In this document: positions 1 to 64,000 of the stretch, piece by piece
How positions within the stretch are numbered: the stretch's first letter is position 1
Layout of the letters: the number at the start of each line of letters is the position of its first letter
DNA from: a virus
Direction: 5' to 3' (one strand)
Length of the DNA stretch: 64,000 nucleotides
Virus record (IMG/VR): IMGVR_UViG_3300044630_004692
Coordinates: 1 to 64,000 of that record
Notes under the pieces: model-generated
The model's database searches: none
What the model was told of the DNA's origin: nothing
The model's input: only the letters and a program-made list of their open reading frames with translations
Translations under genes and position numbers: made by a program

Positions 1-12
1 CATACGGATAGA

Positions 13-40
13 GATTAGGTCCCTGGTTTCACACCTAATC
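13..40 (+). other. hairpin upstream of tRNA-Ala
   Basis: GATTAGGT (13-20) is complementary to ACCTAATC (33-40) with a 12-nt loop, just before tRNA-Ala. No T-run follows, so it is not a classical terminator. It may be a processing stem or the tail of an upstream RNA cut off by the window edge. Confidence 0.4.
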
Positions 41-45
41 CATCT

Positions 46-118
46 GGGGGATTAGCTCAGTTGGTAGAGCGCCTGCTTTGCAAGCAGGATGTCAGCGGTT
101 CGAGTCCGCTATCTTCCA
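46..118 (+). tRNA. tRNA-Ala (TGC)
   Basis: The acceptor stem GGGGGAT pairs with ATCTTCC (two G-U pairs), with discriminator A118. D arm, anticodon loop with TGC and a T arm with TTCGAGT are all standard. CCA is not encoded. It reads GCA codons, as expected of an AT-rich phage supplementing a GC-rich host. Confidence 0.95.
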
Positions 119-138
119 TTCCCACTATATTATTTTCT

Positions 139-396
139 ATGGGAGACTCAGTTAAGTATCAAATTGAAAAAGCTGAACATGCACTTCGTTCTGCACTAGA
201 ACTAGGTGCTATGCATGAAGACCCTTATACTCTTCATACTATTGTAGAAGCTTTACAAAAGATAGGTTACATTATTATAATGGGTAAAGTTCAAACATCA
301 ACGGAAGATTTTAAAGTAGAAGGTGGAATTCCTTTTGCAACTAATTATCCAGATGTAAATGATGTTGTTTCTCCAGACATTAATTTTGTTACCTAA
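139..396 (+). CDS. hypothetical protein, 85 aa
   Basis: The ATG at 139 lies 20 nt after tRNA-Ala; starting further upstream would run into the tRNA. The N-terminal two thirds look helical and acidic, with an alternating hydrophobic pattern, and the C-terminal third is Pro/Asp/Asn-rich. No signal peptide, membrane segment or recognisable motif. Short genes between tRNAs are usual in cyanomyovirus variable regions. Function unknown. Confidence 0.75.
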   Translation: MGDSVKYQIEKAEHALRSALELGAMHEDPYTLHTIVEALQKIGYIIIMGKVQTSTEDFKVEGGIPFATNYPDVNDVVSPDINFVT

Positions 397-449
397 ATAA
401 AATCAATACTTCTCAAGCCTATCAACGATGCTCAAACAGAGAAGTCACT

Positions 450-521
450 GCGGAATTAGTTCAGTGGTAGAACGTCAGCCTTCCAAGCTGAATGTCAGGG
501 GTTCAAGTCCCCTATTCCGCT
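450..521 (+). tRNA. tRNA-Gly (TCC)
   Basis: The acceptor stem GCGGAAT pairs with ATTCCGC. The anticodon stem TCAGC/GCTGA holds the loop CTTCCAA with anticodon TCC, and the T loop is TTCAAGT. CCA is not encoded. A possible leader stem, ACTTCTC near 409 with GAGAAGT near 440, lies upstream. Confidence 0.95.
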
Positions 522-542
522 TCCTCAAACATTGAGGTTATT

Positions 543-698
543 ATGTCACTTATTTCACAAAAAGATAGGGACCTTGCTATTGAAGCACTGGACTTCTATC
601 TCTTCAATAAAAAGTTTGACTTTACTGAAGCAAAACGAGCAGAAGTAAATGCTCTTATTAATTGGATTAAATTGGAAAAATCTAAGCATGAAAATTAA
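543..698 (+). CDS. hypothetical protein, 51 aa
   Basis: A short, charged, probably helical protein starting at the ATG 21 nt after tRNA-Gly. Its 3' end overlaps the next gene by 11 nt, suggesting translational coupling. No recognised domain. The start inside the tRNA that a longer frame would need is not plausible. Confidence 0.7.
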   Translation: MSLISQKDRDLAIEALDFYLFNKKFDFTEAKRAEVNALINWIKLEKSKHEN

Positions 699-852
699 TC
701 TTTGGTATTGTGAAACGATGAATCAATGGAGGTGGACTCTTGTAGACGACCACCGCCCTGTTATCAAAATGGAATCAGGTCAACAACCTGACCTTCGCGT
801 AGCAATGAATGACATTGCAAACACTGTTGAATATATGTTATCTCATCAGTGA
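688..852 (+). CDS. hypothetical protein, 54 aa
   Basis: Starts at the ATG at 688 inside the end of the preceding gene, the tight packing typical of this phage. It is rich in Trp near the N-terminus (residues 5-16) and ends six bases before tRNA-Asn. No domain recognised. Confidence 0.7.
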   Translation: MKINLWYCETMNQWRWTLVDDHRPVIKMESGQQPDLRVAMNDIANTVEYMLSHQ

Positions 853-858
853 TTTCAT

Positions 859-930
859 TCCAGAGTAGCTCAGTGGCAGAGCTGGCGGCTGTTAACCGCT
901 CGGTCGCAGGTTCAAATCCTGCCTCTGGAG
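859..930 (+). tRNA. tRNA-Asn (GTT)
   Basis: Acceptor TCCAGAG pairs with CTCTGGA. The anticodon stem GGCGG/CCGCT carries the loop CTGTTAA with anticodon GTT, and the T loop is TTCAAAT. It is followed at once by a small inverted repeat (TGCTATA/TATAGCA, 932-948), perhaps a 3' processing signal. Confidence 0.95.
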
Positions 931-954
931 TTGCTATACAATATAGCAAAAAAT

Positions 955-1032
955 GTAGGAACCAAAACCTCTTCCTGGTCATGGCTAGGTAATGTGAAGA
1001 GGGAGGCTTAAGGTGATGCTCTCCCCTCCTAC
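955..1032 (+). ncRNA. candidate three-way-junction RNA in an intergenic stretch
   Basis: The 132 nt between tRNA-Asn and the next gene hold no gene but fold well by eye. Stem 1 is GTAGGA 955-960 with TCCTAC 1027-1032. Stem 2 is CCTCTTC 968-974 with GAAGAGG 996-1002, capped by CTGG/CTAG. Stem 3 is GGGAG 1001-1005 with CTCCC 1021-1025. Stems 2 and 3 compete for two bases. It is tRNA-sized and ends in TACCA, but has no tRNA D or T arm. I do not recognise it as a known riboswitch; it could be the 5' leader of the next gene or a free RNA. Confidence 0.4.
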
Positions 1033-1062
1033 CACTAAATACATGTATCGGTAGATACAGTC

Positions 1063-1326
1063 ATGAAATACAAAATCTCCTCAAAGTATTGTTATTACAA
1101 TAATGAAATTGTAGAGATGTATTTCATTAATAATGTTCCATTTACTTTTAATGAACTTCCTACAATAATGCAGGAAGACCCATATGTTCAAGTTGAAGCA
1201 TCTTCTAATCAAGAATATACTCCAGAAGATTTATATAGAACTTCGTTTTATTTAATTGATGAAGAATGTCATCCTTGTTTATTCCCAGTAGATTTAGAAA
1301 ATCCTGAGGACATGCCAAATGATTGA
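1063..1326 (+). CDS. hypothetical protein, 87 aa, upstream of the cpeT-like gene
   Basis: An acidic protein rich in Tyr and Asn. It starts at ATG 1063 about 30 nt after the structured region and overlaps the start of the cpeT-like gene by 8 nt, so the two are probably co-translated. Two Cys residues lie in the last third (near residues 69 and 72). No domain recognised. An accessory role to the lyase is only a guess from position. Confidence 0.75.
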   Translation: MKYKISSKYCYYNNEIVEMYFINNVPFTFNELPTIMQEDPYVQVEASSNQEYTPEDLYRTSFYLIDEECHPCLFPVDLENPEDMPND

Positions 1327-1840
1327 TAAATTTTTATCATACTTAGAAGGAACGTTTGATAATAAAACTCAAGCATATACCTATCCTGGTGCATTTGGTC
1401 ATATTCAAATTACTCATAAGATTATAACAAATAATCTTGTATATGGAGAACAAGGATATGTTTATTGCAATGGAACTCCATATAGACAATTTGTATTAGA
1501 AATTTTTCAGGATGATAATTTTATTATTGTACAAAATTACAAATTAAATAACCCAGAAAAATTTTTAGGATTCAATAATTTAAATTTGATGACAAGCTCA
1601 GATATTTCATTAAATGAAAAATGTAATATCTATTTCACCGAAAGAAATAATATATTTTATGGTGAAAGTATTGGGTGTGAATGTTATGTTAATTGGTCTA
1701 ATACATTAACCTATCTACAAACATATTCTCATCTTTCATCTGAATATTATTTTGTTGAGGATATTGGAATTAGTATGGAAACTGGAAAACAAATTTGGGG
1801 TTCCAGAAATGGAAAATTTCATTTTTATAAAATAAAATAA
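1319..1840 (+). CDS. cpeT: CpeT/CpcT-like phycobiliprotein lyase
   Basis: CpeT/CpcT proteins attach or chaperone bilin chromophores on phycobiliproteins. The 173 residues follow the family pattern: an N-terminal LxGxFDNKTQA segment (about residues 8-20), a central PYRQFVLEIF block (near 53-62), then CNIYF and FYGES around 101-116, GCECYVNW near 118-125 and a C-terminal WGSRNGKFHF segment. It is slightly short for host members. Cyanophages are known to carry cpeT, thought to keep phycobilisomes working during infection. It sits among tRNAs and small genes rather than beside other pigment genes. The substrate cannot be told from sequence alone. Confidence 0.85.
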   Translation: MIDKFLSYLEGTFDNKTQAYTYPGAFGHIQITHKIITNNLVYGEQGYVYCNGTPYRQFVLEIFQDDNFIIVQNYKLNNPEKFLGFNNLNLMTSSDISLNEKCNIYFTERNNIFYGESIGCECYVNWSNTLTYLQTYSHLSSEYYFVEDIGISMETGKQIWGSRNGKFHFYKIK

Positions 1841-1843
1841 TAC

Positions 1844-1917
1844 GCCTCTGTAGCTCAGTTGGATAGAGCAGGGCTTTTGTAAAGCTCAGGTCGCATGTTC
1901 AAGTCATGTCAGGGGCT
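1844..1917 (+). tRNA. tRNA-Thr (TGT)
   Basis: Acceptor GCCTCTG pairs with CAGGGGC (one T-G pair). The anticodon stem GGGCT/AGCTC carries the loop TTTGTAA with anticodon TGT, and the T loop is TTCAAGT. It begins 3 nt after the cpeT-like stop codon, so the two are probably one transcript. Confidence 0.93.
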
Positions 1918-1936
1918 TAAAATAAATATTAATTCT

Positions 1937-2149
1937 ATGTACGAAAATCAAACCGAGTTTGAATGGCATTTACTTGACTTTGGAAAAAAAGTAGAGTATA
2001 TTCTTGCTGCAGAAATGGCTGGTAGAGTTAATGCCAATGATGCCTATAAACAAATTAAAGATTTATTTGAAGACCTTAAAAAGTTTCGTAAAAAAGAAAA
2101 GAAGCAAGATAATCCTTTAGATTACGATAACATTCCTGAGAGGTATTGA
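1937..2149 (+). CDS. hypothetical protein, 70 aa
   Basis: The ATG at 1937 is the first one clear of tRNA-Thr. The protein is predicted all-helical, with a Lys-rich stretch near residues 45-58 and an acidic, Pro-containing tail. No motif that gives a function. The next start codon follows the stop within 3 nt. Confidence 0.75.
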   Translation: MYENQTEFEWHLLDFGKKVEYILAAEMAGRVNANDAYKQIKDLFEDLKKFRKKEKKQDNPLDYDNIPERY

Positions 2150-2151
2150 TT

Positions 2152-2739
2152 ATGTTTACACAAGGACTGGTTGAAACTGAAAACGAAGACCCTGGATTTG
2201 AGATTACTCATCTCTCATTCCGCAAAAGAAGGTCAGAGAATATGTATGGTGGTCCTGTGCATTACTATGTTGGCAACATCGTATTTCGTTTGACTAACGA
2301 GGATGCGAAGCGTCGCATGGAATACATCATGCAAGAGAACGAGAGAGTTCGTGTAGCACCAGACGAGGAGTTACACAACAAGTATTACGATGGTCTTCAC
2401 TTCAAGTTCAATACTGAAGAACGAGAAGAGGATGCTGTAGAAGATGAGGATGGACAAAAGTTCTATCCATTAGATATTATCAACAAAGAAGGCATCAAAG
2501 ATGAGGATGTATTCATCTGGGGATACCGTCGTAACATGGACCCTCTACATGACTTCATTGAATACATTGAGAAGTTTGATTGTTACAGAATGCACGAATA
2601 CTTTCAAGACACACCAGTAGTTCGTGGTATAATACAGTATCTCCAAGACATGAAAGATGGTAAACCTAATCCAAGCCGCACGGTCTATCATGAGCAGTTC
2701 CTCTCAACGCTCACAAACCTCTGCTGGTGGTGGGACTAG
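2152..2739 (+). CDS. hypothetical protein, 195 aa
   Basis: An acidic soluble protein (Glu/Asp-rich around residues 100-125) ending in a run of Trp. I prefer the ATG at 2152 over a TTG two codons upstream because a GAGAGG ribosome site lies 8 nt before it. Codon use is slightly GC-richer than its neighbours. It overlaps the next gene by 50 nt in a different frame. No recognised family. Confidence 0.75.
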   Translation: MFTQGLVETENEDPGFEITHLSFRKRRSENMYGGPVHYYVGNIVFRLTNEDAKRRMEYIMQENERVRVAPDEELHNKYYDGLHFKFNTEEREEDAVEDEDGQKFYPLDIINKEGIKDEDVFIWGYRRNMDPLHDFIEYIEKFDCYRMHEYFQDTPVVRGIIQYLQDMKDGKPNPSRTVYHEQFLSTLTNLCWWWD

Positions 2740-2863
2740 AACCTGCTCCAAATGCAAAACTGAGAAACCCCTTGACAAGGACCACTACCAAGTGGTAAAA
2801 TACTTTCGTTCTGGTTTCTCCTATTATTGCAATGAATGCAATAAACCCAAACCCAAGGATTGA
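2690..2863 (+). CDS. small CxxC...CxxC zinc-ribbon-like protein, 57 aa
   Basis: After a Ser/Gln-rich N-terminus it has two CxxC pairs, CSKC near residues 20-23 and CNEC near 48-51, with an Lys-Pro-rich tail. This resembles the zinc-binding half of HNH/endonuclease-VII-like proteins, but no HNH catalytic residues follow. No later ATG or GTG exists in frame, so the 50-nt overlap with the upstream gene seems real. Its stop codon overlaps the -35 of the tmRNA promoter. Confidence 0.65.
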   Translation: MSSSSQRSQTSAGGGTRTCSKCKTEKPLDKDHYQVVKYFRSGFSYYCNECNKPKPKD

Positions 2864-2888
2864 CAAGATACTCTGTTCGTGGTATCAT
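2860..2888 (+). promoter_or_regulatory. sigma70-like promoter of the tmRNA
   Basis: TTGACA (2860-2865), 17-bp spacer, TATCAT (2883-2888) preceded by TG at the extended -10 position. Predicted start about 2895, exactly where the tmRNA acceptor piece would begin. Confidence 0.8.
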
Positions 2889-2894
2889 AAATAT

Positions 2895-3069
2895 GTCGGT
2901 TGGAAACCCAACCTAACTCATTCTGGACTGGGGTTCGACTCCCCACACCTCCATTCACGGGGGTGAACTGGTATCGACGGGGTGGGGGATGCGAGAACAA
3001 ATCTCAACAACATCGTAAAATTTGAGAGGACTTCTGTTGCTGTATAGTAACGAACTCTGACTCACAATC
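2895..3069 (+). ncRNA. ssrA: circularly permuted (two-piece) tmRNA
   Basis: tmRNA with its halves swapped. The 3' half comes first: the T arm TGGGG-TTCGACT-CCCCA (2929-2945), then the acceptor strand CACCTCC (2946-2952) and discriminator A2953. A 5-nt spacer follows, then the 5' half starting GGGGGTG (2959-2965), which pairs with that acceptor strand and keeps the G3-U70 pair read by alanyl-tRNA synthetase. Next come the conserved TGGTATCGACGGGG D-like segment and a tag frame NNIVKFERTSVAV from 3006, ending in TAG TAA (3045-3050). Cyanobacterial tags share NNIVKF. Permuted tmRNAs are established in marine picocyanobacteria. The role is rescue of stalled ribosomes. Piece ends are estimates. 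Confidence 0.9.
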
Positions 3070-3087
3070 GGGGGGAATTCCCCCCTT
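3070..3087 (+). terminator. intrinsic terminator after the tmRNA
   Basis: GGGGGG (3070-3075), loop AATT, CCCCCC (3080-3085), then TT. The stem is strong and the T-run weak. It closes the tmRNA transcription unit. Confidence 0.7.
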
Positions 3088-3113
3088 CAAAATATAATAT
3101 AAATTGTTTAAAC

Positions 3114-3476
3114 ATGGCAATTAAATACAATCTAACAATTGATAAACTTGAAAAAATTACATCACTTAATGAATTTAATAATGTAATTAATGCAGTATCA
3201 GTTGTAATTAATGCATATTCTGAAGAATATCCAGATATTACATACGAATGTAGTGGAGATATCAAACTAGATGTTTCTAAAATTATTGAAGACCAATTTA
3301 TTTCTTTTGAAGAAATTACACAGGAAGTAGTTCTTGATTGGATTCTTAAAAAGGAAGGAGTAGAAACTGTAGAAGAATTTTCTTTATTAAAATTTTCAAT
3401 TGCCAACATTCAATCTCGCATCAATAATCTAAACGAAAAAGAATTAATTGATGTAAATTGGACAATAAGTAATTGA
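3114..3476 (+). CDS. hypothetical protein, 120 aa
   Basis: Starts at ATG 3114, 27 nt after the tmRNA terminator. Acidic, mixed alpha/beta by composition, beginning with a short beta-like segment (residues 2-9) and largely helical after residue 60. No Cys-rich motif except one Cys near residue 45, and no membrane segment. Not recognised. The stop is followed at once by the first copy of the 3484 repeat family. Confidence 0.8.
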   Translation: MAIKYNLTIDKLEKITSLNEFNNVINAVSVVINAYSEEYPDITYECSGDIKLDVSKIIEDQFISFEEITQEVVLDWILKKEGVETVEEFSLLKFSIANIQSRINNLNEKELIDVNWTISN

Positions 3477-3483
3477 TATATAG

Positions 3484-3520
3484 TCTCGGAGTAGACTTTA
3501 AACTCTGCCCTGGTCGGGAG
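3484..3520 (+). repeat. imperfect ~37-nt repeat, copy A
   Basis: Shares the core TCGGA...GACnTTAAA...TGCCCTGGT with copies at 3726-3761 and 3783-3820. It lies between two small genes. The spacing of TTAAA and CTGGTCG resembles the anticodon-to-variable region of the tRNA-Leu at 33773, so a tRNA-derived origin is possible. Confidence 0.5.
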
Positions 3521-3538
3521 CAACCCCCTTTAATTCCT

Positions 3539-3736
3539 ATGGAAAATACCCAAATCTGTTCACTCAAGTTATCAAGAGTCTGCTCTGAAATTGAAAGTGT
3601 AATTAATACACTTAAACAAATTCAAGTCCATATGGACTTGAAAACTTATGTTAAAGTTGATGAGACAATTAGAAAACTTGATGAACACAAACAATATATC
3701 TGGCAAATATATAAAGATATTGATGTCTCGGAATGA
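3539..3736 (+). CDS. hypothetical protein, 65 aa
   Basis: Starts at ATG 3539; a longer frame would need a TTG start at 3473 and would translate repeat copy A, so I reject it. The product is helical, with a leucine/isoleucine heptad-like pattern over residues 8-50 that suggests a coiled coil. Its last four codons overlap repeat copy B. Function unknown. Confidence 0.65.
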   Translation: MENTQICSLKLSRVCSEIESVINTLKQIQVHMDLKTYVKVDETIRKLDEHKQYIWQIYKDIDVSE

Positions 3737-3761
3737 CTTAAAAACTTGCCCTGGTGGAGTC
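3726..3761 (+). repeat. imperfect ~37-nt repeat, copy B
   Basis: Begins TCTCGGA like copy A and contains GACTTAAAAACTTGCC and CTGGTGG. It overlaps the end of the 65-aa gene and then runs into non-coding sequence. Confidence 0.5.
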
Positions 3762-3889
3762 AAACATGACCCAATTTAGTCCTCGTCGGATTGGACATTA
3801 AATATGCCGACTGGTGCGGATGAGGAGTTTTTTAACTCCGCCGAGTTTCCAATTTTCTCGTAAACAAAATTGGTGGCGAGCCTGCAAAG
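3737..3889 (+). other. non-coding stretch with serial hairpins
   Basis: No gene is seen. It contains repeat copy C (3783-3820), a GGAGTT-TTTT-AACTCC hairpin (3824-3839) and a CCAATTTT/AAAATTGG hairpin with a 9-nt loop (3849-3873), and runs up to a strong promoter. It may be the structured 3' end of the upstream transcript or a small RNA locus. Confidence 0.5.
3783..3820 (+). repeat. imperfect ~37-nt repeat, copy C
   Basis: TCGTCGGATTGGACATTAAA, then TGCC and ACTGGTGCGGA. The most diverged of the three copies, about 57 nt after copy B. Confidence 0.45.
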
Positions 3890-3923
3890 GGGGTTGACAA
3901 CCCCTAACAGCTCCTAGTATAAT
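3890..3923 (+). promoter_or_regulatory. strong sigma70-like promoter with the -35 in a hairpin
   Basis: TTGACA (3894-3899), 18-bp spacer, perfect TATAAT (3918-3923). The -35 sits in the inverted repeat GGGGTT-GAC-AACCCC (3890-3904). Predicted start about 3930, a few bases before the tRNA-like element, so it should drive that RNA and probably the SLH/porin-like gene. Confidence 0.8.
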
Positions 3924-3933
3924 AGGAGCATAT

Positions 3934-4003
3934 GGAAGTGAAGCCAACTGGAGCGGCACGGAGACAATCCATACAGTAGTTGGTTCGATTCCAACCACTT
4001 CCA
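3934..4003 (+). ncRNA. tRNA-like element with an abnormal anticodon arm
   Basis: Acceptor GGAAGTG/CACTTCC, D-like stem GCC/GGC and a perfect T arm GTTGG-TTCGATT-CCAAC are present, with discriminator A. The 17 bases where the anticodon arm belongs (3958-3974) do not form a 5-bp stem with a T33 loop; only GGA/TCC can pair. Total length is 70 nt, slightly short. It is either a decayed tRNA with a small deletion or a non-decoding tRNA mimic. The promoter directly upstream shows it is meant to be transcribed. Confidence 0.6.
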
Positions 4004-4008
4004 CACAA

Positions 4009-4016
4009 TATAAATA
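4009..4016 (+). promoter_or_regulatory. T4-late-type promoter box TATAAATA
   Basis: An exact match to the T4 late promoter core, 25 nt before the start codon of the SLH/porin-like gene and right after the tRNA-like element. It would give this gene late expression in addition to the upstream promoter. Confidence 0.6.
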
Positions 4017-4040
4017 AATTGTTGTAATTCTTAACATACT

Positions 4041-4901
4041 ATGATGATTCGTTCATTTATTGCTGCTGGTGTTGTTGCTGCCTCTATGGCTGCCCCTGCC
4101 ATGGCACAAGTCACCAGTGTTTCACAACTGCGTGATGTTCAACCAACTGAGTGGTCATACCAGGCTATCTCTAACCTAGTATCACGTTATGGTTGTGTTG
4201 CTGGTTTCCCTGATGGTACTTTCCGTCCTGGTGAACCTGCTACTCGTGCTCAACTTGCTGCACTAACCAACGCATGTCTGGACCGTATTAGTGAATTCCA
4301 AACTGCTGCAGATGCACAGCTAGCTGCTGCTCTTCGTGCAGAATTTGCTAAAGAACTAGGTGCTACCAATGCCCGTGTAAGTGCTCTTGAACTTGCTGCT
4401 GCTCAAAAAGCTCAAGGTGTAGGTAACTATCTTGGTCTTGGCGTACTGCTAAACAAGCAGGGTGTTGATGGTGATGGTAAGTCTGTTAACAGCACTATCT
4501 CTGGTGGTACTCTCCAGGCTCGCTATGCTGTAAAGACTTTTAGCAACCAGAATGCTGTTTCTGTTCGTCCTTACATCAACGCTGTAGCTGGTCCTAATAG
4601 CAACATCGGTGCTGCTGGCGGTGCTATGGTTTCCTATGACTGGAGCATCTCTCGTGCTGCATCTGGCGTTAGCCGTGCTAACATCTACGCAGGTGCTGGT
4701 TATCAAGTTCCTTTCGTAAATGGTGTTGAAGCAAATGCTCAACCTGCTGTTGGGACTGGTACTGCCGTTCTTGCCCTTGGTCTTGAAGGTCGTATCACCA
4801 ACTCTCTGGTTGGTTTTGCTGACCTGAAGTTCCCGACTCAAAATGCTGGTGGAGGTTCTTACTCTCCTGTGTTTACCACTGGTCTGGGCTTCAAGTTCTG
4901 A
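4041..4901 (+). CDS. SLH-domain outer-membrane porin-like protein, secreted
   Basis: 286 residues. There is a clear signal peptide (residues 1-22, ending AMA before Q). A single S-layer-homology domain follows (about 32-82), with PDGTFRPGEPATRAQL at its centre. Next is an Ala/Glu-rich helical segment (about 86-120), then a beta-rich region ending in FTTGLGFKF with a terminal Phe, the usual outer-membrane barrel signal. Cyanobacterial SLH porins have this order but are commonly larger, so the barrel here looks shortened. Codon use is GC-richer than the surroundings, like psbA, pointing to host origin or high expression. Possible roles: altering envelope permeability or blocking superinfection (inference). 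A second ATG one codon on is equally possible. Confidence 0.8.
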   Translation: MMIRSFIAAGVVAASMAAPAMAQVTSVSQLRDVQPTEWSYQAISNLVSRYGCVAGFPDGTFRPGEPATRAQLAALTNACLDRISEFQTAADAQLAAALRAEFAKELGATNARVSALELAAAQKAQGVGNYLGLGVLLNKQGVDGDGKSVNSTISGGTLQARYAVKTFSNQNAVSVRPYINAVAGPNSNIGAAGGAMVSYDWSISRAASGVSRANIYAGAGYQVPFVNGVEANAQPAVGTGTAVLALGLEGRITNSLVGFADLKFPTQNAGGGSYSPVFTTGLGFKF

Positions 4902-4914
4902 TTTTCTGACAATC

Positions 4915-4938
4915 GGGGGTTGACAAACCCCCTTTTTT
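4915..4938 (+). terminator. intrinsic terminator after the SLH/porin-like gene
   Basis: GGGGGTT (4915-4921), loop GACA, AACCCCC (4926-4932), TTTTTT (4933-4938). The loop and left arm contain the -35 of the hli promoter. Confidence 0.85.
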
Positions 4939-4948
4939 CATATATACT
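4920..4948 (+). promoter_or_regulatory. hli promoter nested in a terminator
   Basis: TTGACA (4920-4925), 17-bp spacer made of the terminator's right arm and T-run, TATACT (4943-4948). Predicted start about 4955, 20 nt before the first hli gene. Confidence 0.75.
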
Positions 4949-4974
4949 AATGTAACAATTCTTAATGAACTAAT

Positions 4975-5169
4975 ATGACGGTAACAACTAATGAGCGTGG
5001 GCAAATGAATATGTTTGCTAATGAGCCCACAATGTATTATGAAAACTACGGGATGTATACCCCTTCAGAAATCAAGGAACGTACAAATGGACGCTGGGCT
5101 ATGGTCGGTATTATTGCTGGCTTTATTTCTTATTCTATCACAGGTAAACTATTCTTCGGAATCTTTTGA
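4975..5169 (+). CDS. hli: high-light-inducible protein (Hli), 64 aa
   Basis: Hli proteins are one-helix relatives of light-harvesting proteins that bind chlorophyll and carotenoid and protect photosystem II. The C-terminal half carries the signature: ERTNGRWAMVG (about residues 35-45) with the Glu and Asn/Arg that bind chlorophyll, then one membrane helix and the ending FFGIF. The N-terminal 30 residues are hydrophilic; internal ATGs at 5005 and 5011 are alternative starts. First gene of a short unit running to a terminator at 5396. Cyanophage hli genes are well known and act with phage psbA. Confidence 0.92.
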   Translation: MTVTTNERGQMNMFANEPTMYYENYGMYTPSEIKERTNGRWAMVGIIAGFISYSITGKLFFGIF

Positions 5170-5180
5170 GGAGGAAAACA

Positions 5181-5300
5181 ATGGAAAAAATCTTCACAGA
5201 AAAGGCTGAGCGCCTAAATGGTCGTCTCGCTATGCTAGGATTCGTGGCTGCAGTTGGTGCATATCTTGCAACTGGCCAAGTAATCCCTGGTGTATGGTGA
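5181..5300 (+). CDS. hli: short high-light-inducible protein, 39 aa
   Basis: A minimal Hli of 39 residues: AERLNGRLAMLGF (about 9-21) followed by one membrane helix and the ending QVIPGVW. A strong GAGGAGG ribosome site (about 5169-5175) begins at the stop codon of the upstream hli, so the two are co-translated. It lacks any N-terminal extension, unlike its neighbour, so the pair may form different dimers in the thylakoid membrane. Confidence 0.9.
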   Translation: MEKIFTEKAERLNGRLAMLGFVAAVGAYLATGQVIPGVW

Positions 5301-5301
5301 A

Positions 5302-5388
5302 ATGGGAGAAGTAATTTTTACTACTACTAGTATTACATTTCTAGTTCTTTTATTTCACTCTATCAATAAACTATCTGAAACATATTGA
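5302..5388 (+). CDS. 28-residue single-helix membrane peptide
   Basis: The ATG lies one base after the stop of the short hli gene. The product is one hydrophobic helix (about residues 4-20) with a polar C-terminal tail. Size and topology resemble the tiny subunits of photosystem II or cytochrome b6f, but I find no clear match to PsbI, PsbT, PsbM or PetN. It belongs to the hli transcript, which ends right after it. Confidence 0.5.
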   Translation: MGEVIFTTTSITFLVLLFHSINKLSETY

Positions 5389-5395
5389 TAAATAC

Positions 5396-5420
5396 AGGAG
5401 GTTCAATACCTCCTTTTTTT
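5396..5420 (+). terminator. intrinsic terminator of the hli unit, abutting the endolysin start
   Basis: AGGAGGT (5396-5402), loop TCAAT, ACCTCCT (5408-5414), TTTTTT (5415-5420). The next base begins the endolysin ATG. The left arm is also a perfect Shine-Dalgarno sequence, but too far from that ATG when folded. Confidence 0.85.
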
Positions 5421-6020
5421 ATGTCTATAAAATTCGTTGATGCATCGAAATATGATAAAGGACTTCCTCATCAACTAGATGCATGGGAGTATCTTCAACA
5501 AAATACTCCACCACATGTATTAGTTGAATTTGAGAAAAGATTTAGAAATCAAAAAGCTGATAATTTATATTCTGGAATATCACTGATTAAAGAATTTGAA
5601 AATATTGAATTGGTTGCATACCCAGACCCTAAAACAAAAGGTAAACCTTATACAGTAGGTTGGGGAAGCACTCGTAAGAAAGATGGAACTCCTTTTAAGT
5701 TGGGAGAAAGGATTACCCAAAAAGAAGCAGATGAGCTATTTGATTATCAAATTCAAAATGAATTTCTCCCACAACTTAGAAAGATTCCATACTGGGAGGA
5801 AATGAATGTCAATCAAAGAGGGGCTTTACTTTGCTTTGCTTATAATCTTGGTGCAGATTTCTATGGTTCTCCTGACTTTAATACTATTACACGAGTCTTG
5901 AAGAATAAAGAATGGTCTAAAGTACCAGAAGCACTTAAACTCTATCGTAATCCTGGAACTGATGTAGAGGCAGGATTATTAAGAAGAAGAATTGCTGAAG
6001 GAAAACTTTGGATGAGTTAA
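5421..6020 (+). CDS. phage lysozyme / endolysin (GH24-type)
   Basis: Hydrolyses the glycan backbone of peptidoglycan for lysis. The T4-lysozyme-type catalytic set is visible after an extension of about 50 residues: Glu in LIKEFENIE (near 60), Asp in YPDP (near 68) and Thr in TVGWGST (near 82-86). The C-terminal half has NQRGALLCFAYNLG (near 134-147) and the LRRRIAEGKLW motif at the end. 199 residues, a little longer than T4 gpe. No signal peptide, so it would need a holin. The start abuts a terminator, leaving no obvious leader; translation may depend on read-through transcripts. It converges with the next gene. Confidence 0.85.
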   Translation: MSIKFVDASKYDKGLPHQLDAWEYLQQNTPPHVLVEFEKRFRNQKADNLYSGISLIKEFENIELVAYPDPKTKGKPYTVGWGSTRKKDGTPFKLGERITQKEADELFDYQIQNEFLPQLRKIPYWEEMNVNQRGALLCFAYNLGADFYGSPDFNTITRVLKNKEWSKVPEALKLYRNPGTDVEAGLLRRRIAEGKLWMS

Positions 6021-6340
6021 TCTTCCATCTTTGCTTTTAAACCAAGCAATGCTGTAAGTAAAGTAAATAAAGCATTATATCCCCTGCTCTCGGATTCTTT
6101 GCAGTCCAAGGGTGGGGGATTTACTAATCCACCTAATGCATCTGCTCTTTCCATTGACCCAGGAACCATAAAATTACAATTTACAAATGTAATACCAACA
6201 TATCCTAGTGTTCCTATTACAAGAGTTACAATCAATTTATCCAAAAGGCAAAGACCTTTTCTTTCCTTTTTTGGCTGGTCTCCTGATGAATCTGATAACT
6301 TCTGTTGGTTGTCTTTTTGGTTGTGGTCTTCTGTTTTCAT
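6017..6340 (-). CDS. small membrane protein, possible holin, 107 aa
   Basis: Minus strand, overlapping the end of the endolysin gene by 4 nt. A hydrophilic Lys/Asp/Gln-rich N-terminus (about 1-30) is followed by one clear membrane helix (about 37-58) and a second shorter hydrophobic segment near the C-terminus (about 88-102). I chose the ATG at 6340 because a TGGAG site lies just before it; an upstream ATG at 6355 is possible. Position beside endolysin and topology suggest a holin, but no family is recognised. Confidence 0.6.
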   Translation of the reverse strand: MKTEDHNQKDNQQKLSDSSGDQPKKERKGLCLLDKLIVTLVIGTLGYVGITFVNCNFMVPGSMERADALGGLVNPPPLDCKESESRGYNALFTLLTALLGLKAKMED

Positions 6341-6400
6341 TGAAAACTCCATCATTGGTAATTAATCGTGTAAGTAATAGTCCAACGATAAAAATGGATT

Positions 6401-6592
6401 TCATTTTTGTTCTTGTTTATGAATCCAGGTTTTCAATTCATGCAAATATTCAATAAGTTGATTTGCTTTTTCTTCATGCCAAAAATCTCCAGTAGATAAC
6501 CATTCTTTTCTGTGGTTATCTATAGCTTTTAATATTTGATGTATTGGAGTATTCCAAGGTTCTCTTATAGGAGTATTCCATTCCCTTGGCAT
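6401..6592 (-). CDS. hypothetical protein, 63 aa
   Basis: Minus strand, soluble, Trp-rich, helical in the C-terminal two thirds. The N-terminus contains the short internal repeat WNTPI (residues 5-9 and 13-17). Divergent from psbA across a shared intergenic region. Function unknown. Confidence 0.65.
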   Translation of the reverse strand: MPREWNTPIREPWNTPIHQILKAIDNHRKEWLSTGDFWHEEKANQLIEYLHELKTWIHKQEQK

Positions 6593-6639
6593 GGTGTATA
6601 CTATTATTTTAAGTATTTATTATAATATCTGCTTTGGCC

Positions 6640-6674
6640 CTTGACAGGGCAGGCGACCTGTGGTACTATAAATA
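6640..6674 (+). promoter_or_regulatory. psbA promoter, early and late elements overlapping
   Basis: TTGACA (6641-6646), 17-bp spacer, TACTAT (6664-6669) with TG before it. A T4-late-type TATAAATA overlaps at 6667-6674. The -35 lies in the inverted repeat GCCCT-TGAC-AGGGC. A short GTGAGG/CCTTCAC stem-loop follows in the roughly 60-nt leader. Confidence 0.8.
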
Positions 6675-6738
6675 AGTGGTGAGGGACGTAACATTCCTTC
6701 ACATACTTTTTAATAAACCTTTACGTTCTTTTAAAACC

Positions 6739-7818
6739 ATGACTGCAACTCTCGCCCAACAGCGAAGTGGCAACACTTGGGAACAATTCTGCGAGTGGGT
6801 TACTTCAACCAACAATCGTCTTTACGTTGGCTGGTTCGGAACCCTCATGATTCCAACTCTTCTCGCTGCGACTATTTGTTTCATTGTTGCCTTTATCGCT
6901 GCACCTCCTGTCGATATCGACGGCATCCGTGAACCTGTTGCTGGTTCACTTCTCTACGGCAACAACATCATCTCTGGTGCTGTTGTTCCTTCCAGCAACG
7001 CTATCGGTCTTCACTTCTATCCCATCTGGGAAGCACTTTCACTTGACGAATGGCTTTACAATGGCGGACCTTATCAACTTGTGGTTTTCCACTTCCTTAT
7101 TGGTGTCTTCTGCTACATGGGTCGTGAATGGGAACTCTCCTATCGTCTGGGTATGCGTCCTTGGATTTGCGTTGCTTATTCTGCTCCCGTGGCTGCTGCA
7201 ACTGCTGTGTTTCTTGTTTATCCCTTCGGTCAAGGTTCCTTCTCCGATGGAATGCCTCTTGGAATCTCGGGAACGTTTAATTACATGCTCGTCTTCCAAG
7301 CAGAACACAATATTCTTATGCATCCGTTCCATATGCTTGGCGTGGCTGGGGTATTTGGTGGCAGTCTGTTTAGTGCTATGCACGGAAGTCTGGTCACGTC
7401 ATCGCTAGTGCGTGAAACTACTGAAACCGAATCACAAAACTATGGATACAAGTTCGGACAAGAAGAAGAAACCTACAACATCGTCGCCGCACACGGCTAC
7501 TTCGGACGCCTCATCTTCCAATACGCTTCCTTTAACAACTCTCGTAGCCTACACTTCTTTTTGGCTGCTTGGCCTGTTGTTGGTATTTGGTTTGCTGCTC
7601 TTGGAGTTAGCACGATGGCATTCAACCTGAATGGTTTCAACTTCAACCAGTCTCTGCTTGATAACAACAACCGTGTTATTCCTACCTGGGCTGATATTCT
7701 CAACCGTGCTAACCTTGGTTTTGAGGTAATGCATGAGCGCAACGCTCACAACTTCCCTCTTGACCTTGCTGCTGCTGATATGACCCCTGTGGCACTCACC
7801 GCACCAGCTATCGGCTGA
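6739..7818 (+). CDS. psbA: photosystem II D1 protein
   Basis: Full-length D1, 359 residues, the reaction-centre subunit that turns over fastest in light. Visible landmarks: GREWELS with Glu at the position-130 site (the high-light-type residue, versus Gln), TyrZ in LVYPFGQ, Asp170 in GSFSDGM, the chlorophyll His in NILMHPFH, the Mn-cluster ligands in [14 protein letters not shown], and a C-terminal processing tail. No intron. I chose the ATG giving MTATLAQQ rather than the upstream extension, which lies in the leader. Codons are GC-richer than in neighbouring genes, as in host psbA. Phage D1 is known to replace damaged host D1 during infection. Its unit ends at the 7842 terminator. Confidence 0.98.
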
Positions 7819-7826
7819 TTATCTAC

Positions 7827-7855
7827 TTGACAAATCTCTCCAAACCGTCTACAAT
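7827..7855 (+). promoter_or_regulatory. promoter overlapping the psbA terminator
   Basis: TTGACA (7827-7832), 17-bp spacer, TACAAT (7850-7855). The -10 lies in the left arm and loop of the terminator hairpin, so transcripts from here would begin near 7862 in its right arm. Confidence 0.6.
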
Positions 7856-7871
7856 GTGTAGGCGGTTTTTT
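7842..7871 (+). terminator. intrinsic terminator of psbA
   Basis: AAACCGTCTAC pairs with GTAGGCGGTTT (11 bp with one wobble), loop AATGT, followed by a T-run. Confidence 0.85.
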
Positions 7872-7878
7872 ATTGATT

Positions 7879-8547
7879 ATGAAAAAGTACACTGTTTGGA
7901 TAAGCTGTGGGAATAGTCCATGGGATAGAACATATTTCAATGAGCTAGGTGCAGTACAACTTACACAAGAACAAATCTCTAAATACTTTACTTTTTCAGA
8001 ATCTGGAGAAATTGAATTTGATTCTGATGTTCTATCAGAAGAAACTGATAGAGATTGGAATGACCCAGAGAAAAATTTACCAACTTGGGATGATGTAACA
8101 GAAGGTTGTCTATGTTGGGGTCCAGATGCAGATGACCAATATGTTGGTGTATGTCTTGCAGAAGATGATGAAAATCAAATTTGGGTAAAATCAATTGAAG
8201 AACTACCGTATTATACTTCCAATGATATTCAAGAAGGACTTCATATTCAAGAAGAACATACTGGCGCAATTGCTAGAATTATATCTGAATTGGATGAGCC
8301 TGATGGAGTTTGGATTGTCTATAATTCTTATGAGCGTGGTAGTTATGTTGGAGAATTTGAACTTCCAGATGATGTTCAATTTGACCCATCTAAATTAGTA
8401 GTGAATCTATCTGAAGTTGCAGAATCTTGGACTGTAGTTACTGGATTTGAATATGATGGAGAAGATATTTACTGTGATGGTGATACTATGGGAAAAGGTA
8501 TCGACTGGTATGTTTATTATAAAGGTCAGCTTCATAGCTTCAAATGA
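7879..8547 (+). CDS. hypothetical acidic protein, 222 aa
   Basis: Starts at ATG 7879, eight nt beyond the psbA terminator; a TTG two codons upstream is less likely. Very acidic throughout, with many Trp and Tyr, three Cys near residues 76-91 and no membrane segment. The C-terminal 60 residues look beta-rich. No domain recognised. It may be driven by the promoter embedded in the terminator. Confidence 0.75.
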   Translation: MKKYTVWISCGNSPWDRTYFNELGAVQLTQEQISKYFTFSESGEIEFDSDVLSEETDRDWNDPEKNLPTWDDVTEGCLCWGPDADDQYVGVCLAEDDENQIWVKSIEELPYYTSNDIQEGLHIQEEHTGAIARIISELDEPDGVWIVYNSYERGSYVGEFELPDDVQFDPSKLVVNLSEVAESWTVVTGFEYDGEDIYCDGDTMGKGIDWYVYYKGQLHSFK

Positions 8548-8551
8548 CCCC

Positions 8552-8580
8552 TTGACAAATATTTGAAAATGTCCTACACT
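8552..8580 (+). promoter_or_regulatory. sigma70-like promoter
   Basis: TTGACA (8552-8557), 17-bp spacer, TACACT (8575-8580), 26 nt before the nuclease-like gene. The -35 begins a few bases after the stop of the preceding gene. Confidence 0.7.
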
Positions 8581-8605
8581 AGAATCGTGACTCGATTTAC
8601 ACTGA

Positions 8606-9142
8606 ATGCAGTATAAAGAAATTTTTGAGCGAGAGCACTGGATTAAAATTCTAAACAATGTAGTTGAAGAATTGCAATTTGTACTATCTCGTAATATTAA
8701 ATTAAAACTAAAATCTGAATTAATTTCAGAAATGACTGAAAAACTTGCACAAGAATATTTCTCTAAAATTTATCCAGAGAATGTAAAATGTGCAACTTGT
8801 GATAATGACCCAGACTTAGTATTTGGAACTACTCCAGTTGAAATTAAAGTAGCAAAGTATTGTAATGGCTTTTGCTGGAGAGGAGCTAAATACTCTAAGC
8901 GAGAAAGTGATTACGTTTTGATTGCATGGGATTTTAATAAGTACAACCCAGAAGTAATTCATTTTGCAGTTTATAAAGCATTCCTTTCAACACAAGATTG
9001 GATTGAACAAAAACGTGATAACTATTATGCTAAGTTATACACAATGAATTTATTGTCTAAAAATAAAACACACTTTGCAATTATTGGAGATATTTCATAC
9101 AATAAAAACGATAATGCAAAACCTATCTTTGAGGAAATCTAA
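8606..9142 (+). CDS. PD-(D/E)XK nuclease-like protein, 178 aa
   Basis: The centre shows the restriction-endonuclease-like core: Glu in the first helix region, then DPDLVFG (near residues 69-75) and PVEIKVAK (near 79-86), which supply the D...ExK residues, followed by a strand with YVLIAWD (near 104-110). Two Cys (CATC, near 64-67) precede the core. It resembles small type II restriction-type nucleases found alone in phages. No methyltransferase lies nearby, so a role in host DNA breakdown or DNA processing is more likely than restriction-modification (inference). Confidence 0.65.
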   Translation: MQYKEIFEREHWIKILNNVVEELQFVLSRNIKLKLKSELISEMTEKLAQEYFSKIYPENVKCATCDNDPDLVFGTTPVEIKVAKYCNGFCWRGAKYSKRESDYVLIAWDFNKYNPEVIHFAVYKAFLSTQDWIEQKRDNYYAKLYTMNLLSKNKTHFAIIGDISYNKNDNAKPIFEEI

Positions 9143-9375
9143 TGGAAGACCAAGTAATTGATGTTGAAGCTTCTTCTGTTGTTGATGAACAATTTCCATC
9201 TAATATTAGTATGGAAGTCAATCATGAAGATAAAATTAAAACAGCAGCAGAAATCCGAAATGATTTAAATAAACTAAAAGAACTGAATAGAGAACTAAAG
9301 AAAATCAAAAGATATATGAAGAGTCCTATTCATGCTATTCGACAAATGGATGCAAAAGCTGCCATGAATCAATGA
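9142..9375 (+). CDS. hypothetical protein, 77 aa
   Basis: Its ATG shares one base with the stop of the nuclease-like gene, so they are co-translated. The N-terminal half is acidic; residues 35-60 form a Leu/Lys-rich likely coiled coil. No function seen. The hairpin at 9386 closes the unit. Confidence 0.7.
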   Translation: MEDQVIDVEASSVVDEQFPSNISMEVNHEDKIKTAAEIRNDLNKLKELNRELKKIKRYMKSPIHAIRQMDAKAAMNQ

Positions 9376-9385
9376 TATATAATAA

Positions 9386-9406
9386 GTAACCATTGGTTAC
9401 TTTTTT
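9386..9406 (+). terminator. hairpin plus T-run directly abutting tRNA-Ser
   Basis: GTAACC (9386-9391), loop ATT, GGTTAC (9395-9400), TTTTTT (9401-9406). The next base is the first base of tRNA-Ser. Same layout as at 33747-33772 before tRNA-Leu. Confidence 0.8.
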
Positions 9407-9493
9407 GGAGGGTCAATCCGATTGGCGACGGAACCTGTCTTGAAAACAGTTGAGGTGTTAAAGCCCTTGGGCGTTCGACTCGCCCACCCTCCG
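9407..9493 (+). tRNA. tRNA-Ser (TGA)
   Basis: A class II tRNA of 87 nt. Acceptor GGAGGGT/ACCCTCC, anticodon loop with TGA, a long variable arm, T arm GGGCG-TTCGACT-CGCCC, discriminator G as usual for Ser. No promoter lies between it and the hairpin upstream, so it needs read-through transcription or a start inside the hairpin. Confidence 0.95.
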
Positions 9494-9511
9494 TTAATTG
9501 ATATTATTTTT

Positions 9512-9667
9512 ATGAATGACAAAATGTACAAAGAATTTTGTGAAAAAATTCAACACAGTATTCAAATTTCAATTAAGCATGGTCACAATGATTATGCACT
9601 GGGATTAAAAAAATCTATCATGATTATGAATGAATTAAGACAAAGATATGCAAATGAAACTAAATAA
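9512..9667 (+). CDS. hypothetical protein, 51 aa
   Basis: Begins 18 nt after tRNA-Ser. A short helical protein with His and Lys residues and several Met. No motif. Longer frames would have to be translated through the tRNA. Confidence 0.65.
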   Translation: MNDKMYKEFCEKIQHSIQISIKHGHNDYALGLKKSIMIMNELRQRYANETK

Positions 9668-9693
9668 TATCATTCTTAATCTGAGAGGTTAGT

Positions 9694-9885
9694 ATGGAAA
9701 AATGTCCTGCCTGTGGGATAATTATTGAAGACGGATTAGCTAAATTTTCATACGGGAAACCTGGAAGTTTAGAATATCTTGCTCAACGAGTCTGCCAGTA
9801 TCGTAAAGTAGATTCTCCATGTATAAATCCTTGCTATAATGAAGAGACTGATTATCCTCCTGGATACGACGAACTTCCATTTTAA
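9694..9885 (+). CDS. small Cys-containing protein, 63 aa
   Basis: Starts CPACG near residue 4 and has further Cys near 34, 43 and 47, enough for a zinc site but without the spacing of a known finger. The C-terminus is Pro/Tyr/Asp-rich. GAGAGG before the ATG is a good ribosome site. Function unknown. Confidence 0.7.
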   Translation: MEKCPACGIIIEDGLAKFSYGKPGSLEYLAQRVCQYRKVDSPCINPCYNEETDYPPGYDELPF

Positions 9886-9902
9886 CCTTATTATTAAATA
9901 TT

Positions 9903-10460
9903 ATGATTGAATTAAATGATTTTATAAAAGTTTATGATGATGTATTAGATAATGATACATGTAATCAGTTGATTCAATTTTTTGAATCCAATAACGAAAA
10001 ACAAGAACATATTAATAATAATTATTGTCCTAATTTTATTCAGTTAAACTTAACCGAAAATCACAAACAAAATTCAGACATACAAACTATTCACAATCAA
10101 CTAATAAAAAAGACAATAGAATATAGAGATAAGTATTATGAATTTGTAGATAAAAACGTATTTCCAGAAACTCATGCATTTGAGCAATTTAGAATTAAAA
10201 AATACTTAGACAATGCTGAGTATAGATTTGATACTCATGTTGATGTTACTGATTATAGTTCTGCTAGAAGATATCTTTCTTTTATGTGGTATTTAAATGA
10301 TGTAGAAGTTGGAGGACATACTGTTTTTAAAGATTTTAGTATAGTTCCAAAAACTGGAAGATTACTTGTATTCCCTCCACTATGGTTGTTTCCTCATTAT
10401 GCACAACCTGCTTTGAGTGGAGTTAAATATATTATAAGCACATACTTACACTACAAATGA
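9903..10460 (+). CDS. 2OG-Fe(II) oxygenase (prolyl 4-hydroxylase-like)
   Basis: 185 residues with the double-stranded beta-helix motif order. HVDVTD (near residue 112) gives the HxD iron ligands. YLSFMWYLNDVEVGGHTVF (near 128-146) is the conserved central strand-turn. The distal His is in PHYAQPALSG (near 164) and Lys in GVKYIISTYLHY (near 173-184) is the expected 2-oxoglutarate contact. T4-like cyanophages commonly carry several such genes; their substrates are unknown, with protein hydroxylation or nucleic-acid modification suggested. It overlaps the next gene by 4 nt. Confidence 0.85.
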   Translation: MIELNDFIKVYDDVLDNDTCNQLIQFFESNNEKQEHINNNYCPNFIQLNLTENHKQNSDIQTIHNQLIKKTIEYRDKYYEFVDKNVFPETHAFEQFRIKKYLDNAEYRFDTHVDVTDYSSARRYLSFMWYLNDVEVGGHTVFKDFSIVPKTGRLLVFPPLWLFPHYAQPALSGVKYIISTYLHYK

Positions 10461-10660
10461 CTATGGAAACTAACACTGAGGCTACTGAAAATCTAGAGAT
10501 TGAATTGGATGATGATACTGCCAAGATTGCATCAATCTTAGCAGAAGAAAGAGGTATTACTGTAGAAGAATTACTTCAACAAGTTTTGACTGATGCATTG
10601 GAAAGTGGGTATTTTGATAATCCAGAAAATATAACTGTCAATGATTCTCTAGACGTATGA
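10457..10660 (+). CDS. hypothetical acidic protein, 67 aa
   Basis: Overlaps the oxygenase stop by ATGA. Glu/Asp/Thr-rich N-terminus, then a helix-turn-like segment (about residues 25-50) that vaguely resembles a ribbon-helix-helix helix pair but is too acidic to bind DNA. Function unknown. Confidence 0.7.
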   Translation: MTMETNTEATENLEIELDDDTAKIASILAEERGITVEELLQQVLTDALESGYFDNPENITVNDSLDV

Positions 10661-10818
10661 CACCACAAGTATTTTTTACATTATTAATATGTATACTTTG
10701 GTATGTCTGTTTCACTGACCCGAATATATTAGATTGGGTTACTATTAAAATACAACATTTTTTTGTGTATTTACATTTGCAATATATTAAACTTAAATGG
10801 AAATTTAAGAAATTTTAG
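10657..10818 (+). CDS. small membrane-associated protein, 53 aa
   Basis: Shares ATGA with the stop of the preceding gene. Residues 5-19 are hydrophobic, and the Lys/Phe-rich basic C-terminus (about 44-53) would sit on the inner membrane face. Too short for confident assignment, but the overlap and absence of internal stops favour a real gene. Confidence 0.55.
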   Translation: MTPQVFFTLLICILWYVCFTDPNILDWVTIKIQHFFVYLHLQYIKLKWKFKKF

Positions 10819-10851
10819 CGTCGGGGTGCCCTGGCGCTTTCCTGCTTTTTG

Positions 10852-10860
10852 TGCTATACT
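10852..10860 (+). promoter_or_regulatory. extended -10 promoter
   Basis: TGCTATACT (10852-10860), 25 nt before the glutaredoxin ATG. No clear -35; the TGn extension could compensate. The same TGCTAT form occurs at other promoters in this window. Confidence 0.5.
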
Positions 10861-10884
10861 ACGGAGAGAATCCGACAACTGCCT

Positions 10885-11121
10885 ATGGACATTGTAATTT
10901 ACAGTAAAGAAAATTGCCAGTATTGTGAAAAAATCAAGCAAGTTTTTGGACTCAAACAAATGAATTATGTTGAGTATAAACTTGATGTAGATTTTACTAG
11001 GCAAAATTTCATAGATGAATTTGGAGAAAATTCCACATTTCCTAGAATCTTAATTGATGGGAAATTAATTGGTGGAGCATCTGAAACAATTTCTTATCTT
11101 AAGGAGAACAATTTAGTATGA
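10885..11121 (+). CDS. grx: glutaredoxin
   Basis: 78 residues with the thioredoxin fold order: first strand IVIYSKENC, redox motif CQYC (about residues 11-14), cis-Pro in STFPRILIDG (about 49-59) and GGASE near 61-66. It can supply electrons to ribonucleotide reductase, as T4 nrdC does. The start at 10885 gives the normal glutaredoxin N-terminus; the upstream extension runs into the promoter. It overlaps the next gene by ATGA. Confidence 0.88.
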   Translation: MDIVIYSKENCQYCEKIKQVFGLKQMNYVEYKLDVDFTRQNFIDEFGENSTFPRILIDGKLIGGASETISYLKENNLV

Positions 11122-11828
11122 TTAAAGTGTGTGAAATTTCTTCTTTTATTGATACATTGATGGATAACTTTACTATTCATCGAAAAAAACCTAAAGCTAG
11201 TTTTGTTAAATTTTTACAGTCGCAGGATATTGACCGTAAAACAATTAATGATTATGTAGAAAACAAAACTGGTTTTATTGAAGAGCAAATAAAGGAACTT
11301 GAACTTGCGATGTCTGGTGCTGACCCACAAGTAAAAGAAGGGTACGGAAATTTTCGTAAACCAGAACTTCGTGAATTTAAAGAAATGCTAGAACAAATCA
11401 TTGATGATTTGCATAGCTATAAAGACAGCAAGAAGATTGTACGAAAGCGTAAAACACATTCACCAGAAAAACTAATAAAGTATATTAGTCTTAATACTAA
11501 TCCAATTGTAGTAGGAACAAATTCATATTCTGCTATTCCTACTCTAAGTATTATTGGTGCAAAACATATTTTTCTATACAACGCAGAAAACAGAGAACTT
11601 TCATATTATACTGGTAGGTCTCTTAGTGTTCGTAGAACTTTAATCACTGGATTTGATTCTGAAAAATCTTGGGTTAGGACTATTAGAAAACCAGAAGATT
11701 TTCTGACTGAAATTATTTCTTGTAGTAAATTCAATGTTGAAAATATTGGAACTCTTCTAACTACAAAACCTAAAACTCCAACTGGTCGTACCAATTCAAA
11801 ACAGACATTATTGAAGGTTTTGACATGA
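11118..11828 (+). CDS. hypothetical protein, 236 aa
   Basis: The N-terminal 115 residues are charged and helical; the C-terminal half (about 120-236) is beta-rich and ends basic. No catalytic motif is recognised. It lies between glutaredoxin and a tiny gene, overlapping both by 4 nt, in the region preceding the T4 rnh gene. Probably one of the conserved cyanomyovirus proteins of unknown function. Confidence 0.75.
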   Translation: MIKVCEISSFIDTLMDNFTIHRKKPKASFVKFLQSQDIDRKTINDYVENKTGFIEEQIKELELAMSGADPQVKEGYGNFRKPELREFKEMLEQIIDDLHSYKDSKKIVRKRKTHSPEKLIKYISLNTNPIVVGTNSYSAIPTLSIIGAKHIFLYNAENRELSYYTGRSLSVRRTLITGFDSEKSWVRTIRKPEDFLTEIISCSKFNVENIGTLLTTKPKTPTGRTNSKQTLLKVLT

Positions 11829-11995
11829 ACTCAATTCCAGAAAAATACCTAAATAAAAATGTAAAAGCAATGTTGAGTGGGAGGAGTAAGACTTTTAATA
11901 AAAAGCCTGACTTTCACTTTTCTAGGGTATTTTCATTTCTTCAAAAAGCCTATAAAGTGGAGATAAAAATTTTCGTAGATAACGTACAACCATAA
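11825..11995 (+). CDS. hypothetical basic protein, 56 aa
   Basis: ATGA overlap with the gene before it. Lys/Arg-rich, without Cys. An in-frame GTG or ATG further in would leave almost nothing. Function unknown. Confidence 0.6.
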   Translation: MNSIPEKYLNKNVKAMLSGRSKTFNKKPDFHFSRVFSFLQKAYKVEIKIFVDNVQP

Positions 11996-12018
11996 TCTAA
12001 GGCTAGAGGAGAAAACTT

Positions 12019-12258
12019 ATGCCAAGTCTACTAGTTCTCATTTCCGTACTATCAATAGGTATTGTACTAATTGTTCTGAGTTTTATGGTAGGAATTGTAT
12101 TTGGTTGGTTTGCAAATGAATACTTTACTCCTATGACTTCTGGAAACAATCATCTACATCCAGAAATGTATGATGAAAACGGAAATTATATAACTGAAGA
12201 ATTAATTGCTGTGCGTTTTGAAGAAGAAGATGAGGAAGACGAAAACGAAGAGGATTAA
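12019..12258 (+). CDS. small membrane protein with acidic tail, 79 aa
   Basis: One strong membrane helix (about residues 4-31) preceded by only three residues, then a soluble C-terminus ending in a run of Glu/Asp (about 67-79). A GAGGAG ribosome site lies before the ATG. It could be an inner-membrane anchor with the acidic tail on either side. Function unknown. Confidence 0.75.
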   Translation: MPSLLVLISVLSIGIVLIVLSFMVGIVFGWFANEYFTPMTSGNNHLHPEMYDENGNYITEELIAVRFEEEDEEDENEED

Positions 12259-12261
12259 TTT

Positions 12262-13140
12262 ATGATACTTGTTGATATGAATCAGTGTATGATTAGTAAC
12301 TTAATGATGCAGACCAAAATTGATGATGGACTAGATGAAAATATGGTTCGTCATATGGTTCTAAATTCTATTAAATCATACAGGAAAAAATTTCATGAAG
12401 AATATGGAGAACTAGTACTTTGTTATGATAGTAAGCACTATTGGAGAAAGGAAGTTTTCCCATATTATAAACAAAACAGAAAAAAAGATAGAGAAAAATC
12501 TTCTCATAATTGGTCTAAAATTTTTGAAGTATTGAATAAAATTAGGGATGAGATTAGAGACAACTTTCCATATATTGTAATGGAAATTTATGGAACTGAG
12601 GCAGATGATGTGATAGCAACATTATCAAAATATATCTCTATTCAAAATATTAAAAAACAGAAGCAAAATCTTCCCACAGAAAAAGTATTAATTCTATCTG
12701 GGGATAAAGATTTTATTCAACTTAAAAAATATCCATGTGTGTCTCAATACAATCCGTTACAGAAAAAATTTGTAAGCGGAATTGACCCAAAAATTTACAT
12801 CAAAGAGCATGTAATCAAGGGAGATAAATCAGATGGAATTCCAAATTTCTTATCAGCATCTGATACTTTTGTTACTGGAAAAAGACAGAAGCCAATAAGT
12901 AAAAAGAATATTGATAAGTGGATAAACTGTGACCCAGAATCATATTGTAATGCAGAACAACTTTCAAATTATCATCGAAATCTTAGGTTAATTGATTTGA
13001 GTATGATACCTTCTGAAATTGAAAACAAAATTATAGAAGAATTTGAGAAGTTAAATAGTAGTAAGCCAAACAAGCTATCAATAAATTATTTTATTGAAAA
13101 CAAATTAGTATCTTTATTAAATGAAATGGAGGATTTTTAA
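12262..13140 (+). CDS. rnh: RNase H / 5'-3' flap exonuclease (T4 Rnh-like)
   Basis: Removes RNA primers during lagging-strand synthesis. 292 residues with the FEN-family acidic residues: the N-terminal LVDMNQ Asp, CYDS near residue 55, the block GTEADDVIATL (near 112-122), LSGDKDF (near 150-156) and GDKSDGIPN (near 189-197), together with YKQNRKKDR near 70. Length is close to T4 Rnh (305). Position upstream of gp33, gp59 and gp32 matches the T4 order. Confidence 0.92.
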   Translation: MILVDMNQCMISNLMMQTKIDDGLDENMVRHMVLNSIKSYRKKFHEEYGELVLCYDSKHYWRKEVFPYYKQNRKKDREKSSHNWSKIFEVLNKIRDEIRDNFPYIVMEIYGTEADDVIATLSKYISIQNIKKQKQNLPTEKVLILSGDKDFIQLKKYPCVSQYNPLQKKFVSGIDPKIYIKEHVIKGDKSDGIPNFLSASDTFVTGKRQKPISKKNIDKWINCDPESYCNAEQLSNYHRNLRLIDLSMIPSEIENKIIEEFEKLNSSKPNKLSINYFIENKLVSLLNEMEDF

Positions 13141-13142
13141 CA

Positions 13143-13595
13143 ATGGCTGAATTACCAGTAGAAAAACTTCTGATGTCAGAAGTTCTTCAAAAAATATCAA
13201 ACGCAAAAACGAAGGCAGAAAAAATAGTTCTACTTCAAAAATACAAAACACCAGCACTACAATCTTTGTTAATTTGGAATTTTGATGATAGTGTTGTAAC
13301 ACTTCTTCCTGAAGGAGATGTTCCATATAAACCAAATGAAGCTCCTATAGATACTGAGCATACTCGTTTGATTCATGAGTATAGAATTCTGTATCATTTC
13401 ATCAAAGGTGGAAATGATGGACTATCAACTCTAAAAAGAGAAACGATGTTTATCCAACTACTAGAAGGACTTCATATGGATGAAGCAAAAGTTCTTTGTT
13501 TAGTTAAAGATAAACAATTAGGCAAAAAGTATAAAATTACAAAAGCTTGTATAGCGGAAGCCTATCCAGAAATTCAATGGGGTAATAGGTCGTGA
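13143..13595 (+). CDS. conserved phage protein of unknown function, 150 aa
   Basis: A soluble, mostly helical protein starting 2 nt after rnh. It resembles a family found next to rnh in T4-like cyanophages (I believe annotated as a DUF, DUF6433, not checked). Features include the repeated TLKRETMFIQLLEGLHMDEAK-type helical stretch around residues 98-118 and a basic C-terminus. The T4 dsbA position is nearby but there is no clear similarity. Confidence 0.8.
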   Translation: MAELPVEKLLMSEVLQKISNAKTKAEKIVLLQKYKTPALQSLLIWNFDDSVVTLLPEGDVPYKPNEAPIDTEHTRLIHEYRILYHFIKGGNDGLSTLKRETMFIQLLEGLHMDEAKVLCLVKDKQLGKKYKITKACIAEAYPEIQWGNRS

Positions 13596-13596
13596 C

Positions 13597-13854
13597 ATGT
13601 GTAAAATTGTTCATTTAGATTGCAGCAAAGAACTAGCAAAAGATAAAACTCTTCCACTGAATTCATATCTGGTCACTTATGTACTTGACAACCAGACCAG
13701 ATATGATATAGTGGTATGTAACAAGCGGTCTCATATCTTCGACATGTACTGGGATAAGTACAGAGAGGGATTGAAGGATATTCGCTGGACTGATGGAAAA
13801 GTCAACCCAAAACTTTGGGGAGTTGAACCAAAAGAATCTAAAAAGAAAAAGTAA
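13597..13854 (+). CDS. hypothetical protein, 85 aa
   Basis: A small basic protein with a Lys-rich tail. The centre (about residues 25-70) is Trp/Tyr/Asp-rich. It starts right after the preceding stop and ends 2 nt before thyX, so it belongs to the rnh-thyX unit. Function unknown; commonly seen beside thyX in cyanomyoviruses, as far as I recall. Confidence 0.75.
   Translation: MCKIVHLDCSKELAKDKTLPLNSYLVTYVLDNQTRYDIVVCNKRSHIFDMYWDKYREGLKDIRWTDGKVNPKLWGVEPKESKKKK
13685..13712 (+). promoter_or_regulatory. possible internal promoter ahead of thyX
   Basis: TTGACA (13685-13690), 16-bp spacer, TGA-TATAGT (-10 at 13707-13712). It lies inside the preceding coding sequence, so chance is possible. Confidence 0.3.
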
Positions 13855-13856
13855 TT

Positions 13857-14609
13857 ATGAAACCTATCAAATCAAAAGACCTTCTTGAACTCGATACGCA
13901 TCTTGAAGTAGTGAAACTTCAAGGATACCCAATTCCAGAACAAGTCATTTGGCAAGCAGGAAAGGGTGACTATTCTGAAGTTCCAATTCATACAGTTAAA
14001 GTTCCTAATCATCAGGAGTGTGGTGAATGGATTGTAGAACAACTACTTGCAAACGAGAGAGGTCATTGGGGTCCAATTGAACATCCAGGAATTACTTTCT
14101 CTTGCTCTGGATTTGTTCATAACGTAATTGTTCAGGCAAGAACACATCGTATTGGAACAAGTTGGGATGTTCAATCTCAACGTTATACTGGAAAGCGGGT
14201 AGTTAAAGTTGCCAAGAAAGAACTTGATATCGAAGAGGTCTTTTATGTGCGTCCTGCGGGGTTCTACACCAATCGTAAGGGCAAGAAGTATGAATGGACC
14301 GAAGAGCATCGCCAACGCAAACTAGGGCGTATCCTGAGTGAGTGTGAGGAGTATGCTGATTACTATGAGCAAGGAATGTGTGAAGAACATATTCGTGACT
14401 ACCTTCCTCAGGCAATTCGTCAGAACTTTGTAGTTTCATTCAACCTTAGGTCTGTATTACACTTTATGGACCTTCGCTCAAAACTAGATGCCCAACTTGA
14501 AATTCAAGCATTGTGTGATTCATTTGCTCCAGAACTGAAACTATGGGCACCCAATGTCTGGAATTATTATGAAGAAAAGCGGCTACACAAGGCAAGGCTG
14601 AGTCCTTGA
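13857..14609 (+). CDS. thyX: FAD-dependent thymidylate synthase
   Basis: Makes dTMP from dUMP using FAD and methylene-tetrahydrofolate. 250 residues. The ThyX signature RxHRxxxSxxxxSxRY appears as RTHRIGTSWDVQSQRY (about residues 95-110), preceded by the FAD-binding stretch PIEHPGITFSC (near 73-83). The C-terminal NLRSVLHFMDLRSKLDAQLEI (near 196-216, dUMP-binding Arg) is typical. Cyanophages use thyX rather than T4 td. Codons from about 14200 on are somewhat GC-richer than in the flanking genes. Confidence 0.95.
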   Translation: MKPIKSKDLLELDTHLEVVKLQGYPIPEQVIWQAGKGDYSEVPIHTVKVPNHQECGEWIVEQLLANERGHWGPIEHPGITFSCSGFVHNVIVQARTHRIGTSWDVQSQRYTGKRVVKVAKKELDIEEVFYVRPAGFYTNRKGKKYEWTEEHRQRKLGRILSECEEYADYYEQGMCEEHIRDYLPQAIRQNFVVSFNLRSVLHFMDLRSKLDAQLEIQALCDSFAPELKLWAPNVWNYYEEKRLHKARLSP

Positions 14610-14618
14610 TGCTATAAT
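14610..14618 (+). promoter_or_regulatory. extended -10 promoter after thyX
   Basis: TGCTATAAT (14610-14618) starting at the base after the thyX stop, 25 nt before the next ATG. No good -35. Confidence 0.5.
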
Positions 14619-14642
14619 TGATGAGTGACTTCCTTTTATATT

Positions 14643-15191
14643 ATGAACATCTTTTATTTGAATTACAATCCAGTTGTGTGTGCTCAAGAGCATTGCGACA
14701 AGCATGTTGTTAAAATGATTGTAGAGTATGCACAACTTCTATCTACTGCTCATCGAGTTCTCGACGGTATTGGTTATTACGAACTTTCTGAAAAGAATCG
14801 TAAAGTCAAACGATTCAAACTCGATGAGCCACGAGAATCGAATCTCTATAAAGCTTGTCATATCAACCATCCTTCTGCTATTTGGACTAGAAGTTCTGCT
14901 TCACATTATAAGTGGCTCTACGAACTCTTTGAACAATGCTGTGCTGAATACACCAGGAGATATGGCAAGTTTCATGCTACTGAATCTTTGAAAGCTTATC
15001 TTAAATATCCACCTAATAATCTACCAAGTCTTGGTTGGTCGGACCCCCCTCCAGCAATGCCCGATAAATACAAAGTAGCTGATTCAATTCAGTCCTATCG
15101 TAACTATTACATCGGAGAAAAAGTTTCCTTTGCAAAATGGAAATCTCCAGCAACTATTCCTGAATGGTTTAACACTCATGCCTACTTATAG
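14643..15191 (+). CDS. conserved phage protein, 182 aa, unknown function
   Basis: N-terminus MNIFYLNYNPVVCAQEHCDK followed by HVVKMIVEYAQLLSTAHRV (about residues 21-39) marks a widespread phage family whose activity I cannot name. Conserved His/Cys residues (C14, C19, H21) could bind metal, and INHPSAIWTRSS (near 77-88) is another block. The start at 14643 is preferred over a weaker one six codons upstream. It overlaps the next gene by 14 nt. Confidence 0.8.
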   Translation: MNIFYLNYNPVVCAQEHCDKHVVKMIVEYAQLLSTAHRVLDGIGYYELSEKNRKVKRFKLDEPRESNLYKACHINHPSAIWTRSSASHYKWLYELFEQCCAEYTRRYGKFHATESLKAYLKYPPNNLPSLGWSDPPPAMPDKYKVADSIQSYRNYYIGEKVSFAKWKSPATIPEWFNTHAYL

Positions 15192-15408
15192 ATTCAAAGA
15201 CAATAACACTGGTGAACAATTTGATAAATGGATGTATATGGCAGAAAGGGAACCTTATCTAGCAAATAATCCTCATCTAACTCAAATTCCAACTGGTCTA
15301 AATGTAGTTGGTGGAGTTGGAGAATTTAAAAATAAAGCTCCAGACACTTTCAAAGACGTTCTTCGTCGCATCAAATCAAGCCATGCACATTCAACAATAG
15401 ACGTATGA
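15178..15408 (+). CDS. FmdB-like small protein lacking zinc Cys, 76 aa
   Basis: Begins MPTYRF, like FmdB-type regulatory zinc ribbons, but none of the four Cys is present. The rest is Asn/Pro-rich with a Gly-rich patch (GGVGEF near 46-51) and a basic C-terminus. Overlaps both neighbours. It is usually located next to phoH in cyanomyoviruses, as far as I recall. Confidence 0.7.
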   Translation: MPTYRFKDNNTGEQFDKWMYMAEREPYLANNPHLTQIPTGLNVVGGVGEFKNKAPDTFKDVLRRIKSSHAHSTIDV

Positions 15409-16160
15409 CAAGTTCACGCAGAAGAAAATCTGACCAATCATTTTCTGATGTTCCATCTAAAAAAATGAGAAGGAAAAAACCAATTGACATTGAGCATATT
15501 AGAGACATTTCTCCATTAACACCAGCTCAAGAAAAAGTATTTGAAGAATATGCCAATCAAAAGAATTTGTTTCTTTATGGTGCTGCAGGCACTGGTAAAA
15601 CTTTTATTAGCTTATATCTTGCTCTTAAAGATGTATTGAACGAAAGAACTCCATATGATAAAGTCTATATGGTTCGTTCTCTAGTTTCTACCAGAGAGAT
15701 TGGTTTCCTTCCAGGAGACCATGAAGACAAGTCTTCACTTTACCAGATTCCATATAAGAACATGGTAAAGTATATGTTTGAAATGCCAGACGAAGCATCA
15801 TTTGAAATGCTTTATGGCAATCTAAAAAATCAAGGAACTATTAGTTTTTGGTCTACCTCTTTTATTCGTGGAACAACTCTTGACAACTGTGTTATAATTG
15901 TAGATGAAAGTCAGAATCTCAATTTCCATGAATTGGATTCTATTATCACTCGTGTTGGGCAGGATACAAAAATTATTTTCTGTGGTGATGTCAATCAAAC
16001 AGACTTAATTAAAACAAATGAAAGAAATGGTATTCTAAACTTTATGAGTATTCTTCAAACCATGGAAGAATTTTCTATGGTAGAATTTGGCATTCCTGAT
16101 ATTGTTCGTTCTGGTCTCATCAAGAGTTATCTAATTAGCAAAATGAATTTAGGATTATAA
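15405..16160 (+). CDS. phoH: PhoH-like P-loop ATPase
   Basis: 251 residues. Walker A GAAGTGKT (about residues 58-65), SLVSTREIGFLPG (near 94-106) typical of PhoH, Walker B CVIIVDESQNL (near 164-174) and sensor motif CGDVNQTD (near 195-202). A basic N-terminal extension of about 35 residues precedes it. PhoH is very common in marine phages; a role in RNA metabolism or phosphate stress has been proposed but not settled. Overlaps its neighbours by 4 and 1 nt. Confidence 0.95.
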   Translation: MTSSRRRKSDQSFSDVPSKKMRRKKPIDIEHIRDISPLTPAQEKVFEEYANQKNLFLYGAAGTGKTFISLYLALKDVLNERTPYDKVYMVRSLVSTREIGFLPGDHEDKSSLYQIPYKNMVKYMFEMPDEASFEMLYGNLKNQGTISFWSTSFIRGTTLDNCVIIVDESQNLNFHELDSIITRVGQDTKIIFCGDVNQTDLIKTNERNGILNFMSILQTMEEFSMVEFGIPDIVRSGLIKSYLISKMNLGL

Positions 16161-16828
16161 TGTTTATACATTTAAATAATGCTCCGTTGATTGATTTACA
16201 AGCAGAAACAACAGATAAAGGAAGGATTTATGTTACTCCATCTGGTAACAGGTATCCTTCCGTTACTACTGTTATTGGTGCTAAATCAAAAAAATCTATT
16301 CTTGAATGGAGAAAGAGAGTAGGAGAAAAAGAAGCTAATCGTATTTCTTCCAGAGCTTCTGCTAGAGGTACTTCATTGCATTCTATGAATGAAGATTACC
16401 TAAATAATATGTTCGATGAAAACAAGTATAAAGATAAAGTACTTCCTTTATACATGTTCAAATGTCTGCGACCATATCTAGACAAGATTAACAACATACA
16501 TGTTCTAGAAGGAGCATTATATAGCGATATATTAAAACTTGCTGGAAGAGTTGATTGTATTGCTGAATATGAAAATGAGCTTGCAATTATAGATTTTAAA
16601 ACTTCTACTGAGCCAAAGGAACGGCAATGGATTGATAATTACATTGCACAAGAATGTGCATATGCAATGATGTATTATGAACGTACTGAAATTAAAGTAA
16701 AAAAACTTGTAACATTAATTGCTTGTGAAGATGGAGAAATCCAAGTCTTTCAGGAGTATGACATCATGAAGTACATGAAAGTACTAATGGAATACATCAA
16801 AGCCTATGAAAAACAAAGAACTAACTGA
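16160..16828 (+). CDS. PD-(D/E)XK exonuclease (RecB/Cas4-like)
   Basis: 222 residues. PSVTTVIG (near 33-40) and ARGTSLHSMNEDYL (near 72-85) supply the conserved His and first acidic region. LAGRVDCIAEY (near 133-143) and LAIIDFKTS (near 147-155) give the D...DxK catalytic core, and QECAYAMMYYE (near 167-177) supplies the Q-motif. This is the order of RecB/Cas4-type nucleases. It probably resects or trims DNA ends in recombination-dependent replication (inference). Overlaps gp33 by 23 nt. Confidence 0.85.
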   Translation: MFIHLNNAPLIDLQAETTDKGRIYVTPSGNRYPSVTTVIGAKSKKSILEWRKRVGEKEANRISSRASARGTSLHSMNEDYLNNMFDENKYKDKVLPLYMFKCLRPYLDKINNIHVLEGALYSDILKLAGRVDCIAEYENELAIIDFKTSTEPKERQWIDNYIAQECAYAMMYYERTEIKVKKLVTLIACEDGEIQVFQEYDIMKYMKVLMEYIKAYEKQRTN

Positions 16829-17069
16829 TTTATTTGATGATAAATTTATGACAGCAACTAAATTTTCTATGGAAGTAGAAGAAATAGTTCACTCAAATCA
16901 GGGTGGGCTAAATTATATTGAAGCAATATTAGTTTATTGCGAACAGAATGAAATTGAGTTAGAGAATGTATCTAAACTTATTTCAAAACCACTTAAGGAA
17001 AAACTTAAAGTTGATGCACAACGCATGAACTTTATGAAGAAAACAAGTAAGGCAAGACTTCCTATTTGA
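16806..17069 (+). CDS. 33: late-transcription co-activator gp33
   Basis: 87 residues, directly upstream of gp59 and gp32 as in T4. The protein has an acidic N-terminus and a basic C-terminal block, KLISKPLKEKLKVDAQRMNF (about 57-76), ending KKTSKARLPI, typical of cyanophage gp33. gp33 links RNA polymerase carrying the late sigma gp55 to the sliding clamp, consistent with the TATAAATA boxes in this window. Confidence 0.8.
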   Translation: MKNKELTDLFDDKFMTATKFSMEVEEIVHSNQGGLNYIEAILVYCEQNEIELENVSKLISKPLKEKLKVDAQRMNFMKKTSKARLPI

Positions 17070-17070
17070 T

Positions 17071-17661
17071 ATGGATGGCTTTGAAGTTTATAAATTATAT
17101 GTTGCCATAAAATCTCATTTTTTAACAGATAAATATGATTTCTTCACCTTCAATGGAAAGACCAGAACTTCTGCGAATTCATTCCAAAAAAGAGGTGACA
17201 TATACTTTTTCAAAAAACTTGCTACGAAATTTAATAGAGAAGAAATGATACAATATTTTGTATCACACTTTGTTAATGATGAACATACTTGGATTGGAGA
17301 TATTTCAAAAGTTCCAAATTCAAGTAAAGTATATTTAGAGTGGAAAAGAAAAATCAATAGCATGAGTAATGTATTTACAAATGATATTGATAGTTTGTTG
17401 ACAGATAATAATTTAGAAGATATTTTTAAAGTTGTTCATACGCATCCACCATTAATTACAAAATATCTTTCCAAGTCGATTACACTTGAAACCCTGGTGA
17501 TAATGAACAAAATTTTTAACTATGTTCCTGACCTTGATAAAGTTATTTCCGAAACAGTTATCTGGCCAGACTTGAAAAAACGAATCCTAAAATATCAACC
17601 TTTTCTTTCCATAGATAGACCTAAATATAAACAAATACTACTAATGAAGGTAACTGAATAA
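17071..17661 (+). CDS. 59: gp59 replicative helicase loader
   Basis: 196 residues, slightly shorter than T4 gp59 (217). The opening MDGFEVYKLYVAIKSHF, the NGKTRTSANSFQKRGD segment (near 29-44) and the all-helical composition match the family. It loads the gp41 helicase on gp32-covered DNA. Placed between gp33 and the gp32 region, as in T4. Confidence 0.88.
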   Translation: MDGFEVYKLYVAIKSHFLTDKYDFFTFNGKTRTSANSFQKRGDIYFFKKLATKFNREEMIQYFVSHFVNDEHTWIGDISKVPNSSKVYLEWKRKINSMSNVFTNDIDSLLTDNNLEDIFKVVHTHPPLITKYLSKSITLETLVIMNKIFNYVPDLDKVISETVIWPDLKKRILKYQPFLSIDRPKYKQILLMKVTE

Positions 17662-17996
17662 TGTCTTTTTTTGAGCAAGAACTCATTCAAGGTGAATTGC
17701 AAGAAATGACAAAATTATATGAAGAAATTCGTTTTATGATGTCATATCCTCATGAGCAATCTTTAGAATCTAGAAAGGAGTGTTTGGATAAATTAGAAAG
17801 ACTTGTAGAATTACAAGAATTACTATATTTTAGAGCCAAATATTCTGATGACTCAGAAGCTAAAGATTTTGCAGTTATGATAAAACAATCTGCCATTTTA
17901 CTTGGTGTACCTTCATATGTAGATATTTCTGAAATTTTCGCCCACATGCGTCAGGACATCGAACGAGCAAGAAACAAACTTGACAAGTCCGCCTGA
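17661..17996 (+). CDS. DUF1825-type helical protein, 111 aa
   Basis: A helical protein starting MSFFEQELIQGELQEM with a heptad-rich first half (about 1-65) and an acidic centre. It resembles the cyanobacterial DUF1825 family, which cyanophages carry between gp59 and gp32. Function unknown. The start codon overlaps the gp59 stop by 1 nt, and the gp32 promoter lies in its last codons. Confidence 0.75.
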   Translation: MSFFEQELIQGELQEMTKLYEEIRFMMSYPHEQSLESRKECLDKLERLVELQELLYFRAKYSDDSEAKDFAVMIKQSAILLGVPSYVDISEIFAHMRQDIERARNKLDKSA

Positions 17997-18008
17997 CCAT
18001 GTTATGAT
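17980..18008 (+). promoter_or_regulatory. gp32 promoter
   Basis: TTGACA (17980-17985), 17-bp spacer, TG-T-TATGAT (-10 at 18003-18008). The -35 sits in the small palindrome ACTT-GAC-AAGT. The predicted leader is about 60 nt and includes repeated AATCCATTTAAT units just before the ribosome site, possibly an autoregulatory gp32 binding site as in T4. Confidence 0.8.
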
Positions 18009-18076
18009 AATCATGTATTTGGTGAAGCAGGCCAAATCCTAACAATCCATTTAATCCATTTAATACGGAGAATCCA

Positions 18077-18964
18077 ATGTCTTTTGCAACTCTAAAGCGT
18101 AACTCTTCCTCAGTATTTGAGAAGCTATCTCAAGAGGTAGAAAAAATTTCCAATTCATCTTCTAGCAATGTAGATGACCGCTTCTGGAAACCAGAAGTAG
18201 ATAAAGCTGGAAATGGTTATGCAGTCATTCGTTTCCTTCCTTCAAAAGAAGATGGAAATCTACCTTGGGTAAAAATGTATACTCATGCTTTCCAAGGTCC
18301 TGGTGGTTGGTACATCGAAAATTGTCTTTCCACTATCAACAAATCAGACCCAGTAATGGAACTGAATCGCCAGCTATGGAATACTGGTCGAGATTCAGAC
18401 AAAGAAATTGCTCGTAAGCAAAAGCGTAAACTATCATATTACAGCAATATTTACGTCGTAAAGGACCCAGCTCATCCTGAGAATGAAGGTAAAGTATTTC
18501 TTTACAAGTACGGTAAGAAGATTCATGATAAAATTCTAGAAGCAATGCAACCTGCATTTGCAGACGAAGTTGCAGTGAATCCTTTTGACCTTTGGGAAGG
18601 TGCTGACTTCAAACTAAAAATTCGTAAGGTTGACGGTTATTGGAATTACGATAAATCTGAGTTCGCTTCAACTGGAACTCTTGGTGATTTTGATGATAAT
18701 CAACTTGAGCAAATCTATAACAAGATTTATGACCTAAGTGAATTTACTGCAGACAGTAATTTCAAATCATATGAAGAACTTCAAAAGCGTCTTAATATGG
18801 TTCTAAATTCTGCTCCAGCTGTAAGGATTGACCGTGAGACTTATGAATCTGAAGAGGAAGAAACAATCGTAGAAGCTCCTCAGACTGTAGTTTCTCGTTC
18901 AACCGAAGTTGATGATGAGGATGATACTCTAAGTTACTTCGCTCGTTTGGCTGAAGAAGACTGA
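18077..18964 (+). CDS. 32: single-stranded DNA-binding protein gp32
   Basis: 295 residues, close to T4 gp32 (301). The N-terminus is the cooperative region with KRNSSSVFEKL (near 7-17). The core includes DDRFWKPEVDKAGNGYAVIR (near 33-52) and FLPS, and the C-terminal 45 residues are strongly acidic, the protein-interaction tail. The region corresponding to the T4 zinc site (HAFQGPGGWYIENC, near 70-83) keeps one His and one Cys but lacks the CxxC ligands, so zinc binding is probably lost. Ends in its own terminator. Confidence 0.95.
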   Translation: MSFATLKRNSSSVFEKLSQEVEKISNSSSSNVDDRFWKPEVDKAGNGYAVIRFLPSKEDGNLPWVKMYTHAFQGPGGWYIENCLSTINKSDPVMELNRQLWNTGRDSDKEIARKQKRKLSYYSNIYVVKDPAHPENEGKVFLYKYGKKIHDKILEAMQPAFADEVAVNPFDLWEGADFKLKIRKVDGYWNYDKSEFASTGTLGDFDDNQLEQIYNKIYDLSEFTADSNFKSYEELQKRLNMVLNSAPAVRIDRETYESEEEETIVEAPQTVVSRSTEVDDEDDTLSYFARLAEED

Positions 18965-18971
18965 TATGTTA

Positions 18972-18996
18972 AAGGGGGCGTAAGCCCCCTTTTTTT
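18972..18996 (+). terminator. intrinsic terminator after gp32
   Basis: AAGGGGGC (18972-18979), loop GTAA, GCCCCCTT, then a T-run to 18996. The T-run overlaps the stop codon of the converging gp53 gene. The reverse complement gives a weaker T-run, so it may be partly bidirectional. Confidence 0.85.
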
Positions 18997-19657
18997 ATAC
19001 TTCAGAATATCTGATTCCGTTAGCATCAATTTTATATTCAGTATCGTATTTAAATAATTCCTTAACTTCTTTTTCTAACATTGGCAAATATCTATTCTTT
19101 ACTAAATATATTTCTTTTTTCTTTTCATTTTGTAAGTATTCATAATCTCTATTTGTAATTTTTTTCAATGCTTGATTTGCAGGAACAGTTATAATAACAT
19201 TATTGCCATCATTATAATTTAAATTGAAAGATGGAAAATAATTGCTTGCATCTTGAGTACTCAATCCTTGATACATTTCAATTACAATTCCAGCTTCTTG
19301 AACTATAACATTACTAGAATTTCTAATTTCAATAGTTTCCCAATACTTTGGTTTATCTGCATCTTCTCCATATTTGTTATATATTTCTGTATCTAATTGA
19401 GTAGCAGTCTTTGGCCAATCATTGTTTACATCAATGATATTATTTAAAATAAGAATAGTCCAATACCATTGTGTTGACCCATATCTTTCCTGAGAAATTA
19501 ATTCTGGAGTTTCTCCTTCTTTAATAGTATATCTTACCGAGTTTAAATACACAGCATTTAGATTATCTCTAAATCTAATCCTTCTGAATAAATTTTTTGA
19601 TATTTTATTCTCACCTTTATGTGGATAATAAAAATCTGGTTGTGATGTAAAAAACAT
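18995..19657 (-). CDS. 53: baseplate wedge protein gp53
   Basis: 220 residues. gp53 joins baseplate wedges to one another. The LysM-like stretch YTIKEGETPELISQERYGSTQWYWTILILNN (split about 43-73) is characteristic, followed by NDWPKT. Minus strand with gp48, converging on gp32, an inversion relative to the flanking genes that is shared by many cyanomyoviruses. Confidence 0.9.
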   Translation of the reverse strand: MFFTSQPDFYYPHKGENKISKNLFRRIRFRDNLNAVYLNSVRYTIKEGETPELISQERYGSTQWYWTILILNNIIDVNNDWPKTATQLDTEIYNKYGEDADKPKYWETIEIRNSSNVIVQEAGIVIEMYQGLSTQDASNYFPSFNLNYNDGNNVIITVPANQALKKITNRDYEYLQNEKKKEIYLVKNRYLPMLEKEVKELFKYDTEYKIDANGIRYSEV

Positions 19658-19659
19658 TT

Positions 19660-20688
19660 TTAGAATCCTTCTTTAGTAACTTCTTTAGCAGTAATAATTT
19701 CTGTTTCTTGAAATTCTAAGTTCAATTCATATGCAATAGGTGCAGGACCAGATAAAGCTTGCTCTCCAACTTGGTGAGTAGCCCATACTCCTTCTGGAGT
19801 ATAGTTTACACTAATATTTTTTAATACTGCTGGTTTAATCTTTGGTAGTGATTGAATCGGAGCATCTTTTCCATACAACCATTTTAAGTTGTAGATATTT
19901 GGAACTGTCAACCATCTATCATTTAAATTATTTTGAATGTTTATTCCTTCTGCATCATCATCAGCACCAGCAGCAAGACCACTGGATGAGGTATAATCTG
20001 GAAGTGCATAATAACGAAGTGCTTTAATGATGTTATGAATTCTAACTTGCTCCTTTGAATTTCTTGGAACTAGTTTCCATCTAAAACTGAATGTTCTCAT
20101 TCCAATTCCTTTAAAGATTTGTTCTTTATAAGGATTCAATACTCTTCCACCAACTCCTTGAGTTATTGATTCTGGGCTTGGTCCACCAGCTTCTTTAATC
20201 TTGTTTAGCACCATGGGTCCAAGTCCAGCCTTGGCTAGTGATGATAAGGTGTTCCCTAACGCTGCTGTGTCGCCTCCAGCAGCCTGTGCAGCCAGTCCAG
20301 GGGCAAATTTACCCAGAATACCAATGTCTTCTTCTGACCATGCTGGAGCGTCTGCGTACTGAATACCCTCAGGCACTGGAAGTAGAATTGTTGCTAGTGC
20401 TTGTCTATCTCCACCTGTTCTTTGAACATTAGATAGTTGAGTTGCAAATGTAGAAGCAGGAGTCACTGCAGTTGGACTAGTGCTTGTAGATGCTGTTGGT
20501 GTTGCCTGGGCTTGTGGAATTGAACTAGTTGCAAATAATCCAGACTGTGAAATAGGAATAAATCTAACTATATCAATTCTAAGCATGTCATATATTTCTG
20601 GTACTCTATCTGGCCAATATAAATCTTTAAAACTACCATCCTTGTAGTCTTCATCTGTAGAGTAGGTTTTACTAACAGTGGTAGCCAT
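19660..20688 (-). CDS. 48: baseplate-tail tube cap protein gp48
   Basis: 342 residues. The N-terminal block SFKDLYWPDRVPEIYDMLRI (about 19-38) and the C-terminal tail-tube-like half with LVPRNSKEQVRIHNIIKALRYYALP (about 206-230) fit gp48, which caps the baseplate where the tail tube starts. Between them is a Pro/Thr/Ser/Ala-rich insert (about 55-85) without clear structure. Two nt upstream of gp53 on the same strand. Confidence 0.88.
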   Translation of the reverse strand: MATTVSKTYSTDEDYKDGSFKDLYWPDRVPEIYDMLRIDIVRFIPISQSGLFATSSIPQAQATPTASTSTSPTAVTPASTFATQLSNVQRTGGDRQALATILLPVPEGIQYADAPAWSEEDIGILGKFAPGLAAQAAGGDTAALGNTLSSLAKAGLGPMVLNKIKEAGGPSPESITQGVGGRVLNPYKEQIFKGIGMRTFSFRWKLVPRNSKEQVRIHNIIKALRYYALPDYTSSSGLAAGADDDAEGINIQNNLNDRWLTVPNIYNLKWLYGKDAPIQSLPKIKPAVLKNISVNYTPEGVWATHQVGEQALSGPAPIAYELNLEFQETEIITAKEVTKEGF

Positions 20689-20723
20689 AAATACTTATAG
20701 TGTTCCCTTTATATAAAGTATTT

Positions 20724-21161
20724 ATGAAGACTTTAAAGGGGAAATTTTCTCCAAAAAATATTCACAAATACAAAGGAAATTATCACAATATAGTTTACAG
20801 GTCTTCCTGGGAACTTAAGTTTATGAAATATTGTGATAGTAGAGACCACATATTAGAGTGGGGTAGCGAAGAAATTGTTGTGCCCTATAGGTCTCCTTTG
20901 GATAATAAAATACACAGGTATTTTGTAGATTTTTATATAAAGGTTAAAGATAGTAATGGTAATATTCAAAAATACTTAATTGAAATAAAACCAAAACGTC
21001 AAACTGAAATTCCAAAAGTTCCCCAGCGAAAAACAAAACAGTATATGTATGAAGTAACTGAATATGTAAAGAACCAAGCAAAGTGGAGTGCTGCTGAAGA
21101 GTTTTGTTTAGATAATAATTGGAAATTTATGATACTTACCGAAAAGGAATTAAAGGTATGA
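20724..21161 (+). CDS. 4: head completion protein gp4 (TnsA-like fold)
   Basis: 145 residues starting MKTLKGKF at 20724. Blocks NIVYRSSWELKFMKYCD (about 22-38), DFYIKVKDSNGNIQKYLIEIKP (split about 70-91) and a basic region after that fit gp4, whose fold is nuclease-like with E...D...ExK residues visible here. Needed before head-tail joining. Divergent from gp48 over a 35-nt gap with TATATAAAGTA and TATAAGTA late-like boxes on opposite strands. Confidence 0.82.
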   Translation: MKTLKGKFSPKNIHKYKGNYHNIVYRSSWELKFMKYCDSRDHILEWGSEEIVVPYRSPLDNKIHRYFVDFYIKVKDSNGNIQKYLIEIKPKRQTEIPKVPQRKTKQYMYEVTEYVKNQAKWSAAEEFCLDNNWKFMILTEKELKV

Positions 21162-21724
21162 CAGTACTCAGAAGTAAGGACCAGATTAGTAAAGGATTTG
21201 GTCAAATTCAATTAAGTGGAAGTATATTTGAGGATGTTAGAAAACTTGCTAGAACCAAACCAAAATCATATAGTTGGTATAGAGACACTGTTAGAATGGT
21301 CTCTTCAAAAAGTGATATCTATGCTACACTATCAACATGCGAAGAGACATTGTTTCCAGCAGGAGGAAAATTATATTTCTTTGAATATAATGCAACATGG
21401 GCTAGAAAATTAAAATATTATGATGAATTTCCTTTAGTGTATATGTTATCTGGAGGAAAGAATTTTTTCGGAGCAAATTTACACTATCTCAATTATGCAA
21501 GAAGAGTACAAGTCATTGAAAGTATCGTGGCAGGAACACCAACAATCCCAAAACAGTGCTTTCATAATTATGTTCATGCTGGTCTTGACACGCCGCTTTT
21601 TGAAATAAATAGTGAAGATTGGAAAACAGCAATCTTCATTCCCAATGAAAGTTTTGTTACAAGAAGAAGAGGATTGTATCAAAGAGTAAGCAAATCTTTT
21701 GTCTGGGGAGACAGTAATCAATGA
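21158..21724 (+). CDS. conserved tail/packaging-region protein, 188 aa
   Basis: ATGA overlap with gp4. Contains KLKYYDEFPLVYML (near 84-97) and FFGANLHYLNYARRV (near 103-117), a pairing found in a widespread myovirus family located next to head-completion or baseplate genes. A gp2-type DNA end protector is a possibility given the gp4 neighbour, but I cannot confirm it. Ends by overlapping gp54. Confidence 0.7.
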   Translation: MTVLRSKDQISKGFGQIQLSGSIFEDVRKLARTKPKSYSWYRDTVRMVSSKSDIYATLSTCEETLFPAGGKLYFFEYNATWARKLKYYDEFPLVYMLSGGKNFFGANLHYLNYARRVQVIESIVAGTPTIPKQCFHNYVHAGLDTPLFEINSEDWKTAIFIPNESFVTRRRGLYQRVSKSFVWGDSNQ

Positions 21725-22575
21725 ATACATTTAGCGCACCACCGATTAATAATTTCAAAACTTTTAAAAGTTACGTTACAAAATATGGGTTTTCCCTGAG
21801 TAACTTTTATGATATAGATTTTAGATTTTCTAATTCAACTGGATACTTATATTCTCTTTTGAGAAGAAGTCTAGTTTCTCCAAATTTAAATCAAAACACA
21901 GCAACAACCATTGGTAACGACCAAGATACTGTTGTTGGATTAATGAGAGCATATGCTGAAGAATGTACCATTCCAGGTTTTCAGATTTCTACTGGTGACT
22001 ATAGAATTAATAATAGTCCAATGTTTAAGTATGCATATGGAATTGTAAATAATGAAATAACATTTTCATTCATTTATGATGCAGATTCTGAAATAAGAAA
22101 AGTATTTGATGCTTGGCAAAATTACATCTATTGCAATGTTGCTACAAATTCAGAATCTGATTTGAATAATATTAACGGAATCAATAATTTAGGAAGGACT
22201 AGATATAGAGATGAATATGTATGTGATATTGTAGTAATCAAATATGAGAGACATGCATCAAGTAAGAGAAATACATTTGTTAAGAATAATCAAAGTTTAA
22301 ATAGTTTTTATCCAACAAAAGATATCATTCCAGATTTTGATGTAAAAAATAGAAATGCCATGGAATTTACTTCTGGGTTTGGAAAAGCTAAGCCAGTGTA
22401 TTCTACCAAATTAATAAATGCGTTTCCAACAAATATTTCTTCTATTGCACTATCAAGTGGCTCTTCTCAATTAATTAAATTACAAACCACATTTGAGTAT
22501 GAGACTGCAATTACAAGCGGGCAAGTATCTGGAAGTGTACTAACTTCTGGAAATGCTAGAACTATCTCTAAATAA
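21721..22575 (+). CDS. 54: baseplate-tail tube initiator gp54
   Basis: 284 residues. Tail-tube-like fold: AYAEECTIPGFQISTGDYR (about 80-98) followed by FSFIYDADSEIRKVFDAWQNY (split about 118-138) are features of tail-tube and gp54 proteins. T4 gp54 (320 aa) starts polymerisation of the tail tube on gp48. Starts 4 nt inside the previous gene. Confidence 0.82.
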   Translation: MNTFSAPPINNFKTFKSYVTKYGFSLSNFYDIDFRFSNSTGYLYSLLRRSLVSPNLNQNTATTIGNDQDTVVGLMRAYAEECTIPGFQISTGDYRINNSPMFKYAYGIVNNEITFSFIYDADSEIRKVFDAWQNYIYCNVATNSESDLNNINGINNLGRTRYRDEYVCDIVVIKYERHASSKRNTFVKNNQSLNSFYPTKDIIPDFDVKNRNAMEFTSGFGKAKPVYSTKLINAFPTNISSIALSSGSSQLIKLQTTFEYETAITSGQVSGSVLTSGNARTISK

Positions 22576-22611
22576 CTAACCTAAATAATTTTAATTATAT
22601 TATAGGATATT

Positions 22612-23322
22612 ATGCCTTTACCAAAAATAGTAGCACCAACTTATGAGTTGCGTTTACCTTCAACTGATGAACTCATAAAATTTAGACCTTTCCTTGTAAA
22701 AGAAGAAAAAATTCTTCTTATGGCACTGGAAACTGAAGATGAAAAACAAATGACCAATGCGGTTAAAACAATTCTCAAGAATTGTATTCTGTCTAAAGTA
22801 AAAGTTGAAGAACTATCAATTTTTGATATTGAATATTTGTTCTTAAATATTCGTTCAAAATCTGTTGGAGAAGAAATTGAACTCAATTTAACTTGCACTG
22901 ATGATAATGAAACTGTAGTACAAGTTACTATTAACGTTGATGATATTAAAGTTAATAAACCAGAAGACCATAAGAAAATTATTGATATAACTGATGCTAT
23001 TACAGTTGTGATGAAATATCCAAGTATGGATATGTTTATTAAAAATAATTTTTCTTCTACTGGAAAATCTGAAGACGTATTTGAAATTGCAGCTTCATGT
23101 ATTGAACAGATTTTAGATGGTGATGATGTATACGAAACTAAGAGTTTTAATAAAAAGGAAATTATGGATTTCCTTGAGAGCATGGATACTGCTCAATTCT
23201 TAAAGATTCAACAATTCTTTGAAACAATGCCTAAACTAACTCACACAGTTAAGGTAGTTAATCCAAATACTGAAGTTGAAAATGAAATTGTCATTGAGGG
23301 ATTAGCAAATTTTTTCGGCTAG
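22612..23322 (+). CDS. 26: baseplate hub assembly protein gp26
   Basis: 236 residues, starting MPLPKIVAPTYELRLPS and containing KFRPFLVKEEKILLMA (about 23-38), the hallmark of gp26-like hub subunits. The centre is mixed and the C-terminus ends EIVIEGLANFFG. The last codons include TTTTTTC, and a second frame continues without its own start, so a gp26-gp51 fusion is likely made by -1 frameshifting. The pair sits directly before the tape-measure genes, the place of the tail assembly chaperones in other phages. Confidence 0.88.
   Translation: MPLPKIVAPTYELRLPSTDELIKFRPFLVKEEKILLMALETEDEKQMTNAVKTILKNCILSKVKVEELSIFDIEYLFLNIRSKSVGEEIELNLTCTDDNETVVQVTINVDDIKVNKPEDHKKIIDITDAITVVMKYPSMDMFIKNNFSSTGKSEDVFEIAASCIEQILDGDDVYETKSFNKKEIMDFLESMDTAQFLKIQQFFETMPKLTHTVKVVNPNTEVENEIVIEGLANFFG
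23310..23316 (+). other. putative -1 frameshift slippery site T-TTT-TTC
   Basis: In the gp26 frame the codons are AAT TTT TTC GGC TAG, so the heptamer T TTT TTC fits X XXY YYZ. A one-base slip at TTC gives CGG CTA GGA and continues 63 codons to TAA at 23505-23507. Confidence 0.65.
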
Positions 23323-23507
23323 GATTAGCTCATGAATCATTAGAAAATTATTATAAAATAAATTTCATTTTATTACAGCACCACAAATGGACGCTAACTG
23401 AAATTGAAGATATGATTCCGTGGGAAAGAGAAGTCTATGTACATTTATTAATTGATTATATTGAGGAAGAAAATAATAGACAAAAATCCAATCAGCAGTC
23501 ATTGTAA
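23316..23507 (+). CDS. 51: gp51-like hub assembly region, expressed by -1 frameshift
   Basis: 63 codons open in the -1 frame after gp26, with no ATG, GTG or TTG near the front; the only ATG lies at codon 33. The product is helical with QHHKWTLTEIEDMIPWEREV (about 21-40) and an acidic C-terminus, resembling the T half of G/GT tail chaperones and cyanophage gp51. The stop is directly followed by the ATG of the tape-measure-like gene. Made as a C-terminal extension of gp26 if frameshifting occurs. Confidence 0.7.
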   Translation, partial: RLGLAHESLENYYKINFILLQHHKWTLTEIEDMIPWEREVYVHLLIDYIEEENNRQKSNQQSL

Positions 23508-26500
23508 ATGGCACCTAAAGCACCAGAACCAAAATACAGATATTCTAAAGTAGACCCCTCTACTATTAATAGAGGGGGTTCTGGTGGTGTGCGTAAACTA
23601 ATTGCAGGTAATAATATTGCAATTTCTCCAAAGAAAGGAACTGGAGTAGTAACAGTTAATTCGATTTCTCCATTTGAAGGAGTAGATGGTAAAAAGATAG
23701 TAAGCGAATTAACTTTTACCAGAATTTTAATGGAGAAGTTATTTGATATTGAAAAGAAAAATTATGATTTGCTTACAGATAAAATATTAGAAGATGCTAA
23801 GAGAACTCAACGAGAAGAGTTACAGCGTAGAGAAGCAAGACAAGAAAAAACTAAGACTTCAAAGAAAGTAAAAAATTCATCTCTTGAAAAGTCAAAGACA
23901 AAGATAAAGGGAATTAGTGAGTTCTTTTCTGGACTTGTTAAGTTTTTTGTACAGTATAAAATTGTAGAGTGGTTTGGAAAACCAGAAAATCTTAAAAAGG
24001 TTCAAGATTTTGTAAAACTATTCGGAGCAATATTTAAATTCATTAGTGGTATTGTGACCTTTGGTGTTGATGTTTTGATGAAAACATTCAACGTCATATC
24101 TGGTGGATTGAATTTATTCTTTGATGTATTTGGAGCAATTAGTAATTTTGTAAAATTTATTTGGGATGGTGGAAAAACTATAATTGATGGTGTATCTCAA
24201 CTAACAAAAGTATTTGAGATTGTTCCAAAAGCTATATCAAATGTATTAAATTTTTTCACAAATTTAATACCTAATTTTATTGAAGGTGCATTAACAGAAG
24301 GATTATTTGGTGCCAAGAAAGATATCGAAAGTGGTGCATCCGAATCTACAAAAGCAGCAAGCACTCAATTAAATCCATCTGAAAAATCTAATACTCCAGG
24401 AAAATCTAATCTAGATTTTGGTAAACTTATAGGAAATGCTGGAAAAGGAATTGGTGAACTATTATTAAATGTATTAGTCCCTGGTGCAGGATTAGCAAAG
24501 GGTCTTATTTCTTCAGTATCTGGATTTTTTGGTGGAAATAAAGAACTTCCAAAATTAGCAAAGGGTGGAATTGTAACAAAACCAACTGAAGCAATCGTTG
24601 GAGAAGCTGGACCTGAAGCTATTTTACCTTTAAGTAAATTAGGAAAAATTGCTGGAGTTCAACTAGGAATTAGTAAAGTAATACCGAAGTTTATGAAACT
24701 TCTTACTTTACCATTTACTATTGTTGGTGCAGGAATTCTTGCATTAATATCTTCTTCATTATCAATGATTCCAGGTGTCGGTCCAATTATATCTCCGTTA
24801 CTTGGAAATATTGCTTCTATGTTTGGAATCCCACCATCTGTAGTTAAGGGATTGAGTAATTTTACAGGAGCTGCAATAAAATCAGTTGGTGGAGGATTGG
24901 GTAATATTATTGATGTCTTTGGTAAGAAAGACCCAACTGTTGATATGGGCAAAAGTTCTAAATTTACTCCAAAGAAAGATTATAGTGTTAGAGGACTATT
25001 AGCAAACATTCTTGGAGCTTTGATAAGCAAAAATTCAAATAGAATTTCTTCAACTCAAACAACTTCATCCTCACCATCAACTCCTACAGGGGCAGCTCCA
25101 GCTCCAACTGGAACCACTCCAACTATGAGTGCCCAGGAGTTTTCTAAATCAGTTTTAGAAAAAGCTTCTGTAACAACAGTTAATGATGGAAGACAAAGTA
25201 AAGTAGTTGTTAATACTTCCACTACAGGATTGCAAAAAGTAACTGGACAAAATCCTGGTAAGTATTATTATGATGCATACGGAAATATCTATTCATTAGA
25301 TAAGGATGAAAAAAGATTATTGACAAAAGAGGATTTTAATGCAGGAGTTGGAGGAGGATTATTTGGTGCTGTTCATTTCTTCCGTAATCTGAAAAATGGA
25401 ACTGTATCATTAGAAACTCATGCAAATGCATCTGCTGAAGGTTGGTATGATTATGCAGCAAATGCTGTTAGAGAAGTCATAAAGGGTGATGGAAGTAGAA
25501 ATAATCCAGATAGACTTTCTTGGATACCTGCGAATCAAAGTAAAAAATTCAAAGATGGATTTACAGAATCTACTCCATATGGAAAGAGTACTATAAAAGC
25601 TATGAATGGAACTTATGTTCCTGGTAGTGGAGATGGAGATAAAGTTGCAGCTTTATTAGAACCTGGAGAATATGTACTGAATAAAAATTTGGTAAAACAT
25701 ATTGGAGGTCCAGAAGTATTAGACAAATATAATTTTGATATGTTCCCAAGATTTAAAAACTCTGCCAGGAGAGCAATAACAGGTGGAGCAATTATGAGAT
25801 ATGCTACTGGAGGAACTGTAATTGAGTACATAACTGGAGACAGAAAACATCCTGCATATAGAAGTGACCATGGTGGTGGACAATATCATGACCACCTTGC
25901 ATTCAAGAGCAAGGAAGAGAGAGATAGAGCAATTGATTATTTACAGAAAAAGGGTTGGTATGTAGGTTCTAAAAATGATGGCAGACATGCTGCAGGTTCA
26001 TATCATTATTCAAACCAAGCTATTGATATTCCATTCTATCCAAATCAATCTAGAAAAGGAGTATCTGATAATGCTGCTGGAGAATCTGCATTAAGTTCTG
26101 CTCTCAGAAAAGATTTAAAAAATGCAGGATTTGTTTTTGGTGGACCTGATGTAAGAGAACAAGATTCTAATGTATCTGGAACTGCAGGAACTCAACAAGC
26201 TACAATTAACTGGGAAGAAATTGCAAAAGGTCTTGGTGGATTGTATAAATCATTGGCAAGCAGTGGACCACCGAATCAAGAAGTTGGTTCATCTTCATCT
26301 CAAGCTGCACCAAAAATGTCTCCATCAATACCTTCTTCATCACAATCATTGAGAACTGTACAGTCAGAAAATAACAGATTAGATTTCCAGAGAAGGGCTT
26401 CAATGACAGCACAGCAGAAAGGTGGAAATGTAATTAATTTAGGAAATCCAAATCAAGTAATTCAATCCAGCACAACTCAAATAGCTCCTGCTGGATTAGG

Positions 26501-26549
26501 CGGAACATTAGCACCAAATCCACTAGTAATATATCCAGCGGCTCCATAA
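23508..26549 (+). CDS. tape-measure-like tail protein with C-terminal M15-like peptidase domain
   Basis: 1013 residues. The N-terminal region is Lys-rich and coiled (about 60-130), followed by hydrophobic helices (about 135-260). The tape-measure hallmark GGIVTKPTEAIVGEAGPEAI lies near 353-372. A Pro/Thr/Ser linker (about 510-545) leads to a C-terminal region around 770-890 with SDHGGG and SYHYSNQAIDIPF, the SxHxxxxAxD pattern of M15/hedgehog-type peptidases. It is paralogous to the next gene (YKIVEWFGKPENLKKVQ here, YKAIDWIANPKNLAAVQ there). It probably sets tail length or sits in the hub and helps cut peptidoglycan on entry. Confidence 0.75.
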   Translation: MAPKAPEPKYRYSKVDPSTINRGGSGGVRKLIAGNNIAISPKKGTGVVTVNSISPFEGVDGKKIVSELTFTRILMEKLFDIEKKNYDLLTDKILEDAKRTQREELQRREARQEKTKTSKKVKNSSLEKSKTKIKGISEFFSGLVKFFVQYKIVEWFGKPENLKKVQDFVKLFGAIFKFISGIVTFGVDVLMKTFNVISGGLNLFFDVFGAISNFVKFIWDGGKTIIDGVSQLTKVFEIVPKAISNVLNFFTNLIPNFIEGALTEGLFGAKKDIESGASESTKAASTQLNPSEKSNTPGKSNLDFGKLIGNAGKGIGELLLNVLVPGAGLAKGLISSVSGFFGGNKELPKLAKGGIVTKPTEAIVGEAGPEAILPLSKLGKIAGVQLGISKVIPKFMKLLTLPFTIVGAGILALISSSLSMIPGVGPIISPLLGNIASMFGIPPSVVKGLSNFTGAAIKSVGGGLGNIIDVFGKKDPTVDMGKSSKFTPKKDYSVRGLLANILGALISKNSNRISSTQTTSSSPSTPTGAAPAPTGTTPTMSAQEFSKSVLEKASVTTVNDGRQSKVVVNTSTTGLQKVTGQNPGKYYYDAYGNIYSLDKDEKRLLTKEDFNAGVGGGLFGAVHFFRNLKNGTVSLETHANASAEGWYDYAANAVREVIKGDGSRNNPDRLSWIPANQSKKFKDGFTESTPYGKSTIKAMNGTYVPGSGDGDKVAALLEPGEYVLNKNLVKHIGGPEVLDKYNFDMFPRFKNSARRAITGGAIMRYATGGTVIEYITGDRKHPAYRSDHGGGQYHDHLAFKSKEERDRAIDYLQKKGWYVGSKNDGRHAAGSYHYSNQAIDIPFYPNQSRKGVSDNAAGESALSSALRKDLKNAGFVFGGPDVREQDSNVSGTAGTQQATINWEEIAKGLGGLYKSLASSGPPNQEVGSSSSQAAPKMSPSIPSSSQSLRTVQSENNRLDFQRRASMTAQQKGGNVINLGNPNQVIQSSTTQIAPAGLGGTLAPNPLVIYPAAP

Positions 26550-26550
26550 T

Positions 26551-29457
26551 ATGAATACTATTACTCCTATAAACAAAAAAGTTTTTACAGAAATTAATAG
26601 TATCAGGCTTATTACAAGAGATTTGTATAAGCAAAAAAAGCTCACATATGTTCTGGAAAAGAAACATGTTGCAAATCAAAAGAAGTTAAATGAGAAAAGA
26701 AAACTCTCAAGAAGAGAAGAAAGTCAAGAAACTTCAAAATCAAATTTAATACCAAATTTTCTAAAGCAACAAAATTTAGAATCTAAATCATTTCAATTAT
26801 ATGATTTAATTAAATTTTTAGTACTTTATAAAGCAATTGATTGGATTGCCAATCCTAAAAATTTAGCAGCAGTGCAAAATATGGTGAAGGCTATAGCTGG
26901 TATTGCTAAAGTCATAAACTTTTTTGCTGGAATTGGAGTAGAAGGTGTATTTGGTGGATTGCACAGTATTTTATTTGGAGGAAGTATACTAGAAAGAATA
27001 TTTGGAATATTCAAATTAATGGGTGGAATTTTTATTCTGAGAAGAATATTAAAACCACAAGTATTACTTAAAGACTTAAATTGGATATTCAAGAATAGAA
27101 AAGGTATACTTGATATATTTAAAAATCTTCGTATTGGAAATTTCAAAAAATCAATCGAGGGAATATTTAAAGTATTCACTCCAAATTTATTCTCTATATT
27201 TAAAAAGGGATTAGGACTTTCTATTAAACGTGTAGTATTAAAAGTATTTGGTAAAGGAGGTCTGAGATTCATAACTGCAGTAGCATCTAAATTAGGATTT
27301 AAAAGTGCAGAAGCTGCATTAAAAGGTAGTATTCAAGTAGGAGCAAAATCATTAGGAAAATCAATTCCTATTGTTGGTCCAATTATTGGATTGGGTATAA
27401 ATTTATTATTAGGAGACCCATTAGATAAAGCTGTAGTAAAGCTAGCTGCAACTCTTGCTGGACAAGCAATTGGTGGATTGCTGATGGGATTAATTGGCAG
27501 TGTTGTTCCAGTTGCTGGTACTGCAGCAGGAGCAGCAGTTGGCTCTGCAATTGGAGGATTGATAGGAGATTGGTTAGGAGGAGTATTGTATGATGGATTT
27601 AAAAATTTAATATCTCCAAAAAATGAACCTGCACTTGCTGTTGGTGGAATTGTAACTAGACCTACTAGAGCATTAATTGGTGAAGCTGGTCCAGAGGCTG
27701 TAATTCCATTGCCACAATTATTCGGTGGAAGCATATTTAATTCTACATTTGGATTAATGGGTGCATCTATTATAGGTGGAGTTGATGCTGTACTAAGTTC
27801 TATGGGTTCTGTTGGTTCATTAGTGAGACCATTTGCAACTCAGTTATTATCTCCTTATGCTAGAGAATTTGGCGTAAAGCAATATGTTTTCAATTCTGAT
27901 ATTGGAAAGGCTAGTGGTAAAAAGTTAGCCTCAACTGAAGCTTCTGGTGTAGATAGTAAAGAACTTAAAAAAATCATAGGTACAAATACATCACCAAGAT
28001 TATTAAATTCAAAAGACTCAAATCCAAGAGCAAGATATAATACTGGAAATAGTTTAATTGCATTACTTGGAGATATTTTTAACAATATAATAAATCTAGA
28101 TTCTACAACTGGAGGCACTGCACCTGGAGGTGGTGGAGTAACTGGGGATACTGGAGACTTGGGAGGAGAGGTTGATTTATCATCTGCAGATGACCAGACA
28201 TTACTAAAGCAACTTGCACTTGCTGAAGCAGCAGGTGAAGGTAAACTTGGAATGGCATTAGTTATTAATTCTGTTCTAAATCGAAAAAGAATTTTAGACT
28301 CTGGAAAATCTCCAAGTTTCTTTGGTGCTAATGACAATACAATTCGTGGAATAATATATGGAGGAAATGGAGCACAATATCAACCAGTTGCAAATGGTTC
28401 TATTAATAAACAGTGGGGAGAAGGTTCCTTAAAATTAGCACAAGAAGCATTAGAATTAGCAAGAGATAAAGCAAAACTATCTCGTGCATTAGGTGAAGTT
28501 GCAAATAAACAATATCTACTGGGAGCAACTGGATTTAGAGCTGGGTCTGCATTTGATGACCCATCTCAAAATGTTAATGTTACTAAGTATGGAAATCATT
28601 ATTTCAATACTGCTGGAAATCTAAAAATGAATAGAGGTGGTGTAGTTAATCCAGTGCCATCTCAGAATATTGCTACAAATAAAGGTGGATATGCAGCAGA
28701 TACTGGTTTAGATATATTTACTCCTATTGGCTCTAGAATTGTTTCTCCAGTATCTGGTGTAATTGAATATGCAGAGAAAGGTCATGTTAGACAAATGGGG
28801 CAGGATGCAAATCCAAATATGCCAGGAATGCAGGACCAGCATAGTGTAAGAATTAGACTTGACACTCCATTTAAATATGCAGGGAAACAAGTTAATTTCT
28901 TTTATGCAACTCATCTATATCAACTGAATTCTTCAATTGCGAATAAATCTGGAGTGAGAATAAATGCTGGTGATTTACTCGGACTTTCTGGAGTAGCAAA
29001 CAATGTTCCTCACGTTCATGTTGGATTTGTTGGAGATAGAAATCAAACCAGTTTCCTAAATTATCAACAAGTCAGAAGTCTATTAACTGGGGCTCCAGTT
29101 CAAGATGCTGGACAATCTGCTGGTTCTCCAGATGGACCTTCAGGAAATGATTCTCAGCAAGATATGGAAAAGGCTCCAGATTGGGGAAGCATCGCAAAAG
29201 AACTTGGGGATTTATATAAGTCATTAACTGGAGTGCAAAAATTAGATGCAAATTCAATTTCAACTAATAGTATGAATATGTTGCAATCTAAAAATATTAC
29301 TCCTGTGGCATTTTCTGATACATATATTGTGGGACAAGGCTCTACTACAATAGCAAATGTAAATGTTGTTAATCCATTGACTGAAGTTGATTGGGGAGCA
29401 AAATCATTTTCTAGATTTGACTCATCTTCAAATTACTTAGCACAAAATAGACTATAA
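26551..29457 (+). CDS. tape-measure-like tail protein with SleB-like and M23 hydrolase domains
   Basis: 968 residues, one nt after its paralogue. The N-terminal 100 residues are coiled, with hydrophobic helices to about 350. The tape-measure motif GGIVTRPTRALIGEAGPEAV lies near 364-383. Then comes a SleB-like cell-wall hydrolase (about 545-690; LALAEAAGEGKLGMALV, then GATGFRAGS and YGNHYF near its end), followed by an M23/LytM endopeptidase (about 710-840; DTGLDIF zinc region and the HVHVGF HxH motif). Two different wall-cleaving domains on one tail protein are notable because gp5 here lacks lysozyme. Confidence 0.8.
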   Translation: MNTITPINKKVFTEINSIRLITRDLYKQKKLTYVLEKKHVANQKKLNEKRKLSRREESQETSKSNLIPNFLKQQNLESKSFQLYDLIKFLVLYKAIDWIANPKNLAAVQNMVKAIAGIAKVINFFAGIGVEGVFGGLHSILFGGSILERIFGIFKLMGGIFILRRILKPQVLLKDLNWIFKNRKGILDIFKNLRIGNFKKSIEGIFKVFTPNLFSIFKKGLGLSIKRVVLKVFGKGGLRFITAVASKLGFKSAEAALKGSIQVGAKSLGKSIPIVGPIIGLGINLLLGDPLDKAVVKLAATLAGQAIGGLLMGLIGSVVPVAGTAAGAAVGSAIGGLIGDWLGGVLYDGFKNLISPKNEPALAVGGIVTRPTRALIGEAGPEAVIPLPQLFGGSIFNSTFGLMGASIIGGVDAVLSSMGSVGSLVRPFATQLLSPYAREFGVKQYVFNSDIGKASGKKLASTEASGVDSKELKKIIGTNTSPRLLNSKDSNPRARYNTGNSLIALLGDIFNNIINLDSTTGGTAPGGGGVTGDTGDLGGEVDLSSADDQTLLKQLALAEAAGEGKLGMALVINSVLNRKRILDSGKSPSFFGANDNTIRGIIYGGNGAQYQPVANGSINKQWGEGSLKLAQEALELARDKAKLSRALGEVANKQYLLGATGFRAGSAFDDPSQNVNVTKYGNHYFNTAGNLKMNRGGVVNPVPSQNIATNKGGYAADTGLDIFTPIGSRIVSPVSGVIEYAEKGHVRQMGQDANPNMPGMQDQHSVRIRLDTPFKYAGKQVNFFYATHLYQLNSSIANKSGVRINAGDLLGLSGVANNVPHVHVGFVGDRNQTSFLNYQQVRSLLTGAPVQDAGQSAGSPDGPSGNDSQQDMEKAPDWGSIAKELGDLYKSLTGVQKLDANSISTNSMNMLQSKNITPVAFSDTYIVGQGSTTIANVNVVNPLTEVDWGAKSFSRFDSSSNYLAQNRL

Positions 29458-30788
29458 TGCAAAAACAATACGCTGGAGACTTTTCTTTAAAGGAAGTTAA
29501 ACTTTATCCAGTCACTTTGGATAATAAAGGAATTTCTGACAAATTTTTTGATATCAAACAATTAGTAAAAGAAATTTCAATTTACGAAAGTATAATTGCA
29601 ACCAGCTTATACTGTCAGCTTGTTGTGACTGATATTGGAGAAAACCTTATTGGGTCTCTTCCATTAATGGGACAAGAAAGAATTCAAATCAATATTTCTA
29701 CTTCATCCGAAGAATATGATTTAAATTTTTATATCTATAAAATTGATGGACGAGTGATGGAGGAAAAAAATCAAGCATATGTAATTCATTGTGTAAGTAT
29801 AGAAGCTTTATATAATGAGCAAAATAGAATTTGTGAGAAAATAGATGGAAAAAAATCTCATGAATATATTAAAGAGAAACTATCACTAGCTTCAAATTTT
29901 ACTAAAAAGAATATTGATGTTGATGAATCATTATATCCGTTCAACATGTATGTTCCAAATTGGAGATTATTTGACTTATCAATTTGGATGGCAAGAAGAA
30001 GTGTATCTACAGCATACAAAGATTCAATTGGATATATGTTCTATGAAACTTTAGATGGATATAAATTTAAATCATTGGATAATTTGTTTAATCAAAATCC
30101 ATATCCAGCATCAAACATAAAATATAGTTTTGTCCAAGGAAATACATCTGCAAAAAGAAGTGAATTGAATAATTATAGGATTATAAATTATTCATCACCA
30201 AAAGCATTTGATATATTTGATGATTTGCGTAATGGTGCATTCTGTCATGACTCTGTATATGTAGATATTACAAATAGAACTTACAGAATTTTTTCTACTA
30301 CAGCAGATGAATACTGGTCAAACATGAAGCATCTAGATAATTTAAAGCCATATAGAAGTGAAGGACCATGTAAATTACTTGATTATCCTAGCAGATTAAT
30401 TTATAGACCAACTACAATAAATACATTTGGATGGAAACAAGTTAATACAACTGAAAAAAATAATATTGACGAAGTAAATAAAAATTTTGAAAAGTCTATT
30501 TACAGATACTATTTCCTTGAATATAATAAATTGGAAATATCAGTTCCAGGAGATTTAAAACTCAGAGCTGGAAGTGTAATTCAAGTTTCTATTCCATCTC
30601 CGAAGAGAAGTGCAGATGGAAAAGTATTGGAAGATACTAGAATTAGCGGTAAGTATATTGTACACTCTCTGAGGCATACTATTCTAAATAGAACAGAATT
30701 AAGAACTGTAGTTACTCTTACGAGAGATTCTTTCGGAGGAGATACAATTCCAGATGCATCAAAACAAGGAGGTCAAAGAAATCTATGA
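29457..30788 (+). CDS. 27: baseplate hub protein, gp27-like
   Basis: 443 residues, overlapping the previous stop by 1 nt. The first 200 residues include VKEISIYESIIATSLYCQLV (about 37-56) and IVTDIGENLIGSLPLMGQE-like segments, the ring-forming tube-like domains of T4 gp27. The C-terminal part has LKLRAGSVIQVSIPSPKRSA (near 363-382), an OB/tube-like strand set. It lies just before cp12 and gp5; in T4, gp27 and gp5 form one complex. Confidence 0.8.
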   Translation: MQKQYAGDFSLKEVKLYPVTLDNKGISDKFFDIKQLVKEISIYESIIATSLYCQLVVTDIGENLIGSLPLMGQERIQINISTSSEEYDLNFYIYKIDGRVMEEKNQAYVIHCVSIEALYNEQNRICEKIDGKKSHEYIKEKLSLASNFTKKNIDVDESLYPFNMYVPNWRLFDLSIWMARRSVSTAYKDSIGYMFYETLDGYKFKSLDNLFNQNPYPASNIKYSFVQGNTSAKRSELNNYRIINYSSPKAFDIFDDLRNGAFCHDSVYVDITNRTYRIFSTTADEYWSNMKHLDNLKPYRSEGPCKLLDYPSRLIYRPTTINTFGWKQVNTTEKNNIDEVNKNFEKSIYRYYFLEYNKLEISVPGDLKLRAGSVIQVSIPSPKRSADGKVLEDTRISGKYIVHSLRHTILNRTELRTVVTLTRDSFGGDTIPDASKQGGQRNL

Positions 30789-31000
30789 ACAATAAAACTA
30801 TTGACGAGCACATAGAAGACGACGAAAACCAAATAAGCAACCCAGACATTAGTAGTCAACGTCGTCGTCATTTAAAAAACGAACTAGAACAATTGAAAAG
30901 ATATAAGGAATCACATCCAAATTCAACCAAAGACCCATCTAGTTTAGAATTATTCTGCAACGATAATCCAGAAGCTTTAGAGTGTCGTATTTACGATTAA
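30785..31000 (+). CDS. cp12: CP12-like Calvin-cycle regulator, 71 aa
   Basis: CP12 binds GAPDH and phosphoribulokinase and switches the Calvin cycle off. The C-terminal signature is clear: DPSSLELFCNDNPEALECR (about 51-69) with the redox Cys pair (near 59 and 67), ending IYD. The N-terminal Cys pair of classical CP12 is absent; residues 1-45 are charged and helical, with TIDEHIEDDE at the start as in marine cyanobacterial forms. Cyanophage cp12 is known and thought to favour NADPH production for DNA synthesis. Its placement between hub genes, starting in the gp27-like stop codon (ATGA), means it is expressed with virion proteins. Confidence 0.82.
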   Translation: MNNKTIDEHIEDDENQISNPDISSQRRRHLKNELEQLKRYKESHPNSTKDPSSLELFCNDNPEALECRIYD

Positions 31001-31008
31001 TATAATTT

Positions 31009-33465
31009 ATGTCTATCAATCCTACATTACAGAATTCAGCATTTCTTGGAAATCAAGACTTTACTTGGTGGCTTGGAACAGTTGAGAATGACGATGATAA
31101 AGATGCTAAACTCGGAAGAGTAAGAGTAAAAATTCTGGGGTTTCATAAATCAGATGAAACTCCAGAAAATCTTCCTTGGGCTATTGTTATGCAGCCCACA
31201 ACTAATGCTGCTACAAGTGGAGTCGGTAACGGACCTCAGCTAAAAGCTGGAAGTTTTGTTATGGGATTTTTCCTAGATTACCCAGATTGCCAGCAACCAG
31301 TTGTAATGGGTACATTCTATGGAAAAATACAGGCAGATATTAAACCAAAAACACAATCCAGTAGGGATTATGTAGGAGCTGTAAATATTGCAACCAATAA
31401 AAAATCAGAAGCTGGAGAACCTGCAGCAGCCACTAGTACAATTCCAACTTCTTCAAATTCTGGGGCAGGAATTTCTGTAGATGATAGTGTAGCAGCAAAA
31501 TCACTACCAGCTTCATTATCAAATCCATCTGGAATTCTTGGGGCAACTTCTATTGCAAATGGAAAGGATGGTCCAGCAGAGACTTTAGTAGAAGATATAA
31601 AAAGGTGTGTAGAATCTCTTGGAAATATATTTAAAACTGGTAAAGTATACCAACCAAATAAAACAAATCCAACTTTATCTGAAGCAATAACTCCAGAACA
31701 AAAGAATATTCCAGTAACAAATGTAGAGGCTTTTCCACCAAAAGGAAAAATTCAAATAGGAAATGAAATAATCGGATATAACGGTAAGAATGAATATTCT
31801 TTAGTATTGACTATTCGTGGAATGAATAGTACAAAACCTCTTGCATATCCAAAAGGAACTAAAGTAAAATACATTCCTAAGACTACTACTCCAATTGAAA
31901 TTGTAGGTAAATTTACAGACAAGGTAGTTGACTTAGAAGGTGCAGTAGATATGTGCCTCAAGGTAATTAGGAATTTAATTTGGTATATTGTAAATCAACT
32001 TAAATCTTGGCTGATGGCTGAGGTTACAAAATATCTAAACTTAATTGGATTGTCTTCATCAAATCCAATTCCATATTTTGTAAAAATTACTACAGAAGTA
32101 ATAGTACAAATACTAAAGACAATTGGATGCTCATTGGATGAATCTTTAGTAGAAGCTATAATGGGTGGAATTGAAGGATTTATTGAAACTTTTGTATCTC
32201 AATTGGCAAACCAATTAGTTTCTGAAGCAGAAGAATATATTAGTTTTGCAGAAGAATGTATTAACAACATTTTTGGTTCTATTTTTGAGTTGGTATCTGT
32301 TGCCACTCAGATAGCTGATGCAATAGAAGATATTATTTCTTTAATTGAAGGATTGACTAGTTTTGGCGGAGCACCATTATTTGATTCTAATGGTTATGTA
32401 AATGGAGACATGCTTTCAAGTGTTGGTAATGTAGTATCATTTATTTTGAATCTTCTAGGTATTGGTTGTAATAGAACCACTGATTCTCCTTTACAAATAA
32501 ATTGGAATGAATGTTCTCCTACAGACAATAACTGCAGTCCATTTAATCTTGTAGTTACTGGAGGTGTTCCTGGAATTTGGAACCCAGAATATTCTAAAAT
32601 ATTTGTTCAGTCCACAGAAGCTGGACATACAATTTTGATGGATGATACACCATATAATAATAGGTTTGTTATCGAAGCTGGAGGAAGTAGAACTGGATTT
32701 GAAGTTTTTGATAATGGTGATATAAAAGTAACCAATAGTAATAATAAAACTGAAGTTACTTTTGGAAAACAGCAAGTCAGTATAAAAGGAGATGCCTATA
32801 TTAATGTGAAAGGAAACTATCACTTACAAGTTGGTGGAGACTATCACTTAGAAGTTAGAGGAAAGTATAGTGTATCTGCTAGCAGAGAAAGTAAATTAAC
32901 ATATTACGGAGAACATGAAACCATTTATAAAAATGATTCAAAATTAAGTGCCGCAAATGGACTTGCTCTAGCTGCTTCTAAAATCGGATTGAGTGCTTCT
33001 GGTCAATTAGATTTAATTTCTCCAACATTCTCGACATATACTACAGAACAAAATCATTTATGCACTGGTTCATATAATAGGTTTATCATGTATGATAACA
33101 AATTTACAGGATTGAATACTTTTAAAATAATGGGTGGATTTAGAAATGTATTTAGAGCAGGAGTAAATTTTGATTGGGGAGTTGGTTCATCCACAAAACT
33201 TCAAGCTGCTACTGATATAGTTTGGAAAGGAGGATTATATTCTAAAACAATTCTTGGAGCATATAATTCTAACAAACTTTCTATAGATAATGAAAATATC
33301 TTTGGTGCAAAAAATAGAAATAATTTATCTGTAAACTATAGTAACATAATTGGTTTAGATTTAATGTCAAAAGCAGGAGCAACATTTGGAACAAATCAAG
33401 GGTTGTTCGTTCAAATTTCCCAGGCACTTGGCATAAGCAAAAACCCGTTCACTCTACACAGTTGA
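31009..33465 (+). CDS. 5: baseplate central spike gp5, lysozyme domain absent
   Basis: 818 residues. N-terminal OB fold (about 18-110; KLGRVRVKILGFHK near 32-45, PWAIVMQP near 59-66). Where T4 gp5 has its lysozyme domain this protein has a linker and a long hydrophobic helical region (about 300-480), with no catalytic E...D...T set. The C-terminal third (about 525-720) is the spike beta-prism, with repeats such as GNYHLQVGGDYHLEVRG. The spike punctures the outer membrane. Lytic activity has probably moved to the two tape-measure-like proteins. Confidence 0.85.
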   Translation: MSINPTLQNSAFLGNQDFTWWLGTVENDDDKDAKLGRVRVKILGFHKSDETPENLPWAIVMQPTTNAATSGVGNGPQLKAGSFVMGFFLDYPDCQQPVVMGTFYGKIQADIKPKTQSSRDYVGAVNIATNKKSEAGEPAAATSTIPTSSNSGAGISVDDSVAAKSLPASLSNPSGILGATSIANGKDGPAETLVEDIKRCVESLGNIFKTGKVYQPNKTNPTLSEAITPEQKNIPVTNVEAFPPKGKIQIGNEIIGYNGKNEYSLVLTIRGMNSTKPLAYPKGTKVKYIPKTTTPIEIVGKFTDKVVDLEGAVDMCLKVIRNLIWYIVNQLKSWLMAEVTKYLNLIGLSSSNPIPYFVKITTEVIVQILKTIGCSLDESLVEAIMGGIEGFIETFVSQLANQLVSEAEEYISFAEECINNIFGSIFELVSVATQIADAIEDIISLIEGLTSFGGAPLFDSNGYVNGDMLSSVGNVVSFILNLLGIGCNRTTDSPLQINWNECSPTDNNCSPFNLVVTGGVPGIWNPEYSKIFVQSTEAGHTILMDDTPYNNRFVIEAGGSRTGFEVFDNGDIKVTNSNNKTEVTFGKQQVSIKGDAYINVKGNYHLQVGGDYHLEVRGKYSVSASRESKLTYYGEHETIYKNDSKLSAANGLALAASKIGLSASGQLDLISPTFSTYTTEQNHLCTGSYNRFIMYDNKFTGLNTFKIMGGFRNVFRAGVNFDWGVGSSTKLQAATDIVWKGGLYSKTILGAYNSNKLSIDNENIFGAKNRNNLSVNYSNIIGLDLMSKAGATFGTNQGLFVQISQALGISKNPFTLHS

Positions 33466-33490
33466 CTTTTGTTCCAATCCATGCTATGAT
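33462..33490 (+). promoter_or_regulatory. sigma70-like promoter after gp5
   Basis: TTGACT (33462-33467), overlapping the gp5 stop, 17-bp spacer, TGC-TATGAT (-10 at 33485-33490). Drives the 61-aa gene at 33512. Confidence 0.7.
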
Positions 33491-33511
33491 AGTGGGGTCC
33501 CGCAAAAAGCC

Positions 33512-33697
33512 ATGAAAATAACCGACGATTCAGTTCTTGAGAGAGTTGAAATAGATATGTTATCTAGGACTTTTTATCTCCATGGATATGATGGTGAGTT
33601 TTTAGAAGTCCATGAATCATCTGCACTAGGATTTGCAAACATGTGTACGTTTGTAAACAATACTCTTCCTCCAGAGAGAATAACCTACAAGTATTGA
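33512..33697 (+). CDS. hypothetical protein, 61 aa
   Basis: Small acidic protein, beta-rich to residue 32 by eye (RTFYLHGYDGEFLEV near 19-33), then helical. It stands alone between two promoters. Function unknown. Confidence 0.7.
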   Translation: MKITDDSVLERVEIDMLSRTFYLHGYDGEFLEVHESSALGFANMCTFVNNTLPPERITYKY

Positions 33698-33722
33698 CAA
33701 ATCAATTTGCATGTGCTATTAT
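33694..33722 (+). promoter_or_regulatory. promoter of the tRNA-Leu/speD unit
   Basis: TTGACA (33694-33699), 17-bp spacer, TGC-TATTAT (-10 at 33717-33722). The -35 lies in ATTGA-CAAA-TCAAT. Predicted start about 33729, upstream of the hairpin and tRNA. Confidence 0.75.
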
Positions 33723-33746
33723 AAGTATGTTCAAGTGAGATATATA

Positions 33747-33772
33747 CCTTAGAATTATTTCTAAGGTTTTTT
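33747..33772 (+). terminator. hairpin plus T-run directly abutting tRNA-Leu
   Basis: CCTTAGAA (33747-33754), loop TTAT, TTCTAAGG (33759-33766), TTTTTT (33767-33772). It lies in the leader between the promoter and tRNA-Leu and could act as an attenuator or a processing signal. Confidence 0.8.
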
Positions 33773-33856
33773 GGGAGCGTGACGTAATTGGTAGCCGTAT
33801 CGGACTTAAAATCCGCTGGTCGTAAGACCGTGGGGGTTCGACTCCCCCCGCTCCTA
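33773..33856 (+). tRNA. tRNA-Leu (TAA)
   Basis: A class II tRNA of 84 nt. Acceptor GGGAGCG pairs with CGCTCCT (G-U at the first pair). Anticodon loop with TAA, variable arm GGTCGTAAGACC, T arm GGGGG-TTCGACT-CCCCC, discriminator A. Reads TTA codons, abundant in this phage. Confidence 0.95.
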
Positions 33857-33893
33857 CTATAATAAATAATCTAACATTTACAAATTAAAAGAA

Positions 33894-34229
33894 TTGAAAA
33901 AGTTAGGTAAGCATTGTGTTGCAGAAGTATATGGTTGCGACCATACTGTTTTAAACAACGAAAAACAATTAACTGAGCTTTTGAAAGAAGCTATTGATGT
34001 TGCTGGTGCAACATTGCTCAGTATTTCTTCCCATAAATTTGACCCCCAAGGAATAACTATAGTAGCATTACTATCAGAAAGTCATATCAGTATTCATACC
34101 TGGCCAGAAGATGGAAATGCTGCATTGGATGTATTTACATGTGGAGATTCTAAGCCAGATATGGCTCTATTGCATTGTATAAATTTTCTAAATCCGTCCG
34201 AATATAATATGAATTGTTTCGACAGATAG
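33894..34229 (+). CDS. speD: S-adenosylmethionine decarboxylase proenzyme (SpeD)
   Basis: 111 residues. The self-cleavage site that makes the pyruvoyl group is in ESHISIHTWPE (about residues 62-72, cleavage between Glu and Ser), with the catalytic Cys in DVFTCGD (near 79-85). It starts polyamine synthesis, which may help pack DNA. The only plausible start is TTG at 33894, since an in-frame TAA lies 27 nt upstream with no ATG between. Follows tRNA-Leu by 37 nt. speD is a known cyanophage gene. Confidence 0.92.
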   Translation: MKKLGKHCVAEVYGCDHTVLNNEKQLTELLKEAIDVAGATLLSISSHKFDPQGITIVALLSESHISIHTWPEDGNAALDVFTCGDSKPDMALLHCINFLNPSEYNMNCFDR

Positions 34230-34241
34230 GGCGTAAAAGTG

Positions 34242-34249
34242 TATAAATA
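34242..34249 (+). promoter_or_regulatory. T4-late-type promoter box for the giant virion gene
   Basis: Exact TATAAATA, 43 nt before the ATG at 34293, in a 63-nt gap between speD and the 4299-residue gene. Confidence 0.7.
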
Positions 34250-34292
34250 AGTCATAGGTATTACCGTCAAGATTTTCGGAGACAGTACGAAT

Positions 34293-37200
34293 ATGGCTCT
34301 AACGAGAGTAACTTCCAACGGAATTGCACCAGGCGTAGAAATAAAATTAAAAGATAATACACATGAATTAGAATCTACTGGATTAGCTCCAAGTAGCTAT
34401 TCGTTTACCCCAGCATTAAGTTTTGGTACAGTATCTGGTGGAGTTTATACTCACGATTCTAACACTGGTATTTACAGTCCAGGAGCAGATGAGCTTGCAT
34501 TTGGTACTGCAGGTTCTGAAAAATTAAGAATCCAAGGTGACGGTAAGATTATTCTATCAAACGGAGCAAGTCTTCCTGTAACTAATCCTAATTTTGATAG
34601 CGTAAATGCTAAAAATTTCATGCTTTACGTCAATCAATCTGACGTAAATGCATCAGATGCTCTGAATAATGACGGTGGTAACTTAAACAGACCATTCAAA
34701 ACAATTGAAAGAGCACTTCTTGAAGCAGCTAAGAGAAGTTATATTTCTGGAGAAAATAATGATAGATTTGAGGCATTTACCATCATGGTTATGCCTGGAG
34801 ATTATGTAATTGATAACAGACCAGGCGTACTTACTGCCGCTGAAATTCCAACAATTACTCAGAGTGGAGATACTTTCAGTGGTTGGTCAAACTTTGAAAA
34901 TGAAATTTGGAAATTTAACCCAAGAAGTGGTGGTGTTATTGTACCTAGAGGTACTTCTGTTGTTGGTTATGACCTCAGAAAAACTATCATTCGTCCTAAG
35001 TATGTTCCAAAACCAGGAGAATTTGAGACTGGATTAACAATAAATCCAGCTGGAGATGATTTAGGAGGAAGTATTATTAATGATGGTCTATACATTAATA
35101 ATATCCTTCAAGATGCCGCTAACATGGTTGAGAAGGCAAAGGAATATATTCAGGACCAAACCAAACTATTCCTATATGCAGAATATTCTACTCTCTATAC
35201 TTCATTAAGTTCTTCTGGTAAAATTGATAAGTGTGTAAGAGATTTAGGATATTTTGTTGATGGTCTCGTAAAAGACCTTAGAGAAGGTGGAAATATTAAT
35301 TCATTTAATGTTGGTGAATTTTATACAACTGGTGGAGACAATGATGGAGTAAATGAATTATCAGATAATCAATATCTACTAACTCAAGATGAAAAGGATG
35401 CGACCATTGCTGCATTTAATTATGCAAAAGAAATGGCTATTAAAGCAGCTCATGCATGGTCTGGTACTGCAGCATCCGCTATTTTCTCTCTCACTGATGA
35501 TGCTGCTGCTAGTGTAACTTCAGCATCATTTACTTCAGACACTTCAAATTCATACGCATACACTACAATCACAAGTTCTTCAAATGGAACTAACACATTG
35601 ACAAGTAGTGTTGATAAACCATCATATAGTGCAAATGTTGATTATTCAGGTTCATTAAATAGCTCTGCTTGTGCTGCAGTAGATGGTGTAATCACAACTC
35701 TTGCTGGAATTGTAACAGGAATTATTTCAAATCCAGATACTTATACTACCCTGTACAACAGAACTCCTGGTGTAGAAGAGCAAACTGCAATCTTCAAAGT
35801 AACTGGTGGTTGTTACTTCTGGCAGATGACATTCAAGGATGCTGTCGGACAAGGACAAATTTATAAGTCTACTAGCTATACTGGAAATAACCCAACTCAC
35901 AATCTTGCAGATAGCAGTGATTTTGAGAATGGAGCACTTAAGTATTCTCATCACAAAGTAGTTGCATTTGCATATGCAAACCAAAGAACTACAGATGGAG
36001 AACTAGAAACATATTACAAAAAAATTGATAAGTGGGATATCATTTATGATGGAGATTCTGCTTCAACTCAAAGAAGATTTACAAGACCAGAAGAATATAC
36101 TATTGTTGGAAATTCTTCTGTAAAAACTGAAATTGATACTGTAAGTTCTTGCTCACCATACGTATTCAACTGCTCACTTCGTTCTACCCGTGGTATGTGC
36201 GGAATGCACGCAGATGGAAGTAAGGTACAAGCAAACAGCTTCAAGTCAATGGTTGTTGCTCAGTTTACTGGAATTTCTCTACAAAGAGATGAGAACGCTT
36301 TCTATCAGCCAAAAACTTCTGACGGTATTCCAACAAATACAACAAACCCATCAGACGCACCTATCTATACTGACCCAGACGCAGAATATAAACCAGAATA
36401 TAGACATTATCACATTAAAGCATCTAATGCTGCATTCATTCAGATTGTTTCTGTGTTCGCAGTTGGTTATGCTGACCAGTTTATTACTGAGTCTGGTGGA
36501 GACATGTCTATCACCAACTCAAACTCCAACTTTGGTCATGTTTCACTAAGAGCTGTAGGACATCAAGAGAAGGTATTTGAACCAGCAAATCAAGGAAAAA
36601 TTACTGCAGTTATTCCTCCTAGAGGAATTTCCAGAACTACTTCAGATGTAGAATTTTATGGAATTGATTACAAACTAACTTGGCAACTTAACGGTCAAAC
36701 AAGTAAAACATATAATGAAAATATTAGACAAACATTTATATCTGGTTCACAGCTATTCAAAGTTTACTTAGATATTCCTGGACTAAACACTGAGGATGAT
36801 ATTCCAGAATTTATTTTAGAAGTAGAAGATAAGAATCCTTCTGCAACTCAGACTACTGTAAGAAAGAGATTCTTAACTTACGGAAGTAATAATAATTATC
36901 TACTATTCAGAGATTATTATACTGCATCTGGTGTTTGTGATGATTCTTATGCAACAATTTCTGCTACTGTAGAAGATGAGACTGGAGCTTCTCCAACTGA
37001 ATTCACTGCAAATATCAATCTTACCAAAACAGATTCTACTTTAAGTGCATCAAACATTGAAAGACAAGGTTATTATTGGGATGAAACAAATAAAAAAATC
37101 TACATTGAAATAGATGCTTCTACATCACAATCTGATGCATTCTTAACAGGATTTATTTTCAAATATGAGACTGAAGTTCAATTTAGAACTAGTCAAGTTA

Positions 37201-40200
37201 CAAGGTCAGATAATTCAATTCAAGTTATAACTGAGCAAGTAAATGTAAATATTCTATCATATTATGATGGATTCCCAGTATCTCTATCAACTAAAAAGAT
37301 TATTGATGATAGAACATCCGTTCCTTCTGATTTAATTTGGCGAGTAGAGTATACAATTCCTAAGAATTGCCAAAAGACACCAAAGCCACCAGAAAAGAGA
37401 TTTATTATCAGAGGAACTCAAGCTGGAAGTACTCTTGCTCCAGATAGTTTAACTTATTCCGAATGCAGATTCCTAGTTTATGATGTTGAAGAAGTTCAAT
37501 CATGGTCAAAAAATAGTAGAGATGGTATTTACTACTTGACTGTTATTCGTGCAGATATTGACCAGTTTGCATATAATAATGAAAGGTCCACTGATGTAAA
37601 TGAAACTTATACTATCACCAGAGGGTCAAGAGTAGTATCAACTCTAAAAGGTCTATATAAAAATTCTAACTATAGAGTTGCAAGTAATATCAATTACTTA
37701 TATCCATCAACTAATGAAGATGGTCCAGCATATATTAATGGATTTGATTCCAGAGGAAATCCAATTTATGCTGGTTCTGCAATTGCAACTATCTGGAACC
37801 CACCACAGGCAGAATCTAGAGTACTAATTGAAAAGATTGATAGTGGATATAGATGTAAAGATTTATCAGTTCCAAATGTTGCATCATATACTACTGAAAG
37901 TGGAAAAACTACTTTAGCTGGTGCTGCAGTTCCTTTTGCTGATACTCCTTCAATGTATTCTATTACTGCAGAAGCAGTACAAAGACTTGTAGATTCATTG
38001 GGATTATATTATGCAGGGACAAGCAGTGCAGATTCATCCACAGTTAAAGTAGCTCCAGTAGTTTCTTGGTCTCAAGCTAACTTTGATGAAGTTACTAGCA
38101 ATACTTATGCATATAGCTCAACTCCATTCGCAGTATTTAAAGCGAATACTCGTACTGGTACATCTTTTGACACTACAATGCCAGAAGGTGATGTTTTAGC
38201 AAATAACACTTATGGTATTAATAAATCTCCTTCAGAAAGAAAGATTAATGTAGTAGCTAAATCATCTACTTTTAGCACACAAGATGCTCTAAGAGATGCT
38301 GGTGTAGATTGTCCTCTATACAGACCATCAATCATGAGAGCATCTTCCCATACTTGGGAATATGTAGGTCTTGGTTCTGGTAACTATTCAACTGGATTCC
38401 CAAATCAGCAAACCAGAGTACTCAAGAGCTATGAACAGTTTATTGTTCAAGGTTATGAAAATGGTGGTGGATTTGTTGCATCTTCTGGTACAAACTCAAA
38501 TGGTGACTTCTATGTTGGAAACCAAGTACAGCAAGCTGGTGGTACTACAACATTCACACTAAACGTACCTAAAGTTCGTAAATCATCAGAAACTAATTAT
38601 GTAGATATTTCAGATATTGAAAACAGAATTTCTAATGCTGTTGTAAACGTTGGTGGTTCTAATAAGAATGCAAGCAGCCAGAATTTCCTCAAGAGTTTGT
38701 CAAACTTCTTTACTACTGCAAAACTTAATGTTTCTGACCGTGCAACTATTCAGACTGCATTAATTCAAGATAGATTATATCTTGCAAATACAAGAATTTC
38801 AAATGGTGAGAAATTCCCAGAAGGAAATACTGAAGGATACGGATTTACCAAGGCTGCAAGGTCTGAAAAAGTAGGATTTATTTCTACTGATACAAATGAT
38901 AGATTATATGTTTCTCCTAAGTATCTAGATGCATGGAGAATTAAGAGACAACTATTATCTGCAACTGCAGTATCTCTTGACAACAACAGAATTTATCTAC
39001 AAACTCCAGGTAATACACTATTAGATGGTACTTCTACAACTACTTCAGATGCAGTAACAACATCATCAACTACACTATTTGTAAAAGAATCTGCTGGTCT
39101 TCCTGCCACTGGTCAGGTAGATATTGTAATGAATCTTCGTTATGTAGACTCATCACATTATGTTTTAGATTCAACAAATAAAGTATTTTTAAATCCTTAC
39201 ATTTCATTGAATCTTAAGTATGATACTATTGATTACACTAATAATACAATTTCCTTATCTAGCACACAAAATACATTTAGCAGACAAACTTATCTTGAAG
39301 ATATTTTAGGAAAGACTGGAACTAACGTAGTTTCTACTAATTATTCATTCAATAAAGTCATTAAAAATTGGTCTTGTATTATTGATGATGGTCCTACTGC
39401 AAGTGAAACAAACCAAATTTACCTTGGTACAAAATTAGATTCAAACTTTACAGTTGGAAATGACGTAATTTCTCCAACATCTACAAGAACTATTACAATT
39501 AAAACTGATACAACAGATTCACTTGCTAAGTGGAATCTATTCCCAAATAGAGGTGCAATAACTCTTCGTGAGCAAACTGGTACTACAAACGCTACATTAA
39601 AATATGCTACATTTGTATATGTTAAGAGCAGCACTCAAGGTCAATTAATTTTAATTGATAGAGTTATCGGAGGAACCAATTCCAACGTAAATAACACAAC
39701 TATTTTCAGCAGTGCATATTCTGGAAATAATGTATTCTTCTCTGGATGTGATTGTTCTGTAATTTATGCTGATAAGTGGGCATCTGAAAAACCATTCATT
39801 CCAAATACAGAAACTATTTCTGAAGATGTTGACCTAGATAGTGCTACTTTACACCAGATACCAGAAAAACCATCAACTTATACTGGAGCAATTGATAAGT
39901 CATACACTGATAAGAATGTTCCAAACCCATATAGTTCTAAAGCATTGGGTCCTAGCCTACAAAACAGACTTGCAGTTAAGGAGTTTAGACCTTTAGCTAC
40001 ATTAGCACAAGCTGCACGTTGGTGTTCTGCTGGAGGATTTACAACAACTGATACAGTTGAATTGCTAATGAAGCCAGGATATTATCAAATAGATACTGCT
40101 TCATTCCCATGCCGAGTTAAGATTAATGGTACTGGAGTTTCTAGAACTGGAGGTGCAGTAGGAAAAGAAACAGCATCTGTAAGTGCTGGTAGAATTGGAG

Positions 40201-43200
40201 GATATTCAAATACAGGGTCATATAGTACATCTGGTTTGAAGAGAGCAGATAGTGTTTATTTCTATAGACCAATTAGAATACAACCTAACTACGGAGCAAG
40301 AAGCAACCAGTTCTATGTTACTGCAGATAACAATATTTCATCTGCTGGTGGATTTGACTTAAGCAATGTTCACTTTATTTCATTGGGAGAAGCAGCAGTA
40401 TGTAATGAAATTCTCGATTCTGATTATGCTGGAAGTGATGGAATTTTATCTGCAGCAAGACAAAGAGTAAGAAAGGCATGGTTTGTTAAGAAATCAAGTG
40501 GATTCCCATCTACTTCAAGTGGAATTACTGGAGGATTAAGTTTCTTAATGACTGCTAGTGGTGCTGCTGGAAAAGGAAAGATGGAATTCTATTGTAGCAC
40601 AACTACAACAAATTCCAGTGGAGATTTTACATTACCATCAAGTACTACATATACCACTGGTAAGTATGTTAAGTTTACTTTAAGTGCTTCTAATTTCACT
40701 GGAACTTCTGGAACTCCATCAGATTCTCAGAAGTATAAGTGGGCAAAGAATTATATTATTCCTGGTTCTACATTATACTTTATCCCTGGAAATACTACAT
40801 TAGGAAATGTAACTTCATCTTCCAAGGCAGTAAAAATTGTAGAAGTAAATATCAAAGCAAAAGATGTCAATGCTCCATCTGCAACTAGTTTGGAAGAAAT
40901 TGAATTCATTTGCTCAACAACAAATGGCACAAATACAAATAATATTGAAGATTTAATTTTAGATAGCAGCACTCAAAATTGTCAGATTGTTGTTGTAAAC
41001 CAAGATGGTGATGAAATTCCAACTTTAATCTTCAATTGGGCGTATGCTCAAAGAAAGGCATTCATTCCTCATGACTTTGCATTTGGTGGAAGTGCTACAA
41101 GTGCTACATCACCAAATACAGTTTCTGATACTGGTTATGTAAGTACAAATATTACTGCTGGTGGATTAGCAGTGAAGAGATTTGATAAGCCAGAAATTTT
41201 TGGTATTATTGCAGGATTCTCTCCTGGAAGTATAAACCTTGTTATTGATACCAATCCAACTGCAGATAGTCTTAAAGACCCAATTGATGGAAGTACATTA
41301 ACATCTCCTCTTGCTCCATATCCATTTGCATCAAGTTATATTTCATTTAGAACTATACTTCTAGAATATAAAGATAATCAAGGTGAAGATGCAGCTATTG
41401 CAATTCCATACTTCCCAAATGGTTCATTAAGAATTGCAGGAAGAGTATATTCTAGATTCTATCTATTACAAGTAAATCCAAATGATATTGCAAGTAATGT
41501 AGAAAATACTGGAATAGATTCAACTATTTTAAGTCAATTTACTAACTTTAATTATAGTACACTGCAAGCAAATAATAGCATTGCTATTATTGGTGGAGTT
41601 GGAACTTTAAGTGGAGCAACAACAAGTTTTGCAAACCTATCAGAATTTGTTTCTGTAGCTAAGGGAAATCTTGCATACACTGGAATAACAAATCCATATA
41701 AGAAGGCGACAAATAGAACACAAAGTCTATTCAATGGCGCTATTCAGTCTGGTTCATATGCAGTTGGTAAATTTAATTATATTCATTATGCATATGTACA
41801 TAGATGGTCAAGAAAACGTTTTATTTCAATTAATGGGTCATTCGTTGGAAATATTGGAGGAAACTTACTCAGAACTGATGCGGCTCTAGGTGGAACTTCA
41901 AATATTTGCACACTAACTAATGTTACAATTGGTGCTCAATCTCCTTCAGATAGCATTTATAATAGAACTGGTGGAGGATGGAGAGGAGGATTAATTAGTG
42001 CCAAAGGTTCTAGAATATCTTTAAGCGGAGTAAGATTCCGTGGAAATGTAACTTTAGATTTCACTGGATTAGTTGTAAATCCTGGTGGAGATAGAGTGGG
42101 AACAAATTATACATATGGACACTCAGTAGAAGTATTCCAAGTTGAAGATGAAGCTGTATTAAGTAAGTTAGGTGGCAGTAACCCTGCATCATTCTTATCC
42201 GTTTCCAAAAATGATGAACAGTTTAAATATCTTTATGAAAATAAAATTTTAAGTAATTTATACTTAGAGCCATTTAGAACTCCTTATGGCGAGGTAATTG
42301 ATTATGATAGAAGAACATTCCCAATTTCTTGCTATCAAGCACTAAAGAGATTTACTCCTGGAACAACTGATTTAAATACTTCAGTTACTATTAATGAAAG
42401 GTATCAAACTCCATATAGAATTATTGCAGGAACTACTCACAATAGTGCTACAGATTCTGGAACACATCTAAGAATCAATAGAAGTGCTAGTGTTACTTTG
42501 GTTGACAAAACTATCATTGGTGCATCAACCCCAATTATTATTCCACCAAGAAGTATCGCATTTAAATACTACAATGATGATGTAATTAATAATATTTTCT
42601 ATGGAGAATTTGCAACTAAAGTTATCAGAGCAAGTAATCAATTTACTACTTATGGAAACGTAACTAAAATTAATGATTCAGCAGCTGGAAGTGGAACTGC
42701 TTCAAATAGTAATCCAAAGGTTGCTGTAATAACATTATCATCTGCAATTCCTACTGAAATTCTTGGTTATTATAGCGGAACTGCTACTCCGAATACAGGT
42801 TCACAAGATTTTGGTGGAGTTATAGTATCAAATTATATTGAAGTTACAAATTCAGCAGATTATACTTCTGGAACATCTTGGGATGATACAAATTCAATTA
42901 AATTCTTAACTTTATATCTAAATTCAACTCGTTACAATTATATTACAACTGCAACTTCTAGATATGAAAAAACAGTTGATAGTGCAAGAAGCTACTTAAG
43001 ATTAAATTCAACTGGAACTCCAGTATATGCAATACATTCTGATATTAAAATTACTTCATCTAATGTACCTAATTTAACTAAAGGTTCTACTCCAATTGAG
43101 TTTACAAATACAAAATCTGGAACTACTCCACTAAAAGCTTTTGTAACTACCAACTCTGCTGGTGCAATTACATCATTCGATATTGTTTCTTATGGTAGTG

Positions 43201-46200
43201 GACACTTAAAAGATAACATTCTTACATATACTTCTGGTTCAAACAAGATTGAACTCAAGTGCTTACGTTCATTAGAAGGAAATATTGAATTATTTGATAC
43301 TGGAGAATTCATGGTAGTTCCTCCAAGACATTGTTTTGTTCTTAATAATATTAATGCTAATTCTCTAGTTGGCGTTAAGCAAGAATTGCAAAAAGCCAAA
43401 TCAATTATTAAACCATTCTCCTACATAAGACTAGGAACTGTTTACTATAAGATTGCAAATGATGCTACAAATGAACCATATATTTGCGTATATTCATATG
43501 TAAATGAAGTAAATCTAGCAGACGTTAGATATTCAATAGTAGTAAGATTAGAAGATAATACATATGCACCAACATATCCAGCTACACAAAGAATGGATGT
43601 GTTTGAACTTGAAACTATCTTAGATTATTGGCCAACTTCTGGTAGAGTACAATTAGGTGATGTGGAAATTGCAGATTTCACAAAAGGAACATACGCAGAT
43701 GCTACTGGATATCCATTAACAATAACAAGAAGCAATACTAAGTATTGGCCTTCTTATATTCGTGATTTTGAAGGTCTTGACCCAGAAACTGAAGACGTTG
43801 ATGTATCTGTGGAGCAGTTTGTACCAACTACAATTGCATTAGCAGACCCAGTTGACTTAACTTGTGCTGGATTAAGAAAGATTGCTTCTCCTTCTACTGA
43901 TAACGGAACTGTAACAATAACAGTTCCAGAGTATATTACTCCAGATGGTAAGAAGACTACTGATAGATTAGTAATCAAAGTTCCTACTACTGCAAGTACA
44001 CAGGTAGCAGATGCTAAGAAGTATAATATTGGAGATATAATCCATATTCCATACAGAAGAACTGATGCAGATTCAGTTGGTACATTGAATGTATATAAAA
44101 TTTCTGGTTATGTTAGTGGAACATCATTAACAGTTTCTTCCGTAACTGGATTAAAAGCTGGAATGACATTAACAAAAACTGCTGGAACTGGAGTTTTTGC
44201 AGCATCAACCACAATTTCTTCAATTAATGCTACAACAAATACAATTACATTAAATACTGCAGCAACTACAGCGGGAGCAATTACATTTAATGCTACTTCT
44301 GGAACTGGAACTTGGGAAGATATTGTATGCACTGTAGTTGCAGATACAGAAACTGATTCTAGTGTGGTTGCAAATAAAGCTGGAAGTACCAGAATTAAAG
44401 TAAAGGTGAACATGTCTTCAAGTGGACAATCAATTTCTTGGACAAATCCAACTGCAGTTGGTGCATTTACTTGGTTCCATATTGTGCCTTCTACTTCTAC
44501 TAATTCCACAATTTATGGAAAGGTAAATCCTATTGGAGTAGTTAGATTCCAAAATACAACTTCTAGTATTTCTTATGCTGCTAGCCCAGCAACAGTTAAT
44601 CTAATTTGTTCTAGTGCATTACTTGCAAATCTATCTGCTGATGAAACATTCTCATTAGTTCCAATGTTTAAGACATTGGAAACAACAAGTCCAGTTAGAG
44701 TATTTAAATCTAGAATTGTTGATATTGAAATTCCTTCTTCAGATACAAGCACTATTAGAATTCATACTGCAGACCCAGCACCAGAACTTTGGACTGATGG
44801 ATTAGGAACATCTGCTAACTTTAGACATTATGGTTTCTTCTTTGTAAATCATAATGGTTGGACATATCCTAGAAATGGTGGAAGTTCAGTTAGAGTAAAT
44901 AATGTAGTTCCAGGTACTGGATATACTCAAGCTGCAACTGGTACTTCTGGAAGCAGTACAATTACATTGACTGCATCAAATTCTAACATCTTAGTTGGAA
45001 TGAGTGTTACTGGTACTGGAATTGGAAACCTTGCAAAAGTAACAGCAATCTCTGGAACTACCGTTACATTGAGTGTTGCTAACTCTGGTGCTGTAAGTGG
45101 AACTATAACATTTGGAAGTCAAAATCTTGTTAAATTACCTAACTTTAATGATAGAATTAAGATTGGTGATATTTTAAGATATTCATTTGAAGAAGTTGCA
45201 CCTAGCGGAACAATAACTGCTACTATTGCAAACTCAACTGCAAATAATGTAGGTAACATTTTAACTCTAGTAACACCACCAACTACTGGAAGTCTCAAGC
45301 CTGGAATGTTTATTTACGGTGAGGGACTTGATGAAGGAACTATTATTGAAGCACAATTAAGTAGCACAACATTTAGATTGAATAACTCATACTTTATTAC
45401 AACTGCAATTACAATTTATCCTTACAGTAGTCCATCTGCACAATATCAGTATACTGGAACTGTAGTTTCTGTTGGAACTAAAGATTCAACTACTGGATAT
45501 TCAGAAATTCTACTCTCTGATAATTCAGGAACAAGACATATTTTAGACACAGCGTATTCAAATAAATCTGAATGGTCTACTATTGATGATATATTCATTA
45601 GCCATAGAAGTGACAACTTCACTGAAGATGGTCCAATTGCATCAAGATTTATGTATAGTGGCAACGGTGTTAAATTATCTACTGGTAGTTTTAGTCTATG
45701 GTATGAAAATTATGCAAACTATTTAAGTGGATACAATGGAATTGTCAGCAGACAAGGATGGGTTGGAAACTGGGGATTATCCAGAACTGGCGAATCAATT
45801 CTTGGATTTGATACTGTTGGTTCATCAAACCTTGTTTACACCAATCAATATAATGATACTATTTGGATATCTGCACAACCAACTATTCCATTATATTGGG
45901 GAAATTCCACCTTAATTGCTTGTGGTTCTGATATTAATACCTCAGTATCTCTTGATACTCTGTTTACTACTTCTGATAACGGTCTACCACAATATAATTA
46001 TGGTATTGGAACTCATAGACAACAAGTAATTCAGCATACCAGCTTACTTACTGATGACATTTATACATCATTCAATACTTCTGCTGCAGATTCTGGAGGA
46101 CATGATGCTCTTGATATTTCAAGATACCAGTTATCATCAAAACCAACTCTAGAATATGTTTTAAGAGATGCAGTAATTAGTCAAAATAATGCAACTTCTG

Positions 46201-47192
46201 CTGGTGGTGCAATCACTCCTGGAACTGGAAAAAATAGAAGACTATTTGAACAACTAATCTGTGATTATACTACCTATTATAAGCCAGTAAATACATTTGA
46301 TAGCGTAAATACATACACCACAACTTCATACAGTCAACTAAAGATTGCATGTAATTCAGGAGAATATTCCTGGAAGGCAGCTCCAATTCAGATAGCAACT
46401 ACTGGAGTTACTACATCTGGTGGATACGCTACATTCACATTTGCAACACAAACTTCAGCACCATATTCAGTGGGTCAAACAATTACTATATCTGGTGTAA
46501 CACCAACTGGATATAATGGTGTTTATACAGTAGTTGATTGTACAACAACCACAGTAGTTGTTCAATCATCAACAACTGGTGCAATTACAGTACAGGGAGC
46601 AATTACTTCAAGTATTGCTGCTACTGCAACTAATCTAGTTGGTCTGTCTGTTGGTGATGCAATTTATACTGAAGCTGCTGGAACTTATGTAGGAACAATT
46701 GCTTCAATTAATTCAGATGGATTAGGAGGAACATTTGTTCAACCAGCACTAGCTGCAGTTGGTTCAGTTGGTTATGCAAGTCCATTTACAATTACACTAG
46801 GAAACATTAGAGTACTCTCACCTAGAGCTACTAGAATTGCTCCTTCTCTTGCATACACTTCAACTCTAAACCCAACTTCAAATACTTCTGTTGGAAAATC
46901 TGGTACTACAGGAACAAATATAATTGCTCCTTCACAACCACACTTCAACCAGTATAATTTCAGATATTCACTAGAAAGAAGAAATTATAATGCAACACCA
47001 CTTGTTAATACTGAAGGAATTGTGAGAGCTGTAAATACATACAATTTTGCTAGCGATTCTGTTAACGTTGCTATCGGTGATATTTGTAGATACAAGTCTT
47101 CACTATTGAATGTACAAATTACTAGACTAAATAGCAAGGTACACATTGAACGTTCAATTACCGTAGCTGGTAGACCTGTATTTAATATTTAA
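34293..47192 (+). CDS. giant virion structural protein, probable tail fibre, 4299 aa
   Basis: An uninterrupted frame of 12.9 kb, about one fifth of the window. The N-terminus carries THDSNTGIYSPGADELAF (about 50-68), a motif of cyanophage fibre proteins. A beta-helix/pectate-lyase-like module begins at DALNNDGGNLNRPFKTIERA (about 119-138), and a related opening recurs near 1885-1930 (FRPLATLAQAARWC). Around 3270-3335 and 3550-3610 two related Thr/Ser/Gly-rich beta modules occur. Composition is rich in Thr, Ser, Asn and Gly with very few Cys. Few charged coils, so it is more likely a long beta-structured fibre or baseplate-associated spike than a tape measure. A late promoter precedes it. Confidence 0.85.
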   Translation: MALTRVTSNGIAPGVEIKLKDNTHELESTGLAPSSYSFTPALSFGTVSGGVYTHDSNTGIYSPGADELAFGTAGSEKLRIQGDGKIILSNGASLPVTNPNFDSVNAKNFMLYVNQSDVNASDALNNDGGNLNRPFKTIERALLEAAKRSYISGENNDRFEAFTIMVMPGDYVIDNRPGVLTAAEIPTITQSGDTFSGWSNFENEIWKFNPRSGGVIVPRGTSVVGYDLRKTIIRPKYVPKPGEFETGLTINPAGDDLGGSIINDGLYINNILQDAANMVEKAKEYIQDQTKLFLYAEYSTLYTSLSSSGKIDKCVRDLGYFVDGLVKDLREGGNINSFNVGEFYTTGGDNDGVNELSDNQYLLTQDEKDATIAAFNYAKEMAIKAAHAWSGTAASAIFSLTDDAAASVTSASFTSDTSNSYAYTTITSSSNGTNTLTSSVDKPSYSANVDYSGSLNSSACAAVDGVITTLAGIVTGIISNPDTYTTLYNRTPGVEEQTAIFKVTGGCYFWQMTFKDAVGQGQIYKSTSYTGNNPTHNLADSSDFENGALKYSHHKVVAFAYANQRTTDGELETYYKKIDKWDIIYDGDSASTQRRFTRPEEYTIVGNSSVKTEIDTVSSCSPYVFNCSLRSTRGMCGMHADGSKVQANSFKSMVVAQFTGISLQRDENAFYQPKTSDGIPTNTTNPSDAPIYTDPDAEYKPEYRHYHIKASNAAFIQIVSVFAVGYADQFITESGGDMSITNSNSNFGHVSLRAVGHQEKVFEPANQGKITAVIPPRGISRTTSDVEFYGIDYKLTWQLNGQTSKTYNENIRQTFISGSQLFKVYLDIPGLNTEDDIPEFILEVEDKNPSATQTTVRKRFLTYGSNNNYLLFRDYYTASGVCDDSYATISATVEDETGASPTEFTANINLTKTDSTLSASNIERQGYYWDETNKKIYIEIDASTSQSDAFLTGFIFKYETEVQFRTSQVTRSDNSIQVITEQVNVNILSYYDGFPVSLSTKKIIDDRTSVPSDLIWRVEYTIPKNCQKTPKPPEKRFIIRGTQAGSTLAPDSLTYSECRFLVYDVEEVQSWSKNSRDGIYYLTVIRADIDQFAYNNERSTDVNETYTITRGSRVVSTLKGLYKNSNYRVASNINYLYPSTNEDGPAYINGFDSRGNPIYAGSAIATIWNPPQAESRVLIEKIDSGYRCKDLSVPNVASYTTESGKTTLAGAAVPFADTPSMYSITAEAVQRLVDSLGLYYAGTSSADSSTVKVAPVVSWSQANFDEVTSNTYAYSSTPFAVFKANTRTGTSFDTTMPEGDVLANNTYGINKSPSERKINVVAKSSTFSTQDALRDAGVDCPLYRPSIMRASSHTWEYVGLGSGNYSTGFPNQQTRVLKSYEQFIVQGYENGGGFVASSGTNSNGDFYVGNQVQQAGGTTTFTLNVPKVRKSSETNYVDISDIENRISNAVVNVGGSNKNASSQNFLKSLSNFFTTAKLNVSDRATIQTALIQDRLYLANTRISNGEKFPEGNTEGYGFTKAARSEKVGFISTDTNDRLYVSPKYLDAWRIKRQLLSATAVSLDNNRIYLQTPGNTLLDGTSTTTSDAVTTSSTTLFVKESAGLPATGQVDIVMNLRYVDSSHYVLDSTNKVFLNPYISLNLKYDTIDYTNNTISLSSTQNTFSRQTYLEDILGKTGTNVVSTNYSFNKVIKNWSCIIDDGPTASETNQIYLGTKLDSNFTVGNDVISPTSTRTITIKTDTTDSLAKWNLFPNRGAITLREQTGTTNATLKYATFVYVKSSTQGQLILIDRVIGGTNSNVNNTTIFSSAYSGNNVFFSGCDCSVIYADKWASEKPFIPNTETISEDVDLDSATLHQIPEKPSTYTGAIDKSYTDKNVPNPYSSKALGPSLQNRLAVKEFRPLATLAQAARWCSAGGFTTTDTVELLMKPGYYQIDTASFPCRVKINGTGVSRTGGAVGKETASVSAGRIGGYSNTGSYSTSGLKRADSVYFYRPIRIQPNYGARSNQFYVTADNNISSAGGFDLSNVHFISLGEAAVCNEILDSDYAGSDGILSAARQRVRKAWFVKKSSGFPSTSSGITGGLSFLMTASGAAGKGKMEFYCSTTTTNSSGDFTLPSSTTYTTGKYVKFTLSASNFTGTSGTPSDSQKYKWAKNYIIPGSTLYFIPGNTTLGNVTSSSKAVKIVEVNIKAKDVNAPSATSLEEIEFICSTTNGTNTNNIEDLILDSSTQNCQIVVVNQDGDEIPTLIFNWAYAQRKAFIPHDFAFGGSATSATSPNTVSDTGYVSTNITAGGLAVKRFDKPEIFGIIAGFSPGSINLVIDTNPTADSLKDPIDGSTLTSPLAPYPFASSYISFRTILLEYKDNQGEDAAIAIPYFPNGSLRIAGRVYSRFYLLQVNPNDIASNVENTGIDSTILSQFTNFNYSTLQANNSIAIIGGVGTLSGATTSFANLSEFVSVAKGNLAYTGITNPYKKATNRTQSLFNGAIQSGSYAVGKFNYIHYAYVHRWSRKRFISINGSFVGNIGGNLLRTDAALGGTSNICTLTNVTIGAQSPSDSIYNRTGGGWRGGLISAKGSRISLSGVRFRGNVTLDFTGLVVNPGGDRVGTNYTYGHSVEVFQVEDEAVLSKLGGSNPASFLSVSKNDEQFKYLYENKILSNLYLEPFRTPYGEVIDYDRRTFPISCYQALKRFTPGTTDLNTSVTINERYQTPYRIIAGTTHNSATDSGTHLRINRSASVTLVDKTIIGASTPIIIPPRSIAFKYYNDDVINNIFYGEFATKVIRASNQFTTYGNVTKINDSAAGSGTASNSNPKVAVITLSSAIPTEILGYYSGTATPNTGSQDFGGVIVSNYIEVTNSADYTSGTSWDDTNSIKFLTLYLNSTRYNYITTATSRYEKTVDSARSYLRLNSTGTPVYAIHSDIKITSSNVPNLTKGSTPIEFTNTKSGTTPLKAFVTTNSAGAITSFDIVSYGSGHLKDNILTYTSGSNKIELKCLRSLEGNIELFDTGEFMVVPPRHCFVLNNINANSLVGVKQELQKAKSIIKPFSYIRLGTVYYKIANDATNEPYICVYSYVNEVNLADVRYSIVVRLEDNTYAPTYPATQRMDVFELETILDYWPTSGRVQLGDVEIADFTKGTYADATGYPLTITRSNTKYWPSYIRDFEGLDPETEDVDVSVEQFVPTTIALADPVDLTCAGLRKIASPSTDNGTVTITVPEYITPDGKKTTDRLVIKVPTTASTQVADAKKYNIGDIIHIPYRRTDADSVGTLNVYKISGYVSGTSLTVSSVTGLKAGMTLTKTAGTGVFAASTTISSINATTNTITLNTAATTAGAITFNATSGTGTWEDIVCTVVADTETDSSVVANKAGSTRIKVKVNMSSSGQSISWTNPTAVGAFTWFHIVPSTSTNSTIYGKVNPIGVVRFQNTTSSISYAASPATVNLICSSALLANLSADETFSLVPMFKTLETTSPVRVFKSRIVDIEIPSSDTSTIRIHTADPAPELWTDGLGTSANFRHYGFFFVNHNGWTYPRNGGSSVRVNNVVPGTGYTQAATGTSGSSTITLTASNSNILVGMSVTGTGIGNLAKVTAISGTTVTLSVANSGAVSGTITFGSQNLVKLPNFNDRIKIGDILRYSFEEVAPSGTITATIANSTANNVGNILTLVTPPTTGSLKPGMFIYGEGLDEGTIIEAQLSSTTFRLNNSYFITTAITIYPYSSPSAQYQYTGTVVSVGTKDSTTGYSEILLSDNSGTRHILDTAYSNKSEWSTIDDIFISHRSDNFTEDGPIASRFMYSGNGVKLSTGSFSLWYENYANYLSGYNGIVSRQGWVGNWGLSRTGESILGFDTVGSSNLVYTNQYNDTIWISAQPTIPLYWGNSTLIACGSDINTSVSLDTLFTTSDNGLPQYNYGIGTHRQQVIQHTSLLTDDIYTSFNTSAADSGGHDALDISRYQLSSKPTLEYVLRDAVISQNNATSAGGAITPGTGKNRRLFEQLICDYTTYYKPVNTFDSVNTYTTTSYSQLKIACNSGEYSWKAAPIQIATTGVTTSGGYATFTFATQTSAPYSVGQTITISGVTPTGYNGVYTVVDCTTTTVVVQSSTTGAITVQGAITSSIAATATNLVGLSVGDAIYTEAAGTYVGTIASINSDGLGGTFVQPALAAVGSVGYASPFTITLGNIRVLSPRATRIAPSLAYTSTLNPTSNTSVGKSGTTGTNIIAPSQPHFNQYNFRYSLERRNYNATPLVNTEGIVRAVNTYNFASDSVNVAIGDICRYKSSLLNVQITRLNSKVHIERSITVAGRPVFNI

Positions 47193-47207
47193 GGAGTTTG
47201 ACTTTAT

Positions 47208-47588
47208 ATGGGATTCTTTTTAACTGACGAACAAGAACATGCAATTGACATTTTTCTAGATACACAAAATAGAATAATTGCAAACAAACAGCTGGAATCT
47301 GATGAGGTTCCAGCTGAATACAAAGATATGATTGAAAAAACTTTAGCTTCTGGAAGTCCTATTCCATTTTTCAATCCAGAGTATGGTTATTATTCTATTT
47401 CATTTACTCCTTGTGATAAAGGAAATAGAATTTATGTTCATCATCATTTGACAAATATTTCTGAATGTATTTTTGACCCAGCACAAACTTTTATTGAAGA
47501 AGTTGATACTGATGTAGAAGTCTCTGAAGTAGTTACAGATATGCTTGGAGAACTTGACAATTTAGAAAGTGCTTCTATTGATAATTAA
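47208..47588 (+). CDS. hypothetical acidic protein, 126 aa
   Basis: GGAG lies 15 nt before the ATG. A soluble protein with a helical N-terminus and a strongly acidic C-terminus (about 95-126). PFFNPEYGYYSISFTPC (about 52-68) suggests a beta core. It sits between fibre genes and ends at a terminator, so it may be a fibre chaperone or a small virion protein (inference). Confidence 0.75.
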   Translation: MGFFLTDEQEHAIDIFLDTQNRIIANKQLESDEVPAEYKDMIEKTLASGSPIPFFNPEYGYYSISFTPCDKGNRIYVHHHLTNISECIFDPAQTFIEEVDTDVEVSEVVTDMLGELDNLESASIDN

Positions 47589-47595
47589 TAAATAA

Positions 47596-47621
47596 AAGAG
47601 GGATATATATCCCTCTTTTTT
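47596..47621 (+). terminator. intrinsic terminator
   Basis: AAGAGGGATAT pairs with ATATCCCTCTT, followed by TTTTTT to 47621. Separates the giant-gene unit from the next fibre genes. Confidence 0.85.
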
Positions 47622-47651
47622 ATAGGTATATACCGATGGAGATTTTGCCAC

Positions 47652-49706
47652 ATGGCAACAAATATTAAATTAAAATCCAGTGCATTATCTGGAAAAACTC
47701 CTACACTTTCAGATTTATCTCTAAGAGAATTAGCAGTAAACACTGCTGATGGTAAACTTTTTCTCAGAAAAGGTGACGGAAGTGCCACGGATAAAATTAT
47801 AGATATTACTGCTCCTCTCCAGGCTAGTGAGCCTATGGGGCATGAAGATAAAACACAAAGTACTATATCTTTTAATAGTGGAACTAGGGTCTTTTCTATT
47901 CAACCTAGTTCCACTTCTTTTAATGTTTGGGTAAAGGGAGTAAAGTATAATTTTACTACTGCTCAAACAGTAACTATTCCAAATACAACTGGATTATATT
48001 ATATTTTCTTCAATTCTGATGGCGTTCTTTCTACAAGAACTTCAGTTTTTGATTGGGAGAATGAAGCACCTACAGCATATGTCTATTGGAATTCTGTAAC
48101 TTCTTCTGCTCCATTTATTGCAGATGAAAGACATGGAATTGTATTAGATTGGCAAACACATGAATATCTGCACAGAACTCGTGGAGCAGTAATTGCTAAC
48201 GGATTTTCTCTCAGTAATTATACTACAACAGGAACTGGCGCATTAGACAGCGATGCACAATTTGATATTTCTGGAGGAACTTTCTTTGATGAAGATTTAG
48301 AAGTACAAATTGTACATAGCAATACACCAGCAACAGATACTTGGCAGCAAGATTTACAAGGTCCAGCTCAAATACCAATATTTTATAAAAATGGTAGTGG
48401 CTGGGTAAGAGATGTTGCAACAAATTATGCATTAAAACAAGGAACTTCTAGGATTAAATATAATTCATTGAGTGGAGTAACATGGTCCACTGTTGATGTT
48501 TCTACTGATACTTATTATACATCATCTTGGATTATTGCGACTAATAATATTAATTACCCCATATTAGCCATAATGGGGCAAAGTGAATCCAATAAAATTA
48601 GTGACCAAGAATCTTTAACATTTGGAGATTTATCATTAACTGATTTTCCTGTGGTTGAATTTAGACCACTTTGGAAAATTATTTGGCAAACTGATTCAAC
48701 ATATGCAAATACTCCAAATGCAAAAATTGTTGGAGTATATGATATTCGTCAACTTAGTGCAGGAGGAGGATTTACTGGTGCAACTCCAGTTTCAGACCAT
48801 GGATTACTAACTGGGTTAGGTGATGATGACCATTTGCAATATATTCATGTAACAGAAACAAGAACTGGTGTAACTGCAGAATTTAATACTACTGGAAAGA
48901 TTACTACTACTGATTATATGGGGATTGGGACATCAAATCCCACAGAAAAACTTCATATTACTGGCGGTGGATATCCACAAATATTAGTAGAAGGCACTCA
49001 AAATCCAAAAATTTCATTAAATCAACCTCAGAGTGATGCTACTGGATTTGATATAGAACTATCAAATTCTTATGGAAATACTTTCTTAAGGCATAATGAT
49101 AGAAGTAATTCAATAGTTAACTATATTTTATATTATAATCCATATAACAAATATAGTTACTTACAATCAGGTGGATATGAAGTTTTAAGAGTTTGGGGAG
49201 ATAGTCTTAATAATAGAGCAGTAGTTATTGGTGATGGTCAAAGTGCAAGTCTCACCAGAACAGGTACTACAAATCAACCTCTTCAAGTAAAAGGTGGTGC
49301 GTATGTAAGTGGAAATCTTGGAATTAATGTAACAAATCCTACAGAAAAATTACATATTTCAGGAAATATAAAATTAGATGAAACTTTATTTAATTCTTCA
49401 TCAACTGTAATAACTTCATCAACTTCTCAATTTGTTGCAGACTCATTTTCATCCACAACGTATAGAACAACTAAATATTTAATACAGGTAATGCAAACAG
49501 GGAGTTCAGATTTTTATAGTTCAGAAATTTTATTAATTCATGATGGAGCTAATGTTTATTTAACTGAATATGGCACTTTACAGAGTAATAGCTCACCTGT
49601 CTCTTCTATTGATGCTGACATAAATTCTGGAAATGTTAGATTATTGATTACCCCTTCAGTTTCAAATACTACTACAAAAATTTCTAGAATTTCACTAACC
49701 GCATAA
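47652..49706 (+). CDS. tail fibre-like virion protein, 684 aa
   Basis: N-terminus MATNIKLKSSALSGKTPTL, then LSLRELAVNTADGKLFLRKG (about 23-42), a common start of phage fibre proteins. DHGLLTGLGDDDHLQYIHV (about 378-396) is a fibre trimer motif. Two copies of the short GIGTSNPTEKLHI-type repeat occur (about 420-432 and 558-570). The last 95 residues match the C-terminus of the next gene. The segment from 47597 to its ATG holds a terminator and no clear promoter. Confidence 0.82.
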   Translation: MATNIKLKSSALSGKTPTLSDLSLRELAVNTADGKLFLRKGDGSATDKIIDITAPLQASEPMGHEDKTQSTISFNSGTRVFSIQPSSTSFNVWVKGVKYNFTTAQTVTIPNTTGLYYIFFNSDGVLSTRTSVFDWENEAPTAYVYWNSVTSSAPFIADERHGIVLDWQTHEYLHRTRGAVIANGFSLSNYTTTGTGALDSDAQFDISGGTFFDEDLEVQIVHSNTPATDTWQQDLQGPAQIPIFYKNGSGWVRDVATNYALKQGTSRIKYNSLSGVTWSTVDVSTDTYYTSSWIIATNNINYPILAIMGQSESNKISDQESLTFGDLSLTDFPVVEFRPLWKIIWQTDSTYANTPNAKIVGVYDIRQLSAGGGFTGATPVSDHGLLTGLGDDDHLQYIHVTETRTGVTAEFNTTGKITTTDYMGIGTSNPTEKLHITGGGYPQILVEGTQNPKISLNQPQSDATGFDIELSNSYGNTFLRHNDRSNSIVNYILYYNPYNKYSYLQSGGYEVLRVWGDSLNNRAVVIGDGQSASLTRTGTTNQPLQVKGGAYVSGNLGINVTNPTEKLHISGNIKLDETLFNSSSTVITSSTSQFVADSFSSTTYRTTKYLIQVMQTGSSDFYSSEILLIHDGANVYLTEYGTLQSNSSPVSSIDADINSGNVRLLITPSVSNTTTKISRISLTA

Positions 49707-49719
49707 GGAGATTTAAAAA

Positions 49720-51489
49720 ATGGCGACATTAAAACCATTAGACCATCAATATGGATTAAGTATTGGTGGTACACTAGTAATTGACCGTGAGAGAAATCTT
49801 GCTGTAGAAAATGCCAGCATCAAAAATTTACAAGTAACTGGTACTCTAACTGCTGTTAATAGTACAGATACTTATATTAAAGATAGCAATATTAGCTTAA
49901 ACACTGGAATTGAACCAGGAGCAATTACTACTCCAGGAACTATTACTGGCGGTTCTAACTATACTCCTGGAGACTATAAAAACGTTCCTTTAACTGTAGT
50001 TTCTGGTACTGCTGGAGTTGGAGCGACTGCAGATATTACTGTTAACGCATCTGGTGCAGTATCTGCAGTTACGATTGTCAATGGTGGTTATGGTTATGCC
50101 ACAAATACTGTATTAACTGCAGCGGCTGCAGATTTAGATTCAGATGCAACACCAAATGGTACTGGATTCCAAGTAACCGTAACTGCTGTAAGTGCTGGTT
50201 CAGCATCTACTGATGCATTTATTACAGTAGCAAGAGGTACTACTGGAACTGACGTAGCTATCAAATGGGATGAAACTACAACTGACCGTTGGCAGTTAAC
50301 TAATAACGGAACTAACTATTATAGCATTTATGTAACAGATGATGCAGCTACTGCTGCAACAGCTAATAAACTAGTTCTTCGTGATGGCTCTGGAAATATT
50401 ACTGTTAATGATATTGGTGCCGCTGCTGGTACATTCAGTGGTGATATTGCCGTAAATGGTGGAGACGTTACTACAACTGCAACTGGAGCAACTACACTTT
50501 TTAATGCTAATACTACTGATTTAAGCATTGGTGGTGCGGCAACTGCATTAAAATTATCAAATACTACAACATCAGCAGTAACTGTTAGCATTGCTACTGC
50601 TGCTACTGGAGGTGCATCAACATTAACATTTGGTGGTGCTGTAACTGGAAACACTCTAAAAGTTGCCAGCACTGCAGCAGGCACAGTTAACGTAACTACT
50701 GATGTTACAACTGGCATTGCCAATATTTTCACTTCACTCACAACAGGTACATTAAACCTTGCTACTGGTGGAGCTTCAACCATTAACTTGGCTGGTACTG
50801 CAGGTTCAGTTAATATTGGTACTACAACTGGTAACTCTACATTAACAATTAGAGGTAATGGTACTACTGGTACTGCTACTTTAGCAACCAACGTAACAAC
50901 TGGTACTGTTGATATATTCACTGGAGTTACTACTGGTTCAGTTAACCTTGCTACTGGTGGAGCTTCAACACTGAACCTTACTGGCACTGCAGGTAATGTC
51001 AATATTGGTACTATTACTGGTAACTCTACTCTTACTATAAGAGGTAACGGTGCTACGGGTGCAGCAACTTTATCAACTAACGTAACAACTGGTACTGCAA
51101 ATATCTTCACTTCAGTAACTGGTACTGTAAATATTGGTGGAGTTGCTTCTATAATCTACTTAGGAACACAAGCTGCAGTAGAAGCTTCTACAACTACGGT
51201 TGCAACAACTTCTCAAACTGCTACTGACACTTTTGCTGCTGCTACTTTTAGAAGTGCTGAATATCTAGTTCAAATTTCTCAAGGTTCTTCATATCAAATC
51301 AGTAAAATTCTTCTCACCCATGATGGAACAACTGCTTATATTACTGAATATGGAACTATCACATCTGGAGCTTCAACATTAGGAACTTTAGATGCTGATA
51401 TTTCTGGAGGTAATGTAAGATTACTAGTAACAATGGGTTCCGCAACATCAGCTATCGTTAAGGTATCTAGAACTTCAATTATTGTCTAA
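49720..51489 (+). CDS. tail fibre-like virion protein with tandem repeats, 589 aa
   Basis: Begins MATLKPLDHQYGLSIGGTLV. Residues 330-470 hold two copies of a 63-residue Thr/Gly/Asn repeat (blocks such as NLATGGAST and GNSTLTIRGNG). The C-terminal domain (about 490-589; FRSAEYLVQISQG, ILLTHDGTTAYITEYGT) is paralogous to that of the preceding protein. Composition is extreme (Thr, Ala, Gly). Good GGAG ribosome site. Probably an adhesin or fibre. Confidence 0.82.
   Translation: MATLKPLDHQYGLSIGGTLVIDRERNLAVENASIKNLQVTGTLTAVNSTDTYIKDSNISLNTGIEPGAITTPGTITGGSNYTPGDYKNVPLTVVSGTAGVGATADITVNASGAVSAVTIVNGGYGYATNTVLTAAAADLDSDATPNGTGFQVTVTAVSAGSASTDAFITVARGTTGTDVAIKWDETTTDRWQLTNNGTNYYSIYVTDDAATAATANKLVLRDGSGNITVNDIGAAAGTFSGDIAVNGGDVTTTATGATTLFNANTTDLSIGGAATALKLSNTTTSAVTVSIATAATGGASTLTFGGAVTGNTLKVASTAAGTVNVTTDVTTGIANIFTSLTTGTLNLATGGASTINLAGTAGSVNIGTTTGNSTLTIRGNGTTGTATLATNVTTGTVDIFTGVTTGSVNLATGGASTLNLTGTAGNVNIGTITGNSTLTIRGNGATGAATLSTNVTTGTANIFTSVTGTVNIGGVASIIYLGTQAAVEASTTTVATTSQTATDTFAAATFRSAEYLVQISQGSSYQISKILLTHDGTTAYITEYGTITSGASTLGTLDADISGGNVRLLVTMGSATSAIVKVSRTSIIV
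50753..51130 (+). repeat. 189-nt tandem repeat inside the 589-aa fibre gene
   Basis: GCTACTGGTGGAGCTTCAAC recurs at 50761 and 50950, and the flanking blocks repeat with the same 189-nt (63-codon) period. Roughly two copies; borders are approximate. Confidence 0.7.
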
Positions 51490-51503
51490 TGGAGTATTTT
51501 TAA

Positions 51504-54500
51504 ATGGCAACTAAAAGAGATTTTGTAATAACTAATGGTCTTCAGACAGACAAAACTGGTGCTGGAACAAACACTCTAGTAGTAGATTCTGTAAACGATA
51601 GAGTCGGAATAGCTGTTAGTACTCCATTAACACGATTAAATCTTGATGCAAATAGCACAATTGGATTTAATCGTGCCACAACTAGTATATCAAGTATTGC
51701 ATTTGCAGTAGATAATGCTACAACAACTTCTATTGAAACTAGATATGTTGATTTAAACGGAGTTGCTAAGCAAAAAATTTCATTTGAAGAAGAAGGAGGT
51801 TCTTGGGCTCGTAAAGCAATTGTTTTCTATACAACGAATGCAACAGATAGCACCACAGCTGGAACTGAACGTTTAAGAATTTCTGCAAATGGTCTTGTAA
51901 CTGTTGGAAGTCAAGTAGCAACAGGTAATGCTCTTAGTTTAAGTGCTCCAGCAAAGTTATATATTGGGACTGGAACTTATACAGATACCACTACAGCAGC
52001 TTCAGGAACAGTAACTCACGGTGCTATTGTTACATTTGATAATCCAGCTATTGCAGCAGCCAATAGTACTGTTACATATACTAATGCGTCAACTGTTTAT
52101 ATTGATGGTGCTCCTACTAATGGAACAAATGTAACAATTACTAATCCATATTCACTATATGTAAATACAGGTAAAACATATATTGGAGGAAATTTAGAAG
52201 TTAATGGTTCTTTATCTGAATATACCAATGGAAGTTATTGGAATATAGTATCTCAGTATGACATTGGATATGGTGCTGCCCAAATTCCATTAAATCAATA
52301 TTTGGGTCAATTAGCATTCTTAGACCAATATTCTCCATATAGTTTAAGAAGAGATGGAGGAGCTTCTAATGATGTTTTCATTGATACTAGTGGAAATACT
52401 AATATTAATGGTAACATAATTCTAGCAACTGCTAAAAATATTACTGCAGATTTTACTAATGCTACACTAATTTCTCGTACATATTTACAAACTTCTACTG
52501 CAAACTCATCTACAACAGTAGGTGCTATTCCATCTGGAACTGGAACTTCTAGTGCATTTTATGCATTTAATAACTCGACTACAACTAATGCACCTTATGT
52601 AGGAGTAACCATTGATGCATCAAATGCATATCTTCGTTCATTTGCACCTGGAAGTGGTGCCGCACTGCCACTCACAATAGAAACACAAAACAGAACCAGT
52701 GCAAACTCTGCTGCAATTACAATAAACACAGGAACCACAACAACTTCTGGAACTACTGGTGCGGTAACTATTAAATCTGGAAACTCAGCAGCAGTTTCTG
52801 GTAACTTAGATATCTCTACAGGAACAGGAACAACTTCTGGTAATATAACAATTGATGTTGGTAATGGTTCTACAACAGATGGCACTATTACTATTGGTGG
52901 AACAAACGCAGCTTCAGTTACATTACCTTCTGCAAGAACTAAAATTGGTAATACTACCTTAACTCAAGGTGGTTCTGTAACTATTACGTTGCCAACTCTT
53001 GCTGGTACTTTATATGCTACTGGTAATACTGACGTTGCACTAGCAGATGGTGGAACTAACGCATCTCTAACTGCTGTAAATGGTGGTGTTGTATATTCAT
53101 CAGCAACAGCAATGGCAATTACTGCTGCTGGTACTGCTGGACAAGCATTAGTATCAGCAGGTGCTGCAGCACCTTCATTCCAAACATTAACACTAGAAAA
53201 CTTACCTGATGCATGGGTGAAGAGAGCAGTTAAAGCTGCAACTACTGCAGATTTGGCAATTGTTACTGCAACTGCAACTACACTAACTGGTACTGCAGTT
53301 GTGTTCCCCGCTCAAGATGGAATTACTCTTGCATTAAATGATAGATTACTTGTAAAGAATCAAACCGCTCCCGCACAAAATGGTATCTATACATTAACAA
53401 CTGTTGGTGTTGCTGGTACTACTGCATGGGTATTAACACGAGCAGCAGATGCTGACTCTGCGACAGAATTAGCTGGAGCTGCTGTTGCAGTTGACCAAGG
53501 AACTACTCAGGGTGGTTTTACATATGATTGTGATTTTAAATCTACAGATACAATTGGAACAACGGCAGTTAACTTCTCTAGAATTCTTGATGAATCAACC
53601 CTGTTAACATCTACAAGTACATCAATTGGTTCTGTAAAATATAATAGAACTACTGCGGCTGCTGGTCAGTTTGATGGAGGAACTACAACACCAACTGCAA
53701 CAAACCGTTTAAATTATGGCGGATATTTTTATCCAACATTCTTGAATCTTGCTGGTTCTGCAGATACTGCAACTACAGCAACTCATTATTTTGTGGAAAC
53801 AGGTAGTGATGGTTTTGTTAGACCAAAAACACTTGCAAACGTAAGAACTGAAATTGTAACTACTGCAGCAGTAAATGCTGCTGCTGCAACAACATTAGGA
53901 ACAGTTGTTGGATTAAACCTTGCAGCAGGAACTACAACTGTAGAACCACTGCAATTTACTTCTGGTGTCAATTTAACTACTGCTGCGGCGGGTGCTGTTG
54001 AATATGATGGTAGTTTCTTCTATATGACAAGAGAAACTACTTCTGGAAGAGGAGCAGTTCAAGTTAATCATACATTTAGATTAGCTGCAGCTGGTTCTGC
54101 TATTGGTCCAACTATTGCAGATTTCTTTGGTGCAAATAGTTCAATTAACCTTGCTGCTTCTTCAGTATATGAAATTGATGTATTTGCATATTTCACGAAA
54201 ACTACTGCAGGAACTGCAACTTGGACATTAACTGCTTCATCTGCTCCTACAGTAATGTTTGGAGTTTATGAATCAACTCCTATAACTGGTATTGGAGCTG
54301 GAGCACCACCTTCATCTTCAACAAGTTCTCAGGCAGCAACTACAGCAGCATTTGGTGCATCTGGTTCATTGAGTACTGGAGTAAACCACATATTTACATT
54401 TAAAATTACTGTTGTAACAAACTTAGCTACCAACTTTAGATTACAACTAACTCAATCTGCAGGTACTGCAACTCCATTGGCTGGAAGTTATTATACTGTA

Positions 54501-54539
54501 AATAGAATTAGTGCAAGCCAAGGTTCATTCGCAGCATAA
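51504..54539 (+). CDS. tail fibre-like virion protein, 1011 aa
   Basis: N-terminus MATKRDFVITNGLQTDKTG with VDSVNDRVGIAVSTPLTRL (about 27-45), a common fibre start. Middle repeats are rich in Thr, Ser and Gly (about 390-520). A domain near 570-700 contains RLLVKNQTAPAQNGIYTL and DADSATELAGAAVAVDQG, widespread in phage fibre and neck proteins. The last 150 residues look like a globular beta head. No enzymatic motif. Confidence 0.82.
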   Translation: MATKRDFVITNGLQTDKTGAGTNTLVVDSVNDRVGIAVSTPLTRLNLDANSTIGFNRATTSISSIAFAVDNATTTSIETRYVDLNGVAKQKISFEEEGGSWARKAIVFYTTNATDSTTAGTERLRISANGLVTVGSQVATGNALSLSAPAKLYIGTGTYTDTTTAASGTVTHGAIVTFDNPAIAAANSTVTYTNASTVYIDGAPTNGTNVTITNPYSLYVNTGKTYIGGNLEVNGSLSEYTNGSYWNIVSQYDIGYGAAQIPLNQYLGQLAFLDQYSPYSLRRDGGASNDVFIDTSGNTNINGNIILATAKNITADFTNATLISRTYLQTSTANSSTTVGAIPSGTGTSSAFYAFNNSTTTNAPYVGVTIDASNAYLRSFAPGSGAALPLTIETQNRTSANSAAITINTGTTTTSGTTGAVTIKSGNSAAVSGNLDISTGTGTTSGNITIDVGNGSTTDGTITIGGTNAASVTLPSARTKIGNTTLTQGGSVTITLPTLAGTLYATGNTDVALADGGTNASLTAVNGGVVYSSATAMAITAAGTAGQALVSAGAAAPSFQTLTLENLPDAWVKRAVKAATTADLAIVTATATTLTGTAVVFPAQDGITLALNDRLLVKNQTAPAQNGIYTLTTVGVAGTTAWVLTRAADADSATELAGAAVAVDQGTTQGGFTYDCDFKSTDTIGTTAVNFSRILDESTLLTSTSTSIGSVKYNRTTAAAGQFDGGTTTPTATNRLNYGGYFYPTFLNLAGSADTATTATHYFVETGSDGFVRPKTLANVRTEIVTTAAVNAAAATTLGTVVGLNLAAGTTTVEPLQFTSGVNLTTAAAGAVEYDGSFFYMTRETTSGRGAVQVNHTFRLAAAGSAIGPTIADFFGANSSINLAASSVYEIDVFAYFTKTTAGTATWTLTASSAPTVMFGVYESTPITGIGAGAPPSSSTSSQAATTAAFGASGSLSTGVNHIFTFKITVVTNLATNFRLQLTQSAGTATPLAGSYYTVNRISASQGSFAA

Positions 54540-54550
54540 TTCTTAACACT

Positions 54551-56296
54551 ATGTCAATATCACAAAATTTTCCGAATGAAGGTCCAAATTTAAATTTAAA
54601 TTTTGCTGGGTCTAAGCATTTAGACTCAAGAATTACTTTTACAAGAAGTACTACTGGAACTTATTTAAATGCAAATGGATTAATTGCTACTGCGGATGCA
54701 GATACTCCAAGATTTCATCACACATATAATGGAAATAATTTACAAAGTTCAGGATTATTGGTAGAACCCAGTAAAACTAATATAGTAACTTATAGCCAAT
54801 CAGTAGATGATGCATCTTGGATTAAAACTAATACAACAGTAACTGCAAATAGTACAACAACAACTGCTCCAGATGGTACTAATACTGCAGATTTAGTTGT
54901 AGAAAGTGCAGTAACAGGATTGCATAGTGTTAGACCATCTACAACAACATTAGTATTGACAGCAAATCTTACTTATACATTTTCTGCATTTGTTAAAAGA
55001 AATGGAAGAGATATTACTCTACAAGTAAATAATAATGCCACTACACCAATTGCAGTAGTACTATTTACTTGGAATTTATCAACTAAAACATATGTTGGTG
55101 CTGGAATTGCTCCATCATATCCAGGAATTACAAATACATCAGGAACAATAGAAGAATACCCAAACGGTTGGTATCGCATTACTGCAACATTTACTGCAGC
55201 AAATACTGGAGAATCTTATTTTTATATAGGTGCAGATAACAATCCATCTACAATAAAAACAGGTACTGTATCATATTTGGGAGATGGAACTTCTGGATTT
55301 TATATTTGGGGAGTTCAAGTTGAACAAAGTTCTTTTGCAACTTCATATATTCCAACAGAAGCATCTACTGTAACAAGAGGTGCAGACACAGCTTCAATTA
55401 CTGGAACTAATTACAGTTCAATTGTTAATGCAAATAATGCAGGAACTTTAGTTGAAACTACAAGTACATCTACAACTAAACCAATAAGTGGAATAAACAC
55501 AAGTTCAATCTACATAGGTGGTTTAACAACAGTAACTTATCCATTCAATAATATTATCAAAACTTTTTCATATTATCCAACTCCATTATCATATGCACAA
55601 TCTAATGCAATAACTGCTTTAGAAGGTTCATATGATGGAAAAATAATTACAAATGGATTAGTTTTACATCTTGATGCTGGAAATTTTGCTTCATACAATG
55701 GTTCTGGAACCACTTGGACTGATTTGAGTGGTAATGGAAATAATGGAACTCTCACTAATGGACCTACTTATAGTAGTGCAAATCGTGGAAGTATAGTTTT
55801 TGATGGGTCTAATGATTATATTGGATTAGGAACATCTGCAAATATAGTTCCTCCTTATATTACTGTATCTTTATTTGTAAATGTGAATAATTATACAACA
55901 AGACCACATTTATTTGGAAGAGGTGAAGGTACTATAGGACATTGTTATTTCGTTATAGAAACTTCTGGTGCTTTTAGATTTTATACAGATATAGGAAGTG
56001 GGTGGAGTTTTATTCAACCGTCTAGTTTTACTTTTCCAACTGGAGTTTGGTATAATATTGTATGTAGTTTTGATGGTTCTAATGTAAATGTATATGGTAA
56101 TGGTGTTTTATTGGGTACTAGTTCTAGAGTAGGTCAATTGAGACAATATACCGCACAGGAAACGGTGGTAGGTAGAATACTTACTCAAAATTATTTTCCT
56201 GGTAATATAGCACAAGTATCCATATACAACAGAGCCCTCACAGCAACAGAAGTGGCAAAAAACTTTAATTCGACAAGAGGGAGGTTTGGAATCTAA
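54551..56296 (+). CDS. adhesin-like fibre protein with LamG-type C-terminal domain, 581 aa
   Basis: First of three related genes. N-terminal domain (about 1-95) includes LNFAGSKHLDSRITFTRST and DTPRFHH. A carbohydrate-binding-like beta module follows (about 95-280). A LamG/concanavalin-like jelly roll occupies about 375-575, with LVLHLDAGNFASYNGSG, WTDLSGNGNNGTL, FDGSNDYIGLG and AQVSIYNRALTATEVAKNF. Such domains bind sugars, so this is a candidate receptor-binding protein. The stop overlaps the next ATG. Confidence 0.82.
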   Translation: MSISQNFPNEGPNLNLNFAGSKHLDSRITFTRSTTGTYLNANGLIATADADTPRFHHTYNGNNLQSSGLLVEPSKTNIVTYSQSVDDASWIKTNTTVTANSTTTTAPDGTNTADLVVESAVTGLHSVRPSTTTLVLTANLTYTFSAFVKRNGRDITLQVNNNATTPIAVVLFTWNLSTKTYVGAGIAPSYPGITNTSGTIEEYPNGWYRITATFTAANTGESYFYIGADNNPSTIKTGTVSYLGDGTSGFYIWGVQVEQSSFATSYIPTEASTVTRGADTASITGTNYSSIVNANNAGTLVETTSTSTTKPISGINTSSIYIGGLTTVTYPFNNIIKTFSYYPTPLSYAQSNAITALEGSYDGKIITNGLVLHLDAGNFASYNGSGTTWTDLSGNGNNGTLTNGPTYSSANRGSIVFDGSNDYIGLGTSANIVPPYITVSLFVNVNNYTTRPHLFGRGEGTIGHCYFVIETSGAFRFYTDIGSGWSFIQPSSFTFPTGVWYNIVCSFDGSNVNVYGNGVLLGTSSRVGQLRQYTAQETVVGRILTQNYFPGNIAQVSIYNRALTATEVAKNFNSTRGRFGI

Positions 56297-57552
56297 TGTC
56301 AGTATCACAAAATTTTCCATCAATTTCTCCATCTTTAAGCATTAATTTTGCCAGGTCAAAAACATTGGACCCACGTATTGCATTTACTCGTAGTTCTTCT
56401 GCAACAAGAGTAAATTCACAAGGGCTAGTAGAGACTGTTCCTGCAGATACTCCAAGATTTGACCATGCATATAATTCTTCTACAGATACTGTAGAAAGTT
56501 TAGGATTATTGATTGAAGAAAGCAGAACTAATTTATTCACATATAGTGAAGATTTAAATAATGCAATTTGGAATAAAAGTAATTTAAATGTTAGTACCAA
56601 TGTGGCTATTTCTCCAGATGGTACTAATACTGCAAATTTAGTAGTTCCAAATACAGCAACTTCATTACATAGGTTTATTCCATCAATTTCAGTTCCACTC
56701 ACACCAATAACAATTTCGCTTTTTGCAAAATCTGATGGAATACATTCTTTTATTATGATGAGAGGAGATAATCAAACTAATTACGTATATTTTAATGTAT
56801 TATTAGGAGTATTAGGTCCAGTATCAACAGATAATTCCACTAGTGCTTCAATTACAGCATATCCTAATGGTTGGTATAAATGTAGTATGACATATACTCC
56901 AGCTGCAACTACAAATGACCCAGAAATATATTTAGTAGATACTGATACCAGAGGGGCTTCAAATTGGACTGGAGGTGGAGTTAATGGTGTATATATGTGG
57001 GGGTTGCAATTAGAAGTAGGTTCTTTTCCAACATCATATATACCTACAGTAGCATCTACTGTTACAAGAAGTGATGATGATGTTTCTATGTCTGGTACTA
57101 ATTTTAGTAGTTGGTATAATCAAGGTCAAGGAACATTAATTGGTAAATTGAAAAAAATCTCCAGTGGAGTTGGATTTGGTTATGAAATTGCTACATTTCA
57201 AACAAGTTCTCCAAATAGATTAATTATAAATCAAAATTTAACAGAAGACATTTCATGTTCAATCTCAGATTCTACTGGAACAGGAGCAACTACAGTAACT
57301 TTACTTTCTGCTGCTCCTTTAAATACTAATTATACTATTGGACTTGCTTATTCACCCAATAATTCTGCTGTATGTTATAATGGAAATACTCCTATTGCAG
57401 AAACAATAGAAGGAGCAACTGGTACATTATTGAGACTCAAATTTGGAAGAACTTCTACCGTATATACATCAGTTGGAAGTGGATGGTTAAGTTGGTTTAC
57501 ATATTATCCAATACGTCTTACAAACTCTCAACTTCAAAATTTAACGAAGTAA
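56296..57552 (+). CDS. adhesin-like fibre protein, 418 aa (paralogue 2)
   Basis: Same N-terminal domain as its neighbours: SVSQNFP, LSINFARSKTLDPRIAFTRS and DTPRFDHAYN. It has the beta module ending FPTSYIPT (near 248-255) but a different, shorter C-terminal domain instead of LamG. The start codon overlaps the previous stop by 1 nt. The 36-nt identity with the next gene at DNA level points to recent duplication or conversion. Confidence 0.8.
   Translation: MSVSQNFPSISPSLSINFARSKTLDPRIAFTRSSSATRVNSQGLVETVPADTPRFDHAYNSSTDTVESLGLLIEESRTNLFTYSEDLNNAIWNKSNLNVSTNVAISPDGTNTANLVVPNTATSLHRFIPSISVPLTPITISLFAKSDGIHSFIMMRGDNQTNYVYFNVLLGVLGPVSTDNSTSASITAYPNGWYKCSMTYTPAATTNDPEIYLVDTDTRGASNWTGGGVNGVYMWGLQLEVGSFPTSYIPTVASTVTRSDDDVSMSGTNFSSWYNQGQGTLIGKLKKISSGVGFGYEIATFQTSSPNRLIINQNLTEDISCSISDSTGTGATTVTLLSAAPLNTNYTIGLAYSPNNSAVCYNGNTPIAETIEGATGTLLRLKFGRTSTVYTSVGSGWLSWFTYYPIRLTNSQLQNLTK
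56344..56379 (+). repeat. 36-nt exact repeat, copy 1
   Basis: Identical to 57602-57637, encoding NFARSKTLDPRI in both adhesin genes. The ATG plus 18 nt before it are also identical between the two genes. Confidence 0.9.
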
Positions 57553-57553
57553 C

Positions 57554-58801
57554 ATGTCAGTATCACAAAATTTTGCAAATACCAGACCATCATTATTTTT
57601 AAATTTTGCCAGGTCAAAAACATTGGACCCACGTATTACTTTCACTAGAAGTAGTACAGGTACATATTTTGATGATACTGGATTAATTGTTACTGCTTCT
57701 GCAGATACTCCAAGATTTGAACATAATCCAAAAACTGGAGAATGTTTAGGTTTATTAATTGAAGGAGCAAAAACTAATTATATATTAAATTCAAATTCTG
57801 TTGCTTCTTGGGCTAACGGAACTTTCTCACAAGAAACTACAAATCCAATAAAAGGATTATTCACTACTAGAGTAACTAATTTAAGTACAGATGGAGATAG
57901 TCCGTTTCTTTCTGGTGCTATATTACCTGCAGGAACTTATACTCTCTCTCATTATATTGATACAATTAATTCAACCTGCACTTCTGTAACGATATATTTA
58001 TTTGGAACAATAGGCGGGTCAAACACCTTTGCAACAACAAACTTTAATTTTTCTACAAAATCAGTTGCAACTGTAACTTATTCTGGAACTGGATGGTCAG
58101 CTGGAATTGCAAATGCTGTTGATTGTGGAAATGGTATCTATAGAATTTCTCTTACTGCAACTTCATCTGGAGCAACAACTGTTACAAGAGCATATGTAAT
58201 TCCAGACATAGCAAATACTTCATATGTAATTATTGCTGGTACTCAGATTGAAAACGGAGATTTTGCAACTTCATATATTCCAACAACAGGTTCATCTGCA
58301 ACTAGGAGTGCTGATACAGTTTCTATGACTGGAACAAATTTCTCAAGTTGGTTTAATCCAAATGAAGGAACTATTGTTGCACATGTATCAAACAGATTAT
58401 CATTAAAGTTTAGTACAATTTATACATTTGATGATGGAACTGGAAGTGCAGCAGAACAATTAGTAGATACAAGTGGTAGCGAAGGAACCACTGAACAAAT
58501 ATTTGCTAGAGTATCATCAAGTACAACTGGATTAATTTTTGCTAATAGTATATTTTTAGGTACAACTATAGTTACAAATCCAAAACATGCGTATGCATAC
58601 AAAAATGCAGATTTTGGAGTTGCTGCAAATGGAACTAGTTATGTTCTAACTGGAACTTCTCGTGTTCCTACTGGATTAACTAATTTAAAAATAGGTAGAT
58701 ATACTGCAGGAACACAATATAGTTTACATGGAACACTTTCTCAATTATCTTATTATCCATCAAGACTTACAAATGACCAATTAGCATTTCTCACTAAATA
58801 A
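57554..58801 (+). CDS. adhesin-like fibre protein, 415 aa (paralogue 3)
   Basis: Third copy of the N-terminal domain: SVSQNFANTRPSLFLNFARS, DPRITFTRSSTGTY and DTPRFEHNPKTGECLGLLIE. The middle ends in FATSYIPTTGSSATRSADTV and the C-terminal domain resembles that of paralogue 2 (ending LSQLSYYPSRLTNDQLAFLTK-like, split here as LSYYPSRLTNDQLAFLTK). One base separates it from paralogue 2. Likely a host-range determinant set. Confidence 0.8.
   Translation: MSVSQNFANTRPSLFLNFARSKTLDPRITFTRSSTGTYFDDTGLIVTASADTPRFEHNPKTGECLGLLIEGAKTNYILNSNSVASWANGTFSQETTNPIKGLFTTRVTNLSTDGDSPFLSGAILPAGTYTLSHYIDTINSTCTSVTIYLFGTIGGSNTFATTNFNFSTKSVATVTYSGTGWSAGIANAVDCGNGIYRISLTATSSGATTVTRAYVIPDIANTSYVIIAGTQIENGDFATSYIPTTGSSATRSADTVSMTGTNFSSWFNPNEGTIVAHVSNRLSLKFSTIYTFDDGTGSAAEQLVDTSGSEGTTEQIFARVSSSTTGLIFANSIFLGTTIVTNPKHAYAYKNADFGVAANGTSYVLTGTSRVPTGLTNLKIGRYTAGTQYSLHGTLSQLSYYPSRLTNDQLAFLTK
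57602..57637 (+). repeat. 36-nt exact repeat, copy 2
   Basis: Same 36 bases as 56344-56379, at the same place in the neighbouring paralogue. A possible recombination point for exchanging downstream domains. Confidence 0.9.
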
Positions 58802-58812
58802 AAATAAAAAAT

Positions 58813-59127
58813 ATGAATTACACAACGTATTTTCTCAAATTTACTTCTGAAACTGAATTTGAAATTAAATTTGATGAAGTAGGATATAAATTTATAGATG
58901 AAGAAACTGAGACTACTTATTATAGAATTCCTGATGCACCAGGAGATATTGATATCATAGGAATAATTTATAACAATGATTCAGTTTATGATGAGAATGG
59001 AGAATTAATCACACCTTCAACTCAAAAAGAAGGATTTCATGTAAATATTATTCTTAAAGGAGAGCTACCAGAATCTCTTCAAGAATACTCTATAAATCCT
59101 CAAAACCCTTATAGAATATTTGCTTAG
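58813..59127 (+). CDS. hypothetical protein, 104 aa
   Basis: An acidic protein with alternating beta-like segments, Tyr-rich, no Cys. It closes the fibre block and may be a chaperone or cap, judged only by position. Resembles small proteins placed after cyanophage fibre genes, but I recognise no family. Confidence 0.75.
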   Translation: MNYTTYFLKFTSETEFEIKFDEVGYKFIDEETETTYYRIPDAPGDIDIIGIIYNNDSVYDENGELITPSTQKEGFHVNIILKGELPESLQEYSINPQNPYRIFA

Positions 59128-59134
59128 ATATAAT

Positions 59135-59187
59135 TTGTCAACCCCAACAGAGTCATTGTAGCAAGTTTTTGAACCCTTGTCAACCCC
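59135..59187. repeat. two copies of TTGTCAACCCC
   Basis: 59135-59145 and 59177-59187. Each is the reverse complement of GGGGTTGACAA, the -35 block seen at 3892 and, with one base more, at 4917. The first copy could serve a minus-strand promoter (TTGACA, 17 bp, TATTCT) reading into the 3' end of the 104-aa gene. Confidence 0.5.
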
Positions 59188-59216
59188 TTGACAAATGCCT
59201 ATAAATAAGTTATGAT
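59188..59216 (+). promoter_or_regulatory. overlapping early and late promoters
   Basis: TTGACA (59188-59193), 17-bp spacer, TATGAT (59211-59216). The spacer contains a T4-late-type TATAAATA (59200-59207). It drives the small-gene cluster from 59246. Confidence 0.75.
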
Positions 59217-59245
59217 TTACCATATCAACATTTTGGAGTAAATTA

Positions 59246-59443
59246 ATGAAACCTGAACAGATTAAAGAAAACTTTGAAGAACAACTTAAGAGTGCAAATG
59301 AGCAAATTGAAAAACTTCAAGCTGAAATTGCAAAACTAAGTGAATATCGTATCAAACTAATTGGAGGACTTGAAACACTTCAACTTATGGAAGAGAAAGA
59401 AGAAGAAGTAACCGAAGCAACTACAGAAGTAGTTAGTGAGTGA
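59246..59443 (+). CDS. coiled-coil protein, 65 aa
   Basis: Residues 5-55 are a near-continuous Leu/Ile/Glu/Lys heptad pattern, a clear coiled coil, with a Glu/Val/Thr-rich tail. Good GGAG ribosome site. Starts the small-gene cluster and overlaps the next gene by 1 nt. No function known. Confidence 0.78.
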   Translation: MKPEQIKENFEEQLKSANEQIEKLQAEIAKLSEYRIKLIGGLETLQLMEEKEEEVTEATTEVVSE

Positions 59444-59715
59444 TGAAAGATTACTCAAATGAAATCAAAACTGAACTTTTAGATAAACTTAAAAATCTGT
59501 CAGAGACTGTTTCTGGTTCTCTAACAGATTTATCTAAAGGAAAACCAGTTTTTAGTGATGATTCTATTTCTTCTTCAAGAATGGCTATTTGCAAAAACTG
59601 TGATGATTTCAATCAACAAACTACACAGTGCCGCCGTTGTGGTTGTTTTATGAGTGTAAAAACAAAATTAAAGCATGGTTCTTGTCCTATTGGTAAATGG
59701 GGAAAAGATGTATGA
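59443..59715 (+). CDS. zinc-ribbon-like protein, 90 aa
   Basis: The C-terminal half has CKNC (near 50-53), CRRCGC (near 63-68) and a final Cys in GSCPIGKW (near 80-87), a typical small phage zinc ribbon. The N-terminal half is a charged helix. The ATG at 59443 follows the TGATG overlap; a GTG one codon earlier is possible. Overlaps the next gene by 4 nt. Confidence 0.78.
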   Translation: MKDYSNEIKTELLDKLKNLSETVSGSLTDLSKGKPVFSDDSISSSRMAICKNCDDFNQQTTQCRRCGCFMSVKTKLKHGSCPIGKWGKDV

Positions 59716-59861
59716 AAACAAAAATTTTAGATATGATTTTAAAAGAAAGATGTGACCGTTTTCAACAACTTATTGAAGAAGGTAGGTACGAAGATGCAAT
59801 TTCTATTGGTGAGGAATTTGATGAATGGATAGCGATTTGTCAAACTTGGCAGACAGAATAA
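59712..59861 (+). CDS. hypothetical protein, 49 aa
   Basis: ATGA overlap with the zinc-ribbon gene. Helical, acidic, two Cys (near 14 and 43). The next gene begins 37 nt before its stop in another frame. Confidence 0.6.
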   Translation: MKTKILDMILKERCDRFQQLIEEGRYEDAISIGEEFDEWIAICQTWQTE

Positions 59862-59974
59862 CTAATATTGAACAAAAACTCACAGATTTACAAATTGTGA
59901 TTAATAAGTTAATTTTAATGATACATATTGCAGACACTGATTTGAAAAATCAAACTCATTTATTGGATTCATAA
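59825..59974 (+). CDS. hypothetical helical protein, 49 aa
   Basis: Starts within the previous gene. A single amphipathic helix with a heptad-like pattern (residues 5-36) and a hydrophobic centre. The 37-nt overlap is longer than usual here, so only one of the two genes may be real. Confidence 0.5.
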   Translation: MDSDLSNLADRITNIEQKLTDLQIVINKLILMIHIADTDLKNQTHLLDS

Positions 59975-59996
59975 GATTTCCTAATGACCGAACCTC

Positions 59997-60025
59997 TTGA
60001 CATTTGAACAAATCTCCTATATATT
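59997..60025 (+). promoter_or_regulatory. sigma70-like promoter
   Basis: TTGACA (59997-60002), 17-bp spacer, TATATT (60020-60025). Predicted start about 60032, which decides the ATG at 60052 for the next gene. Confidence 0.65.
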
Positions 60026-60051
60026 ATTACATGTTCGACAGGGATTCAATC

Positions 60052-60216
60052 ATGGCTTACCTAAGTTACCGAGGGTCCATTCTGGATGAAATTCGGGATG
60101 AAATCAAACTCGATAGTTACTATCGTAAAAGGGGACTTGACAACTATGATGAAGAGTCCTATGATGATTTCGCAAACGACTACGATTACGACTACACTTT
60201 CGATTACGCAGACTGA
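60052..60216 (+). CDS. hypothetical Asp/Tyr-rich protein, 54 aa
   Basis: The ATG at 60052 has an AGGGA ribosome site; upstream starts lie in or before the promoter. The C-terminal half is an extreme run of alternating Asp and Tyr (about 29-54), giving a highly acidic tail. DNA-mimic-like composition, but too short to call. Confidence 0.65.
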   Translation: MAYLSYRGSILDEIRDEIKLDSYYRKRGLDNYDEESYDDFANDYDYDYTFDYAD

Positions 60217-60225
60217 TTACTAACT

Positions 60226-60408
60226 ATGGGACGCACTTTTCGTAAAGGCAACAAATCTCAAACTGGCAGCCTTTCTGAGCTTCGCCAAAATGCATCACTT
60301 CAAGACCTTGAATATGATGAAGGATTCCAAGAATATAAAATTTCTGGAATGAAGCGTTGGAATCGTAATGATTCGACGTTCCGAGATTATGATGATTACG
60401 ATTGTTAA
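60226..60408 (+). CDS. hypothetical protein, 60 aa
   Basis: Basic N-terminus (residues 3-12) and acidic Asp/Tyr-rich C-terminus ending in Cys. Followed by a hairpin terminator. Function unknown. Confidence 0.65.
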   Translation: MGRTFRKGNKSQTGSLSELRQNASLQDLEYDEGFQEYKISGMKRWNRNDSTFRDYDDYDC

Positions 60409-60417
60409 ACTTTCCAT

Positions 60418-60440
60418 GGGGACTCTTTGAGTTCCCTTTT
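60418..60440 (+). terminator. intrinsic terminator just before the next start codon
   Basis: GGGGACTC (60418-60425), loop TTT, GAGTTCCC (60429-60436), TTTT. The next ATG is 6 nt on. Confidence 0.75.
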
Positions 60441-60445
60441 CTATT

Positions 60446-60631
60446 ATGACACATTACGATAAACTCATTGATACTATCAAAAACCATCTTTATCAATACT
60501 ACGTCAGTGGCATTGATGGTGATATTTGGAGTGAATCCGAAACAGCTAAGTCTGCTGAATTAATTCTCAAAGCAGTAGAAGAGTTTCAAAACAATCGTGC
60601 TAAACTTAATCAATGGAGAGCAAGTGACTGA
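60446..60631 (+). CDS. hypothetical protein, 61 aa
   Basis: Helical and soluble, with aromatic residues in the first half (YQYY near 16-19) and a basic tail. Starts 6 nt after the terminator. Overlaps the next gene by 8 nt. Confidence 0.65.
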   Translation: MTHYDKLIDTIKNHLYQYYVSGIDGDIWSESETAKSAELILKAVEEFQNNRAKLNQWRASD

Positions 60632-60773
60632 ATTTACACTTGAAGAAAAGAAACTAATTTATAATGCAGTTCGTACTTTTCAAATGAATCGAGTTGCATT
60701 GAATGGTAAAGAATATCAAATTTGTGATGAAATTTTAAACAAACTATTCACAGAAACTAGACTAGAACAATGA
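60624..60773 (+). CDS. hypothetical protein, 49 aa, GTG start
   Basis: No ATG precedes the conserved-looking frame, so GTG 60624 is the likely start, overlapping the previous stop by 8 nt; its own stop overlaps the next ATG by 4 nt. These double overlaps favour a real gene. Helical, one Cys near residue 34. Confidence 0.55.
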   Translation: MTEFTLEEKKLIYNAVRTFQMNRVALNGKEYQICDEILNKLFTETRLEQ

Positions 60774-60997
60774 AACCAGGAGACATAGTAAAGTATCTCG
60801 GTTGTACGCAAGAGCAAGTTAATTGGGGAAGTAATGATGACCCTAGAGGCGTACTAATGGAAAATACTCCTTACTATGTTGAGCATGTGTATGTACATTC
60901 TCAACATACTAAAATAGAACTCAGAGGAGTTAAAGGTAAATTTAATTCAGTGTGTTTTGATGTACTACCAAAACGAGAAATTAAACGAAATTTTTAG
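60770..60997 (+). CDS. hypothetical protein, 75 aa
   Basis: Begins MKPGDIVKYLG, a beta-strand-turn opening like small SH3-type proteins, followed by several beta-like segments and a basic end. ATGA overlap with the gene before. Binding function is possible but unproven. Confidence 0.7.
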   Translation: MKPGDIVKYLGCTQEQVNWGSNDDPRGVLMENTPYYVEHVYVHSQHTKIELRGVKGKFNSVCFDVLPKREIKRNF

Positions 60998-61040
60998 AGA
61001 CACTTGGCCTAATCTAGGTTGGGCAGCGAGGAAAAACACT

Positions 61041-61661
61041 ATGACACATGAAGAAATGCTTGAAGAAGCAGCAAAACGTGAAGCAGAAAATGATGATGAC
61101 GATTTTGGACAACTTGGTTATCTAAACCGTATGGAAAAAGAAAAAGTTGCCCGTGAAGAGGTAATGAAGATTGCTGTGGATGCTATTGACAAATACTCAG
61201 ATGCTCTCAAAGAGCTTGCTGCCACTGAGAAAGAAGAACTGAAGCAACAACTGGAAGCACTGAAGAAAGAAAACTACCAGAAGGTTGCTAAATGTTGCAT
61301 GGATGAATATCGTGATAAGAATGGTGAGCGTCCAGATGATGAGCACTGGTTCTATATGTATTCTGAATACTTTGGCACTGGTGAAGGTCAAACAGTATCA
61401 CTGATGGTAACACAAGCACTTCCCCGTGGTGATGACTTTGACCCAGATGATAAGTATAAAACTATCACCACACAATCTTATCGTGCTGTTCGTGAGTTTC
61501 ATGAAGAGTTTGGCACCTGGGAACTTCATGGTCTTCGCTTTTTTACCCGAGAGCAGTTTTATATGCAGTGTGCCTATTTCATTCCACCTGTGATGATGAA
61601 ACTTGCTAACGCTAATTGCTACAAGCATTTTCACACTCAAGTCCACTACAATTTTTCATGA
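61041..61661 (+). CDS. hypothetical protein, 206 aa
   Basis: ATG 61041 has GAGG 9-13 nt upstream; a start at 60957 would overlap the previous gene by 41 nt. The first 85 residues are Glu/Lys-rich and helical (coiled coil about 45-85). The rest is mixed and Phe/Tyr-rich, ending FHTQVHYNFS. Codon use is GC-richer than its neighbours. The largest gene of this cluster; no family recognised. Confidence 0.75.
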   Translation: MTHEEMLEEAAKREAENDDDDFGQLGYLNRMEKEKVAREEVMKIAVDAIDKYSDALKELAATEKEELKQQLEALKKENYQKVAKCCMDEYRDKNGERPDDEHWFYMYSEYFGTGEGQTVSLMVTQALPRGDDFDPDDKYKTITTQSYRAVREFHEEFGTWELHGLRFFTREQFYMQCAYFIPPVMMKLANANCYKHFHTQVHYNFS

Positions 61662-61864
61662 GATTAGACCCACTCAAAACTGGATTCTATTATGTAGAAT
61701 ATGAATACATGAATAAAATCAATAGAGCAGTATATTTTAATCTAGAATCTGCTCAAGAAGCATTAATTAAAATGGTCAAACGTAATGTTAAATGTAACGG
61801 ATTACATGAATGGAAAGAAAAACCACAAATTGTGAGTATTCAGAAAAAAATTAATCATGACTAA
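61658..61864 (+). CDS. hypothetical protein, 68 aa
   Basis: ATGA overlap. Beta-hairpin-like N-terminus (TGFYYVEYEYMNK near 8-20), then a helix and a basic C-terminus; one Cys near 47. Function unknown. Confidence 0.7.
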   Translation: MRLDPLKTGFYYVEYEYMNKINRAVYFNLESAQEALIKMVKRNVKCNGLHEWKEKPQIVSIQKKINHD

Positions 61865-62078
61865 AAAATTTTGTAAGGATTGTAAGTGGTATCGTAAAGA
61901 TTGGATTGAGACTATCATTTTTAGAACCAATAAGTATGATATGTGTGCTTGTCCAAATACTACTAATGACCTTGTAACTGGACATAAACAACGATTTTGT
62001 GATATGTTGAGAGCAAATTGTTGGAAAGAACTTGATTACTCTTGTGGACCAGAAGGTAAGTATTGGGAGGCAAAATGA
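61857..62078 (+). CDS. Cys-rich small protein, 73 aa
   Basis: FCKDCKWYRKDW opens the protein (CxxC near 6-9). Further Cys lie near 30, 32, 48, 55 and 63. Cys number and spacing suggest one or two zinc sites. Similar FCKDCKWY proteins occur widely in phages with unknown roles. Confidence 0.75.
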   Translation: MTKKFCKDCKWYRKDWIETIIFRTNKYDMCACPNTTNDLVTGHKQRFCDMLRANCWKELDYSCGPEGKYWEAK

Positions 62079-62272
62079 CTGACAAAGAACTTTACAACCC
62101 AGACGAGTTTCTGCTTGACAATATCAAAGCCTACCACTACGAGGTGATGGATGAAGGTGAACATGTGTGGATGGCATTCTATTTTGAGAATGGTCGCACA
62201 GGGCACTTGAATATTTTCACCAACTGTGGTAAAATCAATACTCGATATGAGGAATGGATTAATGACACTTGA
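62075..62272 (+). CDS. hypothetical protein, 65 aa
   Basis: ATG 62075 with GGGAGG upstream and ATGA overlap. Acidic, with a beta-like core (HVWMAFYFENGRTGHLNIF near 34-52). Function unknown. Confidence 0.7.
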   Translation: MTDKELYNPDEFLLDNIKAYHYEVMDEGEHVWMAFYFENGRTGHLNIFTNCGKINTRYEEWINDT

Positions 62273-62474
62273 CGAACTCTACGACTGTATCACTAAGATA
62301 GTTGCGTCTCCACATACTGCCATCACAGAACACGACAAACGCCGTGCTATTCAAATCTTTCTTGGGTTTGATGATTATTTGATTGACCATCTGCCAGGAT
62401 ATTGTAGTGATGATTGTGTTATTGATTTTGGTGCTTATGCTTCAGAACAACTTGATATTCTAGAGGGAAAATGA
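62262..62474 (+). CDS. hypothetical protein, 70 aa
   Basis: ATG 62262 with GAGG upstream, overlapping the previous gene by 11 nt. Helical, acidic, two Cys near 50 and 54. Function unknown. Confidence 0.7.
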   Translation: MTLDELYDCITKIVASPHTAITEHDKRRAIQIFLGFDDYLIDHLPGYCSDDCVIDFGAYASEQLDILEGK

Positions 62475-62701
62475 CCTGGAAAGAATATTGGCAAATGACC
62501 AAGTGGGAATGGTTTATTGAAGGTTTTCGCAACATCACATACATCATAGATTGTTATAATTTTCCAGAACCTTATGGGTATGATGACTTTTGGGAGGCAT
62601 TATCTTGGGGTTGGTGTTGCGAATACATTTATCCTTATGACGACCCATATACCCCATATATTTCTCATGAAAGAAAACTAAGATTAGGAAGGTGGACATG
62701 A
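62471..62701 (+). CDS. Trp/Tyr-rich hypothetical protein, 76 aa
   Basis: ATGA overlap. Very rich in Trp and Tyr, with DDFWEALSWGWCCEYIYPYD near 38-57. A similar FW-GW-EY spacing occurs in the next protein, so the two may share ancestry. Function unknown. Confidence 0.7.
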   Translation: MTWKEYWQMTKWEWFIEGFRNITYIIDCYNFPEPYGYDDFWEALSWGWCCEYIYPYDDPYTPYISHERKLRLGRWT

Positions 62702-63045
62702 ATATACACAGTATTATAATTTCAAACAAGTTCCTTCGATATACTCCATTTTGGTATTGGTATAGATTTATGTGTCATAATGACATGCGACTTGATGATA
62801 GACATTTATCTGCTGACTTTTGGTATCAACTAAATTATGGCTGGTGGACTATGGAATATGATGCATTCATTCATAGTCCAGAGGCAGATGAAGCGGCTAT
62901 GGGCATAAGTTCTCCTGAGGATATGCCAGATACCATATACTTGTCAGAAGAAGCTTTTGATTCTTTAATGGATAAAATTCAAAATCCAGCCCCACCAACT
63001 CCATTTTTGAGACAATTACTTTCTAGACCTGCACCATGGGATTAA
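62698..63045 (+). CDS. hypothetical protein with TacA-like C-terminal tail, 115 aa
   Basis: ATG 62698 with AGGAAGG upstream. The N-terminal 60 residues are aromatic-rich and resemble the preceding protein (DFWYQLNYGWWTMEY near 41-55). The last 38 residues, from IYLSEEAFDSLMDKIQNP to LRQLLSRPAPWD, resemble the toxin-neutralising tail of DUF1778/TacA antitoxins, but no ribbon-helix-helix DNA-binding part is present. Could act as an anti-toxin mimic (inference). Confidence 0.7.
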   Translation: MNIHSIIISNKFLRYTPFWYWYRFMCHNDMRLDDRHLSADFWYQLNYGWWTMEYDAFIHSPEADEAAMGISSPEDMPDTIYLSEEAFDSLMDKIQNPAPPTPFLRQLLSRPAPWD

Positions 63046-63049
63046 CATT

Positions 63050-63241
63050 ATGACTATCAGAGCAGAAGAAATCTGGAACACTTTTTGTGGAGAACTCACA
63101 CAAGAAGGAACAGAGGATATGAGACAGGCACTTGCTACTTCTATTCGTGTAGTTGCCGAACGACTTTACACAGACCTCGGGGAACTTCAACATCCATCTA
63201 CCGTCCTTGAAGAAATTGCTGATGAGTTGGACAATCTCTAA
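63050..63241 (+). CDS. hypothetical helical protein, 63 aa (paralogue of 63730)
   Basis: Four bases after the previous stop. All-helical. Shares the pattern IWxTF...TEDMxQALxxxIRV with the gene at 63730, a clear duplication. Function unknown. Confidence 0.7.
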   Translation: MTIRAEEIWNTFCGELTQEGTEDMRQALATSIRVVAERLYTDLGELQHPSTVLEEIADELDNL

Positions 63242-63279
63242 ACCGTCACAAGACCTCACCACAGACCCTGTGAATGCCT

Positions 63280-63285
63280 TATAAT
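63280..63285 (+). promoter_or_regulatory. possible promoter, perfect -10 only
   Basis: TATAAT (63280-63285) in the 67-nt gap before 63309. No TTGACA-like -35 at 16-18 bp and no TG extension. Confidence 0.35.
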
Positions 63286-63308
63286 ACTCTCATACACACA
63301 GAAACCTG

Positions 63309-63518
63309 ATGACTAATCCAATCATTCCCAAAGTCGCATACATTCCTCTGGAATACCATATGTCTGTTGAAGATTTCTTGGAAGTTTGGAAAGATATGGA
63401 AATGGAAGATGAACCAACCCAAGAAGATTATGATACTGCTGTTCTTGATAGGGCACAATCGTATTTTTATGATATGAGAGGATTATTTGAAAAGTACATT
63501 CGTTTGGAGGATGCCTGA
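63309..63518 (+). CDS. hypothetical acidic protein, 69 aa
   Basis: Soluble and acidic, with EDFLEVWKDMEMEDEP near 21-36 and helical elsewhere. Overlaps the next ATG by 1 nt. Function unknown. Confidence 0.7.
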   Translation: MTNPIIPKVAYIPLEYHMSVEDFLEVWKDMEMEDEPTQEDYDTAVLDRAQSYFYDMRGLFEKYIRLEDA

Positions 63519-63733
63519 TGACTACAGAACAAATTTTTGAACTTGCTAAAACCTGTGGATTTGATAGTTTCACAGGAGAAAAAGATGATGGGACACAAAC
63601 TGATTATTGGGAGTGTTGGGAAGAACAACTGATTGCCTTTGCCCAAAAAATCTATAAAATGGGTTATGATGATGGTTGCTACGAAACATCTTATTTCACT
63701 GGATACACTGGACTTGTAGGAGACCCACAATGA
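63518..63733 (+). CDS. hypothetical protein, 71 aa
   Basis: Starts MTTEQIFELAKTCGFDSF, a helical opening common among small phage proteins, followed by a Trp/Cys patch (YWECWEEQLIAFAQ near 30-43) and a Gly/Tyr-rich tail. ATGA overlap with the next gene. Function unknown. Confidence 0.7.
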   Translation: MTTEQIFELAKTCGFDSFTGEKDDGTQTDYWECWEEQLIAFAQKIYKMGYDDGCYETSYFTGYTGLVGDPQ

Positions 63734-63936
63734 CTAATACAGCATACCAAATCTGGGAGACATTCAAGGCAGGTCTCAAAGATGAACCCACAGAGGATAT
63801 GAAGCAAGCACTTGGTAATGCTATTCGTGTGATTTCTTCTCTCATTCATAGAGATGGAGTGCTTGCAAATGAACCTTGGCTTACTCATACTGCTCAAGAA
63901 CTGAATGAATATGCTGATGAATTGGAGGCACTCTAA
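63730..63936 (+). CDS. hypothetical helical protein, 68 aa (paralogue of 63050)
   Basis: YQIWETFKAGL and TEDMKQALGNAIRVISSL align with the 63050 protein; the C-terminal ADELEAL matches ADELDNL. Two copies separated by two unrelated genes. Function unknown. Confidence 0.7.
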   Translation: MTNTAYQIWETFKAGLKDEPTEDMKQALGNAIRVISSLIHRDGVLANEPWLTHTAQELNEYADELEAL

Positions 63937-64000
63937 TGATTTTAGATGAAGAAATCCTCAAACTTGTAAAAGAACACTTTGAAGAAGATTGGGATGAAAA
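63936..64000 (+). CDS. start of a further small gene, cut by the window end
   Basis: ATG 63936 overlaps the previous stop by 1 nt. The 21 visible codons are acidic and helical (ILDEEILKLVKEHFEEDW). Its opening resembles the MTTEQIFELAK-type small proteins. The end is outside the window. Confidence 0.55.
   Translation, partial: MILDEEILKLVKEHFEEDWDE

Follow-up and report, generated by a model that had tools for sequence, protein, structure and literature searches.

Can a viral genome carry its own ribosome-rescue RNA, and can such an RNA still work when the segment ahead of its tag has shrunk to half the usual length? We addressed this for a locus in the window, that is, the whole stretch of 64,000 nucleotides analysed here from an uncultured virus record of 64,409 bases. 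An earlier note, made from the sequence alone, had proposed a phage-encoded circularly permuted tmRNA there.

The locus and its gene layout

At 2893-3092 of the window, on an uncultured cyanophage contig, lies a gene for a circularly permuted tmRNA of the two-piece type (all features are on the plus strand). A search with the Rfam covariance model tmRNA_permuted (RF04321), of the kind suggested in the earlier note, gave a match at 2919-2989 with 60.9 bits (E=2.5e-9), above the gathering threshold of 47, and ARAGORN also reports a permuted tmRNA (2864-3193). The order of the parts is permuted: the acceptor 3′ piece (2946-2953) lies 5′ of the acceptor 5′ piece (2959-2965), with UUCAC between them.

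The strong promoter of the original description is a sigma-70-type element, TTGACA-17-TATCAT (2860-2888); by eye, TTGACA and a TA-rich −10 stand at the same place in the phages S-CAM3 and AG-345-P14. The acceptor piece begins with a hairpin, GGUUGG-AAAC-CCAACC (2898-2913), found in both the MFE and centroid folds, at whose place relatives have, again by eye, hairpins of differing sequence. It continues with the P2 3′ strand UCAUUCUG (2918-2925), which pairs with 2978-2985 at 8/8 positions, the T arm UGGGG-UUCGACU-CCCCA (2929-2945), supported by RF04321 and by covariation of all five pairs, and the acceptor 3′ strand CACCUCC (2946-2952) with A73 (2953). CCA is not encoded, likewise in hosts. 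After the 5-nt intervening sequence UUCAC (2954-2958), whose removal by processing is expected, the acceptor 5′ strand GGGGGUG (2959-2965), identified by RF04321, pairing and covariation, opens the coding piece. The succession of T arm, acceptor 3′ strand, 5 nt and tmRNA 5′ strand is therefore present as first described (2929-2965), and so is the conserved block, UCGACGGGG (2974-2982). This block overlaps a D-loop-like segment, AACUGGUAUCGAC (2966-2978), within the RF04321 alignment, and the P2 5′ strand CGGGGUGG (2978-2985), assigned by pairing, covariation and fold. Further downstream are a resume hairpin, GAGA-ACAAA-UCUC (2993-3005), with A(−4) at 2999 in its loop and the resume codon in its 3′ strand; the tag frame (3003-3047); a possible stop hairpin around the stop codon, GUUGCU-GUAU-AGUAAC (3036-3051), in the MFE fold; and a 3′ hairpin, GGGGGG-AAUU-CCCCCC (3070-3085), seen in sequence and fold. 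The free MFE fold of 2893-3092 includes the acceptor, T and P2 helices together with the resume hairpin (z=−2.45). Only part of the proposed terminator stood: the 3′ GGGGGGAAUUCCCCCC hairpin exists, but it is followed by UUCAAAA where the corresponding hairpin of relatives is followed by a U-tract, and a terminator scan of the window did not report it.

We take the contig to be a cyanophage from psbA (6676-7818) and from its best megablast relative over window positions 1-20000, Synechococcus phage S-CREM1; the window also has six tRNA genes. Other features were observed in the same window. A search with the 120-aa protein encoded downstream of the tmRNA (3114-3476) returned only the window's twin contig. 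An abiF RNA (RF03085, 44.8 bits) at 409-445 lies directly before a tRNA-Gly gene, an arrangement also found in S-CREM1, and a wcaG RNA (RF01761, 52 bits) at 3777-3887 lies upstream of a porin-like ORF (4041-4901). A tRNA-Ser(UGA) at 9407-9492 just reaches the tRNA-Sec threshold (47.1 vs 47 bits) and is most likely an ordinary tRNA-Ser.

Selection on the helices and the tag frame

The acceptor, T and P2 strands were parsed in 14 distinct sequences of the short-leader, or mini, form described below and in 11 long-form phage or host sequences (n=25). The earlier note had named a lack of compensatory changes in the acceptor or T stems as refuting its proposal; such changes proved abundant in these stems and in P2 among related phages. 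In the mini set (n=14), 280/280 cells are paired (100%) and 16 of the 20 pairs have changed on both sides; double-change cells number 64 against a shuffled mean of 16.6, a value reached by 0/500 shuffles, and sliding the partners by 1-3 columns as a control left 39-55% of cells paired. All five T-arm pairs change on both sides, as do 8/8 pairs of P2 among the 14 mini sequences; the P2 register was picked as the best among four, which introduces a mild bias but cannot account for 8/8 in all 23 mini rows. Taken together, the 25 sequences are 99.2% paired. The 7-bp acceptor stem with G3-U70, a further element of the original proposal, is complete in the window (7/7 pairs), and G3-U70 is invariant (25/25).

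The tag frame, too, was found as proposed. By homology it runs from the resume codon CUC at 3003, with A2999 as A(−4), to the stop codon UAG (3045-3047) and encodes LNNIVKFERTSVAV*; frame, length and A(−4) are homologous to those of 13 other distinct tags. The 14 distinct tags (13 mini and one long-form, from contig L064) share a 14-codon length, frame and stop, and A(−4) is present in all mini copies listed. Codon differences comprise 338 synonymous and 266 nonsynonymous changes, third positions being the most variable, and Arg at codon 9 is retained through CGC, AGG or AGA. Our search patterns fix some tag bases and, for CUC-type copies, also some of the hairpin, so that conservation at these positions is ascertained; Arg codon 9 and the stem changes between groups are exempt from this. 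The pattern of codon change indicates that the tag is under coding selection, and the sequences support selection on the tag frame as well as on the helices that join the two pieces. Phage tags of this set end in VAV or VAA, while each of the 66 host tags listed has AA as its ending. The stop-codon stem covaries in relatives at the Val wobble base, and the window uses a shifted register. Two other readings of the tag were rejected: GGNSPLQNII, given by ARAGORN, sits beyond the conserved frame, and resumption at GCG 2991 (ARTNLNNIV...) would place G at −4, with all relatives aligning at CUC or GCN before AAC AAC.

A miniature leader with a resume hairpin

A GCN resume codon and the pseudoknot PK1 are usual in tmRNA, though not obligatory. 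In the window the resume codon is CUC, common to 33 related contigs, and PK1 is absent between UCGACGGGG/P2 and the tag, a hairpin occupying its place. The distance from UCGAC to the resume codon is 24 nt in the window and 23-25 nt in the mini copies, compared with 42-43 nt in typical phage copies and about 52 nt in hosts; the gap from P2 to the resume codon is only about 17 nt in the window. A leader of 23-25 nt thus leaves no room for PK1.

Every parsed mini copy can pair its resume codon by a hairpin (UGAGA/UCUCA, UUGAGA/UCUCAA, UGGC/GCCA, GUUUGC/GCGAAC or GUUCGU/GCGAAC). Each of these five stem families engages its own resume codon in 3-7 bp, stem and codon switching together. The predicted pairing probability in the window is 0.98 for the resume codon and 0.00 for A(−4); all 12 representatives give a predicted 0.96-1.00 for the codon and leave A(−4) unpaired. 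When leaders and codons were swapped in silico, 7/8 leaders lost the hairpin if given a codon of the other type (CUC or GCN), the exception being the window leader, for which a 4-bp stem is also possible with GCG or GCA. The shift of resume codon from GCN to CUC (Leu) thus has its counterpart in GAG in the leader. As codon and hairpin change together, many copies would start on Leu (CUC) and not on Ala.

It could be argued that the hairpin is a by-product of the short leader, without a role of its own, and that the RNA works as a PK1-deleted tmRNA. E. coli tmRNA can do without PK1, a 3-bp pairing (CGU-AACA-GCG) occurs at this position in some hosts, and shuffle tests on single sequences are weak (P 0.03-0.2 for most; 0.13 for the 4-bp hairpin of the window, not significant alone). 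We nevertheless think this rather unlikely, as the five stem families with their joint switch of codon and stem speak against it (Fisher combined P about 5e-5, for families that are not fully independent), and no resume-codon hairpin was found in the four longer phage leaders examined. On balance, we lean towards the reading that cyanophages evolved a separate class of mini tmRNA, in which a hairpin would have taken the place of PK1, the resume codon would be sequestered with A(−4) in the loop, and drift from Ala to Leu would have been tolerated while the stem was kept.

Distribution and annotation

The mini coding piece of the window copy recurs in 41 IMG/VR contigs, among them the window's twin; a scan with the window leader yielded 33 contigs and a scan with the tag frame eight more. 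Photosynthetic reaction-centre genes were present in 7/18 contigs tested, and many mini copies lie within arrays of 20-30 tRNA genes. A gp23 search for T4-like status gave no match even in the controls and so has no bearing on the contigs, for which the reaction-centre genes were used instead. The phage database yielded no cultured phage with the mini form, and S-CREM1, the nearest isolate over the tRNA/psbA region, has neither an RF04321 match nor the mini motif. Within the host order, the CUC-type mini motif occurred in 0/399 genomes, while the long-leader motif occurred in 331 of the same 399. Several candidates were discarded: a first tag-based viral scan gave mostly chance matches, only L211 and L006 being real; L262 from the tag-frame scan was a chance match; and a match in S-SRM01 was a tRNA-Ala, not a tmRNA. 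As a separate observation, the mini tmRNAs of L250, L256, L257 and L258 have an intervening sequence of 53-64 nt, against 4-6 nt in most others, and some of these appear to form a long hairpin.

Established tools perform poorly on the mini form. For most mini loci ARAGORN reported no tmRNA, and for the rest it gave a wrong tag; only 3/11 mini loci tested passed the RF04321 threshold, the others scoring 32-43 bits where rescanned. With ARAGORN never right on the tag and the Rfam permuted model skipping most copies, the mini form is likely under-counted in phage genomes. Long-form copies are overlooked as well: comparison with other cyanophages, as the earlier note had suggested, revealed unannotated permuted tmRNA copies in S-CAM3, S-CAM1, S-SSM7, Sf-FS3, AG-345-P14 and S-CRM01. 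None of the annotation tables inspected has a tmRNA entry at the locus, the AG-345-P14 record being without any annotation.

Proposed mechanism and alternatives

Our preferred reading, which we regard as probable, is that the locus encodes a working permuted tmRNA of picocyanobacterial descent, reduced to mini form. A single transcript would begin with the acceptor piece, made up of a 5′ hairpin, the 3′ strand of P2, the T arm and the 3′ strand of the acceptor stem. After the 5-nt spacer would come the coding piece, running from the 5′ acceptor strand through the D-like loop, the 5′ strand of P2, the resume hairpin and the 14-codon tag to the 3′ hairpin. Host tRNA enzymes would excise the spacer and add CCA, host AlaRS would charge the RNA via G3-U70, and host SmpB would deliver it to stalled ribosomes. 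SmpB was not found in the seven phage records searched, some of them fragments, so that function would rely on host SmpB accepting the mini tmRNA. The resume hairpin would act as a stand-in for PK1, with the frame set by A(−4), unpaired in the hairpin loop; on entry of the resume codon into the A site the hairpin would open, and the ribosome would add Ala-LNNIVKFERTSVAV and then stop. In this way ribosome recycling could be kept up late in infection, independently of the host gene, and the phage copy may, as the earlier note had suggested, control or replace ribosome rescue in the host.

Published E. coli work bears on this proposal in two ways. A86, the equivalent of A(−4), is essential there and PK1 replaceable, and tagging still occurs when PK1 is cut to a hairpin or single strand, which makes a reduced form plausible. 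For the inactive A86C mutant, pairing around the resume codon has been proposed as the cause, and a paired resume codon could therefore hinder decoding. This caution lends some weight to the idea of a decoy or inhibitor that is charged, enters ribosomes and, through its hairpin-locked resume codon, blocks or slows host trans-translation; the tag and the conserved unpaired A(−4) would be needless in such an RNA, whose tag frame, length, stop and residues are conserved with synonymous change. Because retention of A(−4) and loss of PK1 fit the E. coli work, the A86C caution notwithstanding, we consider a working tmRNA probable and a decoy improbable. That the window holds a recently captured, ordinary host tmRNA gene in decay, as a UCGAC-to-tag region of roughly half the host length and the lost terminator U-tract might suggest, is very improbable and largely refuted by covariation, given that 41 contigs of diverged sequence have the same reduced form, with compensatory change complete in every helix, and that its count in the host order is 0/399.

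Relation to known tmRNAs

Two-piece phage tmRNAs as such have been published, so the headline of the earlier note was right but does not describe a new kind of RNA. One study lists 53 phage two-piece tmRNA genes predicted by ARAGORN, of which marine or aquatic phages account for 50, and states that in its tree phages share the lineage of cyanobacteria (PMC9004378); another comprises 79 unique tmRNA sequences, of whatever form, from bacteriophages (PMC11915505). In Prochlorococcus, two separate tmRNA molecules were seen by northern blot (PMC1242208). To judge from the literature and database summaries consulted, the mini subtype looks new.

In line with the earlier note, the hosts carry a related permuted gene. 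The picocyanobacterial tmRNA (cyano_tmRNA RF01851; ssrA of Prochlorococcus and of marine and freshwater Synechococcus) shares with the window copy the permuted order, the lack of an encoded CCA, G3-U70, UCGACGGGG, GGAC before the T arm and the tag core NNIV.F.R. It differs in that its leader measures about 52 nt and shows PK1-type pairing, the tag is followed by an additional pseudoknot, the resume codon is GCN and the tag is ANNIVRFSRQAAPVAA, whereas the window has a 24-nt leader, a hairpin, CUC and a tag ending in ...SVAV. The long-form tmRNAs of the six cyanophages named above are likewise phage-borne and have the same tRNA-like core, a 4-9 nt spacer in most and, where inspected, a promoter at the same place, but most of their leaders measure 42-43 nt and have a hairpin placed far ahead of the resume codon; this codon is GCN, or GTA in L283 and others, and the marine members keep a 3′ pseudoknot. 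L283 itself, a cyanophage tmRNA of the long form, has GTA (Val) as its resume codon and the tag VNNIVAFSRQTVSV.

Two further systems bear comparison. The two-piece tmRNA of methylophage Melnitz and of pelagiphages is also a permuted ssrA of marine phages, but is of alphaproteobacterial type, and its 3′ domain holds a predicted glutamine riboswitch (PMC9004378). The CDS-less tmRNA of phage DS6A is also a reduced phage tmRNA, but lacks a tag frame and inhibits host tmRNA (PMC11915505). As a side observation, L243, L261 and 20 of the 117 loci of one scan (e.g. L283, L296) carry cyanobacterial-type tags, but their T loop reads GGCAGUR instead of UUCGANU and their D-like loop ..AGAAUCGAC instead of ..GGUAUCGAC; two were checked with ARAGORN and neither was called. 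The T- and D-loop types appear to have been exchanged as a pair, perhaps from an alphaproteobacterial-type tmRNA.

Implications

In current annotation the mini form is invisible or mis-tagged. Work on frame selection by tmRNA has relied almost wholly on E. coli mutants, and the cyanophage copies present a natural experiment in which PK1 is gone, the leader is halved, the resume codon is changed and paired, and A(−4) is kept. If the mini-class reading is true, they would offer a natural test of the determinants of the resume frame, and no smaller permuted tmRNA with an encoded tag would be known to us. Should the RNA work, it would separate the needs of trans-translation from its habits. Cyanophages, many of them with near-complete tRNA sets, would also carry within that kit a ribosome-rescue RNA of their own.

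Follow-up and report, generated by a model that had tools for sequence, protein, structure and literature searches.

A tmRNA is usually described as linking the rescue of ribosomes to the destruction of proteins by means of a peptide tag whose Ala-Ala end is nearly fixed. In Cyanobacteria it is a two-piece RNA (RF01851; ssrA of Prochlorococcus and Synechococcus), encoded in the order 5′ hairpin, acceptor piece, spacer, coding piece, 3′ hairpin, with an alanine-type acceptor stem and a tag that starts NNIV.F.R; in the consensus, GCU (Ala) is the resume codon and PVAA the tag end. Two-piece tmRNAs are already known from phages and account for 53 of the 133 unique structures in one survey of phage tmRNAs (PMC9004378), which also covers the methylophage Melnitz, an aquatic phage whose two-piece tmRNA is, like the one reported here, phage-encoded, but alphaproteobacterial in type. 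The mycobacteriophage DS6A likewise carries a tmRNA without normal features, in that case a TLD-only molecule. Changed tag ends are familiar from the engineered ssrA variants AAV, LVA and ASV, in which altered last residues, Val-ended forms and weaker degradation go together; these are man-made versions of the E. coli tag, whereas the cyanophage tags described below form a natural viral family.

The locus reported here lies in IMG/VR record IMGVR_UViG_3300044630_004692, a 64.4-kb fragment of a T4-like cyanophage, of which we analyzed positions 1 to 64,000 (hereafter, the window). Its gene content is of the cyanophage type, with psbA, a gp32-type SSB and baseplate hub proteins, and CpeT and a phage lysozyme are also encoded. 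A circularly permuted two-piece tmRNA gene occupies positions 2893-3085. The Rfam covariance model for permuted tmRNA, RF04321, matches at 2919-2989 with 60.9 bits (E 2.5e-9), above its gathering score of 47 bits. The locus gives no full-length match above the gathering score (70 bits) of the cyano_tmRNA model RF01851, and its best match within the clan is to beta_tmRNA, at 59.6 bits and under the cut-off of 84; the tmRNA of cyanophage S-CAM3 passes RF01851 with 127.2 bits. A one-piece tmRNA called by ARAGORN, with the tag GGNSPLQNII, is spurious, as Rfam and the relatives show a permuted gene.

The gene follows the cyanobacterial order of elements, and it shares gene order, a short spacer and the tag family with the tmRNAs of other cyanophages (S-CAM1, S-CAM3, S-SSM7, Sf-FS3, S-CRM01, AG-345-P14, UViGs L197/L215/L233, and L190). 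The acceptor piece is encoded ahead of the coding piece, the strands GGGGGTG and CACCTCC are complementary over seven pairs, and the MFE structure of the two pieces folded together contains the 7-bp acceptor stem (P1), the T arm and a 9-bp P2 (Table 1). The alanine identity elements G3-U70 and A73 are found in the window tmRNA and in all 55 parsed cyanophage genes, among which acceptor-stem pair 5-68 varies between G-C, A-U, U-A and C-G, a good case of covariation. Spacers are short, 4-9 nt, in 55/55 cyanophage-type genes with a parsed acceptor stem, and S-CAM3 has a promoter (TTGACA-17-TAATAT) at the equivalent place.

Table 1. Elements of the permuted tmRNA gene, in window coordinates.
Feature	Position	Strand	Basis or remark
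Sigma-70-like promoter TTGACA-17-TATCAT	2860..2888	+	11/12 consensus matches; directly upstream of tmRNA
5′ hairpin of precursor RNA	2898..2913	+	Cofold; position of first hairpin of Rfam cyano_tmRNA model
Acceptor piece	2917..2953	+	RF04321 match; two-piece MFE fold
P2 strand of acceptor piece	2917-2925	+	9-bp P2 in two-piece MFE
T arm	2929-2945	+	Present in two-piece MFE
3′ acceptor strand CACCTCC; discriminator A (A73)	2946-2952; 2953	+	
Spacer TTCAC (5 nt)	2954..2958	+	Removal in maturation expected
Coding-piece 5′ end: acceptor strand GGGGGTG, D-like segment, P2 strand (2978-2986)	2959..2986	+	RF04321, cofold
Shortened pre-tag region, ending ACAAAT (-6 to -1 of resume codon)	2987..3002	+	
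Resume codon CTC (Leu), likely	3003..3005	+	Register and context match relatives' CAAAC-GCA
Tag codons NNIVKFERTSVAV	3006..3044	+	Aligned with 34 distinct cyanophage tags
Tandem stops TAG TAA	3045..3050	+	
Hairpin GTTGC/GTAAC at tag end	3036..3051	+	Paired in 5 distinct sequences
G+C-rich 3′ hairpin GGGGGGAATTCCCCCC, RNA end	3070..3085	+	Folding; position of last hairpin of cyano_tmRNA model

The coding piece is shorter than in cyanobacterial two-piece tmRNA. The pre-tag region, at about 18 nt, is roughly half as long as in the nearest relatives (about 39 nt), and cofolding found a short hairpin before the tag but no pseudoknot-like element of PK1 size. Rescue by the E. coli RNA can survive changes in pk1 (PMC2481249). 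The 3′ hairpin resembles a terminator without a T run, and a terminator scan did not flag it.

Positions 3003-3050 read CTC AAC AAC ATC GTA AAA TTT GAG AGG ACT TCT GTT GCT GTA TAG TAA, or L-NNIVKFERTSVAV followed by two stops, with VAV rather than Ala-Ala at the C-terminus. A chance origin of this frame is excluded by the covariance-model match and by 58 distinct cyanophage-type tmRNA sequences that carry the homologous frame in register. Upstream of the CTC codon, position -4 is A and position -5 is C (context CAAAU-CUC; the nearest relatives read CAAAC-GCA). In E. coli tmRNA, A86 (-4) is critical, with A86U inactive and U85C (-5) tolerated (PMC2481249), and bases are preferred at -4 and +1 of the resume codon (PMC3022190). 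Given the A at -4 and the matching context in relatives, CTC (Leu) is likely the resume codon; AAC as the first tag codon was rejected because U would then fall at -4, the change that inactivates the E. coli RNA. CTC is the sole non-GCN resume codon in the set, all other cyanophage examples having GCN and, unlike the window tmRNA, a longer pre-tag element. An initial annotation, made from the letters of the window, had proposed that a phage tmRNA bears a tag of cyanobacterial type, that this tag ends in Val in place of Ala and that the codon before NN is not an Ala codon, and all three hold: the gene matches RF04321, its tag aligns with those of cyanophages and ends in VAV, and CTC stands where other cyanophage tmRNAs use GCN. 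Other genes (L002, L018, L237 and similar ones, of the S-CAM3 and S-SSM7 types) probably resume translation several codons ahead of NN (UAGAU-GCA or CAGAU-GCA), which gives extended tags such as ANTSDSAANNIVAFSRSTVAA, of up to ~30 residues.

The usual, though not absolute, Ala resume codon is thus absent from the window tmRNA, and +1 is C, not the usual G. The C at +1 and the shortened pre-tag region lower our confidence that this particular RNA is fully active. One could go further and regard the window copy as decaying, or as a decoy that would occupy SmpB and interfere with trans-translation by the host, a role suggested for DS6A (PMC4131195, PMC11915505); the reduced pre-tag region, the CTC codon and the long branch in the tmRNA tree (below) would fit. 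We consider this very improbable, as the tRNA-like domain, the promoter, the A at -4, the tag frame, the double stop and a covarying hairpin are all intact. DS6A tmRNA is without a tag frame, whereas the frame here is not only intact but conserved in register, which a decoy would not need.

The VAV end recurs in other phages with different codons. The window has GTT GCT GTA TAG; L088 and L190 have GTA GCC GTT TGA, L203 and L220 have GTT GCC GTT TGA or GTT GCT GTT TGA, and L170 has GTT GCA GTT TGA. On the tmRNA tree, no fewer than three changes, on branches with good support, are needed to account for VAV. The window sequence groups with L197/L215/L233, which end in QTV and likewise use GTA TAG, but its branch is long (0.45) and loosely placed, and the nearest relative tmRNA is 70% identical. 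A second UViG carries the same tmRNA and is identical over 25.6 kb; it perhaps comes from the same population and so adds only weakly independent support against error. The initial annotation had allowed that relatives might show VAA and this copy be a sequencing error. This objection fails: Ala-Ala ends are in the minority among related tags (below), and other phages encode VAV through synonymous codons and a different stop, which together with the identical second UViG makes an error unlikely.

To place this tag among those of other phages, we drew on two IMG/VR pattern scans and searches of phage records, which gave 85 cyano-type loci in a first table and, after isolates were added, 58 distinct gene sequences encoding 34 distinct complete tags. 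The endings are ATA (6), VAV (5), VAA (5), VTA (4), ATV (3), ALV (3), SLV (2), QTV (2), and AAL, VPA, TLV and VVA (1 each), so that most cyanophage tmRNAs are without the Ala-Ala end, which is kept in only 5/34 tags. Control tags were recognized by the start GCN-AA.., a rule by which 28 viral and 5 genomic loci were unassignable; among the assignable ones, Ala-Ala ends 14 of 15 distinct tags that these scans recovered from non-cyano viral contigs and 6/6 distinct tags of betaproteobacterial genomes. The contrast between cyanophage and control tags has a Fisher P of 2e-7, though the tags are not independent. Isolates on known Synechococcus hosts follow the pattern, Sf-FS3 (WH8102) ending in ATA and S-SSM7 (WH8109) in VTA, and the S-CRM01 tag ends in VAAL. 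Judged by these predicted tags, a non-Ala-Ala end is a general cyanophage trait, not a peculiarity of the window phage; our literature search found no description of cyanophage tag ends shifted from Ala-Ala. The survey also turned up unannotated tmRNA genes in the phage records S-CRM01 (L004, ~1980-2180) and S-CAM1 (L235, HQ634177). L310, a 247-kb relative of the window phage, has a cyano-type tmRNA at 1478-1737 with the tag ANNIVAFTRQTALV, in which the T loop (GGCAGTA for TTCGANT) and the D-like segment deviate from otherwise invariant sequences.

Possession of the gene varies among close relatives. Of 50 contigs that share the gene upstream of the tmRNA (66-92% identity), 48 have no RF04321 match, these contigs being fragments in which absence is not proven phage by phage. 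The upstream-gene search gave 71 loci, and a motif scan placed a tmRNA at the same site only in the near-identical contig; a search for relatives through the downstream gene returned the same virus only. With most near relatives lacking it, the tmRNA is not essential and looks like accessory cargo of the phage. In L239, a near relative, positions 3690-3810, compared by eye with window positions 2740-2870, hold a serine tRNA-like gene at the tmRNA site after the shared gene, which suggests that small RNA genes may be swapped at the site that follows the shared upstream gene.

These observations could be read as relaxed selection: if only ribosome release were needed, the degron would drift under loose constraint and the altered ends would be non-adaptive. 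The 12 endings with 19 changes on the tree, the variable tag length and the absence of the tmRNA from most near relatives are in keeping with this. Drift should, however, also produce polar and charged ends, whereas 33 of the 34 distinct tags end in A or V, and the penultimate position is filled by A, T, L, P or V and never by a charged residue; free drift would not yield such a distribution, and the end of the predicted tags is constrained, not random. The synonymous differences between VAV codons point the same way, and we regard relaxed selection as rather unlikely. RNA structure enters as well, since the Val-Ala codons lie in the stem of the tag-end hairpin, which is paired in 25/25 cells across five distinct sequences even though bases on either side of pairs have changed; the covariation is modest, 6 of 120 permutations doing equally well. 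We rejected the view that structure alone dictates the final Val, as the codon of this residue, together with most of the stop codon, falls in the loop and varies between GTA and GTT.

A constrained end might still be a full degron, if host ClpX/ClpC or an adaptor accepts A/V or if another protease reads these tags. The strictly small or hydrophobic end would agree with that, as would the reduction of protein levels by AAV- and LVA-type tags in Synechocystis. We think it improbable. The Rfam cyanobacterial consensus, on which our comparison with host tags rests, a single genome scan having yielded betaproteobacteria, is ANNIVSFSRPAAPVAA, and phage contig L199 retains ANNIVSFSRQAAPVAA; moreover, Val-ended tags are the weaker ones in Synechocystis (PMC3446811). 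There, E. coli-type ssrA tags rank from LVA, the strongest, through AAV to ASV, the weakest (quoted in PMC3446811), and AAV was again the weaker tag in a further report (quoted in PMC9486961). Val-ended tags nevertheless still lower protein levels (quoted in PMC3446811, PMC9486961), although the tags in those data were of the E. coli type and ended in AAV, whereas here VAV closes a cyanobacterial tag. By analogy with tags that are weaker yet degraded, slower degradation is a likelier effect of VAV than none; the initial annotation had proposed that the phage would free ribosomes without destroying its truncated proteins.

We therefore favor, with moderate confidence, the reading that the permuted two-piece tmRNA of the window, which is of cyanobacterial type, would rescue ribosomes with a tag whose C-terminal degron is weakened, not abolished. 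From the features described, we infer that the tmRNA would be transcribed from its own promoter, its precursor processed into separate acceptor and coding pieces, and the RNA charged with alanine, and that it would rescue stalled ribosomes together with host SmpB during infection. The added tag, A-LNNIVKFERTSVAV, would be a member of a cyanophage-wide set in which the Ala-Ala degron is replaced by small or hydrophobic ends (TA, AV, TV, LV). With a ClpXP signal that is weaker but not absent, ribosomes would be recycled and the breakdown of truncated proteins would be slowed. More tentatively, and as a possibility we lean against, cyanophages may repeatedly have evolved tmRNAs that separate rescue from proteolysis, the phage RNA taking over trans-translation and host ClpXP reading the tags poorly, so that phage and host fragments would be spared. 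A viral tmRNA family that is natural and large, with an intact tRNA-like half and an altered tag end, is a ready test of whether viruses gain from rescue without rapid degradation, and cyanophage tags could be a source of degradation-tag variants for cyanobacteria.

Other RNA motifs are predicted in the window. A match to the wcaG motif (RF01761, 52 bits), a cis-regulatory RNA family, lies downstream at 3777-3887, and one to abiF RNA (RF03085, 44.8 bits) is at 409-445, directly before a tRNA-Gly gene. Farther along the window, an open reading frame of 4299 codons spans 34293-47192, amid structural genes.
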